NCBI RefSeq assembly: GCF_030758415.1
Contig: NZ_CP132334.1
Coordinates: 868,001 to 932,000, forward strand
Direction of reading: 5' to 3'
Length of the DNA: 64,000 bases
Origin: Parvularcula sp. IMCC14364
Lineage (GTDB): Bacteria > Pseudomonadota > Alphaproteobacteria > Caulobacterales > Parvularculaceae
Position 1 is the first letter of the stretch. Every line of letters begins with the position of its first letter. A program made the position numbers and the translations under genes. Shown here in pieces: positions 1 through 64,000 of this stretch. The notes under the pieces are model-generated. The model made no database searches. It had not been told where the DNA came from and was given only the letters and a program-made list of their open reading frames with translations.

Positions 1-2107
1 CTCCATCTGGGGTCCCAACCGGATACCCTAAATCTGCAAGTCTTTCTTGCAACTCTAGTACTTCAGGACCAGAGGAACCCACTGTTAAGTCAATTCGCCG
101 CGCTCCAGATGCTGTTTCTGGTACAGCACATAGCCCTACTAGATAGGTATACATGTCTTGTTCTAAGGTCCGCTGCGTTGTGCCCGAAACTACGTCAGTT
201 GAGAGTATTTGACTGGGATCATCAAATAGCACGCTTAACATACGGTTTGTCCAAGCAATACGGTCTTCTTCACTATGGGCATGACGGCTGGAGTTCGGGT
301 TGCCGAGATTAACCCCGCGCGAAACAGCCCGTGCATCATTGCGGTCTGCATATTCACCGAGGTTGACATACTTGAAGTATGCCGCCGCAACTTCAATGGA
401 CACATTTAGATCATCAAGTAATTCTGGATTAGACTCCAGATCGATCCCGATGATTTCACCGTAACGGCGATAGTTATCTCTACCGGTCAGCCGATAGAAG
501 CCGCGTCCACGGTATTTCCAGCCGTCACCAGGCTGGGTGTTGCCCAGGGACTCTCGCCCATAAACATGATTGGCAATGGCTTCCGGATTACGGGCGAGAC
601 GTTTGGCTTCCTCTTCGGTGACCCGGGTCGGGAAAGTCCTGCGCAAACCGGCGGCACTGTAATTCAGGTTTGCTTCATTAAAGCGCAAAAATCCTGTCTC
701 GATGATACCTTGCCCCAAGAAGTGGGCTACCCGTAATGGCGTATTGATCTCATACTTCTTCAATATCGGTTCCGATCGCAGAATAGTGTTGAGGTAGCGA
801 TATCGAGTACTAAATGGAGTGCTAATTTGCTGCCCAGGAAAAATGGTAATAAATTTGGTCATGTCAACTTGATTTATTGGGAGACCAAAAAAACTGGGGC
901 CCACTACATCCATCGCATCGCTTGAATTTCTGGATGTTTCTGAAAAATCCTTGGTTAAATGGTTTTCTTCAACAAACCCTTGCACCTTATTATTGTTTAG
1001 ACGAAGACTCACGCGTGCCCAACCCTCAGGTATGGAAAGTTGTCGGCGAGTCACACCGACGGCAGTGCCAAGCGGCAAAAACGGGTGGAGTTTCAGGGTA
1101 TCAGTGTCCGGTCCCAGAAACAGAGGTGCAGTATCGCTCTTTATAAAGAAATTACGCGCCGCAAACTCATCCTTACAACTGATAAAACAAAATGCGTCAT
1201 TCTCAGCAGCCGAGATGAAGGGGCGCGATGGATTGCTTGCATAGGGTACTTCATCAGTGGCATCGGCTAGCGCCGCATTCACTCTCTCAACTTCGATAGA
1301 CAATGCCGCTTCGGTTAAAGCAGTTCGAGCCGACATTTCCGGATCTGTCAAAGAAGCTGAAACGAACCGTGAGAAGCGACCATCACTATCAGTCACTTCT
1401 CCAACATCAGCTCCAAACATAATGGTCACATTATCATGGTGCTGTTCAACAAACGTACTATTTTGAGAAATTACCCGCCCTCTACCTGGCGGCGTTAAAA
1501 CAAATTCCCATCTTGGAGCATCAACGAACAAATATGCACTTTTCACCGAGGCGCTTTGATCATCAAGAACATCTAAAAATCTCTGTACTGGGATTGCTTT
1601 CTCTCTGATCGACGTCAGCGTGCATTTGCCATTCAAGACTTTTCCATCGGCCGGGTCACGACATGGTTCAATATCGACGGGTAAAATGTAATTCTGCCGC
1701 TGTAGGCCAAATGCACTTGCAATTCCGAACGGCTTGGAGCCGCCATGGCCAGCGAAGTACATTACGGCAACTGTGTTCTCCGGATCTACGGCCAATTGGG
1801 CTGAAAATTCGTCAAGCGCAGTTTCAATTTGTAATGCTGTCAGATCTTCATGTCTTTGTATGAGTTCAAAATCCGTCGCTATCAAAAAAGATTCGACATT
1901 ATCCAAGTCACTGAAAATGCCCTTGTCAGATCTATATTCAGGCAAAGCTTCAGTCCCTTGAGGATAGTTTTCAATTCCAATCAACAGCGCGATTCGTCGT
2001 TCTTGGGCGAAAACGGCACCCCCAAGTGTGTGAAGAACAACGAGTATAACAGAAAGCATTTTTAATAGCGGAATTACACCGACCAATCTATTCGTAAGTT
2101 TTTGCAT
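1..2107 (-). CDS. Secreted caspase-like pseudopeptidase fused to SH3-like, GH19 and peptidoglycan-binding domains (partial)
   Basis: The minus-strand frame is open from an ATG at 2107 to the left edge (about 702 codons), so the C-terminus is missing. Residues 1-36 form a signal peptide ending in AVFA. Residues 38-280 resemble a peptidase C14 caspase-like domain: IALLIGIENY opens it and YFAGHGG carries the expected catalytic His121. The position normally holding the Cys in a DACR-type motif reads FVDAPRW, with Pro198 in place of Cys, so proteolysis is probably lost. Residues about 317-375 look SH3b-like. Residues about 420-625 match the GH19 chitinase/lysozyme family, with Glu470 in GIIETGF, then NLNYSA, IANHVYGR and GDGWKYRGRGF. 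The end, LELQERLADLGYP, is a peptidoglycan-binding motif. The protein likely acts on cell wall outside the cytoplasm. It is divergent from the TIR gene at 2236. The open frame and domain motifs are seen directly; the function is inferred. Confidence 0.85.
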   Translation of the reverse strand, partial: MQKLTNRLVGVIPLLKMLSVILVVLHTLGGAVFAQERRIALLIGIENYPQGTEALPEYRSDKGIFSDLDNVESFLIATDFELIQRHEDLTALQIETALDEFSAQLAVDPENTVAVMYFAGHGGSKPFGIASAFGLQRQNYILPVDIEPCRDPADGKVLNGKCTLTSIREKAIPVQRFLDVLDDQSASVKSAYLFVDAPRWEFVLTPPGRGRVISQNSTFVEQHHDNVTIMFGADVGEVTDSDGRFSRFVSASLTDPEMSARTALTEAALSIEVERVNAALADATDEVPYASNPSRPFISAAENDAFCFISCKDEFAARNFFIKSDTAPLFLGPDTDTLKLHPFLPLGTAVGVTRRQLSIPEGWARVSLRLNNNKVQGFVEENHLTKDFSETSRNSSDAMDVVGPSFFGLPINQVDMTKFITIFPGQQISTPFSTRYRYLNTILRSEPILKKYEINTPLRVAHFLGQGIIETGFLRFNEANLNYSAAGLRRTFPTRVTEEEAKRLARNPEAIANHVYGRESLGNTQPGDGWKYRGRGFYRLTGRDNYRRYGEIIGIDLESNPELLDDLNVSIEVAAAYFKYVNLGEYADRNDARAVSRGVNLGNPNSSRHAHSEEDRIAWTNRMLSVLFDDPSQILSTDVVSGTTQRTLEQDMYTYLVGLCAVPETASGARRIDLTVGSSGPEVLELQERLADLGYPVGTPDG

Positions 2108-2235
2108 CCAGATCCCCAACCCTCATTCATAAGTAAGTTGGACAAAGCGGACTGGAACTGTCAAGTCACCAGTGATTGCAGTTGCGAGGGTCGTTTTTTG
2201 CATTTAAGTGTGACGCCTATATGAGGGGGCAGGGC

Positions 2236-2697
2236 GTGGCAGACATATTTCTATCTTACTCTAGCGATAACAAGCAACAGGTTCGTTCACTCTCGGAACA
2301 ACTAGAAGCCGAACAGTTCTCAGTTTGGTGGGACAATGATCTGCGCGCTGGAAATCACTGGATCGACAGAATCGACCTTGAGCTTAAGTCTGCCACTTGC
2401 GTGATTGTTGTTTGGAGCGAAAACTCCGTACAAAGTCGGTGGGTTAAGGAAGAAGCATATACGGCCGAAAAGCGCGGGACACTGCTGCCGATTCACATAG
2501 ACAATGTCGAGCTTCCGTTGGGATTTCGTACAATCCAGTCAGAAGACTTCACGGATTGGAACGGCTCTAGGTCGCATCGCTGCTGGCAAAGACTGATGCT
2601 CCAGGTAACCTCTCTCATTCCGGAGGGAACGAACCTTGAGTGGCTAGAATCTTCATCCCTGCAAACTGATCGGGCGCTCGACCATGTTCCGTACTGA
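2236..2697 (+). CDS. TIR-domain protein
   Basis: A 153-residue protein that is almost entirely a TIR domain of the bacterial TIR_2 type. ADIFLSYSS is the first beta strand and box 1, WWDNDLRAGNHW is the BB-loop region, and SRWVKEEAYTA holds the Glu (about residue 73) that aligns with the NADase glutamate of SARM1-like TIR domains. I chose GTG 2236 because AGGGGG lies about eight bases upstream and the domain starts at once; an ATG at 2221 in the same frame is the alternative. The stop overlaps the start of the membrane protein at 2684 by 14 bases, so the two are probably translated together. Bacterial TIR domains usually cleave NAD or make a signal in anti-phage systems; that role here is inferred. 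Confidence 0.85.
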   Translation: MADIFLSYSSDNKQQVRSLSEQLEAEQFSVWWDNDLRAGNHWIDRIDLELKSATCVIVVWSENSVQSRWVKEEAYTAEKRGTLLPIHIDNVELPLGFRTIQSEDFTDWNGSRSHRCWQRLMLQVTSLIPEGTNLEWLESSSLQTDRALDHVPY

Positions 2698-3646
2698 ACG
2701 AAGTATACCGGCTGTTCCGGTATTCGGATTCCTTGTGAGCACAACATTGATCATCCTGTTCAGTTGGCTTGGTGAGAGCCCGAACGTTGGTACTCTTAAA
2801 CTCGATATTTTGAATGTCTTTCTGATCGCAGCAGTCGCTGTCAATGGCCTGTTTATTCTAGCTGATCGTGATATTCCAAGACGATTCAAGGGTCTTGTAA
2901 GGCAATGGTTCTTGCCTAAGGAAAATCTGGTCCGAATAAACTCAGGAGAGGTGTTCTATACGATCTTTGTGGGAGTGTATGGGCGTAACCACTTCAGCTT
3001 ACGCTGTTTGATCGCATCAATTCTGTCTTCAACAATTTTCTTCGCCATCTTTGTCGGCTCTGGCGTGCTTGTCGCAACCCCCGAGAACTCAGCCAGTATT
3101 ATCGCTTTACTCCGAGATGAGCCATCGACAATCTTGGTTGAGTATTTGCTGCCTAACATTGTGGCCGATTTCTTTGCTCTTTGGCAGACCCGATATTTCT
3201 TGCGCTTGATTAAGGACTACCCAATCTGGACGATCCCTCTTATCATTCTTGATGTATTGATAACACTCGTTATCTTTTTCCTGGCGATCGCATTTTTTAC
3301 TGCCATGATCAATGAAGAGAACGTTATTACGGCGCTCTCGCCTGCCGCATTGGAAATTACATATTATACGGAGTTAAGCGCCTTAAATGACCGCCAAGGA
3401 CCGGAGGTGGGTACAATTACCCGCGCAAACTATCTGACAACTTATGTAACCTCGGTTTGGTTATGGCTCGTCTTGGGGCTGGGGCCCATCTTGAGAGGAC
3501 TGTTTTGGCGCAAATCTGGGGAAACTCCCTTGGGTATTGCCTTTCGTGTCAGTGAATATCCTATGATCGCATTTGGTTTCGCTATAAGTCTGACGATTCT
3601 CGGCTTCGGCATTTTGACTTGGCTTGGAAGCCTCTTTTTAGTTTGA
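2684..3646 (+). CDS. Polytopic membrane protein coupled to the TIR gene
   Basis: A 320-residue protein with about six or seven hydrophobic segments: roughly residues 10-28, 44-63, 107-128, 183-208, 250-270 and 295-318, with a weaker one near 150. Between the first two and the middle segments is a basic cytoplasmic stretch (RRFKGLVRQWF). I recognise no named family. Its ATG lies inside the last codons of the TIR gene, which suggests a two-gene operon in which the TIR protein signals to, or is anchored by, this membrane protein. Membrane effectors paired with TIR sensors are known in bacterial immunity, but this exact protein is unassigned and the pairing is inferred from overlap alone. Confidence 0.75.
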   Translation: MFRTERSIPAVPVFGFLVSTTLIILFSWLGESPNVGTLKLDILNVFLIAAVAVNGLFILADRDIPRRFKGLVRQWFLPKENLVRINSGEVFYTIFVGVYGRNHFSLRCLIASILSSTIFFAIFVGSGVLVATPENSASIIALLRDEPSTILVEYLLPNIVADFFALWQTRYFLRLIKDYPIWTIPLIILDVLITLVIFFLAIAFFTAMINEENVITALSPAALEITYYTELSALNDRQGPEVGTITRANYLTTYVTSVWLWLVLGLGPILRGLFWRKSGETPLGIAFRVSEYPMIAFGFAISLTILGFGILTWLGSLFLV

Positions 3647-4129
3647 ACTGTCCGTCATCTCTGAGAACCTGACTCGTAAGCTGTCCATACTTTTCAATGT
3701 TTGCAAATCTTCTTGTTGCTATCCTGATGTGTGCAATGAAGAGTATGCGACCGTTGAACGCGGCGTTGATCTTATTCATGAGTTCTACCGGGTTGTCGCC
3801 GCTGATCTTGCAGACCGTGCTATAACAATGAGTGCAACGCCACTCGTTAATAAAGAACCAGCTTGATGCGGAAAGCGGTATTGGATTGGCGTCAGTTAAA
3901 AACTGTCCTGATGCCGATTGAAATCTACTGTACGAGCTTGTTCTACCCGACATCTCCACATGTGGTGAGCGGATCGAGGGTACGGGATTTTGTCTCCTGC
4001 CTAGGATGCATGGTCATTCCTATAATGATCATAAAATTTGGCTTTCAAGACATCCCCGAATAACGATTCCCTCTTTACAGATTCGCTATCTTTGATGAAA
4101 TTCGAACGCATGATAAAGCTAACAGTAGA
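3647..4129. other. Degenerate intergenic stretch with an IS5-type remnant
   Basis: No intact gene is visible. On the minus strand near 3690-3745 a short reading FIAHIRIATRRFANI closely matches the C-terminal end of the IS5-family transposase encoded at 4274-5107 (FMAHIRIATRRLAR), so this is the tail of a decayed related IS. Short open frames elsewhere here have no recognisable features. Confidence 0.5.
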
Positions 4130-4197
4130 CTACAAGCCCAATCGCTTCATGGATTTGATAGTTTTCTTGGTTGCGCGGCGTATGAACCCTTTTGTTA
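4130..4197 (-). pseudogene. Severed C-terminal end of the membrane protein gene at 5120-6130
   Basis: If the IS at 4198-5127 and one copy of its TTA target duplication are removed, the minus-strand frame of the gene at 5120-6130 continues from KQDL into TKGFIRRATKKTIKSMKRLG and a final Leu, then a TAG at 4132-4130. This is the original C-terminus, about 20 codons, cut off by the insertion. The reconstruction is read directly from the two flanks. Confidence 0.8.
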
Positions 4198-5127
4198 GAG
4201 CCTGATCCAAAAGTATCTGGGTGATTTCAACGACTTATGATTCTCTTTGTTTGCTTAAGACACGGAGGATCAGATGAGTTGGAATGAAACCACCCGCACA
4301 TATTATGACCGCAGTTTCCTGCGCTATGCAAGTGATCTGACGGACGACGAATGGGCTTTGATTGAACCTGAAATACCTCTTCCAAATCGGATGGGGCGTC
4401 CTCGCAAGTGGCCGATGCGGGAGATCATGAACGCCTTGTTGTATATCGCGTCTACTGGCTGCCAATGGCGCATGTTACCAAGGGATTTCCCGCCTTTTTC
4501 GACGGTTCAGAAATATTTTTATTGGTGGCGTGATGACAGATTGCTGGAAAAGATCAATCACCGCCTGCTGTTTGAATGCCGCGAAGCACACGGCAGAAGC
4601 CCACACCCCAGCGCAGGTGTGATCGATAGCCAGTCGGTTAAAACCACAGAAAGTGGCGGTATTACTGGCTTTGACGCGGGCAAAAATATAAAAGGCCGCA
4701 AGCGGCATATTCTGACGGATACGGAAGGCTTTCTGGTGACAGCACTTGTGCATGCCGCGGATGTACAGGATCGCGACGGCGCACCAGCGGTGTTGATGGA
4801 AGCGCGAGACAAATTTCCATGGCTTCGCCATATCTTTGCCGATGGTGGCTATGCGGGAGATAAGCTAAAGCGCAAACTTAAAAAAGTCGGTCCATTCCGG
4901 ATGGAAATCATCAAGCGATCCGATAAAATGAAAGGCTTTAAAGTCCTGCCCCGGCGATGGGTCGTAGAACGCACATTCGCATGGTTAGGGCGATCACGCC
5001 GTCTCGCCAAGGATTGGGAACGATGCTGGACCTCAGCTATCGCATGGCTATTCATGGCTCACATCCGTATCGCAACAAGACGACTGGCAAGAGCATGTTT
5101 CATATGAAAGACTTTTGATTCAGACTC
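4198..5127 (+). mobile_element. Complete IS5-family element (IS1031-like), 930 bp
   Basis: The terminal inverted repeats are 17 bases, GAGCCTGATCCAAAAGT on the left (4198-4214) and its partner at 5111-5127, matching at 14 of 17 positions. A TTA target duplication flanks it at 4195-4197 and 5128-5130, as expected for the TNA target of the IS1031 group. One intact transposase gene fills the element. It interrupts a minus-strand membrane protein gene near its 3' end. Confidence 0.92.
4274..5107 (+). CDS. IS5-family transposase
   Basis: A full-length 277-residue DDE transposase. The N-terminal region (LTDDEWALIEPEIP, NALLYIASTGCQWRMLP) is the DUF4096-type domain of this family. The catalytic triad is visible as Asp in GVIDSQSVKT, Asp in FADGGYAGD and Glu in VVERTFAWLGRSRRL. 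The ATG follows a GGAGG ribosome-binding site at about 4265. It has no frameshift and lies within intact inverted repeats, so the element may still be active. Confidence 0.95.
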   Translation: MSWNETTRTYYDRSFLRYASDLTDDEWALIEPEIPLPNRMGRPRKWPMREIMNALLYIASTGCQWRMLPRDFPPFSTVQKYFYWWRDDRLLEKINHRLLFECREAHGRSPHPSAGVIDSQSVKTTESGGITGFDAGKNIKGRKRHILTDTEGFLVTALVHAADVQDRDGAPAVLMEARDKFPWLRHIFADGGYAGDKLKRKLKKVGPFRMEIIKRSDKMKGFKVLPRRWVVERTFAWLGRSRRLAKDWERCWTSAIAWLFMAHIRIATRRLARACFI

Positions 5128-6130
5128 TTAGGTCTTGCTTATGCGGCCACTTATGATGAATCTTTGGGTTTTCGGGCGATTTGCAAAACGCATACAAATA
5201 ATCCTCAACATCTTCTGACAAAATGTCTCTAAATTCTCGTGGCAAATTTTTCTGAATTCTTTTTTTCTCAAATTTAGTAAGAGATGTTGTGTCAGGATGA
5301 ATGTTCAGAAGAATTGTTTTGTCTAAGGCCTTCGTATCGATGATTTCGTTCAACTCCCACAACAAACCCTCTGAGTCTGATAGTTGCACTAAAATCGCTC
5401 GTGAACGTTTCAGCAAAGCGGTCACCACTGCTTGCCATGAGTCATCGTCAATGTAGACCCGGCCAACCCCAGGCAACACTTCATCGTCTCCGGGCCTTCC
5501 AACGGCGATGATAGGCGCAAAGCTCTTCTAGGAATCCACGAACCATGATTCAATTGGGGTAGACTTCATACCAATTCCTAATTCTTCCTCTGCCTCCCTG
5601 TTTCTTTGCAACGCCTCGAGCAGCCAAAGATTTTTTGAAACATTTGGATAATCGTGCCTGAAGTCGCGAAGTAGAAGTACAGGTGCGCGAACATCTTGGA
5701 AAGGGCGAAGGTAGCTCCAAGCTTGTTTCGCCGCAAAGCTTTTGCGTCCAATACGGACAAAACTCTCATGTACAAACATTGGTGCAACGGTTACCATCAT
5801 AACTATGGCGATAATGGGTGGTATCTCATTCATCATCATCCACCGTGCGAGAAGGGCCAACATTGAGAGAAACACAATTGTAAAGAACAGATAGAACGGC
5901 ACTTCAAAGTAGAGCAGGTTGTATTTACTCCGATTGTATACCCCCCAATTTATCGAGTATTTATTTTCATCCGCAATATCTTGCCACCACTCGGACATAC
6001 CTTTTTTGGACTTCCATTTCGATGGAAGAGATGAATCTATCCATATACTGACTAAAAGCCAGATGTAATAAATTGTTCCTAGTGAAAATCCTATCAAAAG
6101 CAGAATTAGGGATAAAGAAAACAGTCCCAT
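5120..6130 (-). pseudogene. Two-TM membrane protein with a conserved cytoplasmic domain, broken by an amber codon and an IS
   Basis: The gene starts at ATG 6130 behind GGAGGGG. An N-terminal segment (residues about 2-22) and a pair of segments in the middle are hydrophobic; the rest is a soluble domain with LLLRDFRHDYP, then AVGRPGDDEVLPG, VYIDDDSWQAVV and GLLWELNEI. From memory this pattern belongs to a family of predicted membrane proteins with a TIR- or Rossmann-like fold and no settled function. An in-frame TAG at 5530-5528 splits it between FVDS and KSFAPI, with the same frame open on both sides. Its last residues (LRV and stop) come from IS5 sequence; the true C-terminus is at 4130-4197. 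The gene is probably inactive, unless amber readthrough occurs. Confidence 0.75.
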
Positions 6131-6197
6131 CTCTATGCCCCTCCAATTAATTATCACGCCATTGAACGCGGCCTAACGCGCCCGAAGGTGACGAAAC

Positions 6198-6592
6198 TGG
6201 ACGGCCCTGTTTAGGTGCTCCAGTTGCCGAGTTAGGCCTGGCTATATGATGTAGCGGCCTCATGCCGCCACGCCTTCAACGTAAGGCGGCATGAGAGGCT
6301 TTGGCAAGATTGATTTTGGTGCCGGTGAGCGGTAGCCCAGCGAAGAGTGAGGACGCAATGTGTTGTAGTGTCGTCGCCACCATTCGATCAGAGTTTGGGC
6401 TTCTTTCGGTGTATAGAGTATCTCCCTGTTCAAGAACTCATCTCTAAGTTTTGAGTTGAAGCTTTCACAATAGCCATTCTCCCACGGCGAGCCGGGCTCA
6501 ATGTAGAGCGTCTTCACGTTCAATCGTCCCAGCCATTCGCGCAGTGCGAGAGCAATGAACTCAGGGCCGTAGCACCTTTGGAAGTAACTCAC
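6198..6592 (-). mobile_element. IS3-family fragment: transposase C-terminus and one element end
   Basis: Reading 6592 to 6260 gives the C-terminal part of an IS3-family (IS407-like) integrase-type transposase: [33 protein letters not shown] and HYNTLRPHSSLGYRSP. The first catalytic Asp and everything before it are missing, so the 5' side is truncated around 6590. The likely element end begins with TGGACGGCCC at 6198; the same 22 bases recur at 40488-40509 beside another scar. Confidence 0.8.
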
Positions 6593-6708
6593 TGCATTAG
6601 GCTTTGGCCGCCTGTGGAGCCGCTCAAACGAGCGGAATAGGTGGTCAAAGCCGGGCGACAGTCTCTAATTTTGGTTTGCTGAAGAACCACAAGAAACGGA
6701 GGCTGACT

Positions 6709-6782
6709 ATGACCAATACCGATGTTACACCCGATCCCGTTGTTCGGTTAGCGATTGATATCTCAAAACATCGCCATGATAT
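6709..6782 (+). pseudogene. N-terminal fragment of an IS110-family transposase
   Basis: An ATG at 6709 preceded by CGGAGG opens a frame reading VVRLAIDISKHRHDI, the first strand of the RuvC-like DEDD domain of IS110-family transposases, with its first catalytic Asp. The frame is cut at 6783 where the IS3 element begins. I could not find the rest of the gene on the other side. Confidence 0.65.
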
Positions 6783-6797
6783 TGTCCAGCCCATAAA

Positions 6798-7604
6798 TTA
6801 AGTACCATTTTGATGTAGAGTTTCAGGTATTGGTGTGCGCATGTTGAGAGCTTGATGTGGCCGGATGGTATTGTACTGTTTGAGCCATTTATTGATGACG
6901 GTTTTAGCTTGCTCTATCGTAGTGAACCATTCAGCATTGAGGACTTCTCTTCGTAAGGTGCCATTGAAGCGTTCGTTATAGCCGTTTTCCCAAGGTGAGC
7001 CTGGATAGATACGGATCGGTTTGATACCAACCTTGGTCAACCATTTCTGGAAGTTCTCCGCTGCGAACTCTGGGCCGTTATCTGACCTTATAAACTCTGG
7101 CTTTCCATGACATAAGAACAATGGGTACAGAGCCTCTAATACTTCCGCATTCCCCATCTTTGGTTTTACAGCGACACAGAGAGCTTCTCTGGTGTATTCA
7201 TCAAGGACGGTCAACATTTTGTAGCTACTCCCATTGCTGAGGCGATCATGAACAAAGTCGATGCTCCAGATATGGTTCTCATACTTTGGCCGTAACCGGA
7301 TGACAGAGCTGTCTTTGTGATACAGGCGTTTCTTTTTCTTATGGCGTTTGGGTTGCTGTAAGCCTTCTTCCCGCCAAAGCTTTTCTATTTTCTTGTAATT
7401 GACCTTCCAGCCTTCAATCTGCAGTAACTTGGTTATCTTGCGATAACCGTACCGACCATATTGTTTGGCTAATCGAATAAGAGCCAGGCGAAGCCTGTCC
7501 TCATTATCTTTGGGTCGGTTAAGATAACGCTGAGAGGAACGGGGCATACCAACCGTTTTGCAGGTCCGCCGCTCAGACGTATTCAGTCTTTGACGTGCCT
7601 TCAC
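6798..7604 (-). CDS. IS3-family transposase OrfB (integrase core)
   Basis: The catalytic product of the IS3 element: an HTH_21-like N-terminus (GRYGYRKITKLLQIEGW), then the rve core with Asp in HIWSIDFVHDR, Asp in RSDNGPEFAAE and Glu in NGYNERFNGTLRREV. It ends with the typical [16 protein letters not shown]. The usual product is an OrfAB fusion made by -1 frameshifting from orfA, so the first residues here may be translated only as part of that fusion. The frame is intact, unlike the second copy. Confidence 0.92.
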   Translation of the reverse strand: MKARQRLNTSERRTCKTVGMPRSSQRYLNRPKDNEDRLRLALIRLAKQYGRYGYRKITKLLQIEGWKVNYKKIEKLWREEGLQQPKRHKKKKRLYHKDSSVIRLRPKYENHIWSIDFVHDRLSNGSSYKMLTVLDEYTREALCVAVKPKMGNAEVLEALYPLFLCHGKPEFIRSDNGPEFAAENFQKWLTKVGIKPIRIYPGSPWENGYNERFNGTLRREVLNAEWFTTIEQAKTVINKWLKQYNTIRPHQALNMRTPIPETLHQNGT

Positions 7605-7630
7605 AATGGCCTGACGTAGGTCGGTGACCG

Positions 7631-7918
7631 TCAGACCTTGGGCTTTAAAACATCAAGTGTTTCTTTGAGAATAAGCTTGTCTAGTTCAAGCTCGGCAACA
7701 ATTTTCTTCAGACGCTGGTTCTCTTTCTCGAGACCTTTAAGTTCAGATAACTGGGACTTGCCCATGCCGCCATACCTTTTACGCCACTTATAGTATGTTG
7801 CATCACTCACGCCTGCTGATCGACAGGCTGTCGCGACATCATTCCCGCCCGCCAAACTCAGCTCAATCTGACGCAGCAGGTTCAATATATCCTCATCGCT
7901 AAAGCGTTTCCTCGCCAT
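7631..7918 (-). CDS. IS3-family OrfA (helix-turn-helix)
   Basis: A 95-residue DNA-binding protein. Residues 1-45 are the HTH_Tnp_1 type domain (RFSDEDILNLLRQIE, ACRSAGVSDATYYKWR), and residues 55-90 form a leucine-zipper-like coiled coil (KGLEKENQRLKKIVAELELD). ATG 7918 follows GGAGG at a good distance. It recognises the inverted repeats and supplies the N-terminus of the frameshifted OrfAB transposase. Confidence 0.92.
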   Translation of the reverse strand: MARKRFSDEDILNLLRQIELSLAGGNDVATACRSAGVSDATYYKWRKRYGGMGKSQLSELKGLEKENQRLKKIVAELELDKLILKETLDVLKPKV

Positions 7919-8039
7919 GCAAATAACCTCCACCATTCATAGAATAATACCAAAAATGTGGACCAGTTATAATGGGGCAGGACAGATCGCAAATCGAATT
8001 GCTGGTTTCAAAATAAAATGTTTAATATCAATGCCTTAC

Positions 8040-8086
8040 TGGCGACCCCGACAGGATTCGAACCTGTGGCCCCCAGATTAGGAATC
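8040..8086 (-). other. tRNA-Arg(CCT) 3' half, probable attR scar
   Basis: The minus strand reads from the anticodon loop (TTCCTAA) through the T arm (GGTTCGAATCC) to a GGGGTCGCCA 3' end, as in a tRNA-Arg with anticodon CCT. The 5' half is absent: upstream bases cannot pair with the anticodon stem. A lone 3' half is what remains at the far end of an element that integrated into a tRNA gene. The element would lie to the right of 8086. Confidence 0.75.
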
Positions 8087-8200
8087 ACTTCTGACCATTT
8101 TTCAACGTCAGTGATCATGCGGATTTATGCAGTAAAATCAACAGGTAAATCGATTTTGAGATTCCACGGAATTCCACCGAAATGCACCGAAATCCATGAG

Positions 8201-8312
8201 AAATGAACCTAAAATGAACCTAAACCAAACTAACGGCCCCAAGATAAAGCATCTGGGACCCAGGCTTTCTTCGCGAAAACCGGCACCGAATTCGTTTTAG
8301 GTTCATTTTTAG
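8201..8312. repeat. Direct and inverted TGAACCTAAA repeats
   Basis: TGAACCTAAA occurs twice in tandem at 8204-8213 and 8215-8224, and its reverse complement sits at 8296-8305. Just before them GCACCGAAAT-like units are also doubled (about 8177-8194). The cluster lies between the two tRNA 3' halves, which suggests integrase arm-binding sites or a regulatory site; the role is inferred. Confidence 0.45.
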
Positions 8313-8370
8313 TTCTGACGGACGGTTGTGGCTATTTATTCCTGTTGCGGAACATTGGCAAAATAGCTGA

Positions 8371-8412
8371 TACTCCCGGAGGGACTCGAACCCCCGACCT
8401 AGCGGTTATGAG
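8371..8412 (-). other. 3' half of a tRNA with CAT anticodon, probable second attR scar
   Basis: The minus strand gives CTCATAACCGCTAGG, then the T-arm sequence GGGGGTTCGAGTCCC and an acceptor end CCGGGAGTA. The anticodon is CAT (Met or Ile type). No D arm or 5' acceptor strand is present to the right, and CCA is not encoded. As with the scar at 8040, a retained 3' half points to an element integrated from the right-hand side. Confidence 0.65.
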
Positions 8413-8414
8413 CC

Positions 8415-8510
8415 GGTTTCGAGGTGTCTATAGAAGTCTCTGTACGTCTCAAACACACACAAAATATAGCATTGGTGTCTACAGTAGTCTATAGCGGTCT
8501 ACACGAAACG
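8415..8510. repeat. GTCTATAG/GTCTACA repeat cluster
   Basis: The units GGTGTCTATAGAAGTCT, GGTGTCTACAGTAGTCTA and TAGCGGTCTACAC recur within about 90 bases next to the CAT-anticodon half tRNA. Spaced short repeats beside an att core are typical of recombinase arm sites, but this is an inference from position only. Confidence 0.4.
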
Positions 8511-8533
8511 CTGGCCTTTGTTACCCAAATGGC

Positions 8534-8950
8534 ATGTTTTGGTGGAAGTTGCTGTTACCCAAAAATAATTCGGGCAGAGCTGGTGATGTGAATCCGGCAG
8601 CTCTTGTGGTCAGGTTGCTCACATATGTGAAGGGTGACCAAAGCGGGGATGGGAGCACATCTCAATCCATGGCTTACAAAAAGGTGGGAAACATATTTTT
8701 TTACCTATGTGTGTTGATGTTTTCCAGAAATGTGTCCCACAGACGATCCCTAAATGCAGGTGGAGTGAGAATTGCCTCCAAAGGTACAAACCTGGTAGAG
8801 TTTTCCGATGATCGACTTGACATAATAATAAATAATATCAATGAGTTACACGGTTTCGCGTGCACTATGCGTGCAGTGAGAAAAGATTTGCAAGTACCAA
8901 ACAGGGTACACAAATCAAAAAATGGAGCACCTGTTTTAAGAGAAATATAG
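8534..8950 (+). CDS. Uncertain open frame, hypothetical
   Basis: A 138-codon frame with no recognisable domain, no good ribosome-binding site at its first ATG and a composition that looks only partly coding. The second half (GVRIASKGTNLVEFSDDRLDIIINNINELHGF) is more protein-like, so a shorter gene starting near ATG 8719 is possible. It sits just inside the presumed attR. I would not be surprised if it is not expressed. Confidence 0.25.
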   Translation: MFWWKLLLPKNNSGRAGDVNPAALVVRLLTYVKGDQSGDGSTSQSMAYKKVGNIFFYLCVLMFSRNVSHRRSLNAGGVRIASKGTNLVEFSDDRLDIIINNINELHGFACTMRAVRKDLQVPNRVHKSKNGAPVLREI

Positions 8951-8975
8951 GGGTATGAACGGCTGGAAAATTGCG

Positions 8976-9171
8976 TCAGTTCGCTTTGCTTTTCTTCTTT
9001 GAATTATTGAATAAGTCCAATTCGGTCACAGTTTTTTTAGTGGGAGGCTGTTCGGCAAGTTTTTGTATCTCGTTGTATGGCTCATAAGGTTAACCAGCCA
9101 TAAGTTCAGCAGCCATTTCCTGAGAATCTGAAGTTCGGACTGTTCCATTAACAGTTGGAATAAGCACCTGA
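8976..9171 (-). pseudogene. Possible gene remnant with an in-frame stop
   Basis: The minus strand reads VLIPTVNGTVRTSDSQEMAA, ELMAG, a TAA near 9090, then PYEPYNEIQKLAEQPPTKKT and a basic tail ending NSKKKSKAN before TGA at 8978-8976. Both sides of the stop look coding, so this may be the C-terminal end of a decayed gene. No family is recognised. The rest of 8951-9302 shows nothing else apart from the copper operator near its right end. Confidence 0.3.
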
Positions 9172-9251
9172 CACGATCAATTAGACGGTTAACTGATCCT
9201 TTAGGTGCATTTGTTAGGCTATTGTAAAGGATTTGAATCGCTGCCTTGTAT

Positions 9252-9268
9252 ATACCCTATAGGGGTAT
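9252..9268. promoter_or_regulatory. CsoR-type operator 1
   Basis: ATACCCTATAGGGGTAT is a G/C-tract dyad of the kind bound by CsoR/RcnR-family repressors. It lies about 35 bases before the start at 9303, the first gene of the copper pump operon. Closely similar dyads occur at 16443-16467 and 20381-20413, and a CsoR gene lies at 18247. Confidence 0.8.
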
Positions 9269-9302
9269 CGACATCAGTGAATATACTGGGTAAGAAGGGC
9301 AT

Positions 9303-9740
9303 ATGGTTCTAGTAAAGCAAATTGCGATTTGGACAGTTTTGATGACATTTCTCATCAATCCTGTATTCGCATGCTGCCATTCTGGCGCATATCCTGTTGA
9401 AGAATCCATGAGCACCATGGAGAGCGTAAATGGCTCTTCGCACAAAGGGTGTCACGATGCTGAGCCTTCACCGTCAGATGAGCAGCCCCAAAAGCATAAT
9501 CCGATGGAACCCATGGATTGTGCCGGATGTGTGCAGTGCGACGCGTATTATCAAAAATACAATGAAATCGCTCTAAAGGCCCTTGTGGCGGAATTGCCGA
9601 GTGGTGAGAAAACTCTCACCGCTGAAGCATCACTGCAAGTTGATGTTGCTCTCTGGACTTCTACCCGGTTGCGACCACCCAGTCTGGCGCCGCCAGTTCA
9701 GCTATCTCCTGTCCAACTGAATAATATTCTGATCCTCTGA
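9303..9740 (+). CDS. Small Cys/His-rich periplasmic protein leading the Cu efflux operon
   Basis: A 145-residue protein with a signal peptide (residues 1-23, ending VFA before CCHSG), then a Cys/His/Met-rich region with HKGCHD and MDCAGCVQCDAYY, and a Pro-rich tail (LRPPSLAPP). The layout resembles the small metal-binding proteins that open other RND metal operons (CzcI or DUF2946-like), but I cannot assign a family firmly. A probable CsoR operator lies directly upstream and the TolC-like gene follows after 82 bases. It probably binds or senses copper or silver in the periplasm. The protein at 29382 has a similar plan at the head of the Czc operon. Confidence 0.7.
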   Translation: MVLVKQIAIWTVLMTFLINPVFACCHSGAYPVEESMSTMESVNGSSHKGCHDAEPSPSDEQPQKHNPMEPMDCAGCVQCDAYYQKYNEIALKALVAELPSGEKTLTAEASLQVDVALWTSTRLRPPSLAPPVQLSPVQLNNILIL

Positions 9741-9822
9741 TCCTCGGGAACAATCATTCGTGATTGCGCCAGGCGTTTTGTCGTCTGTGCAATAGAAACA
9801 GTTTGTTACCGGATTAGTTATT

Positions 9823-11088
9823 ATGAAGAAATCTTGCTATCAGTGCCTGCTATTCAGCCCATTCTGTAAATGGGTACCTGCCTCGCTCGCGTTAATGCTC
9901 TCATGGAACACTTTCCCGATTGCTCATGCACAGACATTTAAGGAATTGGAACAGCAGCTGCTCGACCATCCGTCCATTGTGGCGCTGCGTTTCAGTGAAA
10001 CAGCAAGCCGCGAAAGTGCTGCTGCTAATATTGGCTTGCCGGACCCAGTCATTTCTGTCGGGGTGAACAATGTACCGTTGCAGGACCCCGCATTTGACAG
10101 GTTTTTGCCGACCCACAAGGCGATTGGGGTCCGTCAGTCTTTGCCAAATTTTGCCGAACGCCGCGCGCTGTCTTCTGCCAATGAGCGCAGAGCCTCATTG
10201 CAAAAACTTCAGGCCGAGTGGCAATTCGTTACTCTAAGAGCGAAATTGATCAGTCTTCTGGCAACCCAAACTGCATTGAGTGAACAGCTCTCTATTCTGG
10301 CGGCGCGTGACATTAAATATAATGAACTGGAAGAGGTTATTCGTTCTGAAATTGATGCCGGACGCCCTGCCGTATTCAGGATAGCGGATATTGATATTGA
10401 ACGTGCCGATAGTGCTCGGGAAAAAGCTGCCATTTTGGCGTCACAGATTGAGGTAAGCGCCGGTATTGAAGAACTGGTCCTAATGGCAGCAAAGACACCT
10501 GCACCAGAAACCGCCCTTGCTCTGTGGGACGGGCAGGCTACCCGGTTTTATGCGGTGAGGTTGGCCGATCAGAACATCGATATCTCAGAGGCAGGCGTAT
10601 CAGCGGCAAAGGCTGCTTTTCGACCTGATTGGGGCGTATCGCTAACGTACCAGCAACGTGAAGAGGGTAGCGGTGCTCCCGGATCGACTTTTGCCGGTGA
10701 TGACTGGTTCTCTGCCAGCGTATCTGTCACCGTTCCCATATGGTCACGTCAGAACCAGCAGCCGAAACTGCGTGCTGCAAAAGCAAATGCAAATGCTCGT
10801 CGGCAGCAAAGCGAAGTTGCGGCGAGGGCCGCTCTCGCCGAGTGGCGGGTCTTGTCCGCAAAAATCGAAGCCAGCAACGACTTTCAGAAAATTCTGCGAG
10901 AAAAAATCTCAGCACTCGACAGCCGGATCGAAGCTCTGACCAGTAATTATGAAGCGGGGCTGGGAGATTATTCAACCATTCTCGACACTGAGATCACCCA
11001 ACTGAAATTTCAGAGCGATCTGGCAACTGAACGCGCCAGACAAGTTAGCCTGACAGCCCGGGCCAATAGCTTACTGGTGACACCATGA
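9823..11088 (+). CDS. cusC: Outer-membrane efflux protein, CusC/CzcC-like (TolC family)
   Basis: A 421-residue TolC-family channel. Residues 1-37 are a signal peptide ending in AHA before QTFKELEQ. The two TolC repeats are long helical regions rich in Ala, Glu, Gln and Arg, for example DPVISVGVNNVP, VRQSLPNFAERRAL and VTVPIWSRQNQQP (the second repeat). There is no lipobox, so it is not acylated at its N-terminus. Its stop overlaps the adaptor gene by four bases (ATGA), giving a tight outer-membrane, adaptor, pump order. It should form the exit duct for the CusA-like pump. Confidence 0.88.
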   Translation: MKKSCYQCLLFSPFCKWVPASLALMLSWNTFPIAHAQTFKELEQQLLDHPSIVALRFSETASRESAAANIGLPDPVISVGVNNVPLQDPAFDRFLPTHKAIGVRQSLPNFAERRALSSANERRASLQKLQAEWQFVTLRAKLISLLATQTALSEQLSILAARDIKYNELEEVIRSEIDAGRPAVFRIADIDIERADSAREKAAILASQIEVSAGIEELVLMAAKTPAPETALALWDGQATRFYAVRLADQNIDISEAGVSAAKAAFRPDWGVSLTYQQREEGSGAPGSTFAGDDWFSASVSVTVPIWSRQNQQPKLRAAKANANARRQQSEVAARAALAEWRVLSAKIEASNDFQKILREKISALDSRIEALTSNYEAGLGDYSTILDTEITQLKFQSDLATERARQVSLTARANSLLVTP

Positions 11089-12758
11089 GATCTTTAATAT
11101 TTGTCCTTTTCGTTTTGGTATATTCTCCTGTGATGGCGCAGGAGGCAGAACAATATACCTGTCCTATGCATCCGCACTATATCGCAGACCAGATGGGTAC
11201 CTGCCCGATTTGTGGCATGGACCTGGTGCCCGCTAAAGCAGACACGAACCAATCCCCGGGCAGTGGTGTGATTGTTTCTTCTGAAATGATCCAGACAATG
11301 GGCATACGCGCTGCACCAGTGCGTATGCAGAGTGTTGGTGATACGATCCGCAGCTTCGGCAATGTAATGCCAAGTACGCGACTTGAAACGGTTGTTGCCT
11401 CACGTGTTGAAGGCTGGATTGAAGACCTCGCTGTTTCGGCTGAAGGCGACGCCGCAGCAGCAGGAGACCTCCTCTACAGTGTCTACAGTCCTGATCTGAT
11501 CGCGGCGCAGAGAGACTTCATTAATGCGCTTAAATCCGGTTCAGTCGCGCGCAGCAGTGCAACAGAGCGACGCCTGAAATCACTCGGGATGCAATCTGGC
11601 GTGATTGCGTCTGTCAGGAAATCAAGGACCGTTATTGAGCGGTTACCGGTTTATGCCGAAGAGGCCGGTGTTGTTTCATATCTGGCGGTTCGCGATGGCG
11701 ATTATATCAAACCTGGGGCACCGATCATGCGATTGCAAAATTATGAACGGGTCTGGATCGTGGCCTCTGTAGCAGAAAAAGACATGAGGCGGATCAAAAA
11801 GGATACAAGCGCTGTTCTTTCATTGCCAGACATTAGCGAGGAACGCCAGGGCAAAGTGGATTATGTCTATCCGACGATTGACGAGGCGACCCGGACCGGG
11901 AAGGTCAGAATTGTTGCAGCGAATGAAGAGGGACTGTTGAAGCCCGGTGGCTATGCCGATGTCACCTTTGCTGTCGGAGAGCAGATGGTACTTGCTGTCC
12001 CGACAGAAGCCATTTTGCACGGTAGTGATGGTGCCCATGTTGTGACCATGACCAGCGACCAGGCTTTCAAACCAGTCATAATACGGACCGGTATCAGTGC
12101 AAACGGCTATACAGCTGTCGAAGCAGGCCTCGCTGAAGGAGACATGGTTGTGGTCAGCGGTCAGTTTTTGCTCGATTCAGAAGCGAGCCTGCGGGAAGGT
12201 TTCCGCAAGATGACACCGGCCACGAGCCTGATAGAAATGGATCGTGAGACACCTCTGTCAAAACTCCCCGTGAACGCTGAAACCCTGGCGCTGATTGACC
12301 ATTTTGTCGATGCCGGGCTTTATTTTCACGAAGCTTTAAACGACAATTACCGCGTTGATCCATTTTTTCTGGAGGCGTCATTGAAAGCCGGGGAGGGCCT
12401 TCTCGGCACCTTCGGCGACACCCGGCTTGCGCCTGTCATCAACGAGGCGATGCAGACCATTGAAGCAGCACAACGCTCTCCTGAGGCAGATGATCATAAA
12501 ACGGCACTTCGTGAGGCGCTCGCAAGTTTAGTGATTGCTCTTGAGCCGTGGTTCCTTGACGGCGCCCCAATTCATTATCGTGATCTTGGCTTGGCGCTGT
12601 TCCGGGATGAAGCATCTGGCAATCTGTGGGTGCAAGAAGGGGATGCGGCAAGCAATCCGTTTGGTAATGGCCCGTCGGTGCTGATCGAATGGCCTGATCC
12701 TATGGCCGGGATGGCACAGGATAACCCTGATCCGTCCCATGCCGGGCATGTACATTGA
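11085..12758 (+). CDS. cusB: Periplasmic adaptor of a Cu/Ag RND pump (CusB-like) with metal-binding N-terminus
   Basis: A 557-residue membrane fusion protein. After the signal peptide (residues 1-18) comes a heavy-metal-binding domain, YTCPMHPHYIADQMGTCPIC then GMDLVP, typical of CusB and CopB-type proteins. The middle carries the barrel-sandwich and helical hairpin (VEGWIEDLAVSAEGDAAAAG, YSPDLIAAQRDFINAL) and the beta-barrel (VWIVASVAEKDMRRIKK). A C-terminal extension of about 150 residues (from about residue 400), His-rich at its very end (DPSHAGHVH), exceeds the usual family length of about 400 and may be an extra metal-handling domain. It sits between the TolC and RND genes with overlaps on both sides. 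Confidence 0.9.
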   Translation: MRSLIFVLFVLVYSPVMAQEAEQYTCPMHPHYIADQMGTCPICGMDLVPAKADTNQSPGSGVIVSSEMIQTMGIRAAPVRMQSVGDTIRSFGNVMPSTRLETVVASRVEGWIEDLAVSAEGDAAAAGDLLYSVYSPDLIAAQRDFINALKSGSVARSSATERRLKSLGMQSGVIASVRKSRTVIERLPVYAEEAGVVSYLAVRDGDYIKPGAPIMRLQNYERVWIVASVAEKDMRRIKKDTSAVLSLPDISEERQGKVDYVYPTIDEATRTGKVRIVAANEEGLLKPGGYADVTFAVGEQMVLAVPTEAILHGSDGAHVVTMTSDQAFKPVIIRTGISANGYTAVEAGLAEGDMVVVSGQFLLDSEASLREGFRKMTPATSLIEMDRETPLSKLPVNAETLALIDHFVDAGLYFHEALNDNYRVDPFFLEASLKAGEGLLGTFGDTRLAPVINEAMQTIEAAQRSPEADDHKTALREALASLVIALEPWFLDGAPIHYRDLGLALFRDEASGNLWVQEGDAASNPFGNGPSVLIEWPDPMAGMAQDNPDPSHAGHVH

Positions 12759-12768
12759 GGGGGTGAAG

Positions 12769-15700
12769 ATGATGGATACGCATGATCCTCTCTCAGGCCG
12801 GGACCCGTCGCAGTCCACGATTGCACGGTCGATTGAATGGTCGGTGAATAATCAATTGATTGTCCTGGTGCTGGCGGCAACGCTCGCTGTTACCGGCTGG
12901 ATTGCAGTGCGCAATACGCCCCTTGATGCCATTCCTGATTTAACAGACACGCAGATCATTATTCGGACGGATTTTCCAGGACAGTCACCGCAGATTGTCG
13001 AAGACCTGGTAACATATCCGCTGTCTAACAGCCTGCTGGGCCTGCCACGCACAAAGGATGTGCGGGGCGCGTCCATGTTTGGTACCAGCTTTGTCTATGT
13101 CATTTTTGAGGATGATGTGGATCTCTACTGGGCGAGATCACGCGTTGTGGAAGCGCTCTCGCGCCTCGGGAGCCAGTTGCCTCAAAGCGCCACACCGCGC
13201 ATCGGACCCGATGCTACAGGGGTTGGCTGGGTCTATCAGTATGCGCTGGTCGACAAGACCGGGCAGCGCGATCTGGCCGAATTACGCACCTTACAGGACT
13301 GGTTTTTAAAACTGGAGCTTGCGGGCGTCGAAGGAGTGTCGGAAGTTGCCTCAGTTGGCGGATTTGAGCGTGAATATCAGGTGCTGATCGACCCTAACCG
13401 CCTGCGGGCATTTGATGTGCCGCTCACAAAAATTGCCGCTGCTGTCAAAGCCGCCAGCGGTGAAGTCGGTGGCCGGGTGATGGAGCAGGGGGAGACGGAA
13501 TATGTGATCCGGTCCTCTGGATATGTCAAAAACACGGACGATTTGAAGCAGATTGTTCTTTATGCCGATAATGGGACGCCAGTAACACTGGGCGATGTGG
13601 CTCTGATCATTGAGGGTCCGGCGCTGCGGCGGGGAATTGTCGAACTGAATGGCGAAGGCGAGACGGTTGCTGGCATTGTCATTATGCGCGATGGCGAGAA
13701 TGCTTTAGACGTTGCGGAACGCGTTAAAGAAAAACTCAAAGTGCTTCAGCGGGGCTTGCCGGAGGGTGTCGAAATCCAAACGGTCTATGATCGGGGGCCT
13801 CTGATCGAAGGCGCTGTGTCCTATTTAGAACATAAGCTGATTGAGGAGGGAATTGCTGTTGCCCTGGTGACATTGCTGTTTCTCTTACATGTCCGGGCTG
13901 CTTTTGTTTCCATCATCACGCTACCGCTTGGCGTACTTGGTGCCTTTTTAATAATGTCGGCACAAGGCGTCACTGCAAATATCATGTCCCTTGGTGGTAT
14001 CGCGATTGCCATTGGCGCCATGGTCGATGCTTCCATTGTCATGGTAGAAAATGCGTCCCGACGATTATCCGCACTGCCTCATGATGCAGGGGAGGCCGAA
14101 CGCCGCCGGGTGATCTTAAAGGCGGCACGGGAGGTGGGGCCTGGATTATTCTTCTCCCTCTTGATTATTACGGTATCCTTTCTGCCGGTCTTCGCTCTCA
14201 CCGGGGAAAGTTACAGGCTGTTCTCGCCATTGGCCTTTACCAAGACCTATGCCATGGCGTTTGCCGCCTTGTTATCGGTCACTCTGGTGCCGGTTCTTAT
14301 GCTGTGGCTTTTGAAAGGGCGAATTGCGCCAGAAGAGAAAAATCCTCTCAACAGGTTTTTTATTGCGGCCTATCGGCCAGTCCTGCAGCTTGCCCTGAAG
14401 TTCAAATGGCTGACAGTGGGGGCGGCCATTTTCATGATGGCGACGGTTGCCTGGCCAGTATCACGACTTGGTTCTGAATTTATGCCTGCGCTCTATGAAG
14501 GTGAACTGCTTTATATGCCAACGACATTGCCAGGTGTTTCGGCGACAAAAATGCGTGAGCTGTTGGGGCAAACCAACCGCCTTATTGAAACCGTGCCGGA
14601 AGTCGACAACGTCTTTGGCAAGGCAGGTCGTGCTGACACCGCAACTGATCCTGCACCGCTTACGATGATTGAAACCTGGATACGGCTTAAGCCGCGCAGC
14701 GACTGGCGCCCCGGGATGACTCCCGAAAAGTTGATTGAGGAATTGAATACCCGGGTTACCATGCCAGGGCTTGTCAATTCCTGGGGATATCCGATTAAAA
14801 TCCGTATGGATATGGTTTCAACCGGCGTTCGAACGCCCATAGGGATCAAAATCACCGGCGATGACCTGGAAAAAATTGCCGATCTTGCATTGGAGATTGA
14901 GCAGGTGGTGAAAACTGTCTCAGGTACGCGATCCGCTTTTGCAGATCGTGTTATTGGAGGTAAATATCTCGAAATCTTGCCCGACCGCAAAGAGCTGGCG
15001 CGACGTGGTATCGACATGCAGACATTCCAGGCGGTGATACAGACGGCGCTTGGCGGAATGAAGCTTGCCGAAAGTGTCGAAGGTCGCGAACGGTACAATA
15101 TTATGCTCCGCTATGACCGGCCATTTAGAGAGAGCGGTGATGCGATTGCGGATATTTTGATCCCGACACAGAGTGGGGCGCATATTCCGATCGGTGAAGT
15201 CGCGACCATTCAGTATACCGAAGGGCCACCGATGATAAGGTCAGAAAACGCCCGATTGACCGGCTGGGTGTTCGTGGACATCGCCGAACGCGACCTCGGC
15301 GGATATGTGGCTGATGCACGCGAGGTCGTGGCACGCGATGTGTCGCTGCCGCCGGGGTATGCTGTCGACTGGTCTGGTCAGTATGAACAGCTGGAAGAGG
15401 CCAATGCCCAGCTTGCCCTGGCGATCCCTGCCGCCATTGTGTTGATATTCCTGCTTTTGATGCTGCATTTCGGGCGGCTTGACCGCACCATCATGATCAT
15501 GGCGTCGCTGCCGTTCGGACTGATCGGCGGGCTCTGGGCTGTATATCTTGCAGGGTATAATTTGTCCGTCGCAGTGGCTGTCGGGTTCATTGCCCTGGGA
15601 GGTATTGCCGTTGAAACGGCGGTGGTCATGCTGCTTTATCTGGATGCGCGTATTCGCGAGCAACCACCGAAAACGCTACAAGAACTGTCGACGGCAGTGA

Positions 15701-15960
15701 TGGAAGGCGCCGTATTGCGGGTACGCCCCAAACTGATGACTGTGGCAACGATCCTGGTGGGGCTTGCGCCGATTTTTATTACGTCGGGCCTTGGGGCGGA
15801 CGTCATGCGCCGGATTGCCCTGCCTATGCTGGGCGGCATGGTTTCAACCCTCATTTTGACGCTGGTCGTTATACCTGTCTTCTATTATATCTGGGTGGGG
15901 CGATCACTTCAGCGGCAGGCATTAACCCCTGATGCTGCAATCAGGACACAATTCAACTAG
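12769..15960 (+). CDS. cusA: Heavy-metal RND pump, CusA-like
   Basis: A 1063-residue inner-membrane proton antiporter of the HME-RND class. TM1 is near residues 25-45 (LIVLVLAATLAVTGW), followed by the porter domain (DLTDTQIIIRTDFPGQSPQI). TM4 carries the family motif AMVDASIVMVENASRRL, and a second porter domain precedes the last six TM segments (GFIALGGIAVETAVVMLLYL). I chose ATG 12769, eight to nine bases after GAGGGGG; an ATG at 12739 in frame lies inside the adaptor gene. With the two preceding genes it forms a complete tripartite pump. The CusF and CopC/D neighbours favour Cu(I)/Ag(I) as substrate. Confidence 0.93.
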   Translation: MMDTHDPLSGRDPSQSTIARSIEWSVNNQLIVLVLAATLAVTGWIAVRNTPLDAIPDLTDTQIIIRTDFPGQSPQIVEDLVTYPLSNSLLGLPRTKDVRGASMFGTSFVYVIFEDDVDLYWARSRVVEALSRLGSQLPQSATPRIGPDATGVGWVYQYALVDKTGQRDLAELRTLQDWFLKLELAGVEGVSEVASVGGFEREYQVLIDPNRLRAFDVPLTKIAAAVKAASGEVGGRVMEQGETEYVIRSSGYVKNTDDLKQIVLYADNGTPVTLGDVALIIEGPALRRGIVELNGEGETVAGIVIMRDGENALDVAERVKEKLKVLQRGLPEGVEIQTVYDRGPLIEGAVSYLEHKLIEEGIAVALVTLLFLLHVRAAFVSIITLPLGVLGAFLIMSAQGVTANIMSLGGIAIAIGAMVDASIVMVENASRRLSALPHDAGEAERRRVILKAAREVGPGLFFSLLIITVSFLPVFALTGESYRLFSPLAFTKTYAMAFAALLSVTLVPVLMLWLLKGRIAPEEKNPLNRFFIAAYRPVLQLALKFKWLTVGAAIFMMATVAWPVSRLGSEFMPALYEGELLYMPTTLPGVSATKMRELLGQTNRLIETVPEVDNVFGKAGRADTATDPAPLTMIETWIRLKPRSDWRPGMTPEKLIEELNTRVTMPGLVNSWGYPIKIRMDMVSTGVRTPIGIKITGDDLEKIADLALEIEQVVKTVSGTRSAFADRVIGGKYLEILPDRKELARRGIDMQTFQAVIQTALGGMKLAESVEGRERYNIMLRYDRPFRESGDAIADILIPTQSGAHIPIGEVATIQYTEGPPMIRSENARLTGWVFVDIAERDLGGYVADAREVVARDVSLPPGYAVDWSGQYEQLEEANAQLALAIPAAIVLIFLLLMLHFGRLDRTIMIMASLPFGLIGGLWAVYLAGYNLSVAVAVGFIALGGIAVETAVVMLLYLDARIREQPPKTLQELSTAVMEGAVLRVRPKLMTVATILVGLAPIFITSGLGADVMRRIALPMLGGMVSTLILTLVVIPVFYYIWVGRSLQRQALTPDAAIRTQFN

Positions 15961-15991
15961 AACAACAAACCTTTGAGAGGAGATCGATCAA

Positions 15992-16423
15992 ATGACACGA
16001 AGGAAACTGGGCCTTGTTGCCGTCTTGGGGCTGGCGTCCCTTGCCGCATGCGGACAATCCCATGACGGACATGGAAACCATGACAAGGACAACCCCGAGA
16101 TGGCTGACCATAGCGGGCATGATATGAAAGATCATGACATGAAAACCGCACCAGACGCGATGATCCCGGTAAATGGGAAAGTGGTGCAGGTATTCGCAGA
16201 TGCAGGACGGATCAAGATCGATCACGAGGAAATCCCGGCAATCAATATGGCGGCAATGACCATGTCTTTCGAGGCAGGCGGAGATGTGGACCTTGTGCGG
16301 TTCAGCGAAGAGGATGCGGTCCACTTCATGCTGAAACAAGGGCGCGATGGCTCTTTCCGCATTATGCAGATGTGTAAGACCGACGGCAGTGATGATGAAT
16401 GCATGAGCAACATGAATCACTGA
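15992..16423 (+). CDS. cusF: Periplasmic Cu/Ag chaperone, CusF-like
   Basis: A 143-residue lipoprotein-like protein (LASLAAC lipobox near residues 15-21) with a His/Met/Asp-rich linker (HDGHGNHDKD, HSGHDMKDHDMK) and a C-terminal CusF-type OB domain: GKVVQVFADAGRIKIDHEEIP then INMAAMTMSF. The His of IDHEEIP and the two Met of AMTMSF match the CusF copper ligands. The capping Trp seen in E. coli CusF appears to be Met here. It follows the pump by 31 bases behind a GGAG site and should hand copper to the adaptor. Confidence 0.88.
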   Translation: MTRRKLGLVAVLGLASLAACGQSHDGHGNHDKDNPEMADHSGHDMKDHDMKTAPDAMIPVNGKVVQVFADAGRIKIDHEEIPAINMAAMTMSFEAGGDVDLVRFSEEDAVHFMLKQGRDGSFRIMQMCKTDGSDDECMSNMNH

Positions 16424-16442
16424 CGGCATGATAATAAATTGA

Positions 16443-16467
16443 CCTTATACCCTATAGGGGTATAAGG
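16443..16467. promoter_or_regulatory. CsoR-type operator 2 over a promoter
   Basis: A 25-base dyad starting CCTTATACCC and closing GGGTATAAGG. It overlaps a plausible promoter, TTGACC at 16439-16444 and TATAAG at 16461-16466 (16-base spacer), 36 bases before the CopC start. Binding by CsoR would block this promoter. Confidence 0.85.
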
Positions 16468-16503
16468 TTGGGGATGGGATCGTTCATTCCCGGAGGGTAT
16501 TCT

Positions 16504-16851
16504 ATGCGCATTTTAGCAGCCATTCTGGCGTCAATCATGGTGCTGGCAGGCACAACAGCCCTTGCACATTCCATGATTAAAGAGATTAATATCTCTTCCG
16601 GGGACAGCTTTGCGGTGTCTCCTGAAACATTCGACATCACCTTCAGTCATAAGGCGTCGCTCGCCGATATTGAACTTGAAACGTCGTCAGGTATGGCGAT
16701 TGAAACCGGTTTTGAAAGCGACGACGATATGTCGGCAAGCTTCAGTGTCGATCTGCCGACCCTGGAAAACGGTGACTATCTGTTAACATGGAAAGCCGTC
16801 GCGCGCGATGGGCATATCATGTCAGATACGATCGATTTTTCTGTCGAATGA
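16504..16851 (+). CDS. copC: Periplasmic copper-binding protein CopC
   Basis: A 115-residue protein with a signal peptide ending TTALA, so the mature protein begins with His (HSMIKEIN), the usual Cu(II)-binding amino terminus of CopC. The second ligand His lies in ARDGHIMSD near the C-terminus, and LLTWKAVARDGH is the conserved CopC motif. ATG 16504 is preceded by GGAGGG; an earlier ATG at 16468 would lie almost on the operator. It is followed at once by CopD, the usual partner. Confidence 0.92.
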   Translation: MRILAAILASIMVLAGTTALAHSMIKEINISSGDSFAVSPETFDITFSHKASLADIELETSSGMAIETGFESDDDMSASFSVDLPTLENGDYLLTWKAVARDGHIMSDTIDFSVE

Positions 16852-16861
16852 TGCAGCTGGC

Positions 16862-17704
16862 GTGCTGACAGTTCTAGCGATTCTCATCAAATATACTCTG
16901 TATGCCAGTGCGCTGTTCCTGATCGGGCTCAGCCTGCATCGGGTGTTTCTGATTGAGAATGTATCGAAAAAGAAAACGGGCTTATTGGCGCCAGTCGGCG
17001 GGATTTTTCTCGGGGCTGTTGTCCTGAAACTGCTGATTGCCAATGCGCAGTTGGCAGGATCTCTGTCAGGGGCATTTTCAGGAGATACTTTCAAATGGGT
17101 CTGGCGACCTCATGCTATCCAGACCTATTTGTTTGTGGGTGCGCTCGGTGCAGTTGCAGCCTACAGGGTTTTTAATTGGCGTGCTGGCCTTGTTATTGCT
17201 CCTGCAGGCATTGCTCTTGGTTTTGGGATGGCAGGACATATTCAGGGTATCGAGGCGCCAGCCATTTGGGTGCCGTTTGTGGCGATCCATGTGTTGATTG
17301 CGGGGTTCTGGCTTGTTGCGCCCCTAACCCTTTATCCAGCTGCGGCCGTGCCCATCAGCGAGCTACAGCAGCGAACAGCACGCTTCAGTTCCCTCGCGAT
17401 CAAGGCAGTTCCACTATTGTTTGTGACCGGCGTTCTGGTGTTGTGGCAATTGCTGGAGGGGCTGGGCCAGATGGTGTCCACGCCCTATGGGCGTCTGTTG
17501 ACCTTTAAGCTCGTCGCGGCGGTTGTCTTACTGGGGCTTGGCGCCATCAACAAATTTTGGGTTTCTGAACAGCTGGCACAGAAACCGACATCAGGCCTCA
17601 TCACGCTGAAGCGAACATTGGTGGGAGAGGCCATTTTATTTGCAAGTGTCCTGCTCATTCTGACCCTAGCCACCACCATTACTGGGCCGGGGCACACCGG
17701 ATAG
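16862..17704 (+). CDS. copD: Copper resistance membrane protein CopD
   Basis: A protein of about 280 residues with eight or so TM segments and the CopD domain in the C-terminal half (FSSLAIKAVPLLFVTGVLVL, GRLLTFKLVAAVVLLGLGAI, NKFWVSEQL). I place the start at GTG 16862, just before the first TM segment; an ATG at 16808 in frame overlaps copC. Known CopC/CopD pairs move copper across the inner membrane. Here CopD may instead serve copper supply or sensing beside an export pump. Confidence 0.88.
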   Translation: MLTVLAILIKYTLYASALFLIGLSLHRVFLIENVSKKKTGLLAPVGGIFLGAVVLKLLIANAQLAGSLSGAFSGDTFKWVWRPHAIQTYLFVGALGAVAAYRVFNWRAGLVIAPAGIALGFGMAGHIQGIEAPAIWVPFVAIHVLIAGFWLVAPLTLYPAAAVPISELQQRTARFSSLAIKAVPLLFVTGVLVLWQLLEGLGQMVSTPYGRLLTFKLVAAVVLLGLGAINKFWVSEQLAQKPTSGLITLKRTLVGEAILFASVLLILTLATTITGPGHTG

Positions 17705-17747
17705 TGTCAGTCCTGGAAACGGGCATGACAGATATAACAGGAGATAA

Positions 17748-18233
17748 ATGATGAAAAAATTGATGACGAGGGTTTGTATAACAATATCTGTACTGATTTT
17801 GTCCTTATCAGGCGTCATGGCGTCAGACTCAGGTGATGCAGCGATCACATCGATTATTTCTGAAATCGAGTATGGCTGGGAAAACGGGGACGGGACCCCC
17901 TTTAGAGAACATTTTCTCGACTTTGAGGGCGCCCGTTATATCGAGTCTGGCGGGCAAAATGAGGGGCTCGATGATCTGGTCTTGAACCATGTAGAACCTG
18001 AAAAAGGGGCGATCCCGGACCTTCAGCTCGATTTCTCCGATTTAGAAATTCACTATGAAGGTGAAGACTTTGCCTGGGCCGTTGTGGACACCAGGATTAA
18101 AGGCACCATCGTGAAATCCGGGCGCGTGCTCGATAAAGCGGGTCGGCAGACATTCCTGTTTCGCCGGGTAGAAGGGGCCTGGAAAGTCGTCCATACCCAT
18201 TCTTCTTCACGCGACTACAATCCTAAAAAGTAA
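17748..18233 (+). CDS. Secreted SnoaL/NTF2-like protein
   Basis: A 161-residue protein with a signal peptide (residues 1-25, ending GVMA) and an NTF2-like alpha+beta domain: [20 protein letters not shown], a central beta region and a terminal [18 protein letters not shown], which is the typical DUF4440/SnoaL-like ending. No catalytic residues can be assigned. Genes of this type recur in copper operons with CopC/CopD. It lies 44 bases after copD and 14 before the CsoR gene, so it belongs to the same operon. Confidence 0.78.
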
Positions 18234-18246
18234 ACGGAGCAACTGC

Positions 18247-18516
18247 ATGTCAAAATCGGAGGCGACCATCAAACGACTGCGGCGTATCGAAGGACAGGTG
18301 CGCGGTGTCATCAAGATGCTGGAAGAGGACCGCTATTGTATTGATGTCTTGCATCAAATGCAGGCAGTCAAGTCAGCGGTGGCACGGGCGGAAAGTGAAA
18401 TCCTGAAAGATCATGCCGCAACTTGCGTAGAAGGGGCGATCAATTCCGGCAGTAAAAAACATCAGCGTGAGAAAGTCTCTGAGCTGATCGATCTGTTTGA
18501 TAAACTTAAAAGGTAG
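18247..18516 (+). CDS. csoR: Copper-sensing repressor CsoR
   Basis: An 89-residue all-helical repressor. The Cu(I) ligand set is complete: Cys31 in RYCIDVLHQ and His56 with Cys60 in DHAATC, at the same spacing as C-H-C of M. tuberculosis CsoR. KRLRRIEGQVRGVIKMLEED is the conserved DNA-contact helix. Copper binding should release it from the three dyads at 9252, 16443 and 20381. It is encoded within the operon behind operator 2, so it is probably autoregulated. Confidence 0.93.
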   Translation: MSKSEATIKRLRRIEGQVRGVIKMLEEDRYCIDVLHQMQAVKSAVARAESEILKDHAATCVEGAINSGSKKHQREKVSELIDLFDKLKR

Positions 18517-18522
18517 GATCGC

Positions 18523-19251
18523 ATGAACAGGGCACTCTTTAACAGGCGGGCAAGACAACTTCATCTCTGGCTCGGGCTTGCCATCGGGGCGCAAGTTGGT
18601 CTGTGGCTGATTTCCGGCCTCTTCATGACCTGGTTTCCGATTGAAGAGGTGCGGGGGGAACATTTGCGCACTGAGATGGAGCCTGCCGCGTTTACAAATA
18701 TAAGTGACTTACTGACCCCTGATGCGATCCTTGAGAAAAGTGAAGTAGCCGCAGACAGTCTTTCTTTGCACTTTCTATTGGAGAAGCCGGTCTGGCGCGT
18801 CAGCGGGGACGGCAAACGCAAGCTGGTTGACGCAACAACAGGCGACATCATCTCGCCTTTGTCTGAGGAGATGGCGATCGGCCTCGCACAATCCTCGTAC
18901 AGTGGCGAAGGGGCGATTGTCTCAAGCACATTCCTCACTGAACCACCACGAGAATATGGCAGGCCGGGGCCCGTCTGGAAAGTTAACTTCGGGCCAGATC
19001 ACGCAGCAAGCTTCTATGTAGATGCGTCAATGGGCGAAGTACGTGCCGTACGGACCACCTTATGGCGGGTCTTTGACTTCATGTGGGGGCTGCACATTAT
19101 GGACTGGTCTACCCGTGAGAACTTCAATTCCTGGTGGATCAAAATGACGGCCTCGCTGGCGATTGTATTTTTCTTTGCTGGGCTATGTCTTTCCATTCTT
19201 CGGGTGATGAGCTGGATCGGACAGAAGAGCCGACGCACACCAGCGCCATAG
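18523..19251 (+). CDS. PepSY-domain membrane protein
   Basis: A 242-residue protein with a TM segment near residues 15-36 (LHLWLGLAIGAQVGLWLISG), a periplasmic region with two PepSY-like parts (LVDATTGDIISPL, VWKVNFGPDHAASFYVDAS) and a second TM segment near 205-228. WGLHIMDWSTRENFNSWW is characteristic of PepSY-associated TM proteins. It begins seven bases after csoR. Such proteins often accompany metal or reductase systems, but the exact role is not known; copper induction is inferred from the operon. Confidence 0.78.
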   Translation: MNRALFNRRARQLHLWLGLAIGAQVGLWLISGLFMTWFPIEEVRGEHLRTEMEPAAFTNISDLLTPDAILEKSEVAADSLSLHFLLEKPVWRVSGDGKRKLVDATTGDIISPLSEEMAIGLAQSSYSGEGAIVSSTFLTEPPREYGRPGPVWKVNFGPDHAASFYVDASMGEVRAVRTTLWRVFDFMWGLHIMDWSTRENFNSWWIKMTASLAIVFFFAGLCLSILRVMSWIGQKSRRTPAP

Positions 19252-19283
19252 AGGTATAGTAATCTAATGAAAGAAGCCAGTTA

Positions 19284-20342
19284 ATGGACAGTCTTTTTTT
19301 TAGAGTATCACCGAAAGACCCCCTGTTTGAAGCCAATTACCTGACCAGTGTGCGCTGGGGCCTTGCCGGGGCAGTCATGATTGCCCATGCCTGGGAGGTC
19401 AATGACGGGATTGACCCCCTGGGGGTCTATAACTGGCAAGCAAGTGATCTTGCCGTAAACGGATTTTTTATCCTGTCGGGTATGCTGATCGCGAAGAGCC
19501 TGGCGACCCGGCGGCATCTGGGAGACTATTTCAAATCTCGCTTCCTGAGACTGTTCCCGGCTCTGGCTCTTGTGGTGATTGCGAGCCTGTTGTTTTTTGG
19601 GCCGGTTTTTTCACCAGCAAGCGAGGGAGCTTTTCTGAAAGACTCCCAAGCCTGGGCTTATGTGACCCGTATCTTCGGGTTGATGGACCCCAGAGGAGAG
19701 GTGGCAGGTGCTTTTTCAGGTAACTCTGAACCACATTTAAACGCCCCCTTATGGACCATCCGGTTTGAGGTATTTTGCTACATTCTGGTTGGTGCAGCGT
19801 TTGCGATGGGTCTCCTGAAAAACCGGCTGGTAGTGCTCGGGATGTTTCTCGTTTTCTCCCTGATCAGTATGACGCGCTTTATGCCTGAGCATTCTTTTTT
19901 ATCTCTGGCGGGCTATGATTTCTTTCGCCTGACTTCGGCCTTTTTGCTCGGCGTTTTACTCTTTTACGTGCCTGAGTTGAGGCGGCCACGATTGATGATC
20001 GTATTGATATGTGCGGTATTATTTCTGTTGTTTGGGCGGTTATGGTTCAGTGAAATTTTCGCCAATGTCTTCCTTGCCTTGGGTATTCTATATGCTGGTT
20101 TTTATGGTCGCCATATTCCCTCGCTCGCCAAATTGCCGGATTATTCCTATGGCATTTATATCTGGCATTATCCGATCCTGCAGGCGCTGGAATATTCTGT
20201 TCCGTCACTTCAATCCTGGCAGCTGTTGGTGGTGGCGACACCACTTGTATTGATTTGCTCAGGTTTGTCCTGGCATTTTGCGGAAAAGCCTGCCCTTGGT
20301 TTGAAAAACAAAAAGTTTCTGAATGTTCCGAAAAGACTTTGA
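19284..20342 (+). CDS. Acyltransferase family 3 membrane protein
   Basis: A 352-residue protein with about ten TM segments. LTSVRWGLAGAVMIAHAWEV, SDLAVNGFFILSGMLIAKSL and YFKSRFLRLFPALALVV are the standard opening motifs of acyltransferase_3 (OafA/NodX type), with the conserved His in MIAHAW and the Arg cluster after TM3. It would acylate a surface sugar or lipid. It is at the end of the operon behind operator 2, 32 bases after the PepSY gene, which suggests envelope modification under copper stress, an inference from position. Confidence 0.85.
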   Translation: MDSLFFRVSPKDPLFEANYLTSVRWGLAGAVMIAHAWEVNDGIDPLGVYNWQASDLAVNGFFILSGMLIAKSLATRRHLGDYFKSRFLRLFPALALVVIASLLFFGPVFSPASEGAFLKDSQAWAYVTRIFGLMDPRGEVAGAFSGNSEPHLNAPLWTIRFEVFCYILVGAAFAMGLLKNRLVVLGMFLVFSLISMTRFMPEHSFLSLAGYDFFRLTSAFLLGVLLFYVPELRRPRLMIVLICAVLFLLFGRLWFSEIFANVFLALGILYAGFYGRHIPSLAKLPDYSYGIYIWHYPILQALEYSVPSLQSWQLLVVATPLVLICSGLSWHFAEKPALGLKNKKFLNVPKRL

Positions 20343-20380
20343 GTGCATTTTCGACGTGCCGCCTGCTGGGTAGGTAAGCC

Positions 20381-20413
20381 ATTGATATATACCCTAGGGG
20401 GGTATATATCAAT
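20381..20413. promoter_or_regulatory. CsoR-type operator 3 over a promoter
   Basis: A 33-base dyad with perfect 14-base arms (ATTGATATATACCC and its complement) around TAGGG. TTGATA at 20382-20387 and TATATC at 20405-20410 form a promoter with a 17-base spacer. The start codon at 20455 follows 41 bases downstream, the same geometry as operator 2. Confidence 0.83.
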
Positions 20414-20454
20414 ATCCTGTTCACTTAGGTTGAACTATCGATAAGGAGTCGCAA

Positions 20455-21186
20455 ATGGCAACGGCCACATTGTATCGGATAGTCACGGATGACCACACAT
20501 GTCCGTTTGGGTTGAAGGCAAAGTCCTTACTGCAACGTCGCGGCTATGACGTTGAAGATCATCTCCTGAGTGACCGTGCGGCACAGGACGCGTTTAAACA
20601 AGAGCATGATGTTCAGACGACACCGCAGATCTTTATCTCTGGTGATCGGGTAGGGGGTTACGATGATCTACGTCAGTTCTTGGGCATCAAAGCAAAGGGT
20701 AAAGACGAAAAGACCTACGCACCGATCATCGCAATTTTTAGTGTTGCAGGGTTGATGTCACTGGCAGTTGCCTGGATGGCCTATGGGGCGTTCACGTCAT
20801 TGCGCGTTATGGAGTTATTCGTCGCGATCAGCATGTGCATCCTTGGTATCCAGAAACTGCGGGACCTCGACGGCTTCACCAATGGATTTATAGGCTATGA
20901 CTTACTGGCCAAGCGTTATATCCCTTACGCCTATATCTATCCTTTTGTTGAAGCTGGCGCGGGCATTTTGATGATTGCCGGTGGCTTTGCCGCAAAAGCT
21001 GCTGCGCCTTTTGCGTTGGTGGTGGGAAGTATTGGCGCATGGTCCGTTTACAAAGCGGTTTACATCGATAAACGGGATATCAATTGCGCCTGTGTAGGTG
21101 GCAACAGCCGGGTGCCACTGGGAGCGATTTCTTTAACTGAAAACCTGATGATGATTGGGATGTCGATCTGGATGATCGTTAAATGA
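20455..21186 (+). CDS. Glutaredoxin-MauE/DoxX fusion membrane protein
   Basis: A 243-residue protein. Residues 1-78 are a glutaredoxin fold: HTCPFGLKAKSLLQRRGYDV carries a single active-site Cys16 (CPFG, monothiol type), and QTTPQIFISGDRVGGYDDLR is the cis-Pro glutathione-binding motif. Residues 95-243 are four TM segments of MauE/DoxX type with INCACVGGNSRVPLG near the end, two Cys that could form a second redox site. ATG 20455 follows AAGGAG. A CsoR-type operator stands alone in front, so this single gene should respond to copper. It may reduce disulfides or deliver thiols for copper handling. Confidence 0.87.
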   Translation: MATATLYRIVTDDHTCPFGLKAKSLLQRRGYDVEDHLLSDRAAQDAFKQEHDVQTTPQIFISGDRVGGYDDLRQFLGIKAKGKDEKTYAPIIAIFSVAGLMSLAVAWMAYGAFTSLRVMELFVAISMCILGIQKLRDLDGFTNGFIGYDLLAKRYIPYAYIYPFVEAGAGILMIAGGFAAKAAAPFALVVGSIGAWSVYKAVYIDKRDINCACVGGNSRVPLGAISLTENLMMIGMSIWMIVK

Positions 21187-21305
21187 TTGCAGGGAAACAT
21201 AATGTTGCACTATTGTGCTTCTTCTTCTGTAAGCCTGTAGGCAGCGCCTTTCTCATAAACATCACTCAATGCCCCTGCTTCCTCAATAGCGCCATTTTCG
21301 AGGGC

Positions 21306-21587
21306 TCATTCAACAAATCTATCAGGAGCATTTCTTACACCATGAATGTTAGAACCGCTAATGCCTGAACTTTGTCTCGAATTTTCTATTCCGCCTAAAT
21401 ATGCATCTTCAAAATTTAATTCAGTAAAGCTGGCGCGTGCCATATTTGCACCACCCACGTCTGCACCTTTTAATTCTATTAATGTGAATCCGACATCGTT
21501 CAGATTCGCAATACTCATCATGACTTTCTGGCTAATTGAAAATCCTAATGCCGATCCTGACAAATCAGTGCTGATATGGTCATTCAC
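21306..21587 (-). CDS. Small pentapeptide-repeat-like protein
   Basis: A 93-codon frame starting at GTG 21587. The middle, ELKGADVGGANMARASFTEL then NFEDAYLGGIE, has the every-fifth-residue hydrophobic pattern (A/L at centre) of pentapeptide repeats, about six units. The ends show no domain. Its start overlaps the stop of the VOC pseudogene, so the two were in one transcript with the MerR gene. It could be a short remnant. About 120 bases between it and the gene ending at 21186 hold nothing clear. Confidence 0.45.
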   Translation of the reverse strand: MNDHISTDLSGSALGFSISQKVMMSIANLNDVGFTLIELKGADVGGANMARASFTELNFEDAYLGGIENSRQSSGISGSNIHGVRNAPDRFVE

Positions 21588-21958
21588 TTAAGTTGCGCCA
21601 GATGCCAGAGTACGCCTGCCGGATCCCAGAAATGGGTGACCAGTTTTGCATAGGCCGCAGGTTCAGGTGGTTTTGTCCTAGCAGCGCCAAAGGAATAATC
21701 CTTGAGCACCTGCTCGATATGACGGTGCCAGGCGGCGGCATCTTCCACATCCATATACATCATGGAATTGTCGCACCAATCTTTCTGGTAATAGCGCTGC
21801 AGATAAAAGCATCTGCCGTCAAGTTAGAGTTCGGCCAATTCTCCCTCTTCGAAGTTTACCTTCCAGCCGAGAGCCAAATAAAAATCCCGAGACTGATCAA
21901 AATCAATCGTTCCGATGAAGGTTTTGAGGTTGAGTGTATTAAGGTCAGGGGTTGTCAT
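21584..21958 (-). pseudogene. VOC/glyoxalase-family protein with an in-frame TAA
   Basis: From ATG 21958 the minus strand reads LNLKTFIGTIDFDQSRDFYL and ALGWKVNFEEGELAEL, then TAA at 21826-21824, and goes on in the same frame with LDGRCFYLQRYYQKDWCDNS, VEDAAAWHRHIEQVL and FWDPAGVLWHLAQLK before TGA. The fold order (beta-alpha-beta-beta-beta) and the DPAGVLWHL end match VOC dioxygenase-like proteins. A single change from GAA or CAA would give the stop. The start overlaps the MerR stop as ATGA. The gene is broken unless the stop is read through. Confidence 0.8.
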
Positions 21959-22338
21959 CTATTAAGGGCCTCAATGATCGGGCAGTCCGGCGTTGCGCCG
22001 CGTTCGCACTTATTTGCCAACCCGGTGAGAGTGCGTTCCATCTGTTTCAGGTCGCGGATTTTCTTGCGAATATCAGCCAGGTGATGTTCGGTGAGAGTGT
22101 AGACGTCCTTGCAGGCAGGAGGTGTTTCTTGCAGGGCGATTAGCTGTTTGACTTCGTCAATACTGAAACCAAGTTCTCGCGCCCGGCGGACAAACACCAG
22201 TCGCTTCAGATGAATTTCGTCAAACTCGCGCCGCCCGCCACCGCTGCGCGGCGGCTGTGGTACAAGGCCAGTCTTTTCATAGTAGCGGATGGTCTCAATA
22301 TTGACGCCGGATTGCTCTGATAATGCCCCGATCTGCAT
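21955..22338 (-). CDS. merR: MerR-family regulator, mercury type
   Basis: A 127-residue activator. Residues 1-40 are the winged HTH (IGALSEQSGVNIETIRYYEK). Three Cys at 76, 111 and 119 (PPACKDV, ANKCERG, PDCPII) have spacing 35 and 8, against 35 and 9 in Tn501 MerR, so Hg(II) sensing is likely, with other soft metals possible. ATG 22338 follows AGAGGA; a longer frame upstream is not needed. It is divergent from the MerT-like gene and its operator dyad lies at 22389-22403. Confidence 0.87.
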   Translation of the reverse strand: MQIGALSEQSGVNIETIRYYEKTGLVPQPPRSGGGRREFDEIHLKRLVFVRRARELGFSIDEVKQLIALQETPPACKDVYTLTEHHLADIRKKIRDLKQMERTLTGLANKCERGATPDCPIIEALNR

Positions 22339-22382
22339 GAATTCCTCTCGGTTTTGTGAGGTCGTATAGCAGGTATATTCAC

Positions 22383-22413
22383 TTGCTTCTGTAGTAACTA
22401 CAGGTTGTAGCAT
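22383..22413 (+). promoter_or_regulatory. MerR-type promoter with 19-bp spacer
   Basis: TTGCTT (22383-22388) and TAGCAT (22408-22413) are separated by 19 bases that hold the dyad CTGTAGTAACTACAG (22389-22403). The overlong spacer with a central dyad is the signature of MerR activation. The first codon of the MerT-like gene at 22420 is only seven bases from the -10 box, so the mRNA leader would be almost absent. Confidence 0.85.
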
Positions 22414-22419
22414 CCAAGC

Positions 22420-22788
22420 ATGACAGAATCAAATCAGGAACAAAACACAGGCCAGCTTGAAGGAGGCTCAACGTCGCTGACGTCTTTTGGCGCTTTGTCG
22501 GGGTTACTTGCACTAATCGGGGCATCCTGTTGTGTATTGCCACTTCTCTTGATTAATCTTGGGGTTAGTGCGGCGCTTGTTAGCCACCTTGGAGTTTTGG
22601 CCAGGTGGCAACCCTGGCTGCTGGGGCTGACGATGCTTTTGCTTATTGCCGGCCTTGTTCAGATGTTCCGAAAGGGGCGGCGGCCTGGAATGGGTCTGGT
22701 CATACTCTTTGTGGTCGCAGTCCTTATTGCCGCAGCTGCGTTCATCATGCCTTACTATGAAGCAGATATATTACGATGGGTAAGATAA
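22420..22788 (+). CDS. merT: MerT-like mercuric ion transporter
   Basis: A 122-residue membrane protein with three TM segments (about residues 24-50, 62-82 and 90-112). The vicinal Cys pair in GASCCVLPLLL in the first segment matches the Hg(II)-carrying pair of MerT. No MerP gene follows and no MerA is present in the window, so ions taken up would need another route of disposal. It begins at ATG 22420 almost on top of the MerR promoter. A copper or other soft metal role is possible. Confidence 0.82.
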   Translation: MTESNQEQNTGQLEGGSTSLTSFGALSGLLALIGASCCVLPLLLINLGVSAALVSHLGVLARWQPWLLGLTMLLLIAGLVQMFRKGRRPGMGLVILFVVAVLIAAAAFIMPYYEADILRWVR

Positions 22789-22915
22789 ACATGAATTTGT
22801 GAATTTTCGGTGTTGCAGACTGAGTTATGTTGTGTGGAGTGCGGGTTTTCTGGTTGGCTTGACCGTTATCCTAGATGGATATGGGTCGTTACCGTGAAGA
22901 CTAAGGAGGTGAAAC

Positions 22916-23305
22916 ATGTCAGAAGCGCAACGTGAGAAGGATCTGTCTCGTCGGTTGCTCCCATTCGCATTATTATGGGGCATACCAATTATCTTGCTGT
23001 GTTCAGCGAATTTCCTTGAGGAGTTTTTTTCCGCTGCGCCGATTATTCTGATTATGGCCGGGGCTTATATCTGGATGGGCGTCGGATGCATTATAAATGC
23101 AATGCAGTGCGGGAGGCTCCATTGTTATCTCGCAGGACCTGTCATGGTGCTTGGTGGCAGTTTGATCTTTGCCGTTGGGTTTGATCTGATTAGCTTCGGG
23201 CCCATACGGGTTATGCATTTGAGTTATACAACAATCGCTTTGGTCGCCCTGACATTTGTTCTGGAGTGGCTGCTCGGGGCCTATACTAAGCGGGCAAACA
23301 GCTAA
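22916..23305 (+). CDS. Four-TM membrane protein of unknown family
   Basis: A 129-residue protein with four hydrophobic segments (about residues 15-32, 38-60, 68-90 and 97-118) and few charged residues between them. LINAMQCGRLHCYLAGPVMV-like text (IINAMQCGRLHC) puts two Cys and a His at a membrane face, which may bind metal. ATG 22916 follows AGGAGG. It is next to the GDCC protein gene, and genes of this pair often neighbour mer genes. I do not recognise a named function. Confidence 0.72.
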   Translation: MSEAQREKDLSRRLLPFALLWGIPIILLCSANFLEEFFSAAPIILIMAGAYIWMGVGCIINAMQCGRLHCYLAGPVMVLGGSLIFAVGFDLISFGPIRVMHLSYTTIALVALTFVLEWLLGAYTKRANS

Positions 23306-23314
23306 GGAGTTTCT

Positions 23315-23542
23315 GTGAGTACTACTGCTTTGGACTTTGAGACGCATTCGACACTGACCTGTCCTGATTGCGGCCATCAATCGACGGACCAGATGCCGAC
23401 CGATGCCTGCCAGTTCTTCTACGATTGCAAGGGCTGCGGCGTGGTTCTGCGTGCCAGGAAAGGCGATTGCTGTGTTTACTGCTCATACGGCGATGTCAAA
23501 TGCCCTCCGATCCAGCTTGGGGATGATTGCTGCGGGGGATAA
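23315..23542 (+). CDS. GDCCVxC-motif zinc-ribbon-like protein
   Basis: A 75-residue protein starting at GTG 23315 behind AAGGAG. It has two Cys clusters, TCPDCGHQS and YDCKGCGVVL, then the family hallmark GDCCVYCSYGDVKCPPIQ and a DDCCGG tail, eleven Cys in all. This small family (GDCCVxC domain) commonly sits beside mercury or other metal genes. It probably binds soft metal ions in the cytoplasm. It lies ten bases after the four-TM gene. Confidence 0.83.
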   Translation: MSTTALDFETHSTLTCPDCGHQSTDQMPTDACQFFYDCKGCGVVLRARKGDCCVYCSYGDVKCPPIQLGDDCCGG

Positions 23543-23663
23543 CCTTGGGTGAGCGAAACATCACTTTTGAAGCTGTCACCGAATGTTGTCATCCTGGCAA
23601 GGGCCTGTTTGCGCCTCGTTCATAGAGCGCAGAATAACGGCCTGACTATTTGGGCTGCAAGCG

Positions 23664-26600
23664 TCAATTGCGAACATGTGCGGTTTCGATCAGGCTGTGG
23701 TGCTCTGCGCGTGCAGGGGCAAACCAGCGATGCAAGGCCGGTAGGACGAGCAGCGTAAGGATGGTTGAAGTGATCAGCCCACCCATCACCACCGTTGCCA
23801 AAGGACGCTGCACTTCTGCCCCAACGCCGGTGGCGAACAGTAATGGCGCCAGTCCCAGAGCGGTTGTCAGGGCTGTCATCAAAACGGGCCGGGCCCGCAA
23901 CACGGCTGCTTCGATGGCGAGTTGATCCAGGTGTTTTCCTTGCCGGGCGAAATCATCCATAAAACTGACCAGGACCATCCCGTTGCCGAGCGCAATCCCG
24001 AACAGGGCAATAAATCCTACGGTCGCAGGTACTGATATCGGAAGCCCCGAAAGCCAGAGCGCCAGCGCCCCGCCGGTCAGAGCAAGGGGGATGTTCAACA
24101 GAATAAGAATTGCAGATTTCAGACGTCCGAACGCTAGCAGCAGGATCATCAGTACTATGCCAAGGGTAATTGGGATGACAACAGCAAACCGGGCGTTGGC
24201 TTGTTGCTGGAGCTCGAACTGACCGCCCCATTCGAGGCGGTAGCCTGACGGTAAGTCCAGACGGCCGTCTACAGCTGTTTTGGCATCAGCGACGAAGGAC
24301 CCAATATCACGGCCACGGACATTTAGTTGAACAGTTATAAACCGCGCGCCATTTTCACGGGTGATTTGGCGCGGACCAACGACTTCCCGGATCGAAGCAA
24401 CGGATTCCAGAGGTACCTGTGCGCCACTTTCGCTTTCCAGCACGAGCCGGCCGATCGTCTCTGCACTATTGCGGCGATCCTCCGCAAAGCGAACCACCAC
24501 CGGAAACTGTCGAACCCCTTCAAAGAGGACACCAGCTTTTGCGCCGCCTACGGCGGCGCTGAGTGTATCCAGCGCCTCTTCGACGGTCAGCCCGTAACGG
24601 CCAAGAGCCTTGCGATCGACCGACACGATGAGCTGCGGTGCGCCAGTGATCTGATCAGCCTGTACATCGCTGGCACCGGAAACTTCTTCAAGAACAGCCT
24701 GCAGAATTTGAGATTGTTCAAGAAGGACATTGGCGTCAGGTCCGAAAATCTTTACCGCTAGCTGGGCCTTCGTCCCGGTCAGGAGTTCATCGACCGACAT
24801 GGCGATCGGCTGGCCGATATTGGCCCGAATGCCCGGATAGGATGCTAAATTTTCAGAAATTGCGGTGCGCAGCTCATCCGGCGTTCGGCCGGTCTCCCAG
24901 GCTGAACGCGGTTTCAAAGCGACAAAGGCTTCAATGCTGTTGACGGGATCGGCATGGGCACCAACTTCACCGCGCCCGATCCGGCTGACGATCGAGGAGA
25001 TTTCTGGAAACGAGTCTAACAGGCGTTGCTCCAGGCGCGTCGATGTCTGACTTGCTTCTGAGAGGGAGATGGAAGGCGCCATGGAAACACGCAGCAGAAT
25101 ATCACCTTCTTCCAGTGCGGGCGTGAATTCGGAGCCAAGACGTGATCCGGCCAGACCTCCCACGATCAAAAGGATTGCCGCGAGGGCCAATGACGCAGCG
25201 CGTACACGGACGAAATACCCCGAAACCGACCTGACGATTGCAGCTATCCTGTTATTACCGGACCGGGTTTGGGCAGTTGGTCTGATCAGGCCGAAGGCCA
25301 TCGCTGGAGCGATAAGCGCTGCATAAATAAGGGAGCCGGTCATCGCGAGCGCGGCTGAGGCGGCAAGCGGCCGGAAGGTTTTGCCTTCAACGCCTTCCAG
25401 GGAAAAAAGTGGCAGAAAAACGATGATGACCACTGCCACTGCAGCAATCAAAGGAGCGATTACTTCGGCTGCCGAGCGGGCTACGATGTCTCGATCTTTT
25501 TCCCCGTCCTTGCGGTTGCGAAAGCCGCGATCGACATTCTCGGTAATGACAATCGCGCCATCGACCATCATGCCGATAGCAATGGCGACGCCCCCGAGCG
25601 ACATGAGATTGGCGCTGATGCCAAGCATGTTCATGGCGATAAACGCGAAACCGACTGAAAACGGAATTGACAGAACGACCACCAGGCTCGGCCGCCAGCC
25701 TCCGAGAAACAGGAATACGATCAGTGCCACCAGCAGGGCGCCCTGCCAGAGTGCGTTCGTCACAGTTGCAGCGGCGCGCTGAACCAGCGTCCCCTGATCG
25801 TAGTAGGGAACGGCGCGCACCCCGTCAGGCAGTGATGCGTTGATGTCGTCAAACCTGGCCTTCGCCCGTTCGATCACGTCGGACGTATTGGTGCCGTAGA
25901 GTTTAAGTACGAGGCCCGCGACGGTTTCCCCTTGACCATTGGCAGTCGCCAGTCCCTGACGCACGCCGCCGCCGATAACCACTGCGCCAAGGTCAGAGAC
26001 CCGGATCGCCCGTCCATCAATCGTTTTCACCGGCGTTTCGGCAAGGTCATCAACTGACCCTGCAAGACCAACGCCCCTGACCGTATATTGCTCTGCACCA
26101 ACTTCAATAAATTGGGCACCAGTGGTGCGATTAGCGCTTTTCAGGGCCCGGATGATGTCCGCGACTTGCAGATCATAGGCAATCAAAAGATCAGGGTCGA
26201 GACGAACCTGATACTGTTTCTCGTAACCGCCGAGCGCGAGCACTTCGGTGACCCCCTCGACTGACTGCAGCGGGTATTTGATCATCCAGTCGGCCATTTC
26301 CCTGAGCTCTGTCAGATCGTAGTCGCCGGTTTCGTCAACGAGACGGAAATACATGATGATGCCAAGACCGGTGGAAATTGGCCCCATCTTCGGTGTGCCG
26401 AACCCGTCCGGTATCGCTTCGCTTGCTTCCGGCAGGCGCTCGCCAACCACCTGGCGCGCAAAGTAGACGTCTGTCCCGTCCTCAAAATATATGTTCACGA
26501 TGGAAAGCCCGAAATTGGAAACCGAGCGTATTTCTTTCACGCTGGGCAATCCCGACATGGCTGTCTCGACCGGAAACGTCACATAGCGTTCGACTTCCTC

Positions 26601-26771
26601 AGGAGAGAGGCCTTCGGTTTCGGTGAATATCTGTACGAGCGATGGAGACGGGTCGGGAAACGCGTCAACCGGTAGCGCCTGAAACGCGAAAAATCCGCCG
26701 ATTGTCAAAACCAGCGAGGCGATACCAGCAAGCAGTCTGCCCCCAGCCAGTCGGTGCATAAGATTCAGCAT
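23664..26771 (-). CDS. czcA: Heavy-metal RND pump, CzcA-like
   Basis: A 1035-residue HME-RND antiporter. TM1 lies at residues 12-32, then the porter domain (ALPVDAFPDPSPSLVQIFTE), TM4 with MMVDGAIVITENVDRGF, a second porter domain and the closing TM set (FIALFGIALGNGMVLVSFMD). ATG 26771 follows GGAGG. It is the last gene of a minus-strand operon with the CzcB- and CzcC-like genes. The CzcI-like leader and ZntR-like regulator suggest divalent Zn/Cd/Co ions, in contrast to the Cus pump at 12769. The convergent gap 23543-23663 is short. Confidence 0.92.
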   Translation of the reverse strand: MLNLMHRLAGGRLLAGIASLVLTIGGFFAFQALPVDAFPDPSPSLVQIFTETEGLSPEEVERYVTFPVETAMSGLPSVKEIRSVSNFGLSIVNIYFEDGTDVYFARQVVGERLPEASEAIPDGFGTPKMGPISTGLGIIMYFRLVDETGDYDLTELREMADWMIKYPLQSVEGVTEVLALGGYEKQYQVRLDPDLLIAYDLQVADIIRALKSANRTTGAQFIEVGAEQYTVRGVGLAGSVDDLAETPVKTIDGRAIRVSDLGAVVIGGGVRQGLATANGQGETVAGLVLKLYGTNTSDVIERAKARFDDINASLPDGVRAVPYYDQGTLVQRAAATVTNALWQGALLVALIVFLFLGGWRPSLVVVLSIPFSVGFAFIAMNMLGISANLMSLGGVAIAIGMMVDGAIVITENVDRGFRNRKDGEKDRDIVARSAAEVIAPLIAAVAVVIIVFLPLFSLEGVEGKTFRPLAASAALAMTGSLIYAALIAPAMAFGLIRPTAQTRSGNNRIAAIVRSVSGYFVRVRAASLALAAILLIVGGLAGSRLGSEFTPALEEGDILLRVSMAPSISLSEASQTSTRLEQRLLDSFPEISSIVSRIGRGEVGAHADPVNSIEAFVALKPRSAWETGRTPDELRTAISENLASYPGIRANIGQPIAMSVDELLTGTKAQLAVKIFGPDANVLLEQSQILQAVLEEVSGASDVQADQITGAPQLIVSVDRKALGRYGLTVEEALDTLSAAVGGAKAGVLFEGVRQFPVVVRFAEDRRNSAETIGRLVLESESGAQVPLESVASIREVVGPRQITRENGARFITVQLNVRGRDIGSFVADAKTAVDGRLDLPSGYRLEWGGQFELQQQANARFAVVIPITLGIVLMILLLAFGRLKSAILILLNIPLALTGGALALWLSGLPISVPATVGFIALFGIALGNGMVLVSFMDDFARQGKHLDQLAIEAAVLRARPVLMTALTTALGLAPLLFATGVGAEVQRPLATVVMGGLITSTILTLLVLPALHRWFAPARAEHHSLIETAHVRN

Positions 26772-26783
26772 GGGAAACGCCTC

Positions 26784-28031
26784 CTAATGGTCGTGATCAT
26801 CGCCGAAGGCATCTTTTTCAAGCTGCGCCTTGAGCGTGAACGCACCGGTGGCGACATAGAGGTCGCCAACGTTAAGTCCGGATTTGATTTCAACAAACCC
26901 GCCTGCCTCAAGGCCGGTGACGACCGGACGTGGTGCGAATCCGCCTTCAACGGGTACAAACACCGATTGACGTCCTTCAACTGACTGGACCGAAGCGGTG
27001 CGTATGCGGAGTTGTGATGAGCTGTCGCCTACAGTGATCTCCGCCGTTACGAACTGACCGGGACGCAGGTTTCCATCTGCGTTATCAACCACGACCCGGG
27101 CGGTGGCGGTGCGGGAGGTTTCATCAACGATTGGTGAAATAAAAGAAATTGCGCCGGCGCCAAGCGCCTCATCAGTGTCCTCTTTGAGCGTGACGCTGGA
27201 CCCTTTTTCTACCTGGGACAGGTCTTTTTTAAACACGGCAATGTCGGCCCAGACCACACTGTCATCTGCGATTGTGAAAAGCGGTACGCCGCCACTTTCA
27301 CCTGAAACGACCGTTTCTCCCAAGGTGACCGGACGACGGATAATCGTGCCCGCAAGCGGTGCTGTGACGATAAATTGCGACAAGGCGCCGTCTGCTGCTC
27401 CGTCGAGACTGTCTATGACGCCATGGTCAAGCCCTACCGCATGGAGCTTGTTTTCAGTACTTTCGCGTGTTGCCGCTGCGGCTGTTACCGCAGCGCGTGC
27501 GCTTAAAAGGTCAGCCTCGGACGTTATCCGTTCTGACCAGAGTTGTTCCTCTCTGGAAAGCTCGGCACGGGCCAGGGATTCGGCACTAAGGGCAGAGAGA
27601 TAATCTGCTTTCATGCTCGCCAGTTCACGGCTGGAGACGAGGGCAAGCCGGTCACCGAGTTCGACATTGTCTCCTTCGCTGGCATAAAGGCGGCGGATGA
27701 CCCCGCTCACCTGAGGAGAGACATTGGCGATCCGGTCGGCATCAAACCGGATTTCTGCCGGCAGGCTGAGTTTCCTCTCAACATTCGCTAAAGAGGCCTG
27801 TTCTGTCAGGATTCCCGCTTCACGAGCGGCGCGCGCATCAAGAAGAACGATGTCGACTTCGTCAGCGTCGTGATCACGATCACTATGAAGATCGTCGTCG
27901 TCATGATCGTTGTGTTGTGCCTCAACCTGAACTGCATCATCGGTTTCGGAAACAGTATTGTTATTGCCGCAGGCGGCCAGCATTGTGAGTAGCACAACGA
28001 GCCGTATCGATTTTGTCGGGTTACTGTGCAT
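26784..28031 (-). CDS. czcB: Periplasmic adaptor, CzcB-like lipoprotein
   Basis: A 415-residue membrane fusion protein with a lipobox (LLTMLAACGN, Cys near residue 22) and a His/Asp-rich N-terminal stretch (HNDHDDDDLHSDRDHDAD) that likely binds metal. The barrel-sandwich (LSLPAEIRFDADRIANVSPQ), hairpin (SRELASMKADYLSAL) and beta-barrel (VWADIAVFKKDLSQVEKGSS) follow, and it ends in FGDDHDH. ATG 28031 follows GGAGAG; an ATG at 28043 overlaps czcC more deeply. It ends 12 bases before the pump gene. Confidence 0.9.
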   Translation of the reverse strand: MHSNPTKSIRLVVLLTMLAACGNNNTVSETDDAVQVEAQHNDHDDDDLHSDRDHDADEVDIVLLDARAAREAGILTEQASLANVERKLSLPAEIRFDADRIANVSPQVSGVIRRLYASEGDNVELGDRLALVSSRELASMKADYLSALSAESLARAELSREEQLWSERITSEADLLSARAAVTAAAATRESTENKLHAVGLDHGVIDSLDGAADGALSQFIVTAPLAGTIIRRPVTLGETVVSGESGGVPLFTIADDSVVWADIAVFKKDLSQVEKGSSVTLKEDTDEALGAGAISFISPIVDETSRTATARVVVDNADGNLRPGQFVTAEITVGDSSSQLRIRTASVQSVEGRQSVFVPVEGGFAPRPVVTGLEAGGFVEIKSGLNVGDLYVATGAFTLKAQLEKDAFGDDHDH

Positions 28032-29322
28032 CGAACTCTCCATTAAATGGCGCGGTCCCGGTGAGGCTGCGCAATTTCATTTCGGCGATATTCTGGTCGA
28101 GGTTGGCCTCGATTGAGGCCTTTCGCGTTTCGATCAACGCGCGGCGCGCATCGATTGTTGAGGTCAGATCAAATTTTCCGACCCGGTACCCGCGCACCGA
28201 TGCGTCATAGGCGGTCATGGCCGCAGGAACCGCAATATCAGCAAGCATTTGCCGCCGTTCCGTTGCGGCGTTGAATTCGGTAATGGTGGCGCGTAGCTCA
28301 GCCAGCAACCTCGCTTCGATTGCAGTTTTGTCAATCGCGCGGGCCTCTGTTCTTATTTGTGAGGCTCTGAACGCGTCCCGGTTTCTGTCAAAAAGCGGCA
28401 GGGTGATGTTAAGACCGGCGATGAGGGCGCTATCATCCGTTTCTTCAAATCGTCTGTATCCGGCAGACAGTGTGACATCGGGGACAATGTTTGATCTCTC
28501 AAACCGGCTTTGTGCCCGGACAGCATTGGTTGCTGCTTCAGCCTGCTGCAGATCAGGATGCTTGGTTACGGAACCTGTATCAGCGGGCATCGCACTCGAT
28601 ATATCGTCGGTGATGAGAGGCGGTCCGAATGGCCACTCCGATTCTCCCCAAAGGCTGACAAGGTCATATTGCCTGCGTGTCACCTCGGCATCAGCTTTTG
28701 TTACGAGGGCCATGGCCATTACGGCTTCGGCCCGGGCGCGGGCAAATTCAGGTGGTGCAGCTGCCCCCGCGGCAACGCGGGCCTCGACGATTTCGGAAAA
28801 CTCGCTGGCGAGATCCGACGCCTGAACGGCGATACTTGCCAACTCTGTGGCACTTACTAATTCAAAGAACAGGACGGCGCCTTCGAGTTGGCTTTGATGC
28901 AAGATGACCGCGCATTCAGCGGACGCCAGTGCCGCCCGTGCATTTGCCGCGCGTTCTGCATACCGACGTTTACCTCCCAGCCTGAATGTTTGTTCGAGGG
29001 AGTAGGTGGTTTCTGTTTGGTCATAGCCGGAAAATGCGCCGCTTCCGGCAAAATTTTCCATCTCAGCAGACAGCGACGGATTGGTTGTTCTACCGGCCTG
29101 TCGTGTTTCAGCTTTTCGAGCGCGAATTTCCAGTCCCGCGGACCTGACCGCAGGCGATGCTTGGCGGATTTCTGCCAAAACAGCTTGTAATGTCAGTGGT
29201 GCACCGGCGACTGCGGCAGGGATTGGTGCCGTGCCATTTCCCGAACACGGAGATGCAGCGGCTGTGTTAGCCCACAGGCCGAAGCTGAGGGCGCAAACAG
29301 CACCCCATAAATTTTTGGTCAC
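28021..29322 (-). CDS. czcC: Outer-membrane efflux protein, CzcC-like
   Basis: A 433-residue TolC-family channel with a signal peptide ending ANTAAASP. LTLQAVLAEIRQASPAVRSA opens the first repeat and LNITLPLFDRNRDAFRASQI the second. It differs from the protein at 9823, as expected for a channel dedicated to its own pump. Its stop overlaps the start of the adaptor gene. ATG 29322 follows GGAG at about 29333. Confidence 0.9.
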   Translation of the reverse strand: MTKNLWGAVCALSFGLWANTAAASPCSGNGTAPIPAAVAGAPLTLQAVLAEIRQASPAVRSAGLEIRARKAETRQAGRTTNPSLSAEMENFAGSGAFSGYDQTETTYSLEQTFRLGGKRRYAERAANARAALASAECAVILHQSQLEGAVLFFELVSATELASIAVQASDLASEFSEIVEARVAAGAAAPPEFARARAEAVMAMALVTKADAEVTRRQYDLVSLWGESEWPFGPPLITDDISSAMPADTGSVTKHPDLQQAEAATNAVRAQSRFERSNIVPDVTLSAGYRRFEETDDSALIAGLNITLPLFDRNRDAFRASQIRTEARAIDKTAIEARLLAELRATITEFNAATERRQMLADIAVPAAMTAYDASVRGYRVGKFDLTSTIDARRALIETRKASIEANLDQNIAEMKLRSLTGTAPFNGEFDAQ

Positions 29323-29381
29323 GATATTCTCCTCGTTCTAACCGTTTTCGAAATGACGCGTTGTGCATCATTGACGTCGGG

Positions 29382-29741
29382 TTAGAGTCGAGGGGGCTTG
29401 AAGGGACCGGAAAAATCAGTGCTGGAAATTGCTTCAATCACATTGCCATAGTGCGTCGCACTTTGGTTGCAGTTAGAAGACGCATAAAAAGTTTTGGCCG
29501 CAAGGTAATGACTGTGACACGATCCGCAGCCGTGGGCATGGTGACCCTTGTGATGATTTTCATCTTCATGCTCTGTGTGATCGACACAGAATTCGCAATG
29601 TGATTGGGACTGTTCTTCGACATGATTTGCCTCGACAGCCATTGGCGCGAGCACCACGGCGATAGAAGCCATGGCGATTAGCCAAGATCTAAAGTCATTT
29701 CTTAAGAGTCCTTCAATCATCGTAAAGAGCCTATCAGACAA
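29382..29741 (-). CDS. His/Cys-rich periplasmic leader protein, CzcI-like
   Basis: A 119-residue protein (an ATG at 29720 gives 112) with a hydrophobic N-terminal segment ending MAVEA, then SHCEFCVDHTEHEDENHHKG and HHAHGCGSCHSHYLAAKTFY, a dense set of His and Cys ligands, and the end SGPFKPPRL. Position at the head of the Czc operon and the signal-plus-ligand layout resemble CzcI. It is about 20 bases downstream of a MerR-type promoter on the same strand. The role is likely periplasmic metal buffering or sensing. Confidence 0.75.
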   Translation of the reverse strand: MSDRLFTMIEGLLRNDFRSWLIAMASIAVVLAPMAVEANHVEEQSQSHCEFCVDHTEHEDENHHKGHHAHGCGSCHSHYLAAKTFYASSNCNQSATHYGNVIEAISSTDFSGPFKPPRL

Positions 29742-29762
29742 AAGTACCTAGTTCATTAACAA

Positions 29763-29793
29763 ATTATGTCATCTACAGTGGCTGTAGAGGCAA
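29763..29793 (-). promoter_or_regulatory. MerR-type promoter of the czc operon
   Basis: On the minus strand TTGCCT (29793-29788) and CATAAT (29768-29763) are 19 bases apart, with the dyad CTACAGTGGCTGTAG (29773-29787) between them. It is nearly the same as the site at 30322-30352, so one regulator, the MerR-family protein encoded at 29856, probably drives both. Confidence 0.85.
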
Positions 29794-29855
29794 GAGAAAA
29801 CTTATTCGAGTCACTTATGTTCTAGATCTGTCGCCTTCAAACTTGTCGCTAACGC

Positions 29856-30311
29856 TCAGTTTTTCAGGGGAATATCAATTTTTTCGTGTGTGTCGGTCAG
29901 GCAGTCATCATGATTTGACAGGCAGGCTAGCACGTTACAACTACCTATTTCTCCGCCAGCACAACTGACAATCATCCTTTTCAGTTCGCCTTCGAGGGCT
30001 TCGAGTTGCGACAACCGGTGGCGTACGGCTGCAAGGTGACGCCGGGCGATGGCATCGACAATAGCGCAGTCTTCCCCTGGCTTGGTTTGCAATTGGATAA
30101 GCTCGCGAATGGCTTCAACCGGGAATCCCAATTCTCGGGTGTGGCGAATGAAATTCAGACGCTCCACGGCATCCTCGCCATAAATTCGTTGTCCACTTGA
30201 AGAGCGGTCGGGCTCTCTCATCAGGCCAATCGATTCATAATAGCGGATCGTTGTGACCTTGACGCCTGAACGCTTTGACAGAGCTCCAATTGTATCGGGT
30301 TTTTGTGCCAT
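29856..30311 (-). CDS. MerR-family Zn/Cd-type regulator (ZntR/CadR-like)
   Basis: A 151-residue protein with the winged HTH (IGALSKRSGVKVTTIRYYES), a long dimer helix (HLAAVRHRLSQLEALEGELK) and a Cys-rich metal loop, VSCAGGEIGSCNVLACL then DDC, plus an upstream Cys in GEDCAIVD. The SC and C-x-x-L pattern resembles ZntR or CadR rather than CueR. It reads away from the promoter at 30322-30352 and ends about 60 bases before the czc promoter. It likely activates both when zinc, cadmium or a similar ion rises. Confidence 0.87.
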   Translation of the reverse strand: MAQKPDTIGALSKRSGVKVTTIRYYESIGLMREPDRSSSGQRIYGEDAVERLNFIRHTRELGFPVEAIRELIQLQTKPGEDCAIVDAIARRHLAAVRHRLSQLEALEGELKRMIVSCAGGEIGSCNVLACLSNHDDCLTDTHEKIDIPLKN

Positions 30312-30321
30312 AAATTATTTC

Positions 30322-30352
30322 TTGCCTCTACAGTCACTATAGAGGTTAGAGT
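30322..30352 (+). promoter_or_regulatory. MerR-type promoter of the cation-efflux operon
   Basis: TTGCCT (30322-30327) and TAGAGT (30347-30352) are spaced by 19 bases. The dyad CTCTACAGTCACTATAGAG (30326-30344) lies in between. The ATG at 30406 is 54 bases downstream. Confidence 0.85.
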
Positions 30353-30405
30353 ATGAATCGTCAAAGTAATTGAGTCTGAACGGATCGACTCTGGAAGGGA
30401 TTGAT

Positions 30406-31053
30406 ATGGCAGATTGCTGTGAACCAAAATCGTTTGATGGTGCTTCGCCGCTTTACAAGCGGGCCTTGCTTGTCGTCATTGGCATAAATGCAGTGATGTT
30501 TGTGGTGGAAATGCTGGCAGGGTTTGCGTCCGGGTCACAGGCGCTGAAAGCTGATGCCCTCGACTTTGGCGCGGATACCGCGACGTACGCGATCAGTCTG
30601 GCAGTCATTGGTTCGGCTATCGGCATTCGTGCGCGTGCGTCCTTGTTCAAGGGCGTGTCACTGGCCGTGCTTGCGGCCGTAATTTTGGGCTCCACTCTGG
30701 TACGTTTTTTTGGTGGTGATGCGCCTGAAGCCCAGACCATGGGGCTGATCGGATTTCTGGCATTACTGGCGAACGTGGCGAGCGTTTGCATCTTGCTGCG
30801 GTGGCGTGATGGCGATAGCAATGTACGGTCTGTCTGGTTGTGCTCGCGCAATGATGCGATTGGCAATGTCGGGGTTATCGGCGCTGGCGGGCTTGTGGCT
30901 CTGACCGGTTCTGCCTGGCCCGATCTCGCCGTGGCGATCCTGCTGGCAAGCCTGTTTTTGCGCTCATCCTGGTCCATTATTCGTCAGGCTCTTGGTGAGC
31001 TTGGCGGTTGGCAAAATGTATTTAATTTCGAGGTTTCAGAGGAGCAGTCATGA
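30406..31053 (+). CDS. Short cation diffusion facilitator-like transporter
   Basis: A 215-residue protein with six TM segments. GSQALKADALDFGADTATYA in TM2 and CSRNDAIGNVGVI in TM5 match the metal-site helices of CDF transporters, with D-x3-D in place of the common H-x3-D. It lacks the cytoplasmic C-terminal domain of full CDF proteins (about 300 residues). MADCCEPKSF at the N-terminus offers a Cys pair. ATG 30406 has GAAGGG upstream; an earlier frame extension from 30370 is less likely. The operon behind it continues with two methyltransferase-like genes. Confidence 0.83.
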   Translation: MADCCEPKSFDGASPLYKRALLVVIGINAVMFVVEMLAGFASGSQALKADALDFGADTATYAISLAVIGSAIGIRARASLFKGVSLAVLAAVILGSTLVRFFGGDAPEAQTMGLIGFLALLANVASVCILLRWRDGDSNVRSVWLCSRNDAIGNVGVIGAGGLVALTGSAWPDLAVAILLASLFLRSSWSIIRQALGELGGWQNVFNFEVSEEQS

Positions 31054-31502
31054 TACTGAAATATCCACCCATCCTGCAGGTTTTTGTCTCGGTCGCCATT
31101 GCCTGGGCGATACAGAGCTATCTGCCGCAATTTTCTGTTCCCATACCATTTGGGAACTGGATTGCCGCGAGTTTTTGCGTGACAGGTGTAGCCATCACCT
31201 CAGTCGCAGTGGGCATTTTTGCAAGTAACAAAACCACCATCAATCCGGTACAACCGGAACAGGCGAGTAATCTGGTAACCGGCGGGCTCTATCGCATCTC
31301 GCGCAATCCCATGTATCTCGGCTTGGTACTGATCATTACTGGTTTTGTAATCTGGTTTGAAAATATTGCTGGCATCGCCAGTATCGTTCTCTTCATCCTG
31401 ACAATGACACTCTTCCAGATTAAGCCCGAAGAAAAAGTCATGCAGGCAAAATTTGGGGAAGCGTATGAGACCTATCGGCGTCGGGTCCGGCGCTGGATTT
31501 AG
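31050..31502 (+). CDS. Isoprenylcysteine methyltransferase-family membrane protein 1
   Basis: A 150-residue protein with four TM segments. GGLYRISRNPMYLGLVLIIT and KPEEKVMQAKFGEAYETYRR are the conserved S-adenosylmethionine-binding and C-terminal motifs of the ICMT/PEMT-like family. Its ATG overlaps the stop of the transporter gene (ATGA). The substrate is unknown. Members of this family commonly accompany cation-efflux genes in metal islands. Confidence 0.85.
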   Translation: MILKYPPILQVFVSVAIAWAIQSYLPQFSVPIPFGNWIAASFCVTGVAITSVAVGIFASNKTTINPVQPEQASNLVTGGLYRISRNPMYLGLVLIITGFVIWFENIAGIASIVLFILTMTLFQIKPEEKVMQAKFGEAYETYRRRVRRWI

Positions 31503-31513
31503 GAAGAAAGTAA

Positions 31514-32077
31514 GTGAATATTATGTGGTCCAGTCTTGCATTTTCATTATCGCTGGGTGCAGCAGGAATGATCCTTATCCTGTCCTTCGTTTCGACCCTG
31601 GTGAAAGGATTTCAGTTCTGGCCGCCGCCAGCCAAAGATAGCTGGCAGCATCGGCTCTTTCTTGTACTGTTCAGGGGTTTTCTCTACCCATTGATTGCGC
31701 TTACAGTTCTTGAATTCAACCTCTTACGAGGCAACTTGGCCCTCATCCAGTATGGGGCAGGGGCCTTGCTCGTGCTGGTCGGTTTCGGCCTTGCCTTTGC
31801 CATCACCTTCAATCTCGGCTGGCGCAATGCGTTCGGTGAAAAACTTGGACTGCGGACAACGGGCTGGTTCTCACGGAGCCGAAATCCGATTTATGTGGTG
31901 ACTTGGATTGGGTTGATCGGCTGGGGCCTGATTGCAAATTCCTGGATGGTGTCTGTGCTGTTGGCCATTTGGGGTGCCCTTTACGTGTTGGCACCTTTTC
32001 TGGAGGAGCCATGGCTGGAGCGTGAGTATGGTCAAGCCTATCGTGACTATAAGGAGAGGACACCGAGGTTTATATGA
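31514..32077 (+). CDS. Isoprenylcysteine methyltransferase-family membrane protein 2
   Basis: A 187-residue homologue of the previous gene with five TM segments; FSRSRNPIYVVTWIGLIGWG and EEPWLEREYGQAYRDYKERT are the same two motifs. It starts at GTG 31514 behind AGGAAG and has a longer N-terminal membrane part (residues 10-35 and 55-75). Two adjacent but quite different copies suggest separate substrates or a heteromeric pair rather than a recent duplication. Confidence 0.82.
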   Translation: MNIMWSSLAFSLSLGAAGMILILSFVSTLVKGFQFWPPPAKDSWQHRLFLVLFRGFLYPLIALTVLEFNLLRGNLALIQYGAGALLVLVGFGLAFAITFNLGWRNAFGEKLGLRTTGWFSRSRNPIYVVTWIGLIGWGLIANSWMVSVLLAIWGALYVLAPFLEEPWLEREYGQAYRDYKERTPRFI

Positions 32078-32487
32078 TCTCCGAAAATACCTTGATCAAA
32101 ACGCAATCCATCACAGTTTTAGTCGTTGGCATAATGTTGCTGGGTTTGGGTGCTGTCACACTCTACTACCCGGAAATTATGGAGCGTTACGGATTAGGTA
32201 TCGCGACTGCAGAAGCAAGAATATCAACACGAGCGATTATAGGTGGTGGTGAAATCGGACTTGGTATCTTGATGCTCGCAGGGGGCACTGTTGGTTTCAG
32301 CATGCGTCAACGGCTGATAATTGCCACTGTGTTATTTTGTTCATTGGTCAGCGTCCGGTTGATAGCGATTGTTCTGGAAGATGATGAACAATTAGCTCCC
32401 ATTGTTTATCGGGAACTCGCTGTGGAGATCATCATTGCAGCCGCACTATTGACGATATTGGCTTTGTGTCGAAAGCGCAGGGGTTAA
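32074..32487 (+). CDS. DUF4345-like membrane protein
   Basis: A 137-residue protein with four TM segments; the pattern TRAIIGGGEIGLGILMLAGG and the small loop lengths fit DUF4345. Its ATG overlaps the previous stop (ATGA), so it closes the metal-responsive operon that starts at 30406. No catalytic residues are visible. The 268 bases up to 32755 show no gene. Confidence 0.7.
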   Translation: MISENTLIKTQSITVLVVGIMLLGLGAVTLYYPEIMERYGLGIATAEARISTRAIIGGGEIGLGILMLAGGTVGFSMRQRLIIATVLFCSLVSVRLIAIVLEDDEQLAPIVYRELAVEIIIAAALLTILALCRKRRG

Positions 32488-32755
32488 ATCGGATGCTGGG
32501 TTCAAGTTTTAGAGAGCAAACTGCCGATCGTTTGGTTGATTGCCAATGACTGCTTCGGACCAAATCCCGCCAAGTCTAACAAGGTCTAATGATCGCCAAA
32601 TGTAGCCGATGACGTGGTTGAGGTGATCGACTGCTTACAGTCGCAATAGGACCCAGAAAAATCGGGTAATGGCAGGAATAATTCGGGTTTCTGATCGTTA
32701 TCATGTCGGCGGGTAGTCACCCGCGATACCGGTTTTACGGGAAAGGACCTGACCC

Positions 32756-33556
32756 ATGCGATTGATCCTGTCACTACTATCTATTCTTGTTCTCCTGTCG
32801 GCTTGTGGAGGCGGCGGAGGAGGAGGGGCCTCAGCTGGACCACAGGCTGTCCCGCCACCACCGCCACCGCCCCAAGGGCGCAACAGCGTTGTCATTGGAC
32901 CGATTTCCGGGTTTGGCAGTATTATCGTGAATGGTGTGCGATACGATACAAGTTCGGCGACCTTCGATGTCGATGACAATTCTGGATCAGAATCTGACTT
33001 GAAAGTCGGGCAAGTTGTGACGATCGCCGCGAGAACGGATTCATCAGGCAACGCAACGGCTCAGAGCGTGGTATTTGACGACGCCGTGCAAGGGCCGATC
33101 AGTGCGATTGATCTTGCAAATAATCGACTGACCATTCTTGGTCAGACAGTGATCATCACCGGTACAACTTCATTCGACGACAGTATTTCTCCTGCTTCTA
33201 TTGCTGGATTGTCCGTCAACGACGTTGTCGAGGTCAGCGGTCAGTTCGATGCCAATCGAGACATCATTGCCTTCCGTATTGAACCAAAGCCGGCAAATTC
33301 GGAATTTGAAGTGCATGGATTTATTGAAAATCTCAATGCAACCAATTTTACCTTCAATTTGAATTCATTGTCTGTCGATTACATGACGGCTCTCATCGAC
33401 AATGATTTCGGCGCCAATGGCCCCCAGAACGGTGATTTTGTTGAAGTCAAAGGTTCATCTTTGAATGCGAGCGGTGCATTATTCGCCAGCGAGCTCGATT
33501 TTGAGGGCAACAATGGCCAGTGTCCAGCCCATAAATTAAGTACCATTTTGATGTAG
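32756..33556 (+). pseudogene. DUF5666-like lipoprotein truncated by IS3
   Basis: An N-terminal lipoprotein signal (LLSACGGGG) is followed by a Pro-rich linker and repeated beta domains (GPISGFGSIIVNGVRYDTSS, VGQVVTIAARTD, VQGPISAIDLANNRLTILGQ), the pattern of DUF5666 proteins. Genuine sequence stops at GNNGQ where the IS3 copy starts at 33521; the last 11 residues come from IS DNA. DUF5666 proteins are normally much longer, so the C-terminal part is lost and the fragment is likely non-functional. Confidence 0.82.
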
Positions 33557-34511
33557 AGTTTCAGGTATTGGTGTGCGCATGTTGAGAGCTTGATGTGGAC
33601 GGATGGTATTGTACTGTTTGAGCCATTTATTGATGACGGTTTTAACTTGCTCTATCGTAGTGAACCATTCAGCATTGAGGACTTCTCTTCGTAAGGTGCC
33701 ATTGAAGCGTTCGTTATAGCCGTTTTCCCAAGGTGAGCCTGGATAGATACGGATCGGTTTGATACCAACCTTGGTCAACCATTTCTGGAAGTTCTCCGCT
33801 GCGAACTCTGGGCCGTTATCTGACCTTATAAACTCTGGCTTTCCATGACATAAGCACAATGGGTACAGAGCCTCTAATACTTCCGCATTCCCTATCTTTG
33901 GTTTTACAGCGACACAGAGAGCTTCTCTGGTGTATTCATCAAGGACGGTCAACATTTTGTAGCTACTCCCATTGCTGAGGCGATCATGAACAAAGTCGAT
34001 GCTCCAGATATGGTTCTCATACTTTGGCCGTAACCGGATGACAGAGCTGTCTTTGTGATACAGGCGTTTCTTTTTCTTATGGCGTTTGGGTTGCTGTAAG
34101 CCTTCTTCCCGCCAAAGCTTTTCTATTTTCTTGTAATTAGACCTTCCAGCCTTCAATCTGCAGTAACTTGGTTATCTTGCGATAACCGTACCGACCATAT
34201 TGTTTGGCTAATCGAATAAGAGCCAGGCGAAGCCTGTCCTCATTATCTTTGGGTCGGTTAAGATAACGCTGAGAGGAACGGGGCATACCAACCGTTTTGC
34301 AGGTCCGCCGCTCAGACGTATTCAGTCTTTGACGTGCCTTCACAATGGCCTGACGTAGATCGGTGACCGTCAGACCTTGGGCTTTAAAACATCAAGTGTT
34401 TCTTTGAGAATAAGCTTGTCTAGTTCAAGCTCGGCAACAATTTTCTTCAGACGCTGGTTCTCTTTCTCGAGACCTTTAAGTTCAGATAACTGGGACTTGC
34501 CCATGCCGCCA
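33521..34511 (-). mobile_element. IS3-family copy 2, truncated
   Basis: Starts TGTCCAGCCC at 33521 exactly like copy 1 at 6783 and is nearly identical to it up to 34511, where it breaks inside orfA (copy 1 reads on, this copy jumps into IS66 sequence). The orfA start and the right inverted repeat are missing. It lies in the same orientation as copy 1, 27 kb away. Confidence 0.9.
33536..34343 (-). pseudogene. Frameshifted IS3 transposase OrfB of copy 2
   Basis: Compared with copy 1, one extra A (near 34138, AATTAGACC against AATTGACC) shifts the frame between KLLQIEGWKV and NYKKIEKLWREE. The rve core downstream is otherwise preserved, including the Asp, Asp and Glu motifs. A stub of orfA (34380-34511, upstream in the gene) remains. 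This copy cannot move by itself. Confidence 0.88.
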
Positions 34512-34933
34512 GATCACCGACGACAGGTCAGGCAGGAACATGCAAAGCCGCTCTTGTCTGACTTGCAGGTGTTCCTGGAAACATCATTGCCTAACATCCC
34601 TGGCAGGTCTGATCTTGCAATGGCGATTCGCTATGCCATTACTCAGCTCAAGAAGTTGGTCGTGTACCTCAGCGACGGCCGCCTCGAGATTGACAATAAG
34701 GCCGCCGAGAGATCGATGAAGAACCTCGCCGTCGGCAAGAAAAACTGGTTGTTCGCAGGCTCTGACAGAGGTGGAGAACGTGCTGCTACGATCTATCCCT
34801 GATCGAAACAGCCAAACTCAACAAGATCAACACCCAGGAATGGCTCGCCCATGTGATCAGCGTCATCAATGACTATCCAAACAAACAGATTGATGATCTA
34901 TTGCCGTGGAACTGGAAACTTGAAAACCAATAG
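34512..34933 (+). pseudogene. IS66-family TnpC C-terminal fragment, frameshifted
   Basis: Translation from 34512 gives KPLLSDLQVFLETSLPNIPG, AITQLKKLVVYLSDGRLEID then NKAAERSMKNLAVGKKNWLF, the C-terminal core of IS66 transposases with the final catalytic Glu in NKAAERSMK. A frame break at about 34795 (TATCCCTGATCG) ends it early; the next frame resumes with LIETAKLNKINTQEWLAHV and DLLPWNWKLENQ before TAG. The N-terminal two thirds are absent. Confidence 0.85.
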
Positions 34934-34953
34934 TCCAAGAACGGACGGTCACG

Positions 34954-35133
34954 ATGCAGGCGGCATTGCAGGAACGTTTGTACTATCCGGCTGCGTTCTC
35001 GGCGCATTCAATTAAACTGAACTTTACCCCCCGTAGGTATATCGTCAATATCCCAGAAGCGATCCTCTGGCGTCGCCAGGCAGATTCCGCGCGATATTGG
35101 TCAGCGCGTCATAACGTTTTACCGTTTGATTAA
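34954..35133 (+). CDS. Possible small protein or gene remnant, 59 residues
   Basis: An ATG at 34954 opens 59 codons: LYYPAAFSAHSIKLNFTPRR, then IPEAILWRRQADSARYW and a stop after NVLPFD. The composition looks coding but no family is recognised, and there is no clear ribosome-binding site. It could be a C-terminal remnant linked to the IS66 debris. The remaining bases up to 35177 show nothing else. Confidence 0.25.
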   Translation: MQAALQERLYYPAAFSAHSIKLNFTPRRYIVNIPEAILWRRQADSARYWSARHNVLPFD

Positions 35134-35177
35134 CTTAGTTGGCTACGCTGTCTGAGGCGCTGAGATTTAAGTCAAAC

Positions 35178-36695
35178 ATGAACGCACACCAGAACATACC
35201 GGACCCGTCTCGTCATACTGACCTTTCCGGCCGGATAGCCTCAGCATCGGCCACTGTGTTTATGCTTCAGGTAACTTTGAGGCTGATCGGTCTTCTAAAT
35301 ACCTTCATCCTCGCCCGAATATTGTTACCGGACGACTTTGGTCTCGTCGCCATAGGCATTTCTGTACTGCAGCTCATCCAGAATTTGACGGACATCGGTG
35401 TATCCCAAACCGTCATACGGTATCAAAACCCAACAGACACCAAATTAAACACAATCTTCACGCTGTCGCTACTGCGTGGCATTGCAATTGCTATTGTTCT
35501 AATACTCATTGCACTGAATGCCACTTTTCTGTTTCAGGATCCGCGGGTGCAAGTGCTAATCCTGGGACTAAGCATCATTCCGTTGCTTCACGCTGGAATA
35601 AATCCAAAATATTTTCAGTTTGAAGGACAGCTCGATTTCACGAAGGAATTTTTTACCGGCGTTACGGAAAAAATGCTTGGTGTCGTGGTATCGGTGACGA
35701 TAGCTCTGATATGGCAAACTTATCTGGCCATTGTTTTTGGCTTGATCGCAGGCACGCTCGTGAAGCTGATCCTGTCTTACTTTCTTTTGCCCTTTCGCCC
35801 TCGCCTCACCTTGGCCTCATTCAGTGAAATATGGGGATTCACAGGTTGGCTTGGTGGCGTGAGCTTCGTCACTTCCTTGAACAACAAATTGGATGTCATC
35901 ATGATGGGCCGTATTCTCGGCCCGACCCCGACCGGGATTTTCTATATCGCCGATCAACTGGCCGGGATGGCATCCACTGAAATCGCATCGCCCATTGCCC
36001 GCGCTCTGTATCCGGGCCTATCGCAAATTCAGGCTGACAGCGAGGCAATGTTGCGGTTATTTTTGCGCAGTACCGAAGTTTTGGGTGCCACAGCTCTTCC
36101 CGCAGGAATTGGCTTCGCATTTGTTGCGGACACTCTGATAGTGATCCTTCTGGGCCAGCGGTGGGCTGAAACCATTCCCATTATTCAGATTCTTGCACCG
36201 GTCTTTGGCCTGACTTGCTGCTTTTCGTCGATGTATGCGTTTGCAGTCGCCAAAGGCATGACGCGGGCACTGTGCATTCGCGAAATCATTTTCTTCATGA
36301 TCAAGGTGCCGTTGTTTCTTTGGGCAACGTTGAACTACGGCATGATGGGCGCGGCCTACGCCGTGTTTGGCAATGCGCTCATCCACTTTGCGCTTAGTCT
36401 TTTGTTGTTTGGGAAGATAAGCAGGCAACCCTTTTGGTTGCCGATATGGCGCATTCGCAGAAGCTTTGCTGCGTGCGTGCTGATGGCACTCTCCCTTCTT
36501 ATTCTGTCACCCGTTTTCAGTAACATTCCGATGAGCCTGATTCTCGTCAAGCCATTGGCCCAGGCAACGATCGGCGTCAGTATTTTTGCTCTTGTCCATT
36601 ATGTATTATGGTCAATAGAAGGAAGGCCGCCCGGGATCGAAGCTGATGCACTGCAACTTGGTCGTTCGCTTACCAAACCAAAAACAAAATCATGA
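35178..36695 (+). CDS. Polysaccharide flippase, Wzx/MOP family
   Basis: A 505-residue membrane protein with about 12 TM segments of the oligosaccharide/lipopolysaccharide flippase type (polysaccharide_synt family). TVFMLQVTLRLIGLLNTFIL, LARILLPDDFGLVAIGISVL and the later LGGVSFVTSLNNKLDVIMMG match its conserved N-terminal and central parts. ATG 35178 is chosen over a TTG at 35139, which lacks a ribosome-binding site. It would move lipid-linked sugars across the inner membrane. It converges with the acyltransferase and JmjC genes at 36758-39903, which look like capsule or polysaccharide functions. Confidence 0.88.
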   Translation: MNAHQNIPDPSRHTDLSGRIASASATVFMLQVTLRLIGLLNTFILARILLPDDFGLVAIGISVLQLIQNLTDIGVSQTVIRYQNPTDTKLNTIFTLSLLRGIAIAIVLILIALNATFLFQDPRVQVLILGLSIIPLLHAGINPKYFQFEGQLDFTKEFFTGVTEKMLGVVVSVTIALIWQTYLAIVFGLIAGTLVKLILSYFLLPFRPRLTLASFSEIWGFTGWLGGVSFVTSLNNKLDVIMMGRILGPTPTGIFYIADQLAGMASTEIASPIARALYPGLSQIQADSEAMLRLFLRSTEVLGATALPAGIGFAFVADTLIVILLGQRWAETIPIIQILAPVFGLTCCFSSMYAFAVAKGMTRALCIREIIFFMIKVPLFLWATLNYGMMGAAYAVFGNALIHFALSLLLFGKISRQPFWLPIWRIRRSFAACVLMALSLLILSPVFSNIPMSLILVKPLAQATIGVSIFALVHYVLWSIEGRPPGIEADALQLGRSLTKPKTKS

Positions 36696-36757
36696 TTTCA
36701 TATTTGTGATAATGAATACTTGAACCTAACTTCGTGAGCACGCGCCTCGATCAAGAG

Positions 36758-37600
36758 CTAAAGAACTCCAACGCGACTGAGCACCTTGCCGGTCAGGTTC
36801 TTGACCAAATCCTTTTTTTTGTTTTTGTCGGCAAGTCCAGGCTTCATACCAAGTCGGCGCAGTTTTGCGTTTATCAGATATATACGCCTTACCCGTTCGC
36901 TTGCTTCCGACCGCCAGGTAACGGACAAGGAAATTGATACTTCCTTGCCGTTCCGAACCCAATGCGGCGCCTTGACCGGAACATAAAGCGCATCGCCAGG
37001 CGTCAAAGAAAAAGTTTTTCCATGCGCCGCCATTTCGTCTGCATACTCAAGATTGCAATGGCCTCCAAGATGATAGGTTTCGTGCTGTTCCGGTGAGACA
37101 ATACGTTCATGAGCCGATGGGAAAACTGTCATTGCCTTCTCTCCCCGGATCTGCATCAGAATGTTATGCTCTGGATCAAAGTGAAAGGGTGTAATTGCAT
37201 CCGGGGACGACACGAAAATAAATCCTTCTGGCCTGTATGCTTTTCCTCTCAAAGCCTCCACTGCCGGGAACACGGGTTCCAAACAGGCCATCATTAATTC
37301 TTTATATTGAGTATCTGATTCGATATTGCGCAAAGCGACCCACGAACCACTTACATTGATGTTCTGTAACGTATCCTCAACACTCAAGCCGGTTCCCGGC
37401 GTGTTTTTCCAATCCGACTGATCAATATCGATCGCGCCCAAGTTATATTCCAGTTGATCTTCCGGCAGGGAATTTGCCAACTGTGCCAGGCGCTCAACCT
37501 TTAAAAGCGGGTGGTCTTCAAGATTATGTCGGAAACTGGTCGGTGTGTTGGGATAACCAGCCGCAAAGTGATCCAACTGATTTGAGCTAAAGTATGCCAT
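36758..37600 (-). CDS. JmjC/cupin-8-like protein
   Basis: A 280-residue soluble protein. The double-stranded beta-helix region shows the Fe(II) site HFD in AITPFHFDPEHNILMQIRGE, the KAMTVFP strand and a second His in VKAPHWVRNGKEVSISLSV, as in cupin-like JmjC oxygenases. A conserved Lys or Arg for 2-oxoglutarate is likely in the same block. Its ATG overlaps the 3' end of the GNAT gene. The substrate is unknown; the neighbours suggest a step in surface sugar or peptide modification. Confidence 0.83.
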   Translation of the reverse strand: MAYFSSNQLDHFAAGYPNTPTSFRHNLEDHPLLKVERLAQLANSLPEDQLEYNLGAIDIDQSDWKNTPGTGLSVEDTLQNINVSGSWVALRNIESDTQYKELMMACLEPVFPAVEALRGKAYRPEGFIFVSSPDAITPFHFDPEHNILMQIRGEKAMTVFPSAHERIVSPEQHETYHLGGHCNLEYADEMAAHGKTFSLTPGDALYVPVKAPHWVRNGKEVSISLSVTWRSEASERVRRIYLINAKLRRLGMKPGLADKNKKKDLVKNLTGKVLSRVGVL

Positions 37601-38726
37601 TTACTCGCCTGAACAGTTTTTCTATTTTCACCCGAACTATAGATGCAAGACTTTCAAGAGCTACCAACATTCGGGTTATCATACCAGACAAACCTGCGTC
37701 ACTCCCGATAAGGAGGGAGCCAATCTCTTTGCGCTCACCCCATAGGCTATTGACCAAAGAGTTGTCAGCTGTAGTACAAGAATCCACGCAAGAGATTTGC
37801 GGATCGGCAATGTGTCTTTTTAGAACCTCTACTTCCAATAGAGCGCCGGGCGAATAGTCCGCAAAGGCGGGATCATAGGCGACCTTGAGTGCAAAAGCTT
37901 CGTTGGTTGAGACAATATCAAGGGCATAGGCAATTGCCTCTTTGCCACAAAGAAGACGCGAAAACCGGAGATTGCCTTGAGTAGCTGCATCTTTAACGAG
38001 TATTTCAAAAAAGTTTATGTCCGCCTCACGACATAAAATTGCCGTTCCGTTTTCTTTCTTCCAGCCTGTATTTTCCATCTCCAAAAAGTCTGTCAGCCAT
38101 GTATCGATGTCTGCCGAAGCGTCCCATTGCTGAAATGACACAGGTCCCCTCTCTTCAAGCCGACGATACAATCGCCCGATATTTTTTCGTCTCTTTTTGC
38201 TTAAGGTTGAATTGAGGTAAGTGTCGTAGTCACCGTGATACCTGATCGCGGCTCGACTAAAAGCTACTGGCACTGAGTATACTCTGCGCTGAGCGGTGCA
38301 AACTTCAGATAATGCTGTGAGAAAATTGCTTTCAAGGACGACATTTTTGAGGAAACAAAATCGCTTTCTCGTTGAATCGATCCACTGACAAAAAAGCATC
38401 GCGGCCTCTTCTTCGTAGCCTTTTCTGACGAGAGGGTGTGCTAGATAGGCATGTGTATGCGCTGCCGCTTGGCAAAAAGACACCGGTAGCTTCGCGTATC
38501 CCTTGGCCCCCTCCATCAATGAAAGAAAAATCATTTTCTGTTCGTGGGAGGCATAAATAATTTCAACGTCTCTGCCGTCATATAATGACAGGGCAGCGGC
38601 AACACATTTTGGTTCAAGGAAAAGGTTGGGGGTTTCAGCGACATTTGCGAGATCACCCCAGCCTTCCTCCAACGCCCTGACTGAGGCGCTGGTCAGTGGT
38701 ATGCATTTAAAACATTGCTCTGACAT
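37587..38726 (-). CDS. GNAT acyltransferase, CelD/BcsL-like (1)
   Basis: A 379-residue protein of the FemAB/CelD type GNAT fold (Acetyltransf_6). Motif TLSKKRRKNIGRLYRRLEER is the usual basic linker helix; DFLEMENTGWKKENGTAILC and FSRLLCGKEAIAYALDIVST are the catalytic-fold blocks. ATG 38726 is assumed; GTG 38738 also fits. Such proteins acylate polysaccharide or lipid intermediates. It overlaps the cupin gene and lies close to a second, distant relative. Confidence 0.83.
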   Translation of the reverse strand: MSEQCFKCIPLTSASVRALEEGWGDLANVAETPNLFLEPKCVAAALSLYDGRDVEIIYASHEQKMIFLSLMEGAKGYAKLPVSFCQAAAHTHAYLAHPLVRKGYEEEAAMLFCQWIDSTRKRFCFLKNVVLESNFLTALSEVCTAQRRVYSVPVAFSRAAIRYHGDYDTYLNSTLSKKRRKNIGRLYRRLEERGPVSFQQWDASADIDTWLTDFLEMENTGWKKENGTAILCREADINFFEILVKDAATQGNLRFSRLLCGKEAIAYALDIVSTNEAFALKVAYDPAFADYSPGALLEVEVLKRHIADPQISCVDSCTTADNSLVNSLWGERKEIGSLLIGSDAGLSGMITRMLVALESLASIVRVKIEKLFRRVNGIL

Positions 38727-38781
38727 ACATTTCTTCACTCAAGCCCGCATTTCAAACATCGGCTCAACCCATTGACGCAGG

Positions 38782-39903
38782 TTAGCTGCCATATTGTATC
38801 CGCGGAAATGTTCCCCCTTTTAAGGTCTTGAGAAAATTTATCGCGTTCCGCCTCAAACCAGGAGGTGTAACCTCAATGGTGCTTAATTTTTGATATTGCT
38901 TCCCTAAAGAGCGCTTGTACCGCGCCTCACCGTACATCATGTCATAAGCTGTGTATCCCAAATCCGCATAATGGCGCATCGCCAAATAATGGGAGACCAA
39001 TCCAGGCTTGAAGCGATTATCATCCTCATACAGAAAGCCACTCTGATAGCTGCTGGAGGTACCGTCGTGAATGTGGTTATAAAGGCATCCTATGGTTTTT
39101 GCTCCAGCGCGGATTTCCAGTAAGCTGACCAGTTCCGGACTATCCGTGATGAGGCGCTCATGAAATTCGACGAAGTCACTATTGCCAAAAACACCCGTCT
39201 TGCCGCGTTTTTGCCAACTTGCCTGATGTAGCTCCGCTAGTTTTTTCCAGATTTCCTGTCGCTGAGCCGTGTCCTTCGCTTCAGTGACCGTGAGCGGCTC
39301 TGTTTCAGTGTAAAGCCTTATCGAACGCTGCAATTGGGCTCTGGTGTTCTTGCTGAACTGAGCAGTCTGAGGGCTTTCTACCTCACCGTCTGTAGACAAG
39401 TCTGTCGCCCAGCTGAACCCTTCCTCAACGAGGTAGCACGGCCATCCAACATCGTATGTACATTCGAGCAGTGACTCTCGTGTATTGTTATCGATGTTTC
39501 TAAACACAAAACTACCGACATTTGGAAAGCTATCGAACAGCTGCTTAAAGATTAACCTGTCGCAAATACTCTGATACCGCGGTTTACAAAGTGGTCGGTT
39601 GTACTCAACATAGATGCTGTCCAGCAAATCGTCCGCAGATTCGCTCAACCTAACCTCATGTATATGGATGCCCGGGAGTTTTCTTACTTTGTTTTGCCCA
39701 ACAATGGCACAAGCAACCAGGTCATCATCAAAAACTCGAAAGGCCGTCAGTTTTGCCCTGGTAATTGCCAGCGGCAGCCAGGCCTTTATCCAGCCAGGGG
39801 CCTGGAACACTGTATGAGAAGTCGACGCGGCCAGTTTTGTCCAGTCTGCAACCAGATGATCTACTGTTTCACCGTTCTCAAGTAAGTTTGTTTCACATTG
39901 CAT
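38782..39903 (-). CDS. GNAT acyltransferase, CelD/BcsL-like (2)
   Basis: A 373-residue protein of the same fold: FQAPGWIKAWLPLA at the start, the helix SKNTRAQLQRSIRLYTETEP, AELHQASWQKRGKTGVFGN and the C-terminal block HYLAMRHYADLGYTAYDMMY. ATG 39903 follows GGAG; an upstream frame extension to 39987 reads through IS-derived DNA and is unlikely to be original. It stands 55 bases from the next gene in the same orientation, so the three genes (36758-39903) form one operon. Confidence 0.85.
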   Translation of the reverse strand: MQCETNLLENGETVDHLVADWTKLAASTSHTVFQAPGWIKAWLPLAITRAKLTAFRVFDDDLVACAIVGQNKVRKLPGIHIHEVRLSESADDLLDSIYVEYNRPLCKPRYQSICDRLIFKQLFDSFPNVGSFVFRNIDNNTRESLLECTYDVGWPCYLVEEGFSWATDLSTDGEVESPQTAQFSKNTRAQLQRSIRLYTETEPLTVTEAKDTAQRQEIWKKLAELHQASWQKRGKTGVFGNSDFVEFHERLITDSPELVSLLEIRAGAKTIGCLYNHIHDGTSSSYQSGFLYEDDNRFKPGLVSHYLAMRHYADLGYTAYDMMYGEARYKRSLGKQYQKLSTIEVTPPGLRRNAINFLKTLKGGTFPRIQYGS

Positions 39904-39932
39904 TGACGAAACTCCGATGGCGCAGTAATTTT

Positions 39933-40280
39933 TTAAGTAACCATGATTTTGCCTCCGATGGAAGGCCGATCTGGCCGGAACCTCCACACAGTGGAGGCCA
40001 TATCGGCCGGGCGGATTGTTTCGGGAACTGGCGGTCTATAACCTAAAGACGTGTGAGGACGGATTGTATTGTACTGGCGTCGCCATTGCTCAATGATCAC
40101 TTTAGCTTCCCGCAGATGATTGAAGAGCTCTAATTTCAAGCATTCATCGCGCAACTTACCATTGAACGATTCATTATAGCCGTTCTCCCATGGGCTGCCT
40201 GGTTCTATATAAAGGGTTTTTACCCCTATACGACCAAGCCATTGTCTGACGGCCTTTGCTCGGAACTCGCTCCCCATAGA
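39933..40280 (-). mobile_element. IS3-family transposase C-terminal fragment
   Basis: Minus-strand reading gives [39 protein letters not shown] with the catalytic Glu position, and [20 protein letters not shown], the end of an IS3 integrase core. The N-terminus is missing beyond 40280 and the C-terminal tail runs into the promoter side of the GNAT gene at 39903. It is a different IS from that at 6783. Confidence 0.8.
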
Positions 40281-40504
40281 GCTGTACCAAGCAACAGCGG
40301 CTTCAATGTCGGCTACTGGGAGAGACAGGACGTCTTCTTTAAATGGAAAGGCTGCTTCTAACAGTTACATACAATTCATAATTATTATTTTGAAAAAAAA
40401 TTAAGCACTTCTACTGCAATAAAAGCACTGTAGAAAATACTACTCAATGTCTACATTGCCGCCGGATGCAGACATTCGCCAAATATGTGGACGGCCCTGT
40501 TTAG
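40281..40504. other. IS scar with a 22-bp shared IS end
   Basis: No gene is visible. At 40488-40509 a 22-base sequence starting TGGACGGCCC is identical to 6198-6219, the probable end of an IS3 element, in the same orientation. The ParB fragment begins immediately after it, so a deletion starting at this IS end probably removed the front of the par region. Confidence 0.6.
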
Positions 40505-40759
40505 GTGCTGCGGGACAAGCAGGTGATCAACGCCCTCGTCGCTGAGACCGTGGGCGATGATACGGCCAATGCCAATCTGACGGAAACAGCAAAGGTCCAG
40601 AAATCAATCCTCGCCGACGCGGTTAGCGAACAAAACGGCAGGGCGTTGCCGCCAGGATGGGTGCCGCGTTGGTTTACCTTTCCGGCCAGCCAGTATTTGT
40701 CCGAACGCGCAGCCGCGCTGGCAGAACGCCGCAGCAGGATATCCGACATAGCGGAATAA
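40505..40759 (+). pseudogene. C-terminal remnant of a ParB-like plasmid partition protein
   Basis: Reads LRDKQVINALVAETVGDDTA, then ETAKVQKSILADAV, NGRALPPGWVPRWFTFP and a terminal helix AAALAERRSRISDIAE. The block GRxLPPGW-PRWxxFP is the end of the ParB-like proteins found beside DUF736 in Tn4371-type elements. The ParB nuclease-like domain and HTH are missing to the left, where an IS end abuts. It is non-functional. Confidence 0.72.
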
Positions 40760-41174
40760 GCACATTGTTGGCTGTTGGGCCTTCGAACTGGGAGTTCCGG
40801 CAGTTGGTGTGCGCGATGGGCGATTATGGAAGGTGCACCGAACAGTCAGGTCCTGATCTCTTTTGACACGTCCGGCGCTTGCGCTTTCCCTCTCGGTTTG
40901 ATGGAAACGGATCAGACCATCCCGGCCAGAAATACCCATAGGACCTGCCACGGGCTGGCATCAGGCAAAACCGGCAATCTCAAAAATTTTCCCCGTCCGC
41001 CTGTCGGCAGGACTTCCTCGCGCACCAAAATTTGTGAGACTGCCGGTCCTTCACTGGCGTTCCGGCCTCTGAGTTTTTTGCGGATGTGACGTTTGCCATG
41101 CTGCCAGCCCGTGGCGGCGGTCCGGTGTCAGGCCGGGAGATGGTCTTCCGGCTCCATCAAAAGGAGATAAAAAG
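40760..41174. other. Intergenic stretch between the ParB remnant and DUF736
   Basis: No supported gene. The last 30 bases carry AAGGAGATAAAAAG, the ribosome-binding site for the DUF736 gene at 41175. Several long open frames on both strands lack starts and family motifs. Confidence 0.5.
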
Positions 41175-41507
41175 ATGGCACAAGCACTCGGATATGTAAA
41201 ATCACAGGAAACCGGCGGTTTTGAAGGCACGCTTGCCATGCTGACCCTCAAAACACGGATCAGTATCGTGCCGAACCAGACCAAAGCCACCGAGCGGCAA
41301 CCCGACTTCCGAATTTACGCAGGGACCGGGGCTGGCGAAATCGGCGGTGGCTGGAAGCGCACGGGCAAAAATTCGGGCCGGGAATATATATCCCTGACCT
41401 TTGCCCATCCGGCCCTTGGTCCGTCAAAACTCTATGCAAATCTCGCCCCGGCTTCCGGTCAGGATGAGGAAGAGGTACTGGCAATCCTGTGGAATCCGCA
41501 GGATTGA
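41175..41507 (+). CDS. DUF736-family protein 1
   Basis: A 110-residue protein: GGFEGTLAMLTLKTRISIVP then DFRIYAGTGAGEIGGGWKRT and SREYISLTF-like blocks (GREYISLTFAHPALGPSKLY) define DUF736, a small beta protein of conjugative elements with unknown role. A second copy lies at 56885. AGGAG precedes the ATG. It opens the mobility region here. Confidence 0.9.
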   Translation: MAQALGYVKSQETGGFEGTLAMLTLKTRISIVPNQTKATERQPDFRIYAGTGAGEIGGGWKRTGKNSGREYISLTFAHPALGPSKLYANLAPASGQDEEEVLAILWNPQD

Positions 41508-41525
41508 GCGTCATCCCCTTTTTAG

Positions 41526-41552
41526 TACCCCGCCTCATTTTGAGGCGGGGTA
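41526..41552. terminator. Bidirectional intrinsic terminator
   Basis: ACCCCGCCTC and its complement GAGGCGGGGT form a 10-base-pair stem around ATTTT, followed by ATTTATGAG on the plus strand. It stands between convergent genes, DUF736 ending at 41507 and the XRE gene ending at 41554, so it can stop both. Confidence 0.85.
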
Positions 41553-41553
41553 T

Positions 41554-42066
41554 TTATGAGTTTATTATTTCATCATACTTATTATTTTTTCGACGACGGG
41601 GGGACAATCTTGCGTCAAACAAAGCGAGTATGAGGCTGGAGGCCACATGAAAATCCTCATCTTCCAAATCAGATATCGTCTCGCCATAGATATGATAACT
41701 ACTGGTCAAAATCGTTTCAAAGAAACGTCCGGGGTCGAGTGCCAGGATACAACGCCACCATACGGGGTCATTTTTCAGTTCGCACAAGGCGAGCGTCACA
41801 GGATGAAAACCATATAATCTGCAAAACAGCGTCGCCAGTTCAACTGTCATTCTGGACTGGCCCGTCTCATATCGTGATATTTGAGATACACCGAAATGAC
41901 GGACGTTTTGTAATTGTAGCAAAGTTGATACGTCAGATTGCGCGATGCCCCGGGTCTGACGCATCAGCCTGATGATCTCTCCAGAATGAGAATTATCTCT
42001 GGTGATTTTGGTCGATGGAGCTTTCATTGGTGCCGGTTGTCCTAAGGATATGAACTGACATGTCAT
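41554..42066 (-). CDS. XRE-type HTH regulator
   Basis: A 170-residue protein with a HTH_3 domain at about residues 28-83: IIRLMRQTRGIAQSDVSTLL then HFGVSQISRYETGQSRMTVE. The C-terminal half has no recognised domain. It is read toward the terminator and is divergent from the AlpA-like gene. It may control transfer functions. ATG 42066 is kept; ATG 42027 inside the frame is equally possible. Confidence 0.75.
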   Translation of the reverse strand: MTCQFISLGQPAPMKAPSTKITRDNSHSGEIIRLMRQTRGIAQSDVSTLLQLQNVRHFGVSQISRYETGQSRMTVELATLFCRLYGFHPVTLALCELKNDPVWWRCILALDPGRFFETILTSSYHIYGETISDLEDEDFHVASSLILALFDARLSPRRRKNNKYDEIINS

Positions 42067-42422
42067 TGCTTCTCATTTAACCATCACGAGATAATTCCCT
42101 TGATTTTGCCGAAAAACCTGCCAAACAGGATCAAAATCTATACTCAACTACCTCGATATAATCGGTTTTTTGATTAAAAATATTTGTATTATATGCAAAT
42201 ACTGGGCCATTTCGATTTCAGGCAAGGCTTAGGATAATCACTCTCATTCCGCAGCCACATCATCGAATGGCTCAAATCAGGCGATTCAGCCGGTTGCATA
42301 TTTTGCAAGTATTCAACATACAGCATAGATAATCTCAGACATGTAACATTGATTTTTTACGGTCAAATGCCGCAACATGCGGGTGCTCCCCATAGTTAAG
42401 GAGCTCATTGTCTGAGTAAAAT
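42067..42422. other. AT-rich divergent regulatory region
   Basis: 356 bases with no gene between the XRE gene (minus) and the AlpA-like gene (plus). The AT-rich part at 42150-42215 contains near-palindromic AATATTTGTATTATATGCAA and promoter-like hexamers. I could not define a unique operator. Confidence 0.5.
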
Positions 42423-42653
42423 ATGCCGGAGAAAAGTGATCATCATAGCAGATTTCCTGCCAGTCCGTATCTGCTCGTTCAGGAAGCGGCAGACTATCTG
42501 CGATTATCCGTGACCACAATGAAACGTATGCGCATAGATGGTACAGGGCCAATCTATCGAAAGCATATGGGGCACGTTGTGTATCACATTAATGACCTGG
42601 AGAAATGGTCTGAAGGTCATATGTACACATCAACTGGCGGAGCCGGTATATGA
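42423..42653 (+). CDS. AlpA/excisionase-like HTH protein 1
   Basis: A 76-residue MerR-like winged HTH (HTH_17): YLLVQEAADYLRLSVTTMKR, then GPIYRKHMGHVVYHINDLEK. Such proteins bind DNA near att sites or act as small regulators. It overlaps the next gene by four bases (ATGA). It precedes the conjugation genes, so transfer control is likely. Confidence 0.85.
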   Translation: MPEKSDHHSRFPASPYLLVQEAADYLRLSVTTMKRMRIDGTGPIYRKHMGHVVYHINDLEKWSEGHMYTSTGGAGI

Positions 42654-43156
42654 AGAAAAGATGCGCGATACTATCCTCATCTTGCCTTGTTATCGTGGCT
42701 TTGTGTGCCGTTCAGGTCTCGCATATCCCACCGATGTTCATCTGGAATCATACAAAAAGTATAGAGCGCGGGCTTTATATCTATGCCGGATACCGGGTGC
42801 AAAGAGGTGTGATCGTTGCCGTTTCCGTCCCCCCGGAACATCGTAAACAACTCAGTGAAGGGGGATTTTTGCCGGAAAATGTCCCCTTGATGAAATATGT
42901 TGCAGCCGTTTCGGGGGATCAAACTTGCAGACTTAAAGAGGAAATCTTTATCCGAACAGACCCTGCCGCTATTGCGCTGACAATGGATTCAATGGGGCGT
43001 TCGTTACCTGTTTGGCAGGGGTGCCAGCTTCTTGATAGTGACGAAATATTTCTATTAGGAGCGCATCCACACTCATTCGACAGTCGGTATTTTGGCTCTG
43101 TGCATATCGATTCTGTGATCGGAACTTATCGATTGATGTGGAGAGCCAGGTCATGA
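42650..43156 (+). CDS. traF: TraF-like signal peptidase (S26)
   Basis: A 168-residue protein with one N-terminal TM segment (residues 5-24) and an S26 fold. The Ser of HTKSIERGLY matches the nucleophile of TraF-type peptidases, although the usual S-x-P is S-x-E, and Lys in PLMKYVAAVSGD is the general base. FLLGAHPHSFDSRYFGSVH is the family C-terminal box. TraF matures and circularises the TrbC pilin encoded at 48944. ATG overlaps the AlpA-like gene. Confidence 0.85.
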   Translation: MKKRCAILSSSCLVIVALCAVQVSHIPPMFIWNHTKSIERGLYIYAGYRVQRGVIVAVSVPPEHRKQLSEGGFLPENVPLMKYVAAVSGDQTCRLKEEIFIRTDPAAIALTMDSMGRSLPVWQGCQLLDSDEIFLLGAHPHSFDSRYFGSVHIDSVIGTYRLMWRARS

Positions 43157-43337
43157 TCGACTTTTCAAAATCGAAAACATCACTCCCAAATTTGAAGCAG
43201 ACCGAAGGGCAAGATAGAAGCAACGACGTCATCGACGCCGAAACTTGTGTCTGCACGTCCTTTTTTCGGCGTCATTACCTGCGGAATGACACCGTGTTTA
43301 GTCGAAGCCTTTTGTATTTGAGGCTTCAAAGGGTGTT

Positions 43338-45329
43338 GTGCTGACAATGGCTGAAGATGAGTTCGTCCCAAAGCCTGGGCACATAAGGCAAACCCGAACC
43401 AAACCAGCGCGCAGGTTTACCAAACAGATGATGGCACGGGTTGAGCGTGCAGGAGGGTCGCGGCGGCTGAAAAACAAATCGAGCACCTTCACCGGTGGAC
43501 GGACTGGCCGGGGGCTCGGCGCGCGGCCCATGCACGGGTTTCGCGGGCTGGATCGGCGCCGGGTGATTGTGAAAGTGCGCCTCGCAGTGTTCGGCAAGGG
43601 AGCCGCGCGCTTTACCAGCTTTGCTGGAGCGCGCGCCCATCTTTCCTATATTCAGCGCGAAGCTGCCGTACTGCAGGAGCATGATCACGCGGAAGCAGGA
43701 AAGTTGGAACGGGACTTCGGTGCGGATGATCCTGACGGCCATTTCTACAGTGCCGAGCATGATCACCTCGATGGATTGTCATTTCTCGATCAATCGAAGG
43801 ACGACCGCCATCAGTTCCGGATCATCGTCTCGCCCGAAGATGGAACGGAGCTAGCATCACTGAAAGATTATACGCGTGATCTGATGCGCGGTGTTGAACA
43901 GGACCTCGATACCAGGCTCGACTGGATTGCGGTCGATCATTTCAATACCGGCCATCCGCACACACACATCGTGCTGCGCGGCAAGGATGATCGGGAAAAA
44001 GACCTGGTGATTGCCCGCGACTATATTCGACACGGCTTTCGCAAGCGGGCGGAGTTAAATCTCACGCGCGAACTCGGGCCCCGCCAAGCGCGAGATATTG
44101 CGGCCAGTCTGAATCAGGAAATTGACAGGGAACGCTTCACCAGTCTTGACCGTGATCTTCTCTCACTGGCGGTCGATGGCGAGGTGCATCTCCTGAAACC
44201 GGCAACACTCTATGACCGGTTCCGCACCCATTTGCGGCTCGGCCGTCTCAAAACACTCGAAGGCATGGGACTGGCCCGGAACGCTGACAACATCTCTTGG
44301 CGACTCCGCCCGGACCTCAAGGAAACCCTGGTCCGTATGGGCGAGCGGGGCGACATCATCCGGACCATGCAGCGGGCGCACAAGGCTGAGGTGGAACGAC
44401 AGGTGTTCGATCCGGCAAATTCGGCACAGCGACCCGTGTTGGGAGAAATTGTCGCCACCGGCCTGCGCGATGACCGTGAGAGCCACAAATATCTGATCGT
44501 CTCCGGCACTGACGGACGGCACTGGTATGCGGAGCTTGACCTAGATGAGGCCTTACCGGGGAAAGGCGGCATCGTCTCCCTCACACCGTCCCGTGGCAAA
44601 ACCAAACCAAGCGACAGGACGATCGACCGGATCGCGAAAAAACATCGCGGCGTCTATTCCCGCGACTTGCACATCGCGAGTGATGGTCCGCAGTCTGATA
44701 CATTCCTGACCGCGCACAAGCGGCGGCTTGAAGGCTTGCGGCGCAAAGGCCTTGTGGAGCGTCAGGCAGATGGCAGCTGGCACATTCCGGACGATTATCT
44801 GACACGCGTTGCGGCTGCAGACGGCGGTGGCGTGTCTGTTGATGTGCACTCGTCGATGCCTGTCAAAGACCAGATCAGAGCGCGATCCCATGTCTGGCTT
44901 GATCAGCGAATCGATGATGCTGGCGTCGGCGCCACCGGATTCGGTAATTCACTAACAGAGGCGCTCGCGAAACGCCGGCAGTTCCTGCTGGCGCAAGGAC
45001 TCGCCCGAAGTTCTCAAGGGCAGTTCGTGATCGACAAGGTGCAACTTGATGCTTTGGCGCGGCAGTCACTGGACGAAGCCGGCGGCAAACTGGCGAAAAC
45101 ACTGGGCAAACAATACCGCGCCTTCGTGCGGCAGGTATCCGGAACCTATCTCAGACCAGTGGATCTCCCATCCGGGCGCTATGCCGTGATCGACAGCGGC
45201 AGGCATATCACGCTGGTGCACTGGTCGCGTGTCATCGAGAACTACCGTGGACGACAGGTCGAAGCACGGCTCAGCGGCAAGTCGGTAAGCTGGCATTTCG
45301 GGCGTTCGATACCGTTGCCGCCCCGATAA
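43338..45329 (+). CDS. Relaxase, VirD2/RlxS type with DUF3363
   Basis: A 663-residue protein starting at GTG 43338 (ATG 43347 also fits). Its basic N-terminus (RTKPARRFTKQMMARVERAG) leads to the relaxase domain at about residues 75-260, where VDHFNTGHPHTHIVLRG supplies the metal-binding His triad; an N-terminal active-site Tyr is likely in AHLSYIQRE near residue 110. The C-terminal 400 residues are DUF3363. It should nick oriT and start transfer. It stands between traF and traG, as in Tn4371-type elements. Confidence 0.9.
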   Translation: MLTMAEDEFVPKPGHIRQTRTKPARRFTKQMMARVERAGGSRRLKNKSSTFTGGRTGRGLGARPMHGFRGLDRRRVIVKVRLAVFGKGAARFTSFAGARAHLSYIQREAAVLQEHDHAEAGKLERDFGADDPDGHFYSAEHDHLDGLSFLDQSKDDRHQFRIIVSPEDGTELASLKDYTRDLMRGVEQDLDTRLDWIAVDHFNTGHPHTHIVLRGKDDREKDLVIARDYIRHGFRKRAELNLTRELGPRQARDIAASLNQEIDRERFTSLDRDLLSLAVDGEVHLLKPATLYDRFRTHLRLGRLKTLEGMGLARNADNISWRLRPDLKETLVRMGERGDIIRTMQRAHKAEVERQVFDPANSAQRPVLGEIVATGLRDDRESHKYLIVSGTDGRHWYAELDLDEALPGKGGIVSLTPSRGKTKPSDRTIDRIAKKHRGVYSRDLHIASDGPQSDTFLTAHKRRLEGLRRKGLVERQADGSWHIPDDYLTRVAAADGGGVSVDVHSSMPVKDQIRARSHVWLDQRIDDAGVGATGFGNSLTEALAKRRQFLLAQGLARSSQGQFVIDKVQLDALARQSLDEAGGKLAKTLGKQYRAFVRQVSGTYLRPVDLPSGRYAVIDSGRHITLVHWSRVIENYRGRQVEARLSGKSVSWHFGRSIPLPPR

Positions 45330-45339
45330 AAAGGCACTC

Positions 45340-45500
45340 GTGGGATCAGGAAGGGTCTTCTGGGGGTCAGCAAAGGTCTTTTGAGGGCCAGAACGGTACC
45401 TGTGAAGGTCAGCAAGGGTCAGAAAGGGTGTTTTGAGGGTCAGACGGGGTCAGGGAGGGGCGTGAGAGGGTCAGCCGGGACCAGAAAGGGTCAGAAAAGA
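45340..45500. repeat. GGGTCAG short-repeat array
   Basis: Within about 160 bases, GGTCAG occurs seven times exactly (at 45365, 45407, 45417, 45438, 45447, 45468 and 45488, each within a base or so) and three variants (GGATCAG, GGCCAG, GACCAG) add to the array, all on one strand. It lies between the relaxase stop and the ATG of traG (45570). A role as oriT-associated or protein-binding iterons is inferred from position. Confidence 0.6.
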
Positions 45501-45569
45501 CCCTAGGCAAAACTGAATTTTTTGATGATCATCCGCTGCAGGATCAATTCGCAATAAAGCGGGAGGCAG

Positions 45570-47498
45570 ATGATCATGACACCAACAAAAATACTTTTTG
45601 GCCAGATACTGATCTCTTTGAGCCTTGCCCTCCTGATGATCTGGTGGGCAACCCAGTGGACGGCAGGCCAGTTCGGTTATGCCGACCGGCTCGGGCTGCC
45701 CTGGTTCGAGATTTTCCGGTTGCCTGTCTATTACCCCTGGGAATTCTTCATCTGGTGGGTGCACTTTGAGGCGGCTGCGCCGCTCGTTTTCCTGAAAGGC
45801 GCGGCGATTGCCGCCTCGGGAGGCCTTGCGGGGGTTGCGGCCGCTATTGTGGGTTCGGTGTTACGCGCCCGGCAGCCGAAAGAGGTCACAACCTATGGCT
45901 CCGCCAATTGGGCCTCAAAAAAAGACATCCGCAATTCCGGCCTGCTCAGCAACGAGGGTGTGATCCTCGGTCAGTGGGGAAAACATTATCTGCGCCATGA
46001 TGGCGAAGAGCATGTTATGGCTTTTGCGCCAACACGGTCGGGCAAGGGCGTTGGCCTTGTGGTGCCCACGCTTCTCTCCTGGACCGGCAGCGCCATTATT
46101 CATGATCTGAAAGGCGAGAACTGGCAACTGACGGCAGGCTGGCGCGCAAAGTTCTCGCGCTGCTACCGTTTTGATCCGACGGACCTTGCTTCTGCGAAGT
46201 TCAATCCGCTGATGGAAATCCGCAAAGGCATCCATGAGCTGCAGGATACCCAGAACATTGTCGATATCCTGATTGACCCGAACGGATCGAAACCTGAGCG
46301 CAACCACTGGGACAAGACCAGCTACGATCTACTGACAGCGGCGGTCCTGCATGTTCTTTATGCAGAAGAGGACAAGACTCTGCACGGTGTGGCGCGGTTT
46401 CTCTCCAATCCGGAGTGTTCGGCGGAAGAGATGCTGGAAGCGATGCGCACGACCAACCATCTCGGTGACCGGCCCCATGACATTGTCGCCATGGGTGCGC
46501 GTCAGGCCCAGAACATGTCGCCCAATGAGTTCTCCGGAGTTCTTTCAACCGCGATGACCACCCTCAGCCATTTCCGGGACCCGATCCTGAGTACTGTCAC
46601 GTCTTCGTCTGATTTTTCAATTGATGATATTGCAATAAACGCAGACAATATCTCGCTCTATCTGGTGGCGCCGCCGTCGGACGATGGCCGCATCCGGCCC
46701 CTGATCCGTATGGTCCTAAATCAAGTCCTGCGGCGGCTCACCGAAAAGCACGATGCTGAAAAGCCGCATGATTTATTGTTGATGCTGGACGAGTTTCCGT
46801 CCCTAGGGCGGCTCGACTTTTTTGAATCGGCCCTCAGCTTCATTGGCGGTTATGGCATCAAGGCCTATCTGATCGCCCAATCTCTCAACCAGATCGAAAA
46901 GGCCTATGGGCCGAACAACGCAATCCTCGACAATTGTCATTTGCGGATCGCCTTTGCGACCAATGATGAGCGGACCGCGAAGCGCATCTCAGACGCGCTT
47001 GGGGCGACGACCGAGCAGCGCCATCAGCGCAATTATGCTGGGCACCGGCTCGCCCCCTGGCTCGGTCACATGATGGTCTCGACTCAGGAGACTCAGCGGC
47101 AGCTCCTGACGCCTGGCGAACTAATGCAGCTGCCTTCAGATGAAGCGATCATCATGGTCGGCGGCAAGAAACCCATCCGGGCAAAGAAAGTACGCTATTT
47201 TAAGGACCGGAATTTTGTGTCGCGCCGCTGCAAGCCGCCTGTCTCAGCTGCCTCTTCCAGCGCGGTGTGTGCTGGTGCCGGTTCGGGCAATCGCTGGCAG
47301 GGAACAAATGCCGGTATCGTTGATCAGGAACGGGCTCGAGAGATTGGACAAGATACCATCGTTGCGCAAGAGCCCGCGCAACAGCAACAGGGCCGAGAGC
47401 GCACGCGCGAGATTGTGGCGTATGACGCTATGACGTCAAAGTTTCTGAGCCGTTTTGATGGGGACGACCTGCCGGACCTGGGAGGCAGCCTTGACTGA
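45570..47498 (+). CDS. traG: Type IV coupling protein TraG/VirD4
   Basis: A 642-residue protein with two or three N-terminal TM segments (about residues 10-30, 60-85). Walker A is AFAPTRSGKGVGLVVP near residue 152 and Walker B is LLLMLDEFPSLGRLDFFE near 402. The end is an extended acidic-basic tail. ATG 45570 follows GGGAGG. It links the relaxosome to the Trb channel. It overlaps the start of the following RHH gene. Confidence 0.93.
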   Translation: MIMTPTKILFGQILISLSLALLMIWWATQWTAGQFGYADRLGLPWFEIFRLPVYYPWEFFIWWVHFEAAAPLVFLKGAAIAASGGLAGVAAAIVGSVLRARQPKEVTTYGSANWASKKDIRNSGLLSNEGVILGQWGKHYLRHDGEEHVMAFAPTRSGKGVGLVVPTLLSWTGSAIIHDLKGENWQLTAGWRAKFSRCYRFDPTDLASAKFNPLMEIRKGIHELQDTQNIVDILIDPNGSKPERNHWDKTSYDLLTAAVLHVLYAEEDKTLHGVARFLSNPECSAEEMLEAMRTTNHLGDRPHDIVAMGARQAQNMSPNEFSGVLSTAMTTLSHFRDPILSTVTSSSDFSIDDIAINADNISLYLVAPPSDDGRIRPLIRMVLNQVLRRLTEKHDAEKPHDLLLMLDEFPSLGRLDFFESALSFIGGYGIKAYLIAQSLNQIEKAYGPNNAILDNCHLRIAFATNDERTAKRISDALGATTEQRHQRNYAGHRLAPWLGHMMVSTQETQRQLLTPGELMQLPSDEAIIMVGGKKPIRAKKVRYFKDRNFVSRRCKPPVSAASSSAVCAGAGSGNRWQGTNAGIVDQERAREIGQDTIVAQEPAQQQQGRERTREIVAYDAMTSKFLSRFDGDDLPDLGGSLD

Positions 47499-47973
47499 GC
47501 GGCCCCGTAAATCCCGCCACACGCTGCGGCTCACCTCTGATGCGGAACGATTGCTGAATCATGCCGCAGGCGGACGATATGGCGTGCGCTCCGATATCGC
47601 TGACAAAGCGATCCGCGCCTATCTCGATCCGTCCGGCGACGACCGCATCTCGCTGATGGAGCGCCGCCTCAATGCCATGACCAAGGTGAACCGGCGGCTT
47701 GCCGACGACCAACTGGTCGCGACCGAAACCCTCGGATTGTTTATCCAGTTTTTCATGACCATCACGCCGTCCATGCCAAGGGACAATCAGGATGCCGCCA
47801 AGGCGCTTGGCCTCAAACGCTATGATCATTTTTTGAGCGAGCTTGCCAAGCGATTGCGCAGCAACGTCTCCCTGACCGACATGGTGTTTGACAGTGGCGA
47901 CGGTCTTGATGATCTGCTTGCCGGTCTCGACGGTGACATTGCAACACCAGAAAAAATGGCGGTGCCGGCATGA
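47491..47973 (+). CDS. Ribbon-helix-helix (CopG-like) transfer protein
   Basis: A 160-residue protein starting at TTG 47491 with GGAGGCAGCC upstream, inside the end of traG. The start RKSRHTLRLTSDAERLLNHA is a CopG-type beta-helix-helix DNA-binding region; the rest is helical (DDRISLMERRLNAMTKVNRR). Proteins of this type precede trbB in Tn4371-like elements and likely regulate the trb operon or bind oriT. Confidence 0.75.
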   Translation: MTERPRKSRHTLRLTSDAERLLNHAAGGRYGVRSDIADKAIRAYLDPSGDDRISLMERRLNAMTKVNRRLADDQLVATETLGLFIQFFMTITPSMPRDNQDAAKALGLKRYDHFLSELAKRLRSNVSLTDMVFDSGDGLDDLLAGLDGDIATPEKMAVPA

Positions 47974-48947
47974 GTAGTCATGATCGACACATTGCCATGC
48001 TCACAACGGCGTTCGGGCCGGAGATTGCAAACGCGCTTAATGATCCGGACACACAGGAAGTTATGGCCAATCCTGACGGCAGCCTCTGGGTTGAAACAAG
48101 AAGAGGCGGACGCGAAAAGGTGGCGAAACTGCCTTCGACCCAGGCAGAACGGATCATCCGTCTGGTGGCAAGTCATGTGGGAACGGACTGCACGCCCTCA
48201 GCGCCCGTTGTCAGTGCCGAGTTGCCCGGAAGCGGCGAACGCTTCGAAGGCCTGTTACCACCGGCTGCCCCGGCGCCCTGTTTTGCGATCCGCAAACCGG
48301 CAGCCCGCGTATTCTCGGTCGAGGAATTTGTTGAGCGAGAAGTGATGACACCAATGCAGGCAACGATCTTGCGGAAGGCTGTGGCAACCCAACAGAATAT
48401 CGTGATTGCAGGGGGCACAGGGTCCGGGAAAACCACGCTTGCGAATGCGCTGTTGCATGAGTTTACTTTGACTGGGGAACGGTTGGTGCTGATTGAGGAC
48501 ACGCGGGAACTGCAATGCACGGCACAGGACCATGTGCAGCTCAGAACCGTTACCAATATTGTCAGTATGTGCGATCTTGTGCGGTCTTCGCTAAGGCTCC
48601 GGCCCGACCGGATCATCATTGGTGAGGTGAGGGGGGCAGAAGCGCTCGATCTCTTAAAAGCCTGGAACACCGGTCATCCGGGTGGCGTCGCAACCCTGCA
48701 TGCAAACTCCGCTGATGGCGCGCTTGTACGGCTCGAACAGCTTTGCGGAGAAGCCACCACGTCGCCACCACGCAGCCTCATTGCTGAAGCCGTCGATATG
48801 ATTGCCTTCCTCAAAAAAACCGGCAGCGGCAGGCGGCTTACTGAATTGAAACGCGTCACCGGTCTCACCGCTCTCGAAGAATTTGTCACCGAGGACGCCA
48901 TGCCATCGGCACTCACCCTGATCGATCAAAAGGAGACCCGTTCATGA
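47970..48947 (+). CDS. trbB: Transfer ATPase TrbB (VirB11 family)
   Basis: A 325-residue hexameric traffic ATPase. Walker A, IAGGTGSGKTTLANALLH, is near residues 147-160; the Asp box is LVLIEDTRELQC and Walker B is RIIIGEVRGAEALDLL, followed by GHPGGVATLHANSADG (His box). It powers pilus assembly and substrate transfer. Its ATG overlaps the RHH gene (ATGA) and its stop overlaps trbC. Confidence 0.95.
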   Translation: MSSHDRHIAMLTTAFGPEIANALNDPDTQEVMANPDGSLWVETRRGGREKVAKLPSTQAERIIRLVASHVGTDCTPSAPVVSAELPGSGERFEGLLPPAAPAPCFAIRKPAARVFSVEEFVEREVMTPMQATILRKAVATQQNIVIAGGTGSGKTTLANALLHEFTLTGERLVLIEDTRELQCTAQDHVQLRTVTNIVSMCDLVRSSLRLRPDRIIIGEVRGAEALDLLKAWNTGHPGGVATLHANSADGALVRLEQLCGEATTSPPRSLIAEAVDMIAFLKKTGSGRRLTELKRVTGLTALEEFVTEDAMPSALTLIDQKETRS

Positions 48948-49246
48948 TCCGCTCTTTATGTATTTTGCTTCTGCTGTTCTTTGTCTTGTTGGAACCTGCT
49001 TATGCGTCTGGGTCCGGCATGCCCTGGGAAGGGCCGTTGCAGTCGATCCTTGATTCAATTGAGGGGCCAGTTGCTCGTGTGATCGCGGTCATCATCATTG
49101 TGATCACCGGCCTCACCATGGCGTTCGGCGATATGTCAGGCGGCGCACGGCGGATGATCCAGATCGTTTTTGGTCTGTCAATTGCCTTTGCCGCAACCAG
49201 CTTCTTTTTGACTTTCTTTTCATTCGGCGGCGGAGCTTTAGTCTGA
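48944..49246 (+). CDS. trbC: Pilin precursor TrbC (VirB2)
   Basis: A 100-residue protein with a signal peptide ending PAYASGSGMP and two TM segments (about residues 45-65 and 78-97), the VirB2/TrbC pilin layout. It is overlapped at both ends by trbB and trbD. TraF at 42650 is expected to process it. Confidence 0.92.
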   Translation: MIRSLCILLLLFFVLLEPAYASGSGMPWEGPLQSILDSIEGPVARVIAVIIIVITGLTMAFGDMSGGARRMIQIVFGLSIAFAATSFFLTFFSFGGGALV

Positions 49247-49506
49247 TGGAATTACCTGACGGATATGTGGTGCCTGTCTACCGCTCCCTTTCCGAGCCGG
49301 TGTTGATTGCCGGCGCGCCTCGTGCGGTCACCATTCTCAATGGCACGCTCGCGGCAAGCCTCGGTCTCGGTCTGCAATTATGGATACTCGGGATCGTCTA
49401 CTGGTTTGTGGTTCAAGGGATTGCCGTCTGGATGACAAAACGCGATCCGCAATTCTTTGAAACCGCGACAAGGCACATAAGACACAAGGGGTATCTCTCA
49501 TGCTGA
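49246..49506 (+). CDS. trbD: TrbD (VirB3)
   Basis: An 86-residue inner-membrane protein with one hydrophobic hairpin (residues 25-62: TLAASLGLGLQLWILGIVYW). PVYRSLSEPVLIAGAPRAVT is the typical VirB3 N-terminus. Start and stop overlap trbC and trbE. Confidence 0.92.
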   Translation: MELPDGYVVPVYRSLSEPVLIAGAPRAVTILNGTLAASLGLGLQLWILGIVYWFVVQGIAVWMTKRDPQFFETATRHIRHKGYLSC

Positions 49507-51929
49507 ACCTTGCAGAGTTCCAATCGCGCCCCAAAAGCCTTGCAGACTATCTGCCCTGGGGATTTCTGGTCGCGCCCGGCGTGGTTCTCAACAAGGATGG
49601 CAGTTTCCAGAAGACGCTGCGCTATCGTGGGCCTGATCTGGCAAGCGCCACAGCGGAAGAGATGGTCTCTGTCACAGCACGGATCAATAATGTGCTGCGC
49701 CGGTTTGGCACAGGCTGGTCACTTTATTTTGAGGCGGCGCGGGTCGCGGCTCCGGACTATCCGGCATCGCATTTTGATCAGCCGCTTGCCTGGCTGATTG
49801 ATGAAGAACGCCGGGCAGGATTTGAACGGGACGGACGGTATTTTGAAAGCTCATTCTATCTGACGTTTCAGTATCTGCCGCCGGAAGACCGGACCAGCCG
49901 TCTTGACTCTCTGCTGCTTGATCGCAGCGATGAGAGTACCGCCACTGGTTGGCAAGATCATCTCACAGAATTTACCGATCAGGTGCGACAGGCGATTGAT
50001 CTTCTGAACGGTGCCATGCCGCTGGTCGCGGAACTCGATGACCGGGAAACACTGACCTATCTGCATGACGGCATCTCATCCAAAAAACATAATGTAAATG
50101 TGCCGGACGTCCCGGCCTATCTCGATTGTCTCGTCGCCGACGAGGCACTCACCTGCGGGCTAGAGCCGAAACTGGGCGACCGGCATTTGCGTGTGCTGAC
50201 AATATTGGGACTACCGGGGACAGGCGAGCCCGGCCTGCTCGACGCCCTCAATCATCTTGGCTTTCCTTATCGCTGGATGACACGATTTATTGCCCTCGAT
50301 AAACGGGACGCGCAAGTGGCGCTCGAAAAAGCCCGGCGGCACTGGTTCGCCAAACGCAAATCTGTTTTGTCCCTGTTGCGTGAAGCGGTGTTTCAGGAAC
50401 CAGCCCAGCTGCTCGACAGCGATGCTGAAAACAAGGCGGCAGATGCCGATCTTGCCCTGCAGGACTTGGGGAGCGATGCGGTCTCCTTCGGCTTTGTCAC
50501 GACGAGCGTTGTTGTGGCGGAGAACGACGCTGATGTTGCGGAAGCCCGCATCGCCAAGGTCGCTGAACTCTTCAATGCCAGGGGTTTCGTCACCATCAAC
50601 GAGACCGTCAATGCGGTTGATGCCTGGCTCGGCTCCCTGCCGGGTCAGCCTTACGCCAATGTGCGCCAGCCCCTGATCCATACGCTGAACCTTGCCCATT
50701 TCTGCCCGCTCTCCGCCGTCTGGGCCGGACCGCAAGAAAACGCCCATCTTGCAGGACCACCGGTGATGCAGGTGGCGACAGAAGGGGCGACCCCGTTCCG
50801 TCTCGTCACGCATCAGGGCGATGTGGGTCATATGATGGTGGTCGGCCCGACCGGTGCTGGAAAGTCCGTTTTGCTTAATCTGCTTATGGCGCAATTCCTG
50901 CGCTATGAGGGTGCGCAGGTGTTCTTCTTCGACAAGGGCGCCTCGGCAAGAGCCATGGTTCTGGGACTGCGCGGTACCTGGCTTGATGTGGCCGAACCCG
51001 ATGATATTGCCCTGCAGCCGCTGAAATCCGTTGATCATGATAGCCATCGCGGCTGGGCCCTCGACTGGCTGCTTTTACTGCTGACCGGCGAGGGGCTAGA
51101 GGTAACGCCTGAACAGAAGGACCTTCTCTGGACCGCACTTAACGCTCTTGCCGATGTGCCGGAACATGAACGTACCCTGACCGGCCTGTCATTGCTGGTG
51201 CAGGATCAGGCCATCAGGACGGCGTTGCAGCCCTTCACGCTGGAAGGCGCATTCGGGGCCGTGCTCGACAGTGACTGCGAAGAGATCGGCTTTGCCCGCG
51301 TCACCGGTTTTGAAATGGACCGGCTGATGCAGACAAAGCGTCTTGTCCTGCCGGTCCTCGACCTCTTGTTTCACCGGCTGGAGGAACGCTTTCGTGGGTC
51401 ACCTTCCTTGCTCATACTAGATGAAGCCTGGCTCTTCCTCGACCATCCCGTCTTTGCCGGCAAAATCCGCGAATGGCTCAAAACCCTCCGCAAAAAGAAT
51501 GTCTCGGTGATTTTTGCGACCCAGTCGCTTGCCGATGTGGCAATGAGCACGATTGCTCCGGCATTGATTGACGCCTGTCCAACCCGAATCTTCCTGCCAA
51601 ACTCAGCAGCCGTGGAACAGACGGCAAAGGAAACCTATGAGCGATTCGGTCTCAACCAACGTCAGATCGAGATCATCGCCAGTGCAGCGCCGAAACGGGA
51701 CTACTACTATCAGTCATCCGATGGCAATCGCCTGTTCGACCTCACATTGGGTGAGGTCGCACTCGCCTTTTGCGGCGCGTCGTCGGCGACAGCGCAGCAG
51801 GAAATCGATGCTGTTCTGGCGCAGCACGGAGGGGCCGGATTTCCGGAGAAATGGCTGGAACATCATGGGCTCAGCTGGGCCGCTCAATTGTTTGCTGGAC
51901 GATGTAAAGAGGAGAGTACCCATGCGTAA
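49500..51929 (+). CDS. trbE: TrbE ATPase (VirB4)
   Basis: An 809-residue ATPase. Walker A, VVGPTGAGKSVLLNLL, is near residue 448 and Walker B, LLILDEAWLFLDHPVFAGK, near 637; later FATQSLADVAMS and RIFLPNSAA are conserved. ATG 49500 overlaps trbD. It energises assembly of the channel. Confidence 0.95.
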   Translation: MLNLAEFQSRPKSLADYLPWGFLVAPGVVLNKDGSFQKTLRYRGPDLASATAEEMVSVTARINNVLRRFGTGWSLYFEAARVAAPDYPASHFDQPLAWLIDEERRAGFERDGRYFESSFYLTFQYLPPEDRTSRLDSLLLDRSDESTATGWQDHLTEFTDQVRQAIDLLNGAMPLVAELDDRETLTYLHDGISSKKHNVNVPDVPAYLDCLVADEALTCGLEPKLGDRHLRVLTILGLPGTGEPGLLDALNHLGFPYRWMTRFIALDKRDAQVALEKARRHWFAKRKSVLSLLREAVFQEPAQLLDSDAENKAADADLALQDLGSDAVSFGFVTTSVVVAENDADVAEARIAKVAELFNARGFVTINETVNAVDAWLGSLPGQPYANVRQPLIHTLNLAHFCPLSAVWAGPQENAHLAGPPVMQVATEGATPFRLVTHQGDVGHMMVVGPTGAGKSVLLNLLMAQFLRYEGAQVFFFDKGASARAMVLGLRGTWLDVAEPDDIALQPLKSVDHDSHRGWALDWLLLLLTGEGLEVTPEQKDLLWTALNALADVPEHERTLTGLSLLVQDQAIRTALQPFTLEGAFGAVLDSDCEEIGFARVTGFEMDRLMQTKRLVLPVLDLLFHRLEERFRGSPSLLILDEAWLFLDHPVFAGKIREWLKTLRKKNVSVIFATQSLADVAMSTIAPALIDACPTRIFLPNSAAVEQTAKETYERFGLNQRQIEIIASAAPKRDYYYQSSDGNRLFDLTLGEVALAFCGASSATAQQEIDAVLAQHGGAGFPEKWLEHHGLSWAAQLFAGRCKEESTHA

Positions 51930-52632
51930 ACTGATCATTATTGGCCTATTTGCTGTGTTATCGATCCAGCCAGCGATTGCCCAGTTTGGCAATGGGATCG
52001 TTTTTGACCCGACCAATTACCGGCAGAACCTGATCACCGCGATCCGCAATGTGGAGCAGGTCAATAATCAGATCCGGCAGTTGGAAAACGATATCCGCAT
52101 GCTCGCCAATCAGGCCGAAGACCTGACTAGGTTAGACTTTTCAGCCGGCGCAATCGTTGACCAGAAACTCGCCGAGATCGAACAGCTGATCAGGAACGCC
52201 AATTCGATTGCCATGTCAGTTGCAGAGATGGAATCCGCCTATGCCGAGCTTTATCCTGACGACTATGTCGTGATCGGTCGGGACAAGGCGATGGTTGCCG
52301 CGCGGGCACAATGGCAAGCGGCACGCCGTGCTTATGGGGACACATTGCTTGTGCAGGCGCAGATAGCCGATGCCGTCAATGCCGACCGCTCAACCCTTGA
52401 TCGCCTGATCACCGAAAGCCAGACCGCCAGCGGCAATCTGCAGGTGACGCAGGCCGGAAACCAGCTTGTGGCGCTGCAGACCAAACAGTTGATGCAGCAG
52501 CAGGTTCTGATCGCAAGTCAATACCGGGCAGAAGCATTGGAACGGGCACGCGCTGTTGACGCAGAAGAGATCGCCCGCGCACGCTTCTCAAAGTTTGTCG
52601 GTGACGGTACGGCCTATAAGGAGGCCGAATGA
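51922..52632 (+). CDS. trbJ: TrbJ (VirB5-like minor pilin)
   Basis: A 236-residue secreted protein with a signal peptide ending IQPAIA before QFGNGIVFDPTNYRQNLITA, then long coiled-coil-prone helices (IRNVEQVNNQIRQLENDIRM). Its ATG at 51922 overlaps trbE by eight bases. It is probably a pilus-tip or adhesion subunit. Confidence 0.9.
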   Translation: MRKLIIIGLFAVLSIQPAIAQFGNGIVFDPTNYRQNLITAIRNVEQVNNQIRQLENDIRMLANQAEDLTRLDFSAGAIVDQKLAEIEQLIRNANSIAMSVAEMESAYAELYPDDYVVIGRDKAMVAARAQWQAARRAYGDTLLVQAQIADAVNADRSTLDRLITESQTASGNLQVTQAGNQLVALQTKQLMQQQVLIASQYRAEALERARAVDAEEIARARFSKFVGDGTAYKEAE

Positions 52633-53957
52633 TGGACGATCTCGGCGTCATTGATCAGTTTACAGCCGTTTTCTCGACCTATATCGATTCAGGCTTCGGC
52701 TTGCTCTCGGCCGATGTCGCCTTTCTGACCACGGCGCTGATTACCATCGATATTGTGCTTGCGGGTCTTTTCTGGTCGATGAACGGCGAAGCCAATGTCA
52801 TCGGTCAATTTGTGAAAAAGGTCCTTTATGTTGGCGCCTTCGCCTTCATCCTCAATAATTTTCAATTCCTGGCTACGGTGATTTTCGACAGTTTTGCGGC
52901 ATTGGGCCTGAAGGCAACAGGCACCAGTATCACCGCAGCTGATCTCCTGAAGCCGGGATTTGTCGCCAATACCGGCTTTGAAGCGGCAATACCGCTGCTT
53001 GATGAAGCAAATGCACTGGCCGGATTCCCTGACATCTTTGCCAATGCGATCGCGATCTTCATCATCATGCTCGCCTGGCTGATCGTGCTCCTCGCCTTCT
53101 TCATTCTCGCAATACAGCTCTTTGTCACCATCATTGAGTTCAAGCTGACGACCCTCGCAGGCTTTGTGCTGGTCCCCTTTGCGTTATGGAACAAAACAGC
53201 CTTCCTCGCTGAAAAAGTCCTCGGCAATGTGATTTCCTCCGGTATCAAATTGATGGTCCTTGCCCTGATTGTCGGGATCGGCTCGACGATCTTTTCATCT
53301 GTAACGTCCGCCTTCACGCCGGGTGATGTGACCCTGCAGCAGGCGGCAGCAACGATCCTCGCATCGTTGTCGTTGTTGGCACTTGGGATCTTTGGACCTG
53401 GTATCGCAACTGGCCTCGTTTCTGGTGCACCTCAGCTCGGGGCAGGGGCAGCTGTTGGTACAGCCCTTGGTGCTGGCGCCGGTATTGCGGCAGGCGGTGC
53501 CCTTGGCGTGATGGGCATGCGTGCTGCCATGGCGGGTGGTCATGGCGCAGTGCGCGCCGGGGCGTCGCTCGCCGGCGGGGCGCATACCGCCTACACCCTT
53601 GGCAGCGCCGGCAATACGGGAGCTGCAGCAACGCTTTCGGGTGCAAAGTCCACGGTTGCTGCCGGAGCGGCGAGCGCCAGTTCCCGCCTCAAATCGATGG
53701 CGAGTGCGGCGCTCGGCAAGCCGGAAGAAGCCTTTCAGTCGGGGGCGAAGGCCGCCTTTGCCGATACGGGCGGCAAGCTCAACGGCAAGCCGATGCCGGT
53801 CACGGGGGTAACATCGTCACCTCCCAACTGGGCGAGTAATTTACGCCGTGAACAGACAATGCGCGATGCCGGTCTTGCGACTACGCAAACTGTTGCCATG
53901 GGCGATCGCCCTGGTGGCGGTGAAGGACCGCGTCTCAACGATGGAGGAGCCCCATGA
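52629..53957 (+). CDS. trbL: TrbL (VirB6)
   Basis: A 442-residue membrane protein with six or so TM segments (residues about 25-280), including LITIDIVLAGLFWSM and FITIIEFKLTTLAGFV-like elements, followed by a long Gly/Ala-rich hydrophilic tail (residues 285-442). This is the TrbL/VirB6 plan. It overlaps trbJ and trbF by four bases each. Confidence 0.93.
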   Translation: MMDDLGVIDQFTAVFSTYIDSGFGLLSADVAFLTTALITIDIVLAGLFWSMNGEANVIGQFVKKVLYVGAFAFILNNFQFLATVIFDSFAALGLKATGTSITAADLLKPGFVANTGFEAAIPLLDEANALAGFPDIFANAIAIFIIMLAWLIVLLAFFILAIQLFVTIIEFKLTTLAGFVLVPFALWNKTAFLAEKVLGNVISSGIKLMVLALIVGIGSTIFSSVTSAFTPGDVTLQQAAATILASLSLLALGIFGPGIATGLVSGAPQLGAGAAVGTALGAGAGIAAGGALGVMGMRAAMAGGHGAVRAGASLAGGAHTAYTLGSAGNTGAAATLSGAKSTVAAGAASASSRLKSMASAALGKPEEAFQSGAKAAFADTGGKLNGKPMPVTGVTSSPPNWASNLRREQTMRDAGLATTQTVAMGDRPGGGEGPRLNDGGAP

Positions 53958-54652
53958 AATTCAAGCGGCCACAAAATCACTATGGCGAAAGCCCGGTCCC
54001 TGAAACCCCGTATCAGAAAGCGGGGCAGGTCTGGGACGAGCGGCTTGGCTCGGCACGGGTGCAGGCCCGTAACTGGCGCCTTACGGCGTTCGCCATGATA
54101 CTATTTGCCTTTGGGTTAGCGTTGGCAGTTGTCTGGCAGGGCAGCCGGTCAATCGTGACGCCTTACGTTGTTGAAGTGAGTGATGCAGGGCGCACCCGTG
54201 CTGTTGCGCCGGCAACGGAGACCTATGAGCCGAGAGATGCCCAGATTGCCTGGCATCTGGCAGAGTTTATCAGAAAGACCCGCGCTGTTTCGATTGATCC
54301 TGTGGTTGTCCGCGAGAACTGGCTTGCAGCTTACGACTATACGACGGACCGTGCCGCAGCGACCCTCAACGACTATGCCCGCGAACACGACCCGTTCGCT
54401 GAAATCGGTGAACGCAGCGTCTCTGTGGAAATCATCAGTGTGGTGCGCTCCAGCGATAACAGTTTCGATGTGCGCTGGCAGGAAACAGAATTCCGTTTTG
54501 GCCGTGTCGAACGAGCCGAGCGCTATACGGCAAGTCTGACGGTTGTGGTGAAACCGCCGCGCGATGCCGACACGTTGCGGCGCAATCCGCTTGGTATTTA
54601 TGTCCATGGTCTCGACTGGGCCCGAGACTTTCAACCGGGAGACGGATCATGA
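53954..54652 (+). CDS. trbF: TrbF (VirB8)
   Basis: A 232-residue bitopic protein: a cytoplasmic N-terminus (NHYGESPVPETPYQKAGQVW), one TM segment near residues 40-60, then a periplasmic NTF2-like VirB8 domain (EFIRKTRAVSIDPVVVRENW, FDVRWQETEF). It nucleates the inner-membrane complex. Confidence 0.93.
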   Translation: MKFKRPQNHYGESPVPETPYQKAGQVWDERLGSARVQARNWRLTAFAMILFAFGLALAVVWQGSRSIVTPYVVEVSDAGRTRAVAPATETYEPRDAQIAWHLAEFIRKTRAVSIDPVVVRENWLAAYDYTTDRAAATLNDYAREHDPFAEIGERSVSVEIISVVRSSDNSFDVRWQETEFRFGRVERAERYTASLTVVVKPPRDADTLRRNPLGIYVHGLDWARDFQPGDGS

Positions 54653-55572
54653 GAGCGTTTGTTTCGCTGGTTTCTTTGTTGGTTCTTACTGCCTGTACGA
54701 CCACAAGTGTCACCTCTAGTGAGGCACAGCAAACTACCGAGCCAATTGTCATTGAATTGCCAGTGACCGAAACTTCGTCAGCACGAGTGATCAGGCCCCA
54801 TGATCCCCATGAAGTACGCCATGAGGCCGATGTAAAAGCGCAGCCCTGGCAACGGATTGAGCGGGCAAATAAAGCGGCGAAAGTTGAGCCCGGCCTCGAA
54901 AACTATGTGAATGCCGTCCAGATTTATCCCTATACGCCGGGAGCCCTCTATCAGCTTTATACCGCCCCCGGGCAGGTGTCGGTGATTTCGCTGGAGCGCG
55001 GCGAAAGCCTCGTTTCGGTTTCTGCCGGTGATACGGCCCGCTGGATTGTCGGTGATACGGTGAGTGGTGCAGGTGCCAGTACTCAAGTGCAGATTCTGGT
55101 AAAGCCCGTCAGCCCCGGCCTTTCCACCAATCTGGTGATCACTACCTCAAAACGGACTTATCTTGTTGAGATGCGGAGTTTCCGGGAGACCTATATGGCG
55201 GCGCTCTCCTGGGCCTATCCTGCTGACCCGCATATGGTGGTCGAAGAAGGGTCGATGCGTAACGTCAGGACTCTCGATCCTGCTGACCTCAATTTCCACT
55301 ATGAGATTTCGGGGCCGAGGCCGCGCTGGCGGCCAGCCCGTGTCTTCGACGATGCGATGAAAACCTATATCGAATTTCCGTCAACTGTGGACACGTCTGA
55401 AACGCCGCCTTTGTTCATTATTGGCAGCAGCAAGGAACCTGAACTCGTCAATTACCGGGTGCTTGGGCGCTACTATGTGGTCGACCGGCTGTTCGACCAT
55501 GCGGAATTACGGCTGGGTACAGAAGACCAGGTGATAGTGGCGATTAAACGGGTGGAGGGCGCCCATGAGTGA
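54649..55572 (+). CDS. trbG: TrbG (VirB9)
   Basis: A 307-residue lipoprotein-like protein (LLVLTACTTTSV) with the CagX/VirB9 domain: YTPGALYQLYTAPGQVSVIS, KRTYLVEMRS and DLNFHYEISGPRPRWRPARV, then YYVVDRLFDHAELRLG. It forms the outer-membrane core with TrbI. Confidence 0.93.
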   Translation: MRAFVSLVSLLVLTACTTTSVTSSEAQQTTEPIVIELPVTETSSARVIRPHDPHEVRHEADVKAQPWQRIERANKAAKVEPGLENYVNAVQIYPYTPGALYQLYTAPGQVSVISLERGESLVSVSAGDTARWIVGDTVSGAGASTQVQILVKPVSPGLSTNLVITTSKRTYLVEMRSFRETYMAALSWAYPADPHMVVEEGSMRNVRTLDPADLNFHYEISGPRPRWRPARVFDDAMKTYIEFPSTVDTSETPPLFIIGSSKEPELVNYRVLGRYYVVDRLFDHAELRLGTEDQVIVAIKRVEGAHE

Positions 55573-56638
55573 GGTTGAAGACTTTGCCTTGCGGGCAAAA
55601 CCGCAGCCGGTGACGCGCTTGAGCAAACGGGCGATTATCATCACAACAACAATTTTCGTAATGATCGTTGTGATGGCGTTCATGGTCACCATCAATCCGC
55701 CATCTGCGCGGGGGGAGTCCACATCAACCGAACTCTACAATGTCAGCAACAAACCGGTTTCCGATCGCTTGGCTGACTTGCCGTCAAATTATGGCGAGCA
55801 TGCAAACATGATGGCGCGGCAGGTGCAAGTTTCGGCGGCTGTGACACAGGATACCGGGGAGCCTGTTGAAACGACGGAACAACCATCAGCTAAAACACAA
55901 CCAAATCATGGCCTGACCAGACGGCGATATGGTGTGACATCTCGTCGCGGCGACGCCAATCAATCGGCGCTGTTTTTTTCGAGCAGCAACTCTCAAGGGA
56001 AGACGATTGATGCTGAACGTCTGATTGCAGAAGCGCTTGGTGAGAAGGGCACCTCCCACGGGACAAGTGCCTCCTCGATAAAAGCTGGCACGCTGATCCC
56101 GGCAAGCCTGTTGACCGGGATCAATTCTGATTTGCCGGGCCCCGCCATCGCCCAAGTGACCCAGAACGTCTATGACAGTGCCACCGGGGATCATGTTCTG
56201 ATCCCGCAAGGGGCCCGGATTATTGGTGCTTATGACAGCGGTATCGATTTCGGTCAGCGCCGGGTCTTCATCACCTGGTCACGGATTATAAATCCAGACG
56301 GGACATCGATCGATCTCGCCAATCTCGCAGCAGCTGACCTTTCAGGTTACGCGGGTCTCACCGACCGCATCGACAATCACACGGGCGAACTGGTGCGCGC
56401 CGGCATTCTCTCCACGGTTCTTGGTGTGGGTGCCGAACTCGCTATTGGTGACGACGAAGATGATATTGCCCGTGCTTTGCGCGAAGGTTTGCAGGGCACC
56501 ACCAATGATGCGGGACAGCAACTCATCCGCCGCCAGCTCAACATAAAACCGACCCTGACGGTGCGGCCCGGCTGGGCCTTCCAGATCATAGTGACCCAGG
56601 ATTTAAACCTGGCCCCTTACAGAGGACCTTCTAAATGA
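55565..56638 (+). CDS. trbI: TrbI (VirB10)
   Basis: A 357-residue protein with one TM segment near residues 22-42, a flexible region and the C-terminal VirB10 beta-barrel: LIPASLLTGINSDLPGPAIA, GDHVLIPQGARIIGAYDSGI and PGWAFQIIVTQDL. The ATG overlaps trbG by eight bases. It spans inner and outer membranes. Confidence 0.94.
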   Translation: MSEVEDFALRAKPQPVTRLSKRAIIITTTIFVMIVVMAFMVTINPPSARGESTSTELYNVSNKPVSDRLADLPSNYGEHANMMARQVQVSAAVTQDTGEPVETTEQPSAKTQPNHGLTRRRYGVTSRRGDANQSALFFSSSNSQGKTIDAERLIAEALGEKGTSHGTSASSIKAGTLIPASLLTGINSDLPGPAIAQVTQNVYDSATGDHVLIPQGARIIGAYDSGIDFGQRRVFITWSRIINPDGTSIDLANLAAADLSGYAGLTDRIDNHTGELVRAGILSTVLGVGAELAIGDDEDDIARALREGLQGTTNDAGQQLIRRQLNIKPTLTVRPGWAFQIIVTQDLNLAPYRGPSK

Positions 56639-56862
56639 CGATCAAACTGAAACAGCTTCCCGACCGGGAAATGAAACGACTGACGATTTCTGTTTCGCCC
56701 CACGTGTTCAACGACCTGCAGGCATATGCAGAAATCTATGCGGATATTTACGGCAAGGAAGAACAGCCCTCAGCGCTGGTCCCGTCCATGGTCGAAGCCT
56801 TTCTCGCAAGCGATAGCGGTTTTAAGCGGGCGCAAAAGGAGCGTCAGCAATCAAGTTCATAG
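56635..56862 (+). CDS. DUF2274-family protein
   Basis: A 75-residue protein: DREMKRLTISVSPHVFNDLQ then DIYGKEEQPSALVPSMVEAF is the DUF2274 signature found directly after trbI in Tn4371-like elements. The beta-helix-helix start suggests RHH-type DNA binding. It overlaps trbI by four bases. Confidence 0.9.
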   Translation: MTIKLKQLPDREMKRLTISVSPHVFNDLQAYAEIYADIYGKEEQPSALVPSMVEAFLASDSGFKRAQKERQQSSS

Positions 56863-56884
56863 CCACCAGTAAAGGAGTAATATC

Positions 56885-57220
56885 ATGGCAACCATTGGCA
56901 CATTCAGCAAAACGGAGAAAGGCTATACAGGCACGATCCGTACCATGACCATCAATGTCAAATCGACATTTGTTCCCAATGACAAGAACGGCAACGACAA
57001 GGCGCCTGATTTCCGGATTTACGCGGGTGGGGCGGAACTCGGAGCGGCCTGGCGCGCCAAAGGCAAAGGCGATAAGGCGAGCGAATTCCTGAGTGTCGAA
57101 CTCGACGATCCAAGTTTTGCCAAACCGATCCGAGCGGCGTTCTTTGAGAAGCACGAGGATAATAAAGGTGTGTTGGTCTGGACTAGATCAAGGCCTGAAG
57201 CTGGCGCGCGTGCCTCATAG
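56885..57220 (+). CDS. DUF736-family protein 2
   Basis: A 111-residue DUF736 protein: KGYTGTIRTMTINVKSTFVP and DFRIYAGGAELGAAWRAK. It is clearly diverged from the copy at 41175. GTAAAGGAG precedes the ATG. Confidence 0.9.
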   Translation: MATIGTFSKTEKGYTGTIRTMTINVKSTFVPNDKNGNDKAPDFRIYAGGAELGAAWRAKGKGDKASEFLSVELDDPSFAKPIRAAFFEKHEDNKGVLVWTRSRPEAGARAS

Positions 57221-57238
57221 TTCATTGGGTGTTGAACC

Positions 57239-57496
57239 ATGTCTTTCACCGAACAAACACTTGAGCGTGATTCATCTGTATCAGAAGCAGCCCTTGATCC
57301 GTTCGGTCGTTTTCTAAAATTGCAGGAAGTGATGGCGTCGATCGGTGTCAGTCAGGCGATGGTCTACAAGCTGATGCATGATGAGGTGATGCCCTTTCCC
57401 AAGCCGGTGAAGGTTGGACGCGCCTCGCTCTGGATCGAGCGTGAAGTCATCGCCTGGAAAGCCAGGATTGTTGAAGCCAGCGGATTGGCCTCTTAG
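57239..57496 (+). CDS. AlpA-like HTH protein 2
   Basis: An 85-residue winged HTH (phage AlpA type): LQEVMASIGVSQAMVYKLMH, then PFPKPVKVGRASLWIEREVI. It follows DUF736 by 18 bases and ends the conjugation module. Its role may be control of excision or transfer. Confidence 0.87.
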   Translation: MSFTEQTLERDSSVSEAALDPFGRFLKLQEVMASIGVSQAMVYKLMHDEVMPFPKPVKVGRASLWIEREVIAWKARIVEASGLAS

Positions 57497-57551
57497 AGGG
57501 GCCGACTCAAGGCAAAATATCTTGGTGGTTAGTGCGTCTATAGTATATACA

Positions 57552-57693
57552 TAGTTTGATCAATAAATTGATCAAACTACCGTATTTCTGCGAATTTAGT
57601 TCAATATATGTCTCAAAATAAATAATTCATTGAAATTTATGATATTGAGCCATATATTGATCAAAGAAGCAATTTTCAGTATATTTTGAGACA
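57552..57693. promoter_or_regulatory. hip operator cluster
   Basis: Between 57497 and 57696 three palindromic elements appear. The first, at 57552-57579, has 13-base arms beginning TAGTTTGATCAAT. A shorter TTGATCAA lies at 57657-57664. TGTCTCAAAATA (57609-57620) is repeated inverted at 57682-57693, just before the antitoxin ATG. These are likely autoregulatory sites of the HipB-like protein. Confidence 0.7.
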
Positions 57694-57696
57694 AAT

Positions 57697-58071
57697 ATGG
57701 CGCAAAATCCAGATTATAACCTAGCTCCCGCTGAATTGGTGGAATCGGACCTGTGCGCGCGTTTGGCAGAGATCAGATTGAGCCAGAATATCAATCAGAC
57801 GACGCTCGCTAAAGAAGCCGGCGTTGCCCGACGAACGATTTCCCGATTGGAAAATGGCGAAGGGGTTTCTTTTGAAACCATCATTCGGGTGATGCGGGCC
57901 CTTGGTCTCACCAGCCACCTCAAATCCATGCTGCCAGATCCCAAAATCAGGCCGATTGATCGCGTCAAATTTGCCGGCCAGGAACGCAAGCATGCCAGTA
58001 GTCCAAGAAAAGAAGAAACTGCAGACACACGAACCTGGCAATGGGGCGATGAGAAGGATGCCATAGAATGA
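57697..58071 (+). CDS. HipB-like antitoxin (XRE HTH)
   Basis: A 124-residue protein with a HTH_3 domain near residues 23-77 (LAEIRLSQNINQTTLAKEAG, VARRTISRLENGEGVSFETI) and a basic, disordered tail. The stop overlaps the HipA start by four bases. It likely represses its own operon at the palindromes upstream and neutralises HipA. Confidence 0.85.
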   Translation: MAQNPDYNLAPAELVESDLCARLAEIRLSQNINQTTLAKEAGVARRTISRLENGEGVSFETIIRVMRALGLTSHLKSMLPDPKIRPIDRVKFAGQERKHASSPRKEETADTRTWQWGDEKDAIE

Positions 58072-59378
58072 CCGATGCCCGCGTCCTGCTATGGGGGACA
58101 GAGATCGGTGCCGTCTCGTGGATCGCTGACAGAAACATCGGGATTTTTCAGTATACGGGTGAGTTTGCGCAGAGCGGAATCGAAGTGTCTCCCCTGGAAA
58201 TGCCCCTGCGCCCGCAACCTTATGAATTTCCAGAACTGGCCTATGACACCTTTAAGGGCCTGCCGGGGCTTCTGTCGGACTCCCTGCCGGATAAATTCGG
58301 CAATGCCATGATCGATGCCTGGCTTGCGACACAGGGGCGAGAGCCCGGCAGCATGAATCCCGTGGAACGGCTGCGCTATATTGGTACGCGCGGCATGGGT
58401 GCGTTGGAATTTCGTCCCGGCTTCGAGCGCGGGAGGCGCAAAGAACGCGTTCTCAAGATCGATGCGTTGGTCGATCTTACCAATCAGGTCCTGAACGACC
58501 GGCAGAATTTGCGTGGTGTATTTACCGGCGAAGATGATCATGAAACGATCGAAGATATTCTCCGTGTCGGAACATCCGCAGGCGGAGCCCGTGCTAAAGC
58601 CATTCTCGCCTGGAACGAAGAGACTAATGAGTTTCGATCAGGTCAGGTAGATCTGGAAGAAGGCTACACCGCCTGGCTCATGAAATTTGATGGTATTGAT
58701 GACAACAAGGACAAGGAGCTCGTTGATCCTAAAGGCTATGGCTTGATCGAGTATGCTTACCACCTGATGGCGGTAGAGGCAGGTATCCAGATGATGCCAT
58801 GCAGGCTGCACAAGGAAGGTGGGCGCTCGCATTTTATGACGCAGCGATTTGACCGAACCGTTGATGGTGACAAGCTGCATGTGCAAACTCTTGGAGCACT
58901 CATGCACTATGATTATAATCAGCCTGCCTCTTATTCATACGAGCAGGCATTGCAGGCCACGATCCGGCTCGATCTATCCATGGGCGAGATCGAGGAACAG
59001 TTTCGGCGCACCGTCTTTAACGTGATCGCCCGCAATCAGGACGACCATGTAAAGAACATTGCCTTTTTGATGGACCGGGCAGGGAAGTGGTCTCTTTCAC
59101 CCGCTTATGACGTCGCGTATTCCTACAATCCCGGCGGTGCCTGGACGGGCAAGCATCAGATGAGTGTCAACGGGAAACGGGATGATTTTGAACTGAGTGA
59201 TTTGATTGCGCTGGCGGTCATTGGGGGTGTGAAGGCAGGGCGTGCGAAGCAGATTGTCGAGCAGGTACGTGAAGCAGTGTCGCGATGGGAGGAATTTGCC
59301 AGCGATGCGGGTGTTTTTGAAGAGCACGCTACTAAAGTAAAAAGAGCAATACGGCTGGATCTATACGACTGTAACTAG
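58068..59378 (+). CDS. HipA-like serine/threonine kinase toxin
   Basis: A 436-residue HipA protein: the N-terminal couple-HipA region (residues 1-110), a Gly-rich P-loop VGTSAGGARAKAILAWN, the catalytic loop VIARNQDDHVKNIAFLM (Asp and Asn near residues 325-330) and LSPAYDVAYSY as the DFG-like motif. Family members phosphorylate GltX or other targets and arrest growth. The HipB gene directly precedes it. The pair probably stabilises the element. Confidence 0.9.
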   Translation: MTDARVLLWGTEIGAVSWIADRNIGIFQYTGEFAQSGIEVSPLEMPLRPQPYEFPELAYDTFKGLPGLLSDSLPDKFGNAMIDAWLATQGREPGSMNPVERLRYIGTRGMGALEFRPGFERGRRKERVLKIDALVDLTNQVLNDRQNLRGVFTGEDDHETIEDILRVGTSAGGARAKAILAWNEETNEFRSGQVDLEEGYTAWLMKFDGIDDNKDKELVDPKGYGLIEYAYHLMAVEAGIQMMPCRLHKEGGRSHFMTQRFDRTVDGDKLHVQTLGALMHYDYNQPASYSYEQALQATIRLDLSMGEIEEQFRRTVFNVIARNQDDHVKNIAFLMDRAGKWSLSPAYDVAYSYNPGGAWTGKHQMSVNGKRDDFELSDLIALAVIGGVKAGRAKQIVEQVREAVSRWEEFASDAGVFEEHATKVKRAIRLDLYDCN

Positions 59379-59507
59379 GGATCCGGACCCAAATTGATGC
59401 TTGACCTATGAGCGACGTGGACGGCCGTTGGCTTTGTGCGTCCTACGGCAGCTATGCGAGCAAAAGGAGACGTTAAGATCCTCATCGGCGACTCTAGTCA
59501 AAGTGAC

Positions 59508-60362
59508 CTAAATCCGATTGATCGGTAGCTTCAGGTAGGTGTGGCCATCGGATTCAGCTGGCGGCAGCGCTCCGCCGCGAATGTTTACTTGCAAAGAGGG
59601 TAAGATCAGGCGTGGCGCTTTGAGGGTCGCGTCGCGGGCCTCGCGCATGGCAACAAAGGCATTTTCGTCCGAACCGTCGAGATGCACATTGGACGCCAAT
59701 TGCTCAGCGACTGTGCTTTCCCAGGCCACATGGTTTCGCGACTCTGGCGAGTAATCGTGTCCGACAAAAATTCGCGTTTCCGGCGGAAGTGACAGAATTT
59801 TTTGAATGGATTGATGCAGGGTGCGCGCGTCGCCGCCAGGAAAGTCTGCGCGCGCCGTTCCGTAATCTGGCATGAAGAGCGTATCCCCGACAAAGGCTGC
59901 ATCTCCGATGATGAACGTCACGCAAGCTGGCGTGTGACCGGGAGTATGCAAGACCTTGATCGAAGTGGATCCGAGTGGAATTTCATCGCCATCTTCGAAA
60001 AGGGCATCAAACACGCTCCCGTTCGCGCAAACGTCACGCGCATTGAACACGGGCCCAAACAGCTTCTGAACATCGGTAATCCTGGCGCCGATTCCCATTT
60101 TTGCGCCGGTTTCAGTTCTAACATAATCAGCCGCCGATAAATGATCGGCATGGGCGTGGGTGTCCAATACCCAGGTCAATTCCAACTTGCGCGCACGAAT
60201 GTCAGACAGAATACGGTCAACCGACGCTGTCGTGAGAGCCGCACGATGTGGCTCATAATCCAGGACAGGATCGATCAAAACGGCGTGCTTGGTCGCGACG
60301 TCTTCAACCAGATAGGTCACCGTATTTGTTGGGTCATCAAAGTAAGCTTCGACTTGGATCAT
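59508..60362 (-). CDS. Persulfide dioxygenase-like MBL-fold protein (ETHE1/Blh type)
   Basis: A 284-residue metallo-beta-lactamase fold protein. HxHxDH is DTHAHADHLS (residues 69-74); other ligands are in LHTPGHTPACV, FVGDTLFMPDY and FVGHDYSPESRN. These match the ETHE1 or beta-lactamase-hydrolase (Blh) sulfur dioxygenases. ATG 60362 follows GGAG. It is divergent from the SqrR-like gene across the operator at 60396 and probably oxidises glutathione persulfide. Confidence 0.88.
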   Translation of the reverse strand: MIQVEAYFDDPTNTVTYLVEDVATKHAVLIDPVLDYEPHRAALTTASVDRILSDIRARKLELTWVLDTHAHADHLSAADYVRTETGAKMGIGARITDVQKLFGPVFNARDVCANGSVFDALFEDGDEIPLGSTSIKVLHTPGHTPACVTFIIGDAAFVGDTLFMPDYGTARADFPGGDARTLHQSIQKILSLPPETRIFVGHDYSPESRNHVAWESTVAEQLASNVHLDGSDENAFVAMREARDATLKAPRLILPSLQVNIRGGALPPAESDGHTYLKLPINRI

Positions 60363-60395
60363 GTTGGGTCTCCTCTTTTTCTTATATATTAGTAC

Positions 60396-60410
60396 TTGCT
60401 AAATTAGCAA
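60396..60410. promoter_or_regulatory. SqrR/BigR-type operator
   Basis: TTGCTAAATTAGCAA is a perfect 15-base palindrome between the divergent dioxygenase and repressor genes, about 20 bases before the repressor ATG. Sulfide-responsive ArsR repressors bind such AT-centred palindromes. Confidence 0.75.
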
Positions 60411-60429
60411 CACCTTATACATAAGATGC

Positions 60430-60756
60430 ATGAAGAACACGACTGAACTGCTCGATCCCAGCATTTTCGAGGCGAAAGCCGAAGTGGCGGCAAGTCTGTT
60501 AAAGGCGATGTCAAATCCGCACCGCCTGATGGTGCTGTGTCGCTTGGGGGCCTCGGAAGCCTCGGTTGGAGAGTTGCAGGCCGATGCTGGCCTGTCGCAA
60601 TCCGCCCTCTCGCAACATCTTGCGGTGCTGCGCGAGCGCAAGCTCGTTGAAACCCGCCGAGAGGGTCAAACGATCTATTACCGATTGGCAGATCTTGCGG
60701 TTCGCGACGTGATCGAAACTTTGATGAAAATATACTGCCCGGAGATGCTGGAATGA
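60430..60756 (+). CDS. ArsR-family persulfide sensor (SqrR/BigR-like)
   Basis: A 108-residue winged HTH (LLKAMSNPHRLMVLCRLG, ASEASVGELQADAGLSQSAL). Cys37 and Cys103 match the two redox Cys of SqrR (41 and 107) with identical spacing, so it should form a tetrasulfide link and leave DNA in sulfide stress. ATG 60430 is used; ATG 60426 is in another frame. It overlaps the rhodanese gene. Confidence 0.88.
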   Translation: MKNTTELLDPSIFEAKAEVAASLLKAMSNPHRLMVLCRLGASEASVGELQADAGLSQSALSQHLAVLRERKLVETRREGQTIYYRLADLAVRDVIETLMKIYCPEMLE

Positions 60757-61283
60757 GCACACTTACGAAACTGACACCGCAAGACACGGCCGACCGCGTC
60801 AAATCAGGCGAAGCCGTGCTGATCGATATTCGCGAGCCCGATGAATATGCGCGGGAACATATTCCGGGCGCGATCTCGCTGCCCGTATCGGCACTGAACG
60901 AGGCCGACCTTAAACTCGACGCCGATCAACACGCGATATTCCACTGTAAGTCCGGCATGCGGACAGACACCAATTGCGCCGTGCTGGCCCACCGTGTTGA
61001 AGGAGAAGCCTTCATGCTGGAAGGCGGCCTCGACGCCTGGCGTTCGCACGGCTTGCCAACCGCGAAGGATGCCAAAGCGCCGTTAGAGATCAATCGCCAA
61101 GTGCAAATCACAGCCGGCAGTCTGGTCTTTTTCGGCGTTCTGATGGGATGGTTCGTGGCGCCCGCCTGGTTTGGTGTGTCTGCTTTTGTCGGTGCCGGCC
61201 TCATGTTCGCCGGACTGAGCGGTTGGTGCGGGATGGCGACGCTCTTACAAGCGATGCCCTGGAACCGGCGCCCGTCTGTCTGA
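60753..61283 (+). CDS. Rhodanese-DUF2892 fusion protein
   Basis: A 176-residue protein. Residues 5-105 are a rhodanese domain with the catalytic Cys65 in FHCKSGMRT; residues 125-170 form two TM segments (TAGSLVFFGVLMGWFVAPAW) of DUF2892 type. It would handle sulfane sulfur at the inner membrane. The ATG overlaps the repressor stop (ATGA). Confidence 0.9.
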   Translation: MSTLTKLTPQDTADRVKSGEAVLIDIREPDEYAREHIPGAISLPVSALNEADLKLDADQHAIFHCKSGMRTDTNCAVLAHRVEGEAFMLEGGLDAWRSHGLPTAKDAKAPLEINRQVQITAGSLVFFGVLMGWFVAPAWFGVSAFVGAGLMFAGLSGWCGMATLLQAMPWNRRPSV

Positions 61284-61290
61284 TCCACCG

Positions 61291-62085
61291 ATGATTGAGC
61301 TAACCCCGCATATCATCCTCCTGGCTTTGTTAAGCGGAGCAATTGTCGGCCTGTTCCTCGGGACGTTTGGCGGTGGCGGCTCTGTGCTGGCAGCACCCTT
61401 GCTGCTTTATGTTGTTGGCGTTGACGACCCCCACATCGCGATCGGAACATCCGCCGCCGCAGTCGCTGCGATCGCGCTGGTGAGCCTGTTTGGGCATTGG
61501 CGCGGCGGCCGCGTGAAATGGCCCTGCGCCATTGTCTTTGCGATGTCAGGCCTGATTGGGTCAATCCTGGGATCGAGCCTGGCAAAGGTCACGCAAGGGG
61601 ATTGGTTGCTGTTGGGTTTCGCGATGGCAATGGCGATGATTGCTCTGTCAATGTTTCGCAGGCCGAAAACTGCAGGCGACCCGGATGTGACCCTGACCCC
61701 CGCAATGGTTTTGCAACTCGCGCCTATTGGGCTCGTTGTCGGAACGGCAGCAGGATTTTTCGGGATCGGTGGCGGGTTCTTGATCGTTCCGGGTTTGATG
61801 TTGGCGGTCGGCATGACGATGACGAACGCCACCGCCTCATCGCTCGTCTCGGTGGCGCTGTTTGGCGCCGCCACTTCAGCCAATTATGCCATATCGGGCA
61901 TGGTAGACGGTCGGCTCGTTTTGTTTTTGTTGGGCGGAGGCGCCTTTGGCGGCATGTTGGGTATCTTCCTATCCAAGTGGCTCGCAAGTCGGCTGAAGAT
62001 CGCCAGAACGGCTTTTGCATTGATGATATTGGTCGTCGCGGTTTTTGTCGCCATGCAAGCTGGGCAATCTGTTTTATCGGCTTGA
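61291..62085 (+). CDS. TauE/SafE-family anion exporter
   Basis: A 264-residue protein with eight TM segments and the family pattern in two halves: FLGTFGGGGSVLAAPLLLYV and GFFGIGGGFLIVPGLMLAVG. It follows the rhodanese gene by eight bases. Together with the MBL protein it probably exports sulfite or a related sulfur anion. Confidence 0.9.
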   Translation: MIELTPHIILLALLSGAIVGLFLGTFGGGGSVLAAPLLLYVVGVDDPHIAIGTSAAAVAAIALVSLFGHWRGGRVKWPCAIVFAMSGLIGSILGSSLAKVTQGDWLLLGFAMAMAMIALSMFRRPKTAGDPDVTLTPAMVLQLAPIGLVVGTAAGFFGIGGGFLIVPGLMLAVGMTMTNATASSLVSVALFGAATSANYAISGMVDGRLVLFLLGGGAFGGMLGIFLSKWLASRLKIARTAFALMILVVAVFVAMQAGQSVLSA

Positions 62086-62113
62086 GCGCAGCAATCTTGG
62101 CGCAGGAGATCAA

Positions 62114-62731
62114 TTGGAACTGTTTTTAAATGTCGATTGGCCGACATTCTTATTGGCAATGCTGTTGATTGAGCTCACGCCCGGTCCAAATATGGGGTGG
62201 CTTACTTTGCTCTCGGCGCGGCACGGCGCGCGGGTCGGTTTGACCGCTGTTCTCGGGATCGCGTTAGGACTGGCGGTGCAGGTACTTGTCGCCGCAACCG
62301 GCCTTTCAGCTGTGATGGCGGGTTACCCGATCTTGTACGAGACCCTGCGTTGGGGCGGTGTGCTCTTTATGATCTGGCTCGCCTGGCAAGCCTTCGCGGA
62401 AAATGGCTCGGCCACGCCAGCGACCGGGCTGCAGGAAAAAGGGTTCCGCCGCGGGTTCATAGCGAACCTCTTGAATCCCAAAGCGCTGGTCTTCTATGCC
62501 GTTGTGATCGGACAATTCACAGACCCGACCCTTGGTTCAATCTGGTGGCAAATCCTGACCCTGGGTGCCCTTCACATTGGCATTGCCACTTTGGTTCACT
62601 TGGCCCTCGTCTTTATGGGAACCCGCATTGGGGACGGCATCGAGACCTGGCGAACATCATTTACGGCGCGGGTGTTCTTCTCGGTCAGCCTCTTCGCCGT
62701 TGCGATCTGGATCGCTATCTCAACCAGCTAA
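62114..62731 (+). CDS. LysE-family exporter
   Basis: A 205-residue protein with five or six TM segments (VDWPTFLLAMLLIELTPGPN, then GFIANLLNPKALVFYAVVIG). TTG 62114 is preceded by CAGGAGATCAA; a longer frame back to 62045 overlaps the previous gene and is less likely. It may export amino acids or thiol compounds such as cysteine derivatives, a fit with the cassette, but this is inferred. Confidence 0.84.
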   Translation: MELFLNVDWPTFLLAMLLIELTPGPNMGWLTLLSARHGARVGLTAVLGIALGLAVQVLVAATGLSAVMAGYPILYETLRWGGVLFMIWLAWQAFAENGSATPATGLQEKGFRRGFIANLLNPKALVFYAVVIGQFTDPTLGSIWWQILTLGALHIGIATLVHLALVFMGTRIGDGIETWRTSFTARVFFSVSLFAVAIWIAISTS

Positions 62732-62749
62732 GCACCCGGGCCTGAGGCG

Positions 62750-62992
62750 CTACAAAACAAATCTCAATACGAGATAAGGGACGAGCCCGAATGTCAGAAT
62801 CAGGACCTTGTAAAAGGCAAAGAACTGGAAGTAGAGACGAGGCAATTCGATTTCCGGGACGCGCATCGTCGCGTTGTGGATACTCACAACGAAGTCGCGC
62901 ATCACCAGCATGGCGAGCCATGACACGAGAAGCAGCGCGTAATTGATGAGGGTGAACCAGGCAAAAAATTTAGTCAGCAATTCCAGGGTCAT
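62750..62992 (-). CDS. DUF6868-like small membrane protein
   Basis: An 80-residue protein with two TM segments (residues about 10-35 and 57-78) and the central pattern RDFVVSIHNATMRV. ATG 62992 follows AGGAG. It is not part of the sulfur operon, being on the other strand; such genes are often conserved in marine bacteria. The gap 62993-63225 shows nothing else. Confidence 0.65.
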   Translation of the reverse strand: MTLELLTKFFAWFTLINYALLLVSWLAMLVMRDFVVSIHNATMRVPEIELPRLYFQFFAFYKVLILTFGLVPYLVLRFVL

Positions 62993-63225
62993 GACGCGCT
63001 CCTTTGAAACGAGTTTGCCAACAAACTGCGCTATTCATCTCGGACACAAAATAGGCAGGTCCCCTTATGTCCGGTTTTAGGAACTTCCTGACGGGCGGCC
63101 AATGTCCACTTCCGGGATGAACCTGCCGTTTGACCCAGGACGATCGATGTCTCTTTGGAGCCAATCGGGCTCTCAAGTACCTAGATTCCGATGTCTGCTT
63201 ATGTGAAAAAACAAACACCGACTAG

Positions 63226-64000
63226 TTACGAATGGGCGTTTATCAAAATGTCATCGACCGCTGCGGCAACTTTACTCTTTACCCGCCTGTATTCGGCTCG
63301 ATCGTAATGCTTCCGAGCAACCGAAGCGTTCTGCCCGTGGTTGTGCCAGATATCTATCCATTCCTCCCGCAGGTCATCTTCGTGATCCAGCAGATGCGAT
63401 TTCATTGTTCTGCGCAAGTCGCGCGGTTGAAATCTTTCAAATTCTGTTTCATCGCAGAACTTGCGAACTGCCTTCGCCACGGCGTTGGGCGTGACCGGTT
63501 CGAGCGGCTCAGTAGTATGCTGAAACAAATATTCAGAATCTGGATGTGACGAGGCTTTGGCTTCTTTCAGTATCGAAATTGCGTGAGCGGTCAGCGGTAG
63601 ATCGTGAGTAGTATCGTTTTTTGTTTTAGGAATGCGCAACAAGGGTGTTGTCCGCTTTTCATGCCACCAATCTTTCTTGCTGTTGATGACTTCCGTGACA
63701 CGGATACCGCCCATCGCGATTATCATTCTCGCCGCCGCGACAATGGCGGGAGAGGCATAACCTGGAAACTCATCCCAGAATATTTTGACTTCTTCCAGAG
63801 ACAGTTTTCGGTCCCTGGCGTTTGAACTGACACGGCCGCCGACTGCCGTCACCGGATTGCCTTCGATACCGAAGAGCGTGCCTTCTATTTCTTTCGTCGG
63901 GTCATTGTCTGCAGCGATGCCGCGACCGAATGCCGCAGACAGGTAAGCGCGTGGATGAGTTGTTTTGACTCCCCGTTTATGAATCTCCCGCAGCCATGCG
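63226..64000 (-). CDS. Tyrosine recombinase/integrase (partial, 5' end outside the window)
   Basis: The minus-strand frame is open to the right edge, beginning inside AWLREIHKRGVKTTHPRAYL. It is a phage-type integrase: GGIRVTEVINSK holds the first catalytic Arg, FQPRDLRRTMKSHLLD the second Arg (the usual His is Arg here), IWHNHGQNASVARKHYDR gives the later His and the nucleophilic Tyr. DNA binding parts are upstream and not visible. It would recombine the element at its tRNA target, consistent with the two tRNA halves near 8 kb. Confidence 0.87.
   Translation of the reverse strand, partial: AWLREIHKRGVKTTHPRAYLSAAFGRGIAADNDPTKEIEGTLFGIEGNPVTAVGGRVSSNARDRKLSLEEVKIFWDEFPGYASPAIVAAARMIIAMGGIRVTEVINSKKDWWHEKRTTPLLRIPKTKNDTTHDLPLTAHAISILKEAKASSHPDSEYLFQHTTEPLEPVTPNAVAKAVRKFCDETEFERFQPRDLRRTMKSHLLDHEDDLREEWIDIWHNHGQNASVARKHYDRAEYRRVKSKVAAAVDDILINAHS

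Follow-up and report, generated by a model that had tools for sequence, protein, structure and literature searches.

The stretch of DNA analysed here (the window; 64 kb of Parvularcula sp. IMCC14364, G000:C1:868001-932000, within a 3.42-Mb single-contig genome) contains on its minus strand the 3' parts of two different tRNA genes without their 5' halves, followed to the right by metal-efflux genes, a conjugation module and a tyrosine integrase gene that runs off the right edge. Both halves, Arg-CCT and CAT-anticodon, had been noticed from the letters of the window alone, and both are present, with identities to chromosomal tRNA genes of 47 and 41 bp; exact matches of these lengths far exceed chance, and a chance origin was ruled out. 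In window coordinates, the features are:

8040..8086, minus: 3' part displaced from tRNA-Arg(CCT); forms the left attachment core of element A, where tandem island B adjoins (47 bp identity)
8160..8199, plus: ~10-bp repeats TTCCACGGAA/TTCCACCGAA/ATGCACCGAA, possibly directionality-factor sites (read from the sequence; the corresponding part of the His-type left end in G008 aligns with them)
8204..8222, plus: putative arm-type pair of integrase A, two copies of TGAACCTA, with a third, inverted, at 8298-8305 (same pair at the right end)
8375..8415, minus: 3' part of a CAT-anticodon tRNA, native acceptor end absent; vestigial left core of a sister-clade element (41 bp identity)
8426..8503, plus: GTCTATAG/GTCTACA repeats inside the CAT end (8426, 8477, 8487, 8497), possibly directionality-factor sites (locally similar to Thr, Lys and one Tyr left end)
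8520..8562, plus: two copies of GTTACCCAA (8520, 8554), putative arm-type sites of the Met/Lys/Thr integrase clade (motif, spacing)
9303..29322: cargo with two RND efflux systems, CopD, a MerT-like protein (below the Pfam cut-off) and others (Pfam)
9823-15960: RND system 1, OEP/CusB-like/ACR_tran (Pfam)
23664-29322: RND system 2, ACR_tran and OEP (Pfam)
43338..56638, plus: conjugation module with DUF3363 protein, TraG-type coupling protein, T2SSE/VirB11-like, CagE/VirB4-like, TrbL, VirB8, CagX and TrbI (Pfam)
57697..59378, plus: HTH/HipA toxin-antitoxin-like pair (Pfam)
63226..64000, continuing to 64434 outside the window, minus: tyrosine integrase of element A (Pfam domains, complete gene)

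An ICE in tRNA-Arg(CCT)

The displaced Arg half is 100% identical to the first 47 bases, in window orientation, of an intact tRNA-Arg(CCT) gene at G000:C1:932548-932624 (window 64548-64624, minus strand), and an identical 47-bp core thereby marks both ends of the intervening element A (8040-8086 and 64548-64594). The integrase gene, correctly seen to leave the window, is complete at 63226-64434 (G000 931226-932434; 402 aa, Phage_integrase and Arm-DNA-bind_3 domains) and starts 113 bp from the intact tRNA. The original prediction had placed an intact tRNA-Arg(CCT) or CAT-anticodon tRNA gene beyond the right edge beside the integrase and had named the absence of both as evidence against it. The tRNA-Arg gene was found there, starting 548 bp past the edge, in the right orientation and with the identical 3' part; the tRNA-CAT gene was not. 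A forecast from raw sequence of what lies beyond the window was thus borne out for one of the two tRNAs. ARAGORN called no complete tRNA within the 64-kb window, and in-silico removal of element A, or of A together with the neighbouring island B, left a tRNA-Arg.

With a tyrosine integrase beside the attachment site, an identical core at both ends, and a presumed relaxase, a coupling protein and mating-pair genes at 43338-56638, element A is an ICE of 56.5 kb (window 8040 to ~64594) in tRNA-Arg(CCT), carrying a T4SS, a probable relaxase and metal-efflux cargo. Its conjugation module is of the Trb type, and the DUF3363 protein (43338) is probably the relaxase, in view of the association of DUF3363 with relaxases. 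The integrase beside tRNA-Arg(CCT) would integrate the element at the 3' part of that tRNA, and integration would shift the old 3' part to the far left end while the element's own copy restores the tRNA; the anatomy is directly visible, and for the reaction we rely on what is established for islands that target tRNA genes. Of the two sites, only that of Arg is expected to be active today.

Among five congeners the right flank of tRNA-Arg is conserved in 5/5 and the left side differs in 5/5, and no clean empty site was found. Stretches of 7-14 kb of the congeners' left flanks had no match in G000 802-868 kb, except two matches of ~32% identity to genes inside A; G010 and G011 have one left-flank gene in common, at different distances, and the large G000 match of G013's left flank lies at 1.93 Mb. 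Base composition gave no informative signal. Plasmid searches returned 12 records with short matches only for window 8000-12000, and 25 records, all below 60% identity and ~30% in the ten matches listed, for integrase A. Near the integrase, metallo-hydrolase, rhodanese/YgaP and TauE genes (window 59508-62085) perhaps form a sulfide-detoxification group.

One integrase family at six tRNA targets

Integrase A had 13 matches, itself included, in 10 of 62 family genomes (E<=1e-10); four of these are gene fragments, of which one contains a stop. At 12 of the 13 loci the match adjoins a tRNA gene: Arg, His (two), Tyr (three), Met(CAT) (three), Lys (two) and Thr. The locus without an adjoining tRNA (L057) encodes a protein 30% identical to integrase A. 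An alignment-based scan of genome contigs yielded 10 integrase loci, all 10 adjoining a tRNA; two of these were new, both from Labrenzia and at tRNA-Lys, and the other eight lie on contigs already found in the family-genome scan. The same scan with a single integrase as query yielded no loci, and in 385 class genomes the G009 integrase at E<=1e-40 matched in G000 itself only. The relatives at the six tRNA targets are 36-60% identical to integrase A, and the family was seen mainly in Parvularculaceae.

In a tree of 12 integrase rows, Arg and His were joined with support of 98/95, two Tyr with 100/99 and two Met-CAT with 99/100, and Met-CAT, Thr and Lys were joined with weaker support (86/96); four of nine inner forks were well supported, and the root is unsure owing to two long branches. 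Two further arrangements were seen among the relatives. In L119 1001-3900 (G022:C22) a Tyr half and a tRNA-Tyr stand 2.8 kb apart with an integrase fragment between them, apparently a collapsed element of this family. Two His halves (L116 and L117, G009:C12:10237 and 75) lie to the left of one tRNA-His, a probable tandem array that again belongs to this integrase family.

Two kinds of left end

Pairs of TGAACCTA are present at both ends of element A, the right-end pair lying between integrase and tRNA. In the family as a whole the integrase-tRNA interval contains TGAACCTA pairs in Arg and His loci, the variants TGAACCAA and TGTACCAA in Tyr loci, and GTTACCCAA or GTGACCCAA in Met-CAT, Lys and Thr loci. 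By analogy with lambda-type systems, such arm-like and repeat sites would bind the integrase or a directionality factor. The relatives provided ten far-end tRNA halves, not all paired with an integrase on the same contig, and the distance of the arm sites was measured from the inner edge of the core. The first arm site of the TGAACCTA-like class stands at 119 bp in the element's own Arg end (with the second at 130 bp), near the values of 116 and 118 bp in Tyr and 120, 121 and 120 bp in His left ends. The GTTACCCAA-like class, which comprises three reference ends, has its first site at 105 (Lys), 106 (Thr) and 105 bp (Met-CAT of G005). Three ends do not follow this spacing: one Tyr end of G022 (site at 127 bp only), another Tyr-like end and that of island B (no site in either). 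With six targets and clade-specific arm-like sites, the integrase A family offers a compact natural series for comparing how targets are chosen and arms recognised.

The CAT end of the window carries GTTACCCAA at 105 and 139 bp. Its first site thus agrees with the three reference ends, in which a GTTACCCAA-like site lies ~105 bp inside the tRNA 3' half; its second differs, the references having theirs at 116-117 bp. No GTKACCCAA occurs in the window beyond the pair at 8520..8562. The inner 200 bases of the left ends were also compared (z from 500 shuffles each). The CAT end scored z 8.5 against Thr, 6.9 against Lys and 5.1 against Met-CAT. Two Tyr ends gave 9.0 (G034) and 3.1 (G022), and the scores for the remaining seven ends (three His, own Arg, that of island B, two Tyr) were near 0 or lower. 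The own Arg end scored z 16.5, 13.1 and 8.3 against the three His ends and 6.9-7.6 against three Tyr ends, with weak similarity to Thr (3.2), Met-CAT (2.9) and a fourth Tyr end (~3). Since the CAT end also resembles Tyr ends, the repeat region between core and arms is not specific to a clade; only arm motif and spacing are.

When 12 left-end regions were scanned with 38 tRNA sequences (11 isoacceptor types), halves of two tRNAs occurred in that of element A alone, so that the composite reading rests on one case. Short stretches that look like decayed anticodon-stem cores lie near further GTGACCCA sites in L114 962-1400 (G034:C98, Thr-type) and L115 (G030:C8, Lys-type); these are perhaps stacked, decayed attachment sites.

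The CAT half is a vestigial attachment end

The coordinates first given for the halves were correct for Arg and slightly off for CAT, whose identical part is 8375-8415 rather than 8371-8412 (minus strand, no mismatch to the chromosomal tRNA-CAT). That tRNA is at G000:C1:1647400-1647476, 0.77 Mb away, with the nearest Phage_integrase match 60 kb from it. The acceptor end beside the CAT core reads TGATACT where the native sequence is TGGTGGG, and a hybrid of the remnant with the chromosomal 5' half was not recognised as a tRNA by ARAGORN, which called the native gene. Recombination at a core with such an altered acceptor end should yield a defective tRNA, and the CAT end is therefore vestigial.

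As read from core, arm motif and spacing, the CAT half is a genuine attachment (left) end of integrase A's family, and its arm sites, spaced as they are, point to the sister clade. Because it bears the Met-CAT/Lys/Thr signature, it would be a vestigial sister-clade left end within the left end of the ICE itself. The suggestion that this half ended a second element closing to the right was not supported: its tRNA lies far off, with no Phage_integrase match nearer to it than 60 kb, no second CAT core was found in the window (the only other one found in G000 is the chromosomal tRNA-CAT), and a CAT-type integrase query against G000 (E<=0.01) matched integrase A alone. The halves had been described as nested; two left ends are indeed stacked, one apparently live and one vestigial, and a live nested CAT element was ruled out, its second core, arm set and integrase not having been found. 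Members of a tandem array have an integrase of their own and an intact tRNA on the element side, and the CAT fragment has neither. Window 8525-8604 matches L034 1901-1980 (G012:C3, a congener) over 80 bp at 94% identity; this stretch, which has no tRNA half in G012:C3, holds one arm-like site and a hairpin-like AGAGCTG...CAGCTCT.

A mosaic backbone and the origin of the stacked ends

Sequence comparison marks the backbone of element A as a mosaic. At 43.3-56.6 kb, eight of 11 ORFs share 47-74% identity with the contig of the His-targeted element of G009, and the other three 31-41%. Five ORFs at 33.5-45.3 kb (33536, 39933, 41175, 42650, 43338), one of which encodes the probable relaxase, are closest to the CAT-type contig of G022 (38-67% identity), two of the five being nearly tied with G009; the G022 contig stops short of a far end, which limits the T4SS comparison with it accordingly. 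Window 9210-23598 is common in blocks to G012:C4. There, in L033 292-19302, the metal cassette of window 9.2-23.6 kb is inverted and stands 1.7 kb away from an intact tRNA-CAT that is the second copy of that tRNA in that congener.

Taken together, element A is very probably an Arg-targeted ICE with a vestigial sister-clade CAT left end inside its own left end, and hence composite. Core, arm motif and spacing indicate that the second left end (8375-8562) would come from an element with an integrase of the sister clade (tRNA-CAT, Lys, Thr), which would since have been lost together with its right end while the acceptor end of the CAT core was altered. Such a composite could have arisen by a module swap from CAT-type to Arg-type, or through accretion of a CAT-type island and subsequent deletion. 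A swap, to which we give a little less than an even chance, would have replaced the CAT-type integrase and right arm of an ICE lineage by an Arg-type cassette of integrase and attP, with the left junction inside the CAT core. The circular order of integrase A, Arg core, A arms, truncated CAT core, CAT arms and body fits such an event, and replacement of one segment explains why integrase and right arm are missing and why the acceptor end is altered; the occurrence of the integrase family at six tRNAs and the five ORFs closest to the CAT-type G022 contig also point this way. Most T4SS genes, however, best match the His-type G009 element, which belongs to A's own clade, although the G022 contig ends before a far end; nor was an integrase relic found in G000. 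The same T4SS genes favour accretion, to which we give the same chance as to the swap. Here an Arg-type ICE would have received a CAT-type metal-resistance island, either directly or in a tRNA-CAT gene that the ICE carried, and deletions would have taken away the island's integrase end and the acceptor end of its left core. The metal genes begin directly to the right of the CAT end (9.2-23.6 kb) and have their G012:C4 relatives close to an intact tRNA-CAT; mobile elements with CAT tRNA genes are reported from Sinorhizobium in the available part of one study (PMC11476347), and composite islands with truncated attachment sites are already described in the accessible text of another (PMC8978831). 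Accretion nevertheless requires two deletions, and no right end could be placed for the inserted island. Moreover, the CAT half and a Phage_integrase match are absent from G012:C4, which was therefore not established as a second copy of the CAT-type island and whose tRNA may be unrelated.

Two further readings carry little weight. The remnant might still be used in trans by the CAT-type integrase of a co-resident element, as its 41-bp core without mismatch to the host tRNA and its arm-like sites would allow; we consider this very unlikely, given that no CAT-type integrase was found in G000 and that the resulting tRNA was not recognised by ARAGORN. More improbable still, in our view, is that the element carries the CAT piece as a complete but degenerate tRNA gene, with no attachment end at all. 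This idea draws on a full-length match to the Rfam tRNA model of 27.9 bits (cut-off 29; Arg half 18.2), which comes partly from an acceptor stem in which 6 of 7 pairs are possible, G-U included. Equal acceptor pairing arose in 2234 of 5000 shuffles, ARAGORN made no call, and the anatomy of an attachment end follows at the distance typical of the clade. As a control, halves at 11 further loci were compared with the tRNA model in a larger search space, and none of them reached it among the matches listed.

Returning to the composite reading and its swap form, the stacked ends may be the fossil of a retargeting, in which a tRNA-CAT module was exchanged for a sister-clade tRNA-Arg module within one alphaproteobacterial family and the old left end was kept, a scenario we regard as possible at slightly under even odds.

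Relation to known composite elements

A literature search of partial coverage found no description of element A or of stacked ends of two tRNAs. Element A is a further example of the known composite, tandem and module-replaced islands, with a left end that is unusually legible. The available portion of the report on CGI48 of Shewanella describes composite genomic islands formed by accretion, in some of which truncated attachment sites are said to stabilise the composite (PMC8978831). As far as that portion goes, CGI48 resembles A in having one element within another and a HipA-type pair aboard, and differs in that in A a single guest end remains, and the integrases of guest and host come from sister clades within one family. 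Streptococcal ICEs, in the accessible parts of their description, have related backbones with different integrases and targets, and for one of them the proposal is that a second element integrated and a loss followed (PMC4701971); compared with that account of module replacement, in A an old attachment end itself was apparently left behind. The tripartite ICE3 of Mesorhizobium, to judge from the excerpted text (PMC5882170), shares with A that a single ICE contains attachment sites belonging to more than one tyrosine integrase. Unlike ICE3, in which several integrases each have an attachment pair, A has the single integrase of its family in G000 (unrelated integrases occur elsewhere in that genome), its second site is vestigial, and no three-part assembly was seen. 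To judge from the stacked ends, composite elements can retain a legible record of a target used before.

Tandem island B

A further Arg half, 46 bp identical to tRNA-Arg, is present at G000:C1:843195-843244. It delimits island B (G000:C1:843195-876040, window 1-8040 included, ~32.8 kb), which is in tandem with A at the same tRNA-Arg: Arg fragments stand at 843195 and 876040, and integrases at ~843.4-844.6 and 931.2-932.4 kb. The integrase beside the Arg half of B differs from that of A and has 383 aa with Phage_integrase, Arm-DNA-bind_3 and SAM-like domains. Islands integrated in tRNA genes, displaced fragments and tandem arrays have been described in the Islander work, in the part of it available (PMC4383910). 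As in those arrays, an intact tRNA, an integrase and a displaced 3' fragment share one orientation, and A and B stand in tandem at tRNA-Arg, each with a fragment and an integrase; unlike the arrays in that part of the work, A holds an extra fragment of a different tRNA without an integrase.

The gene to the left of island B is repetitive, with many matches, and was excluded from use. The integrase of B adjoins the displaced half and not the tRNA, TGGTAGCA repeats were seen at the island's left end only, and its right end bears an IS3-like element. Island B also contains glycoside hydrolase genes of families GH17, GH16 and GH3, which probably serve the use of beta-glucan.
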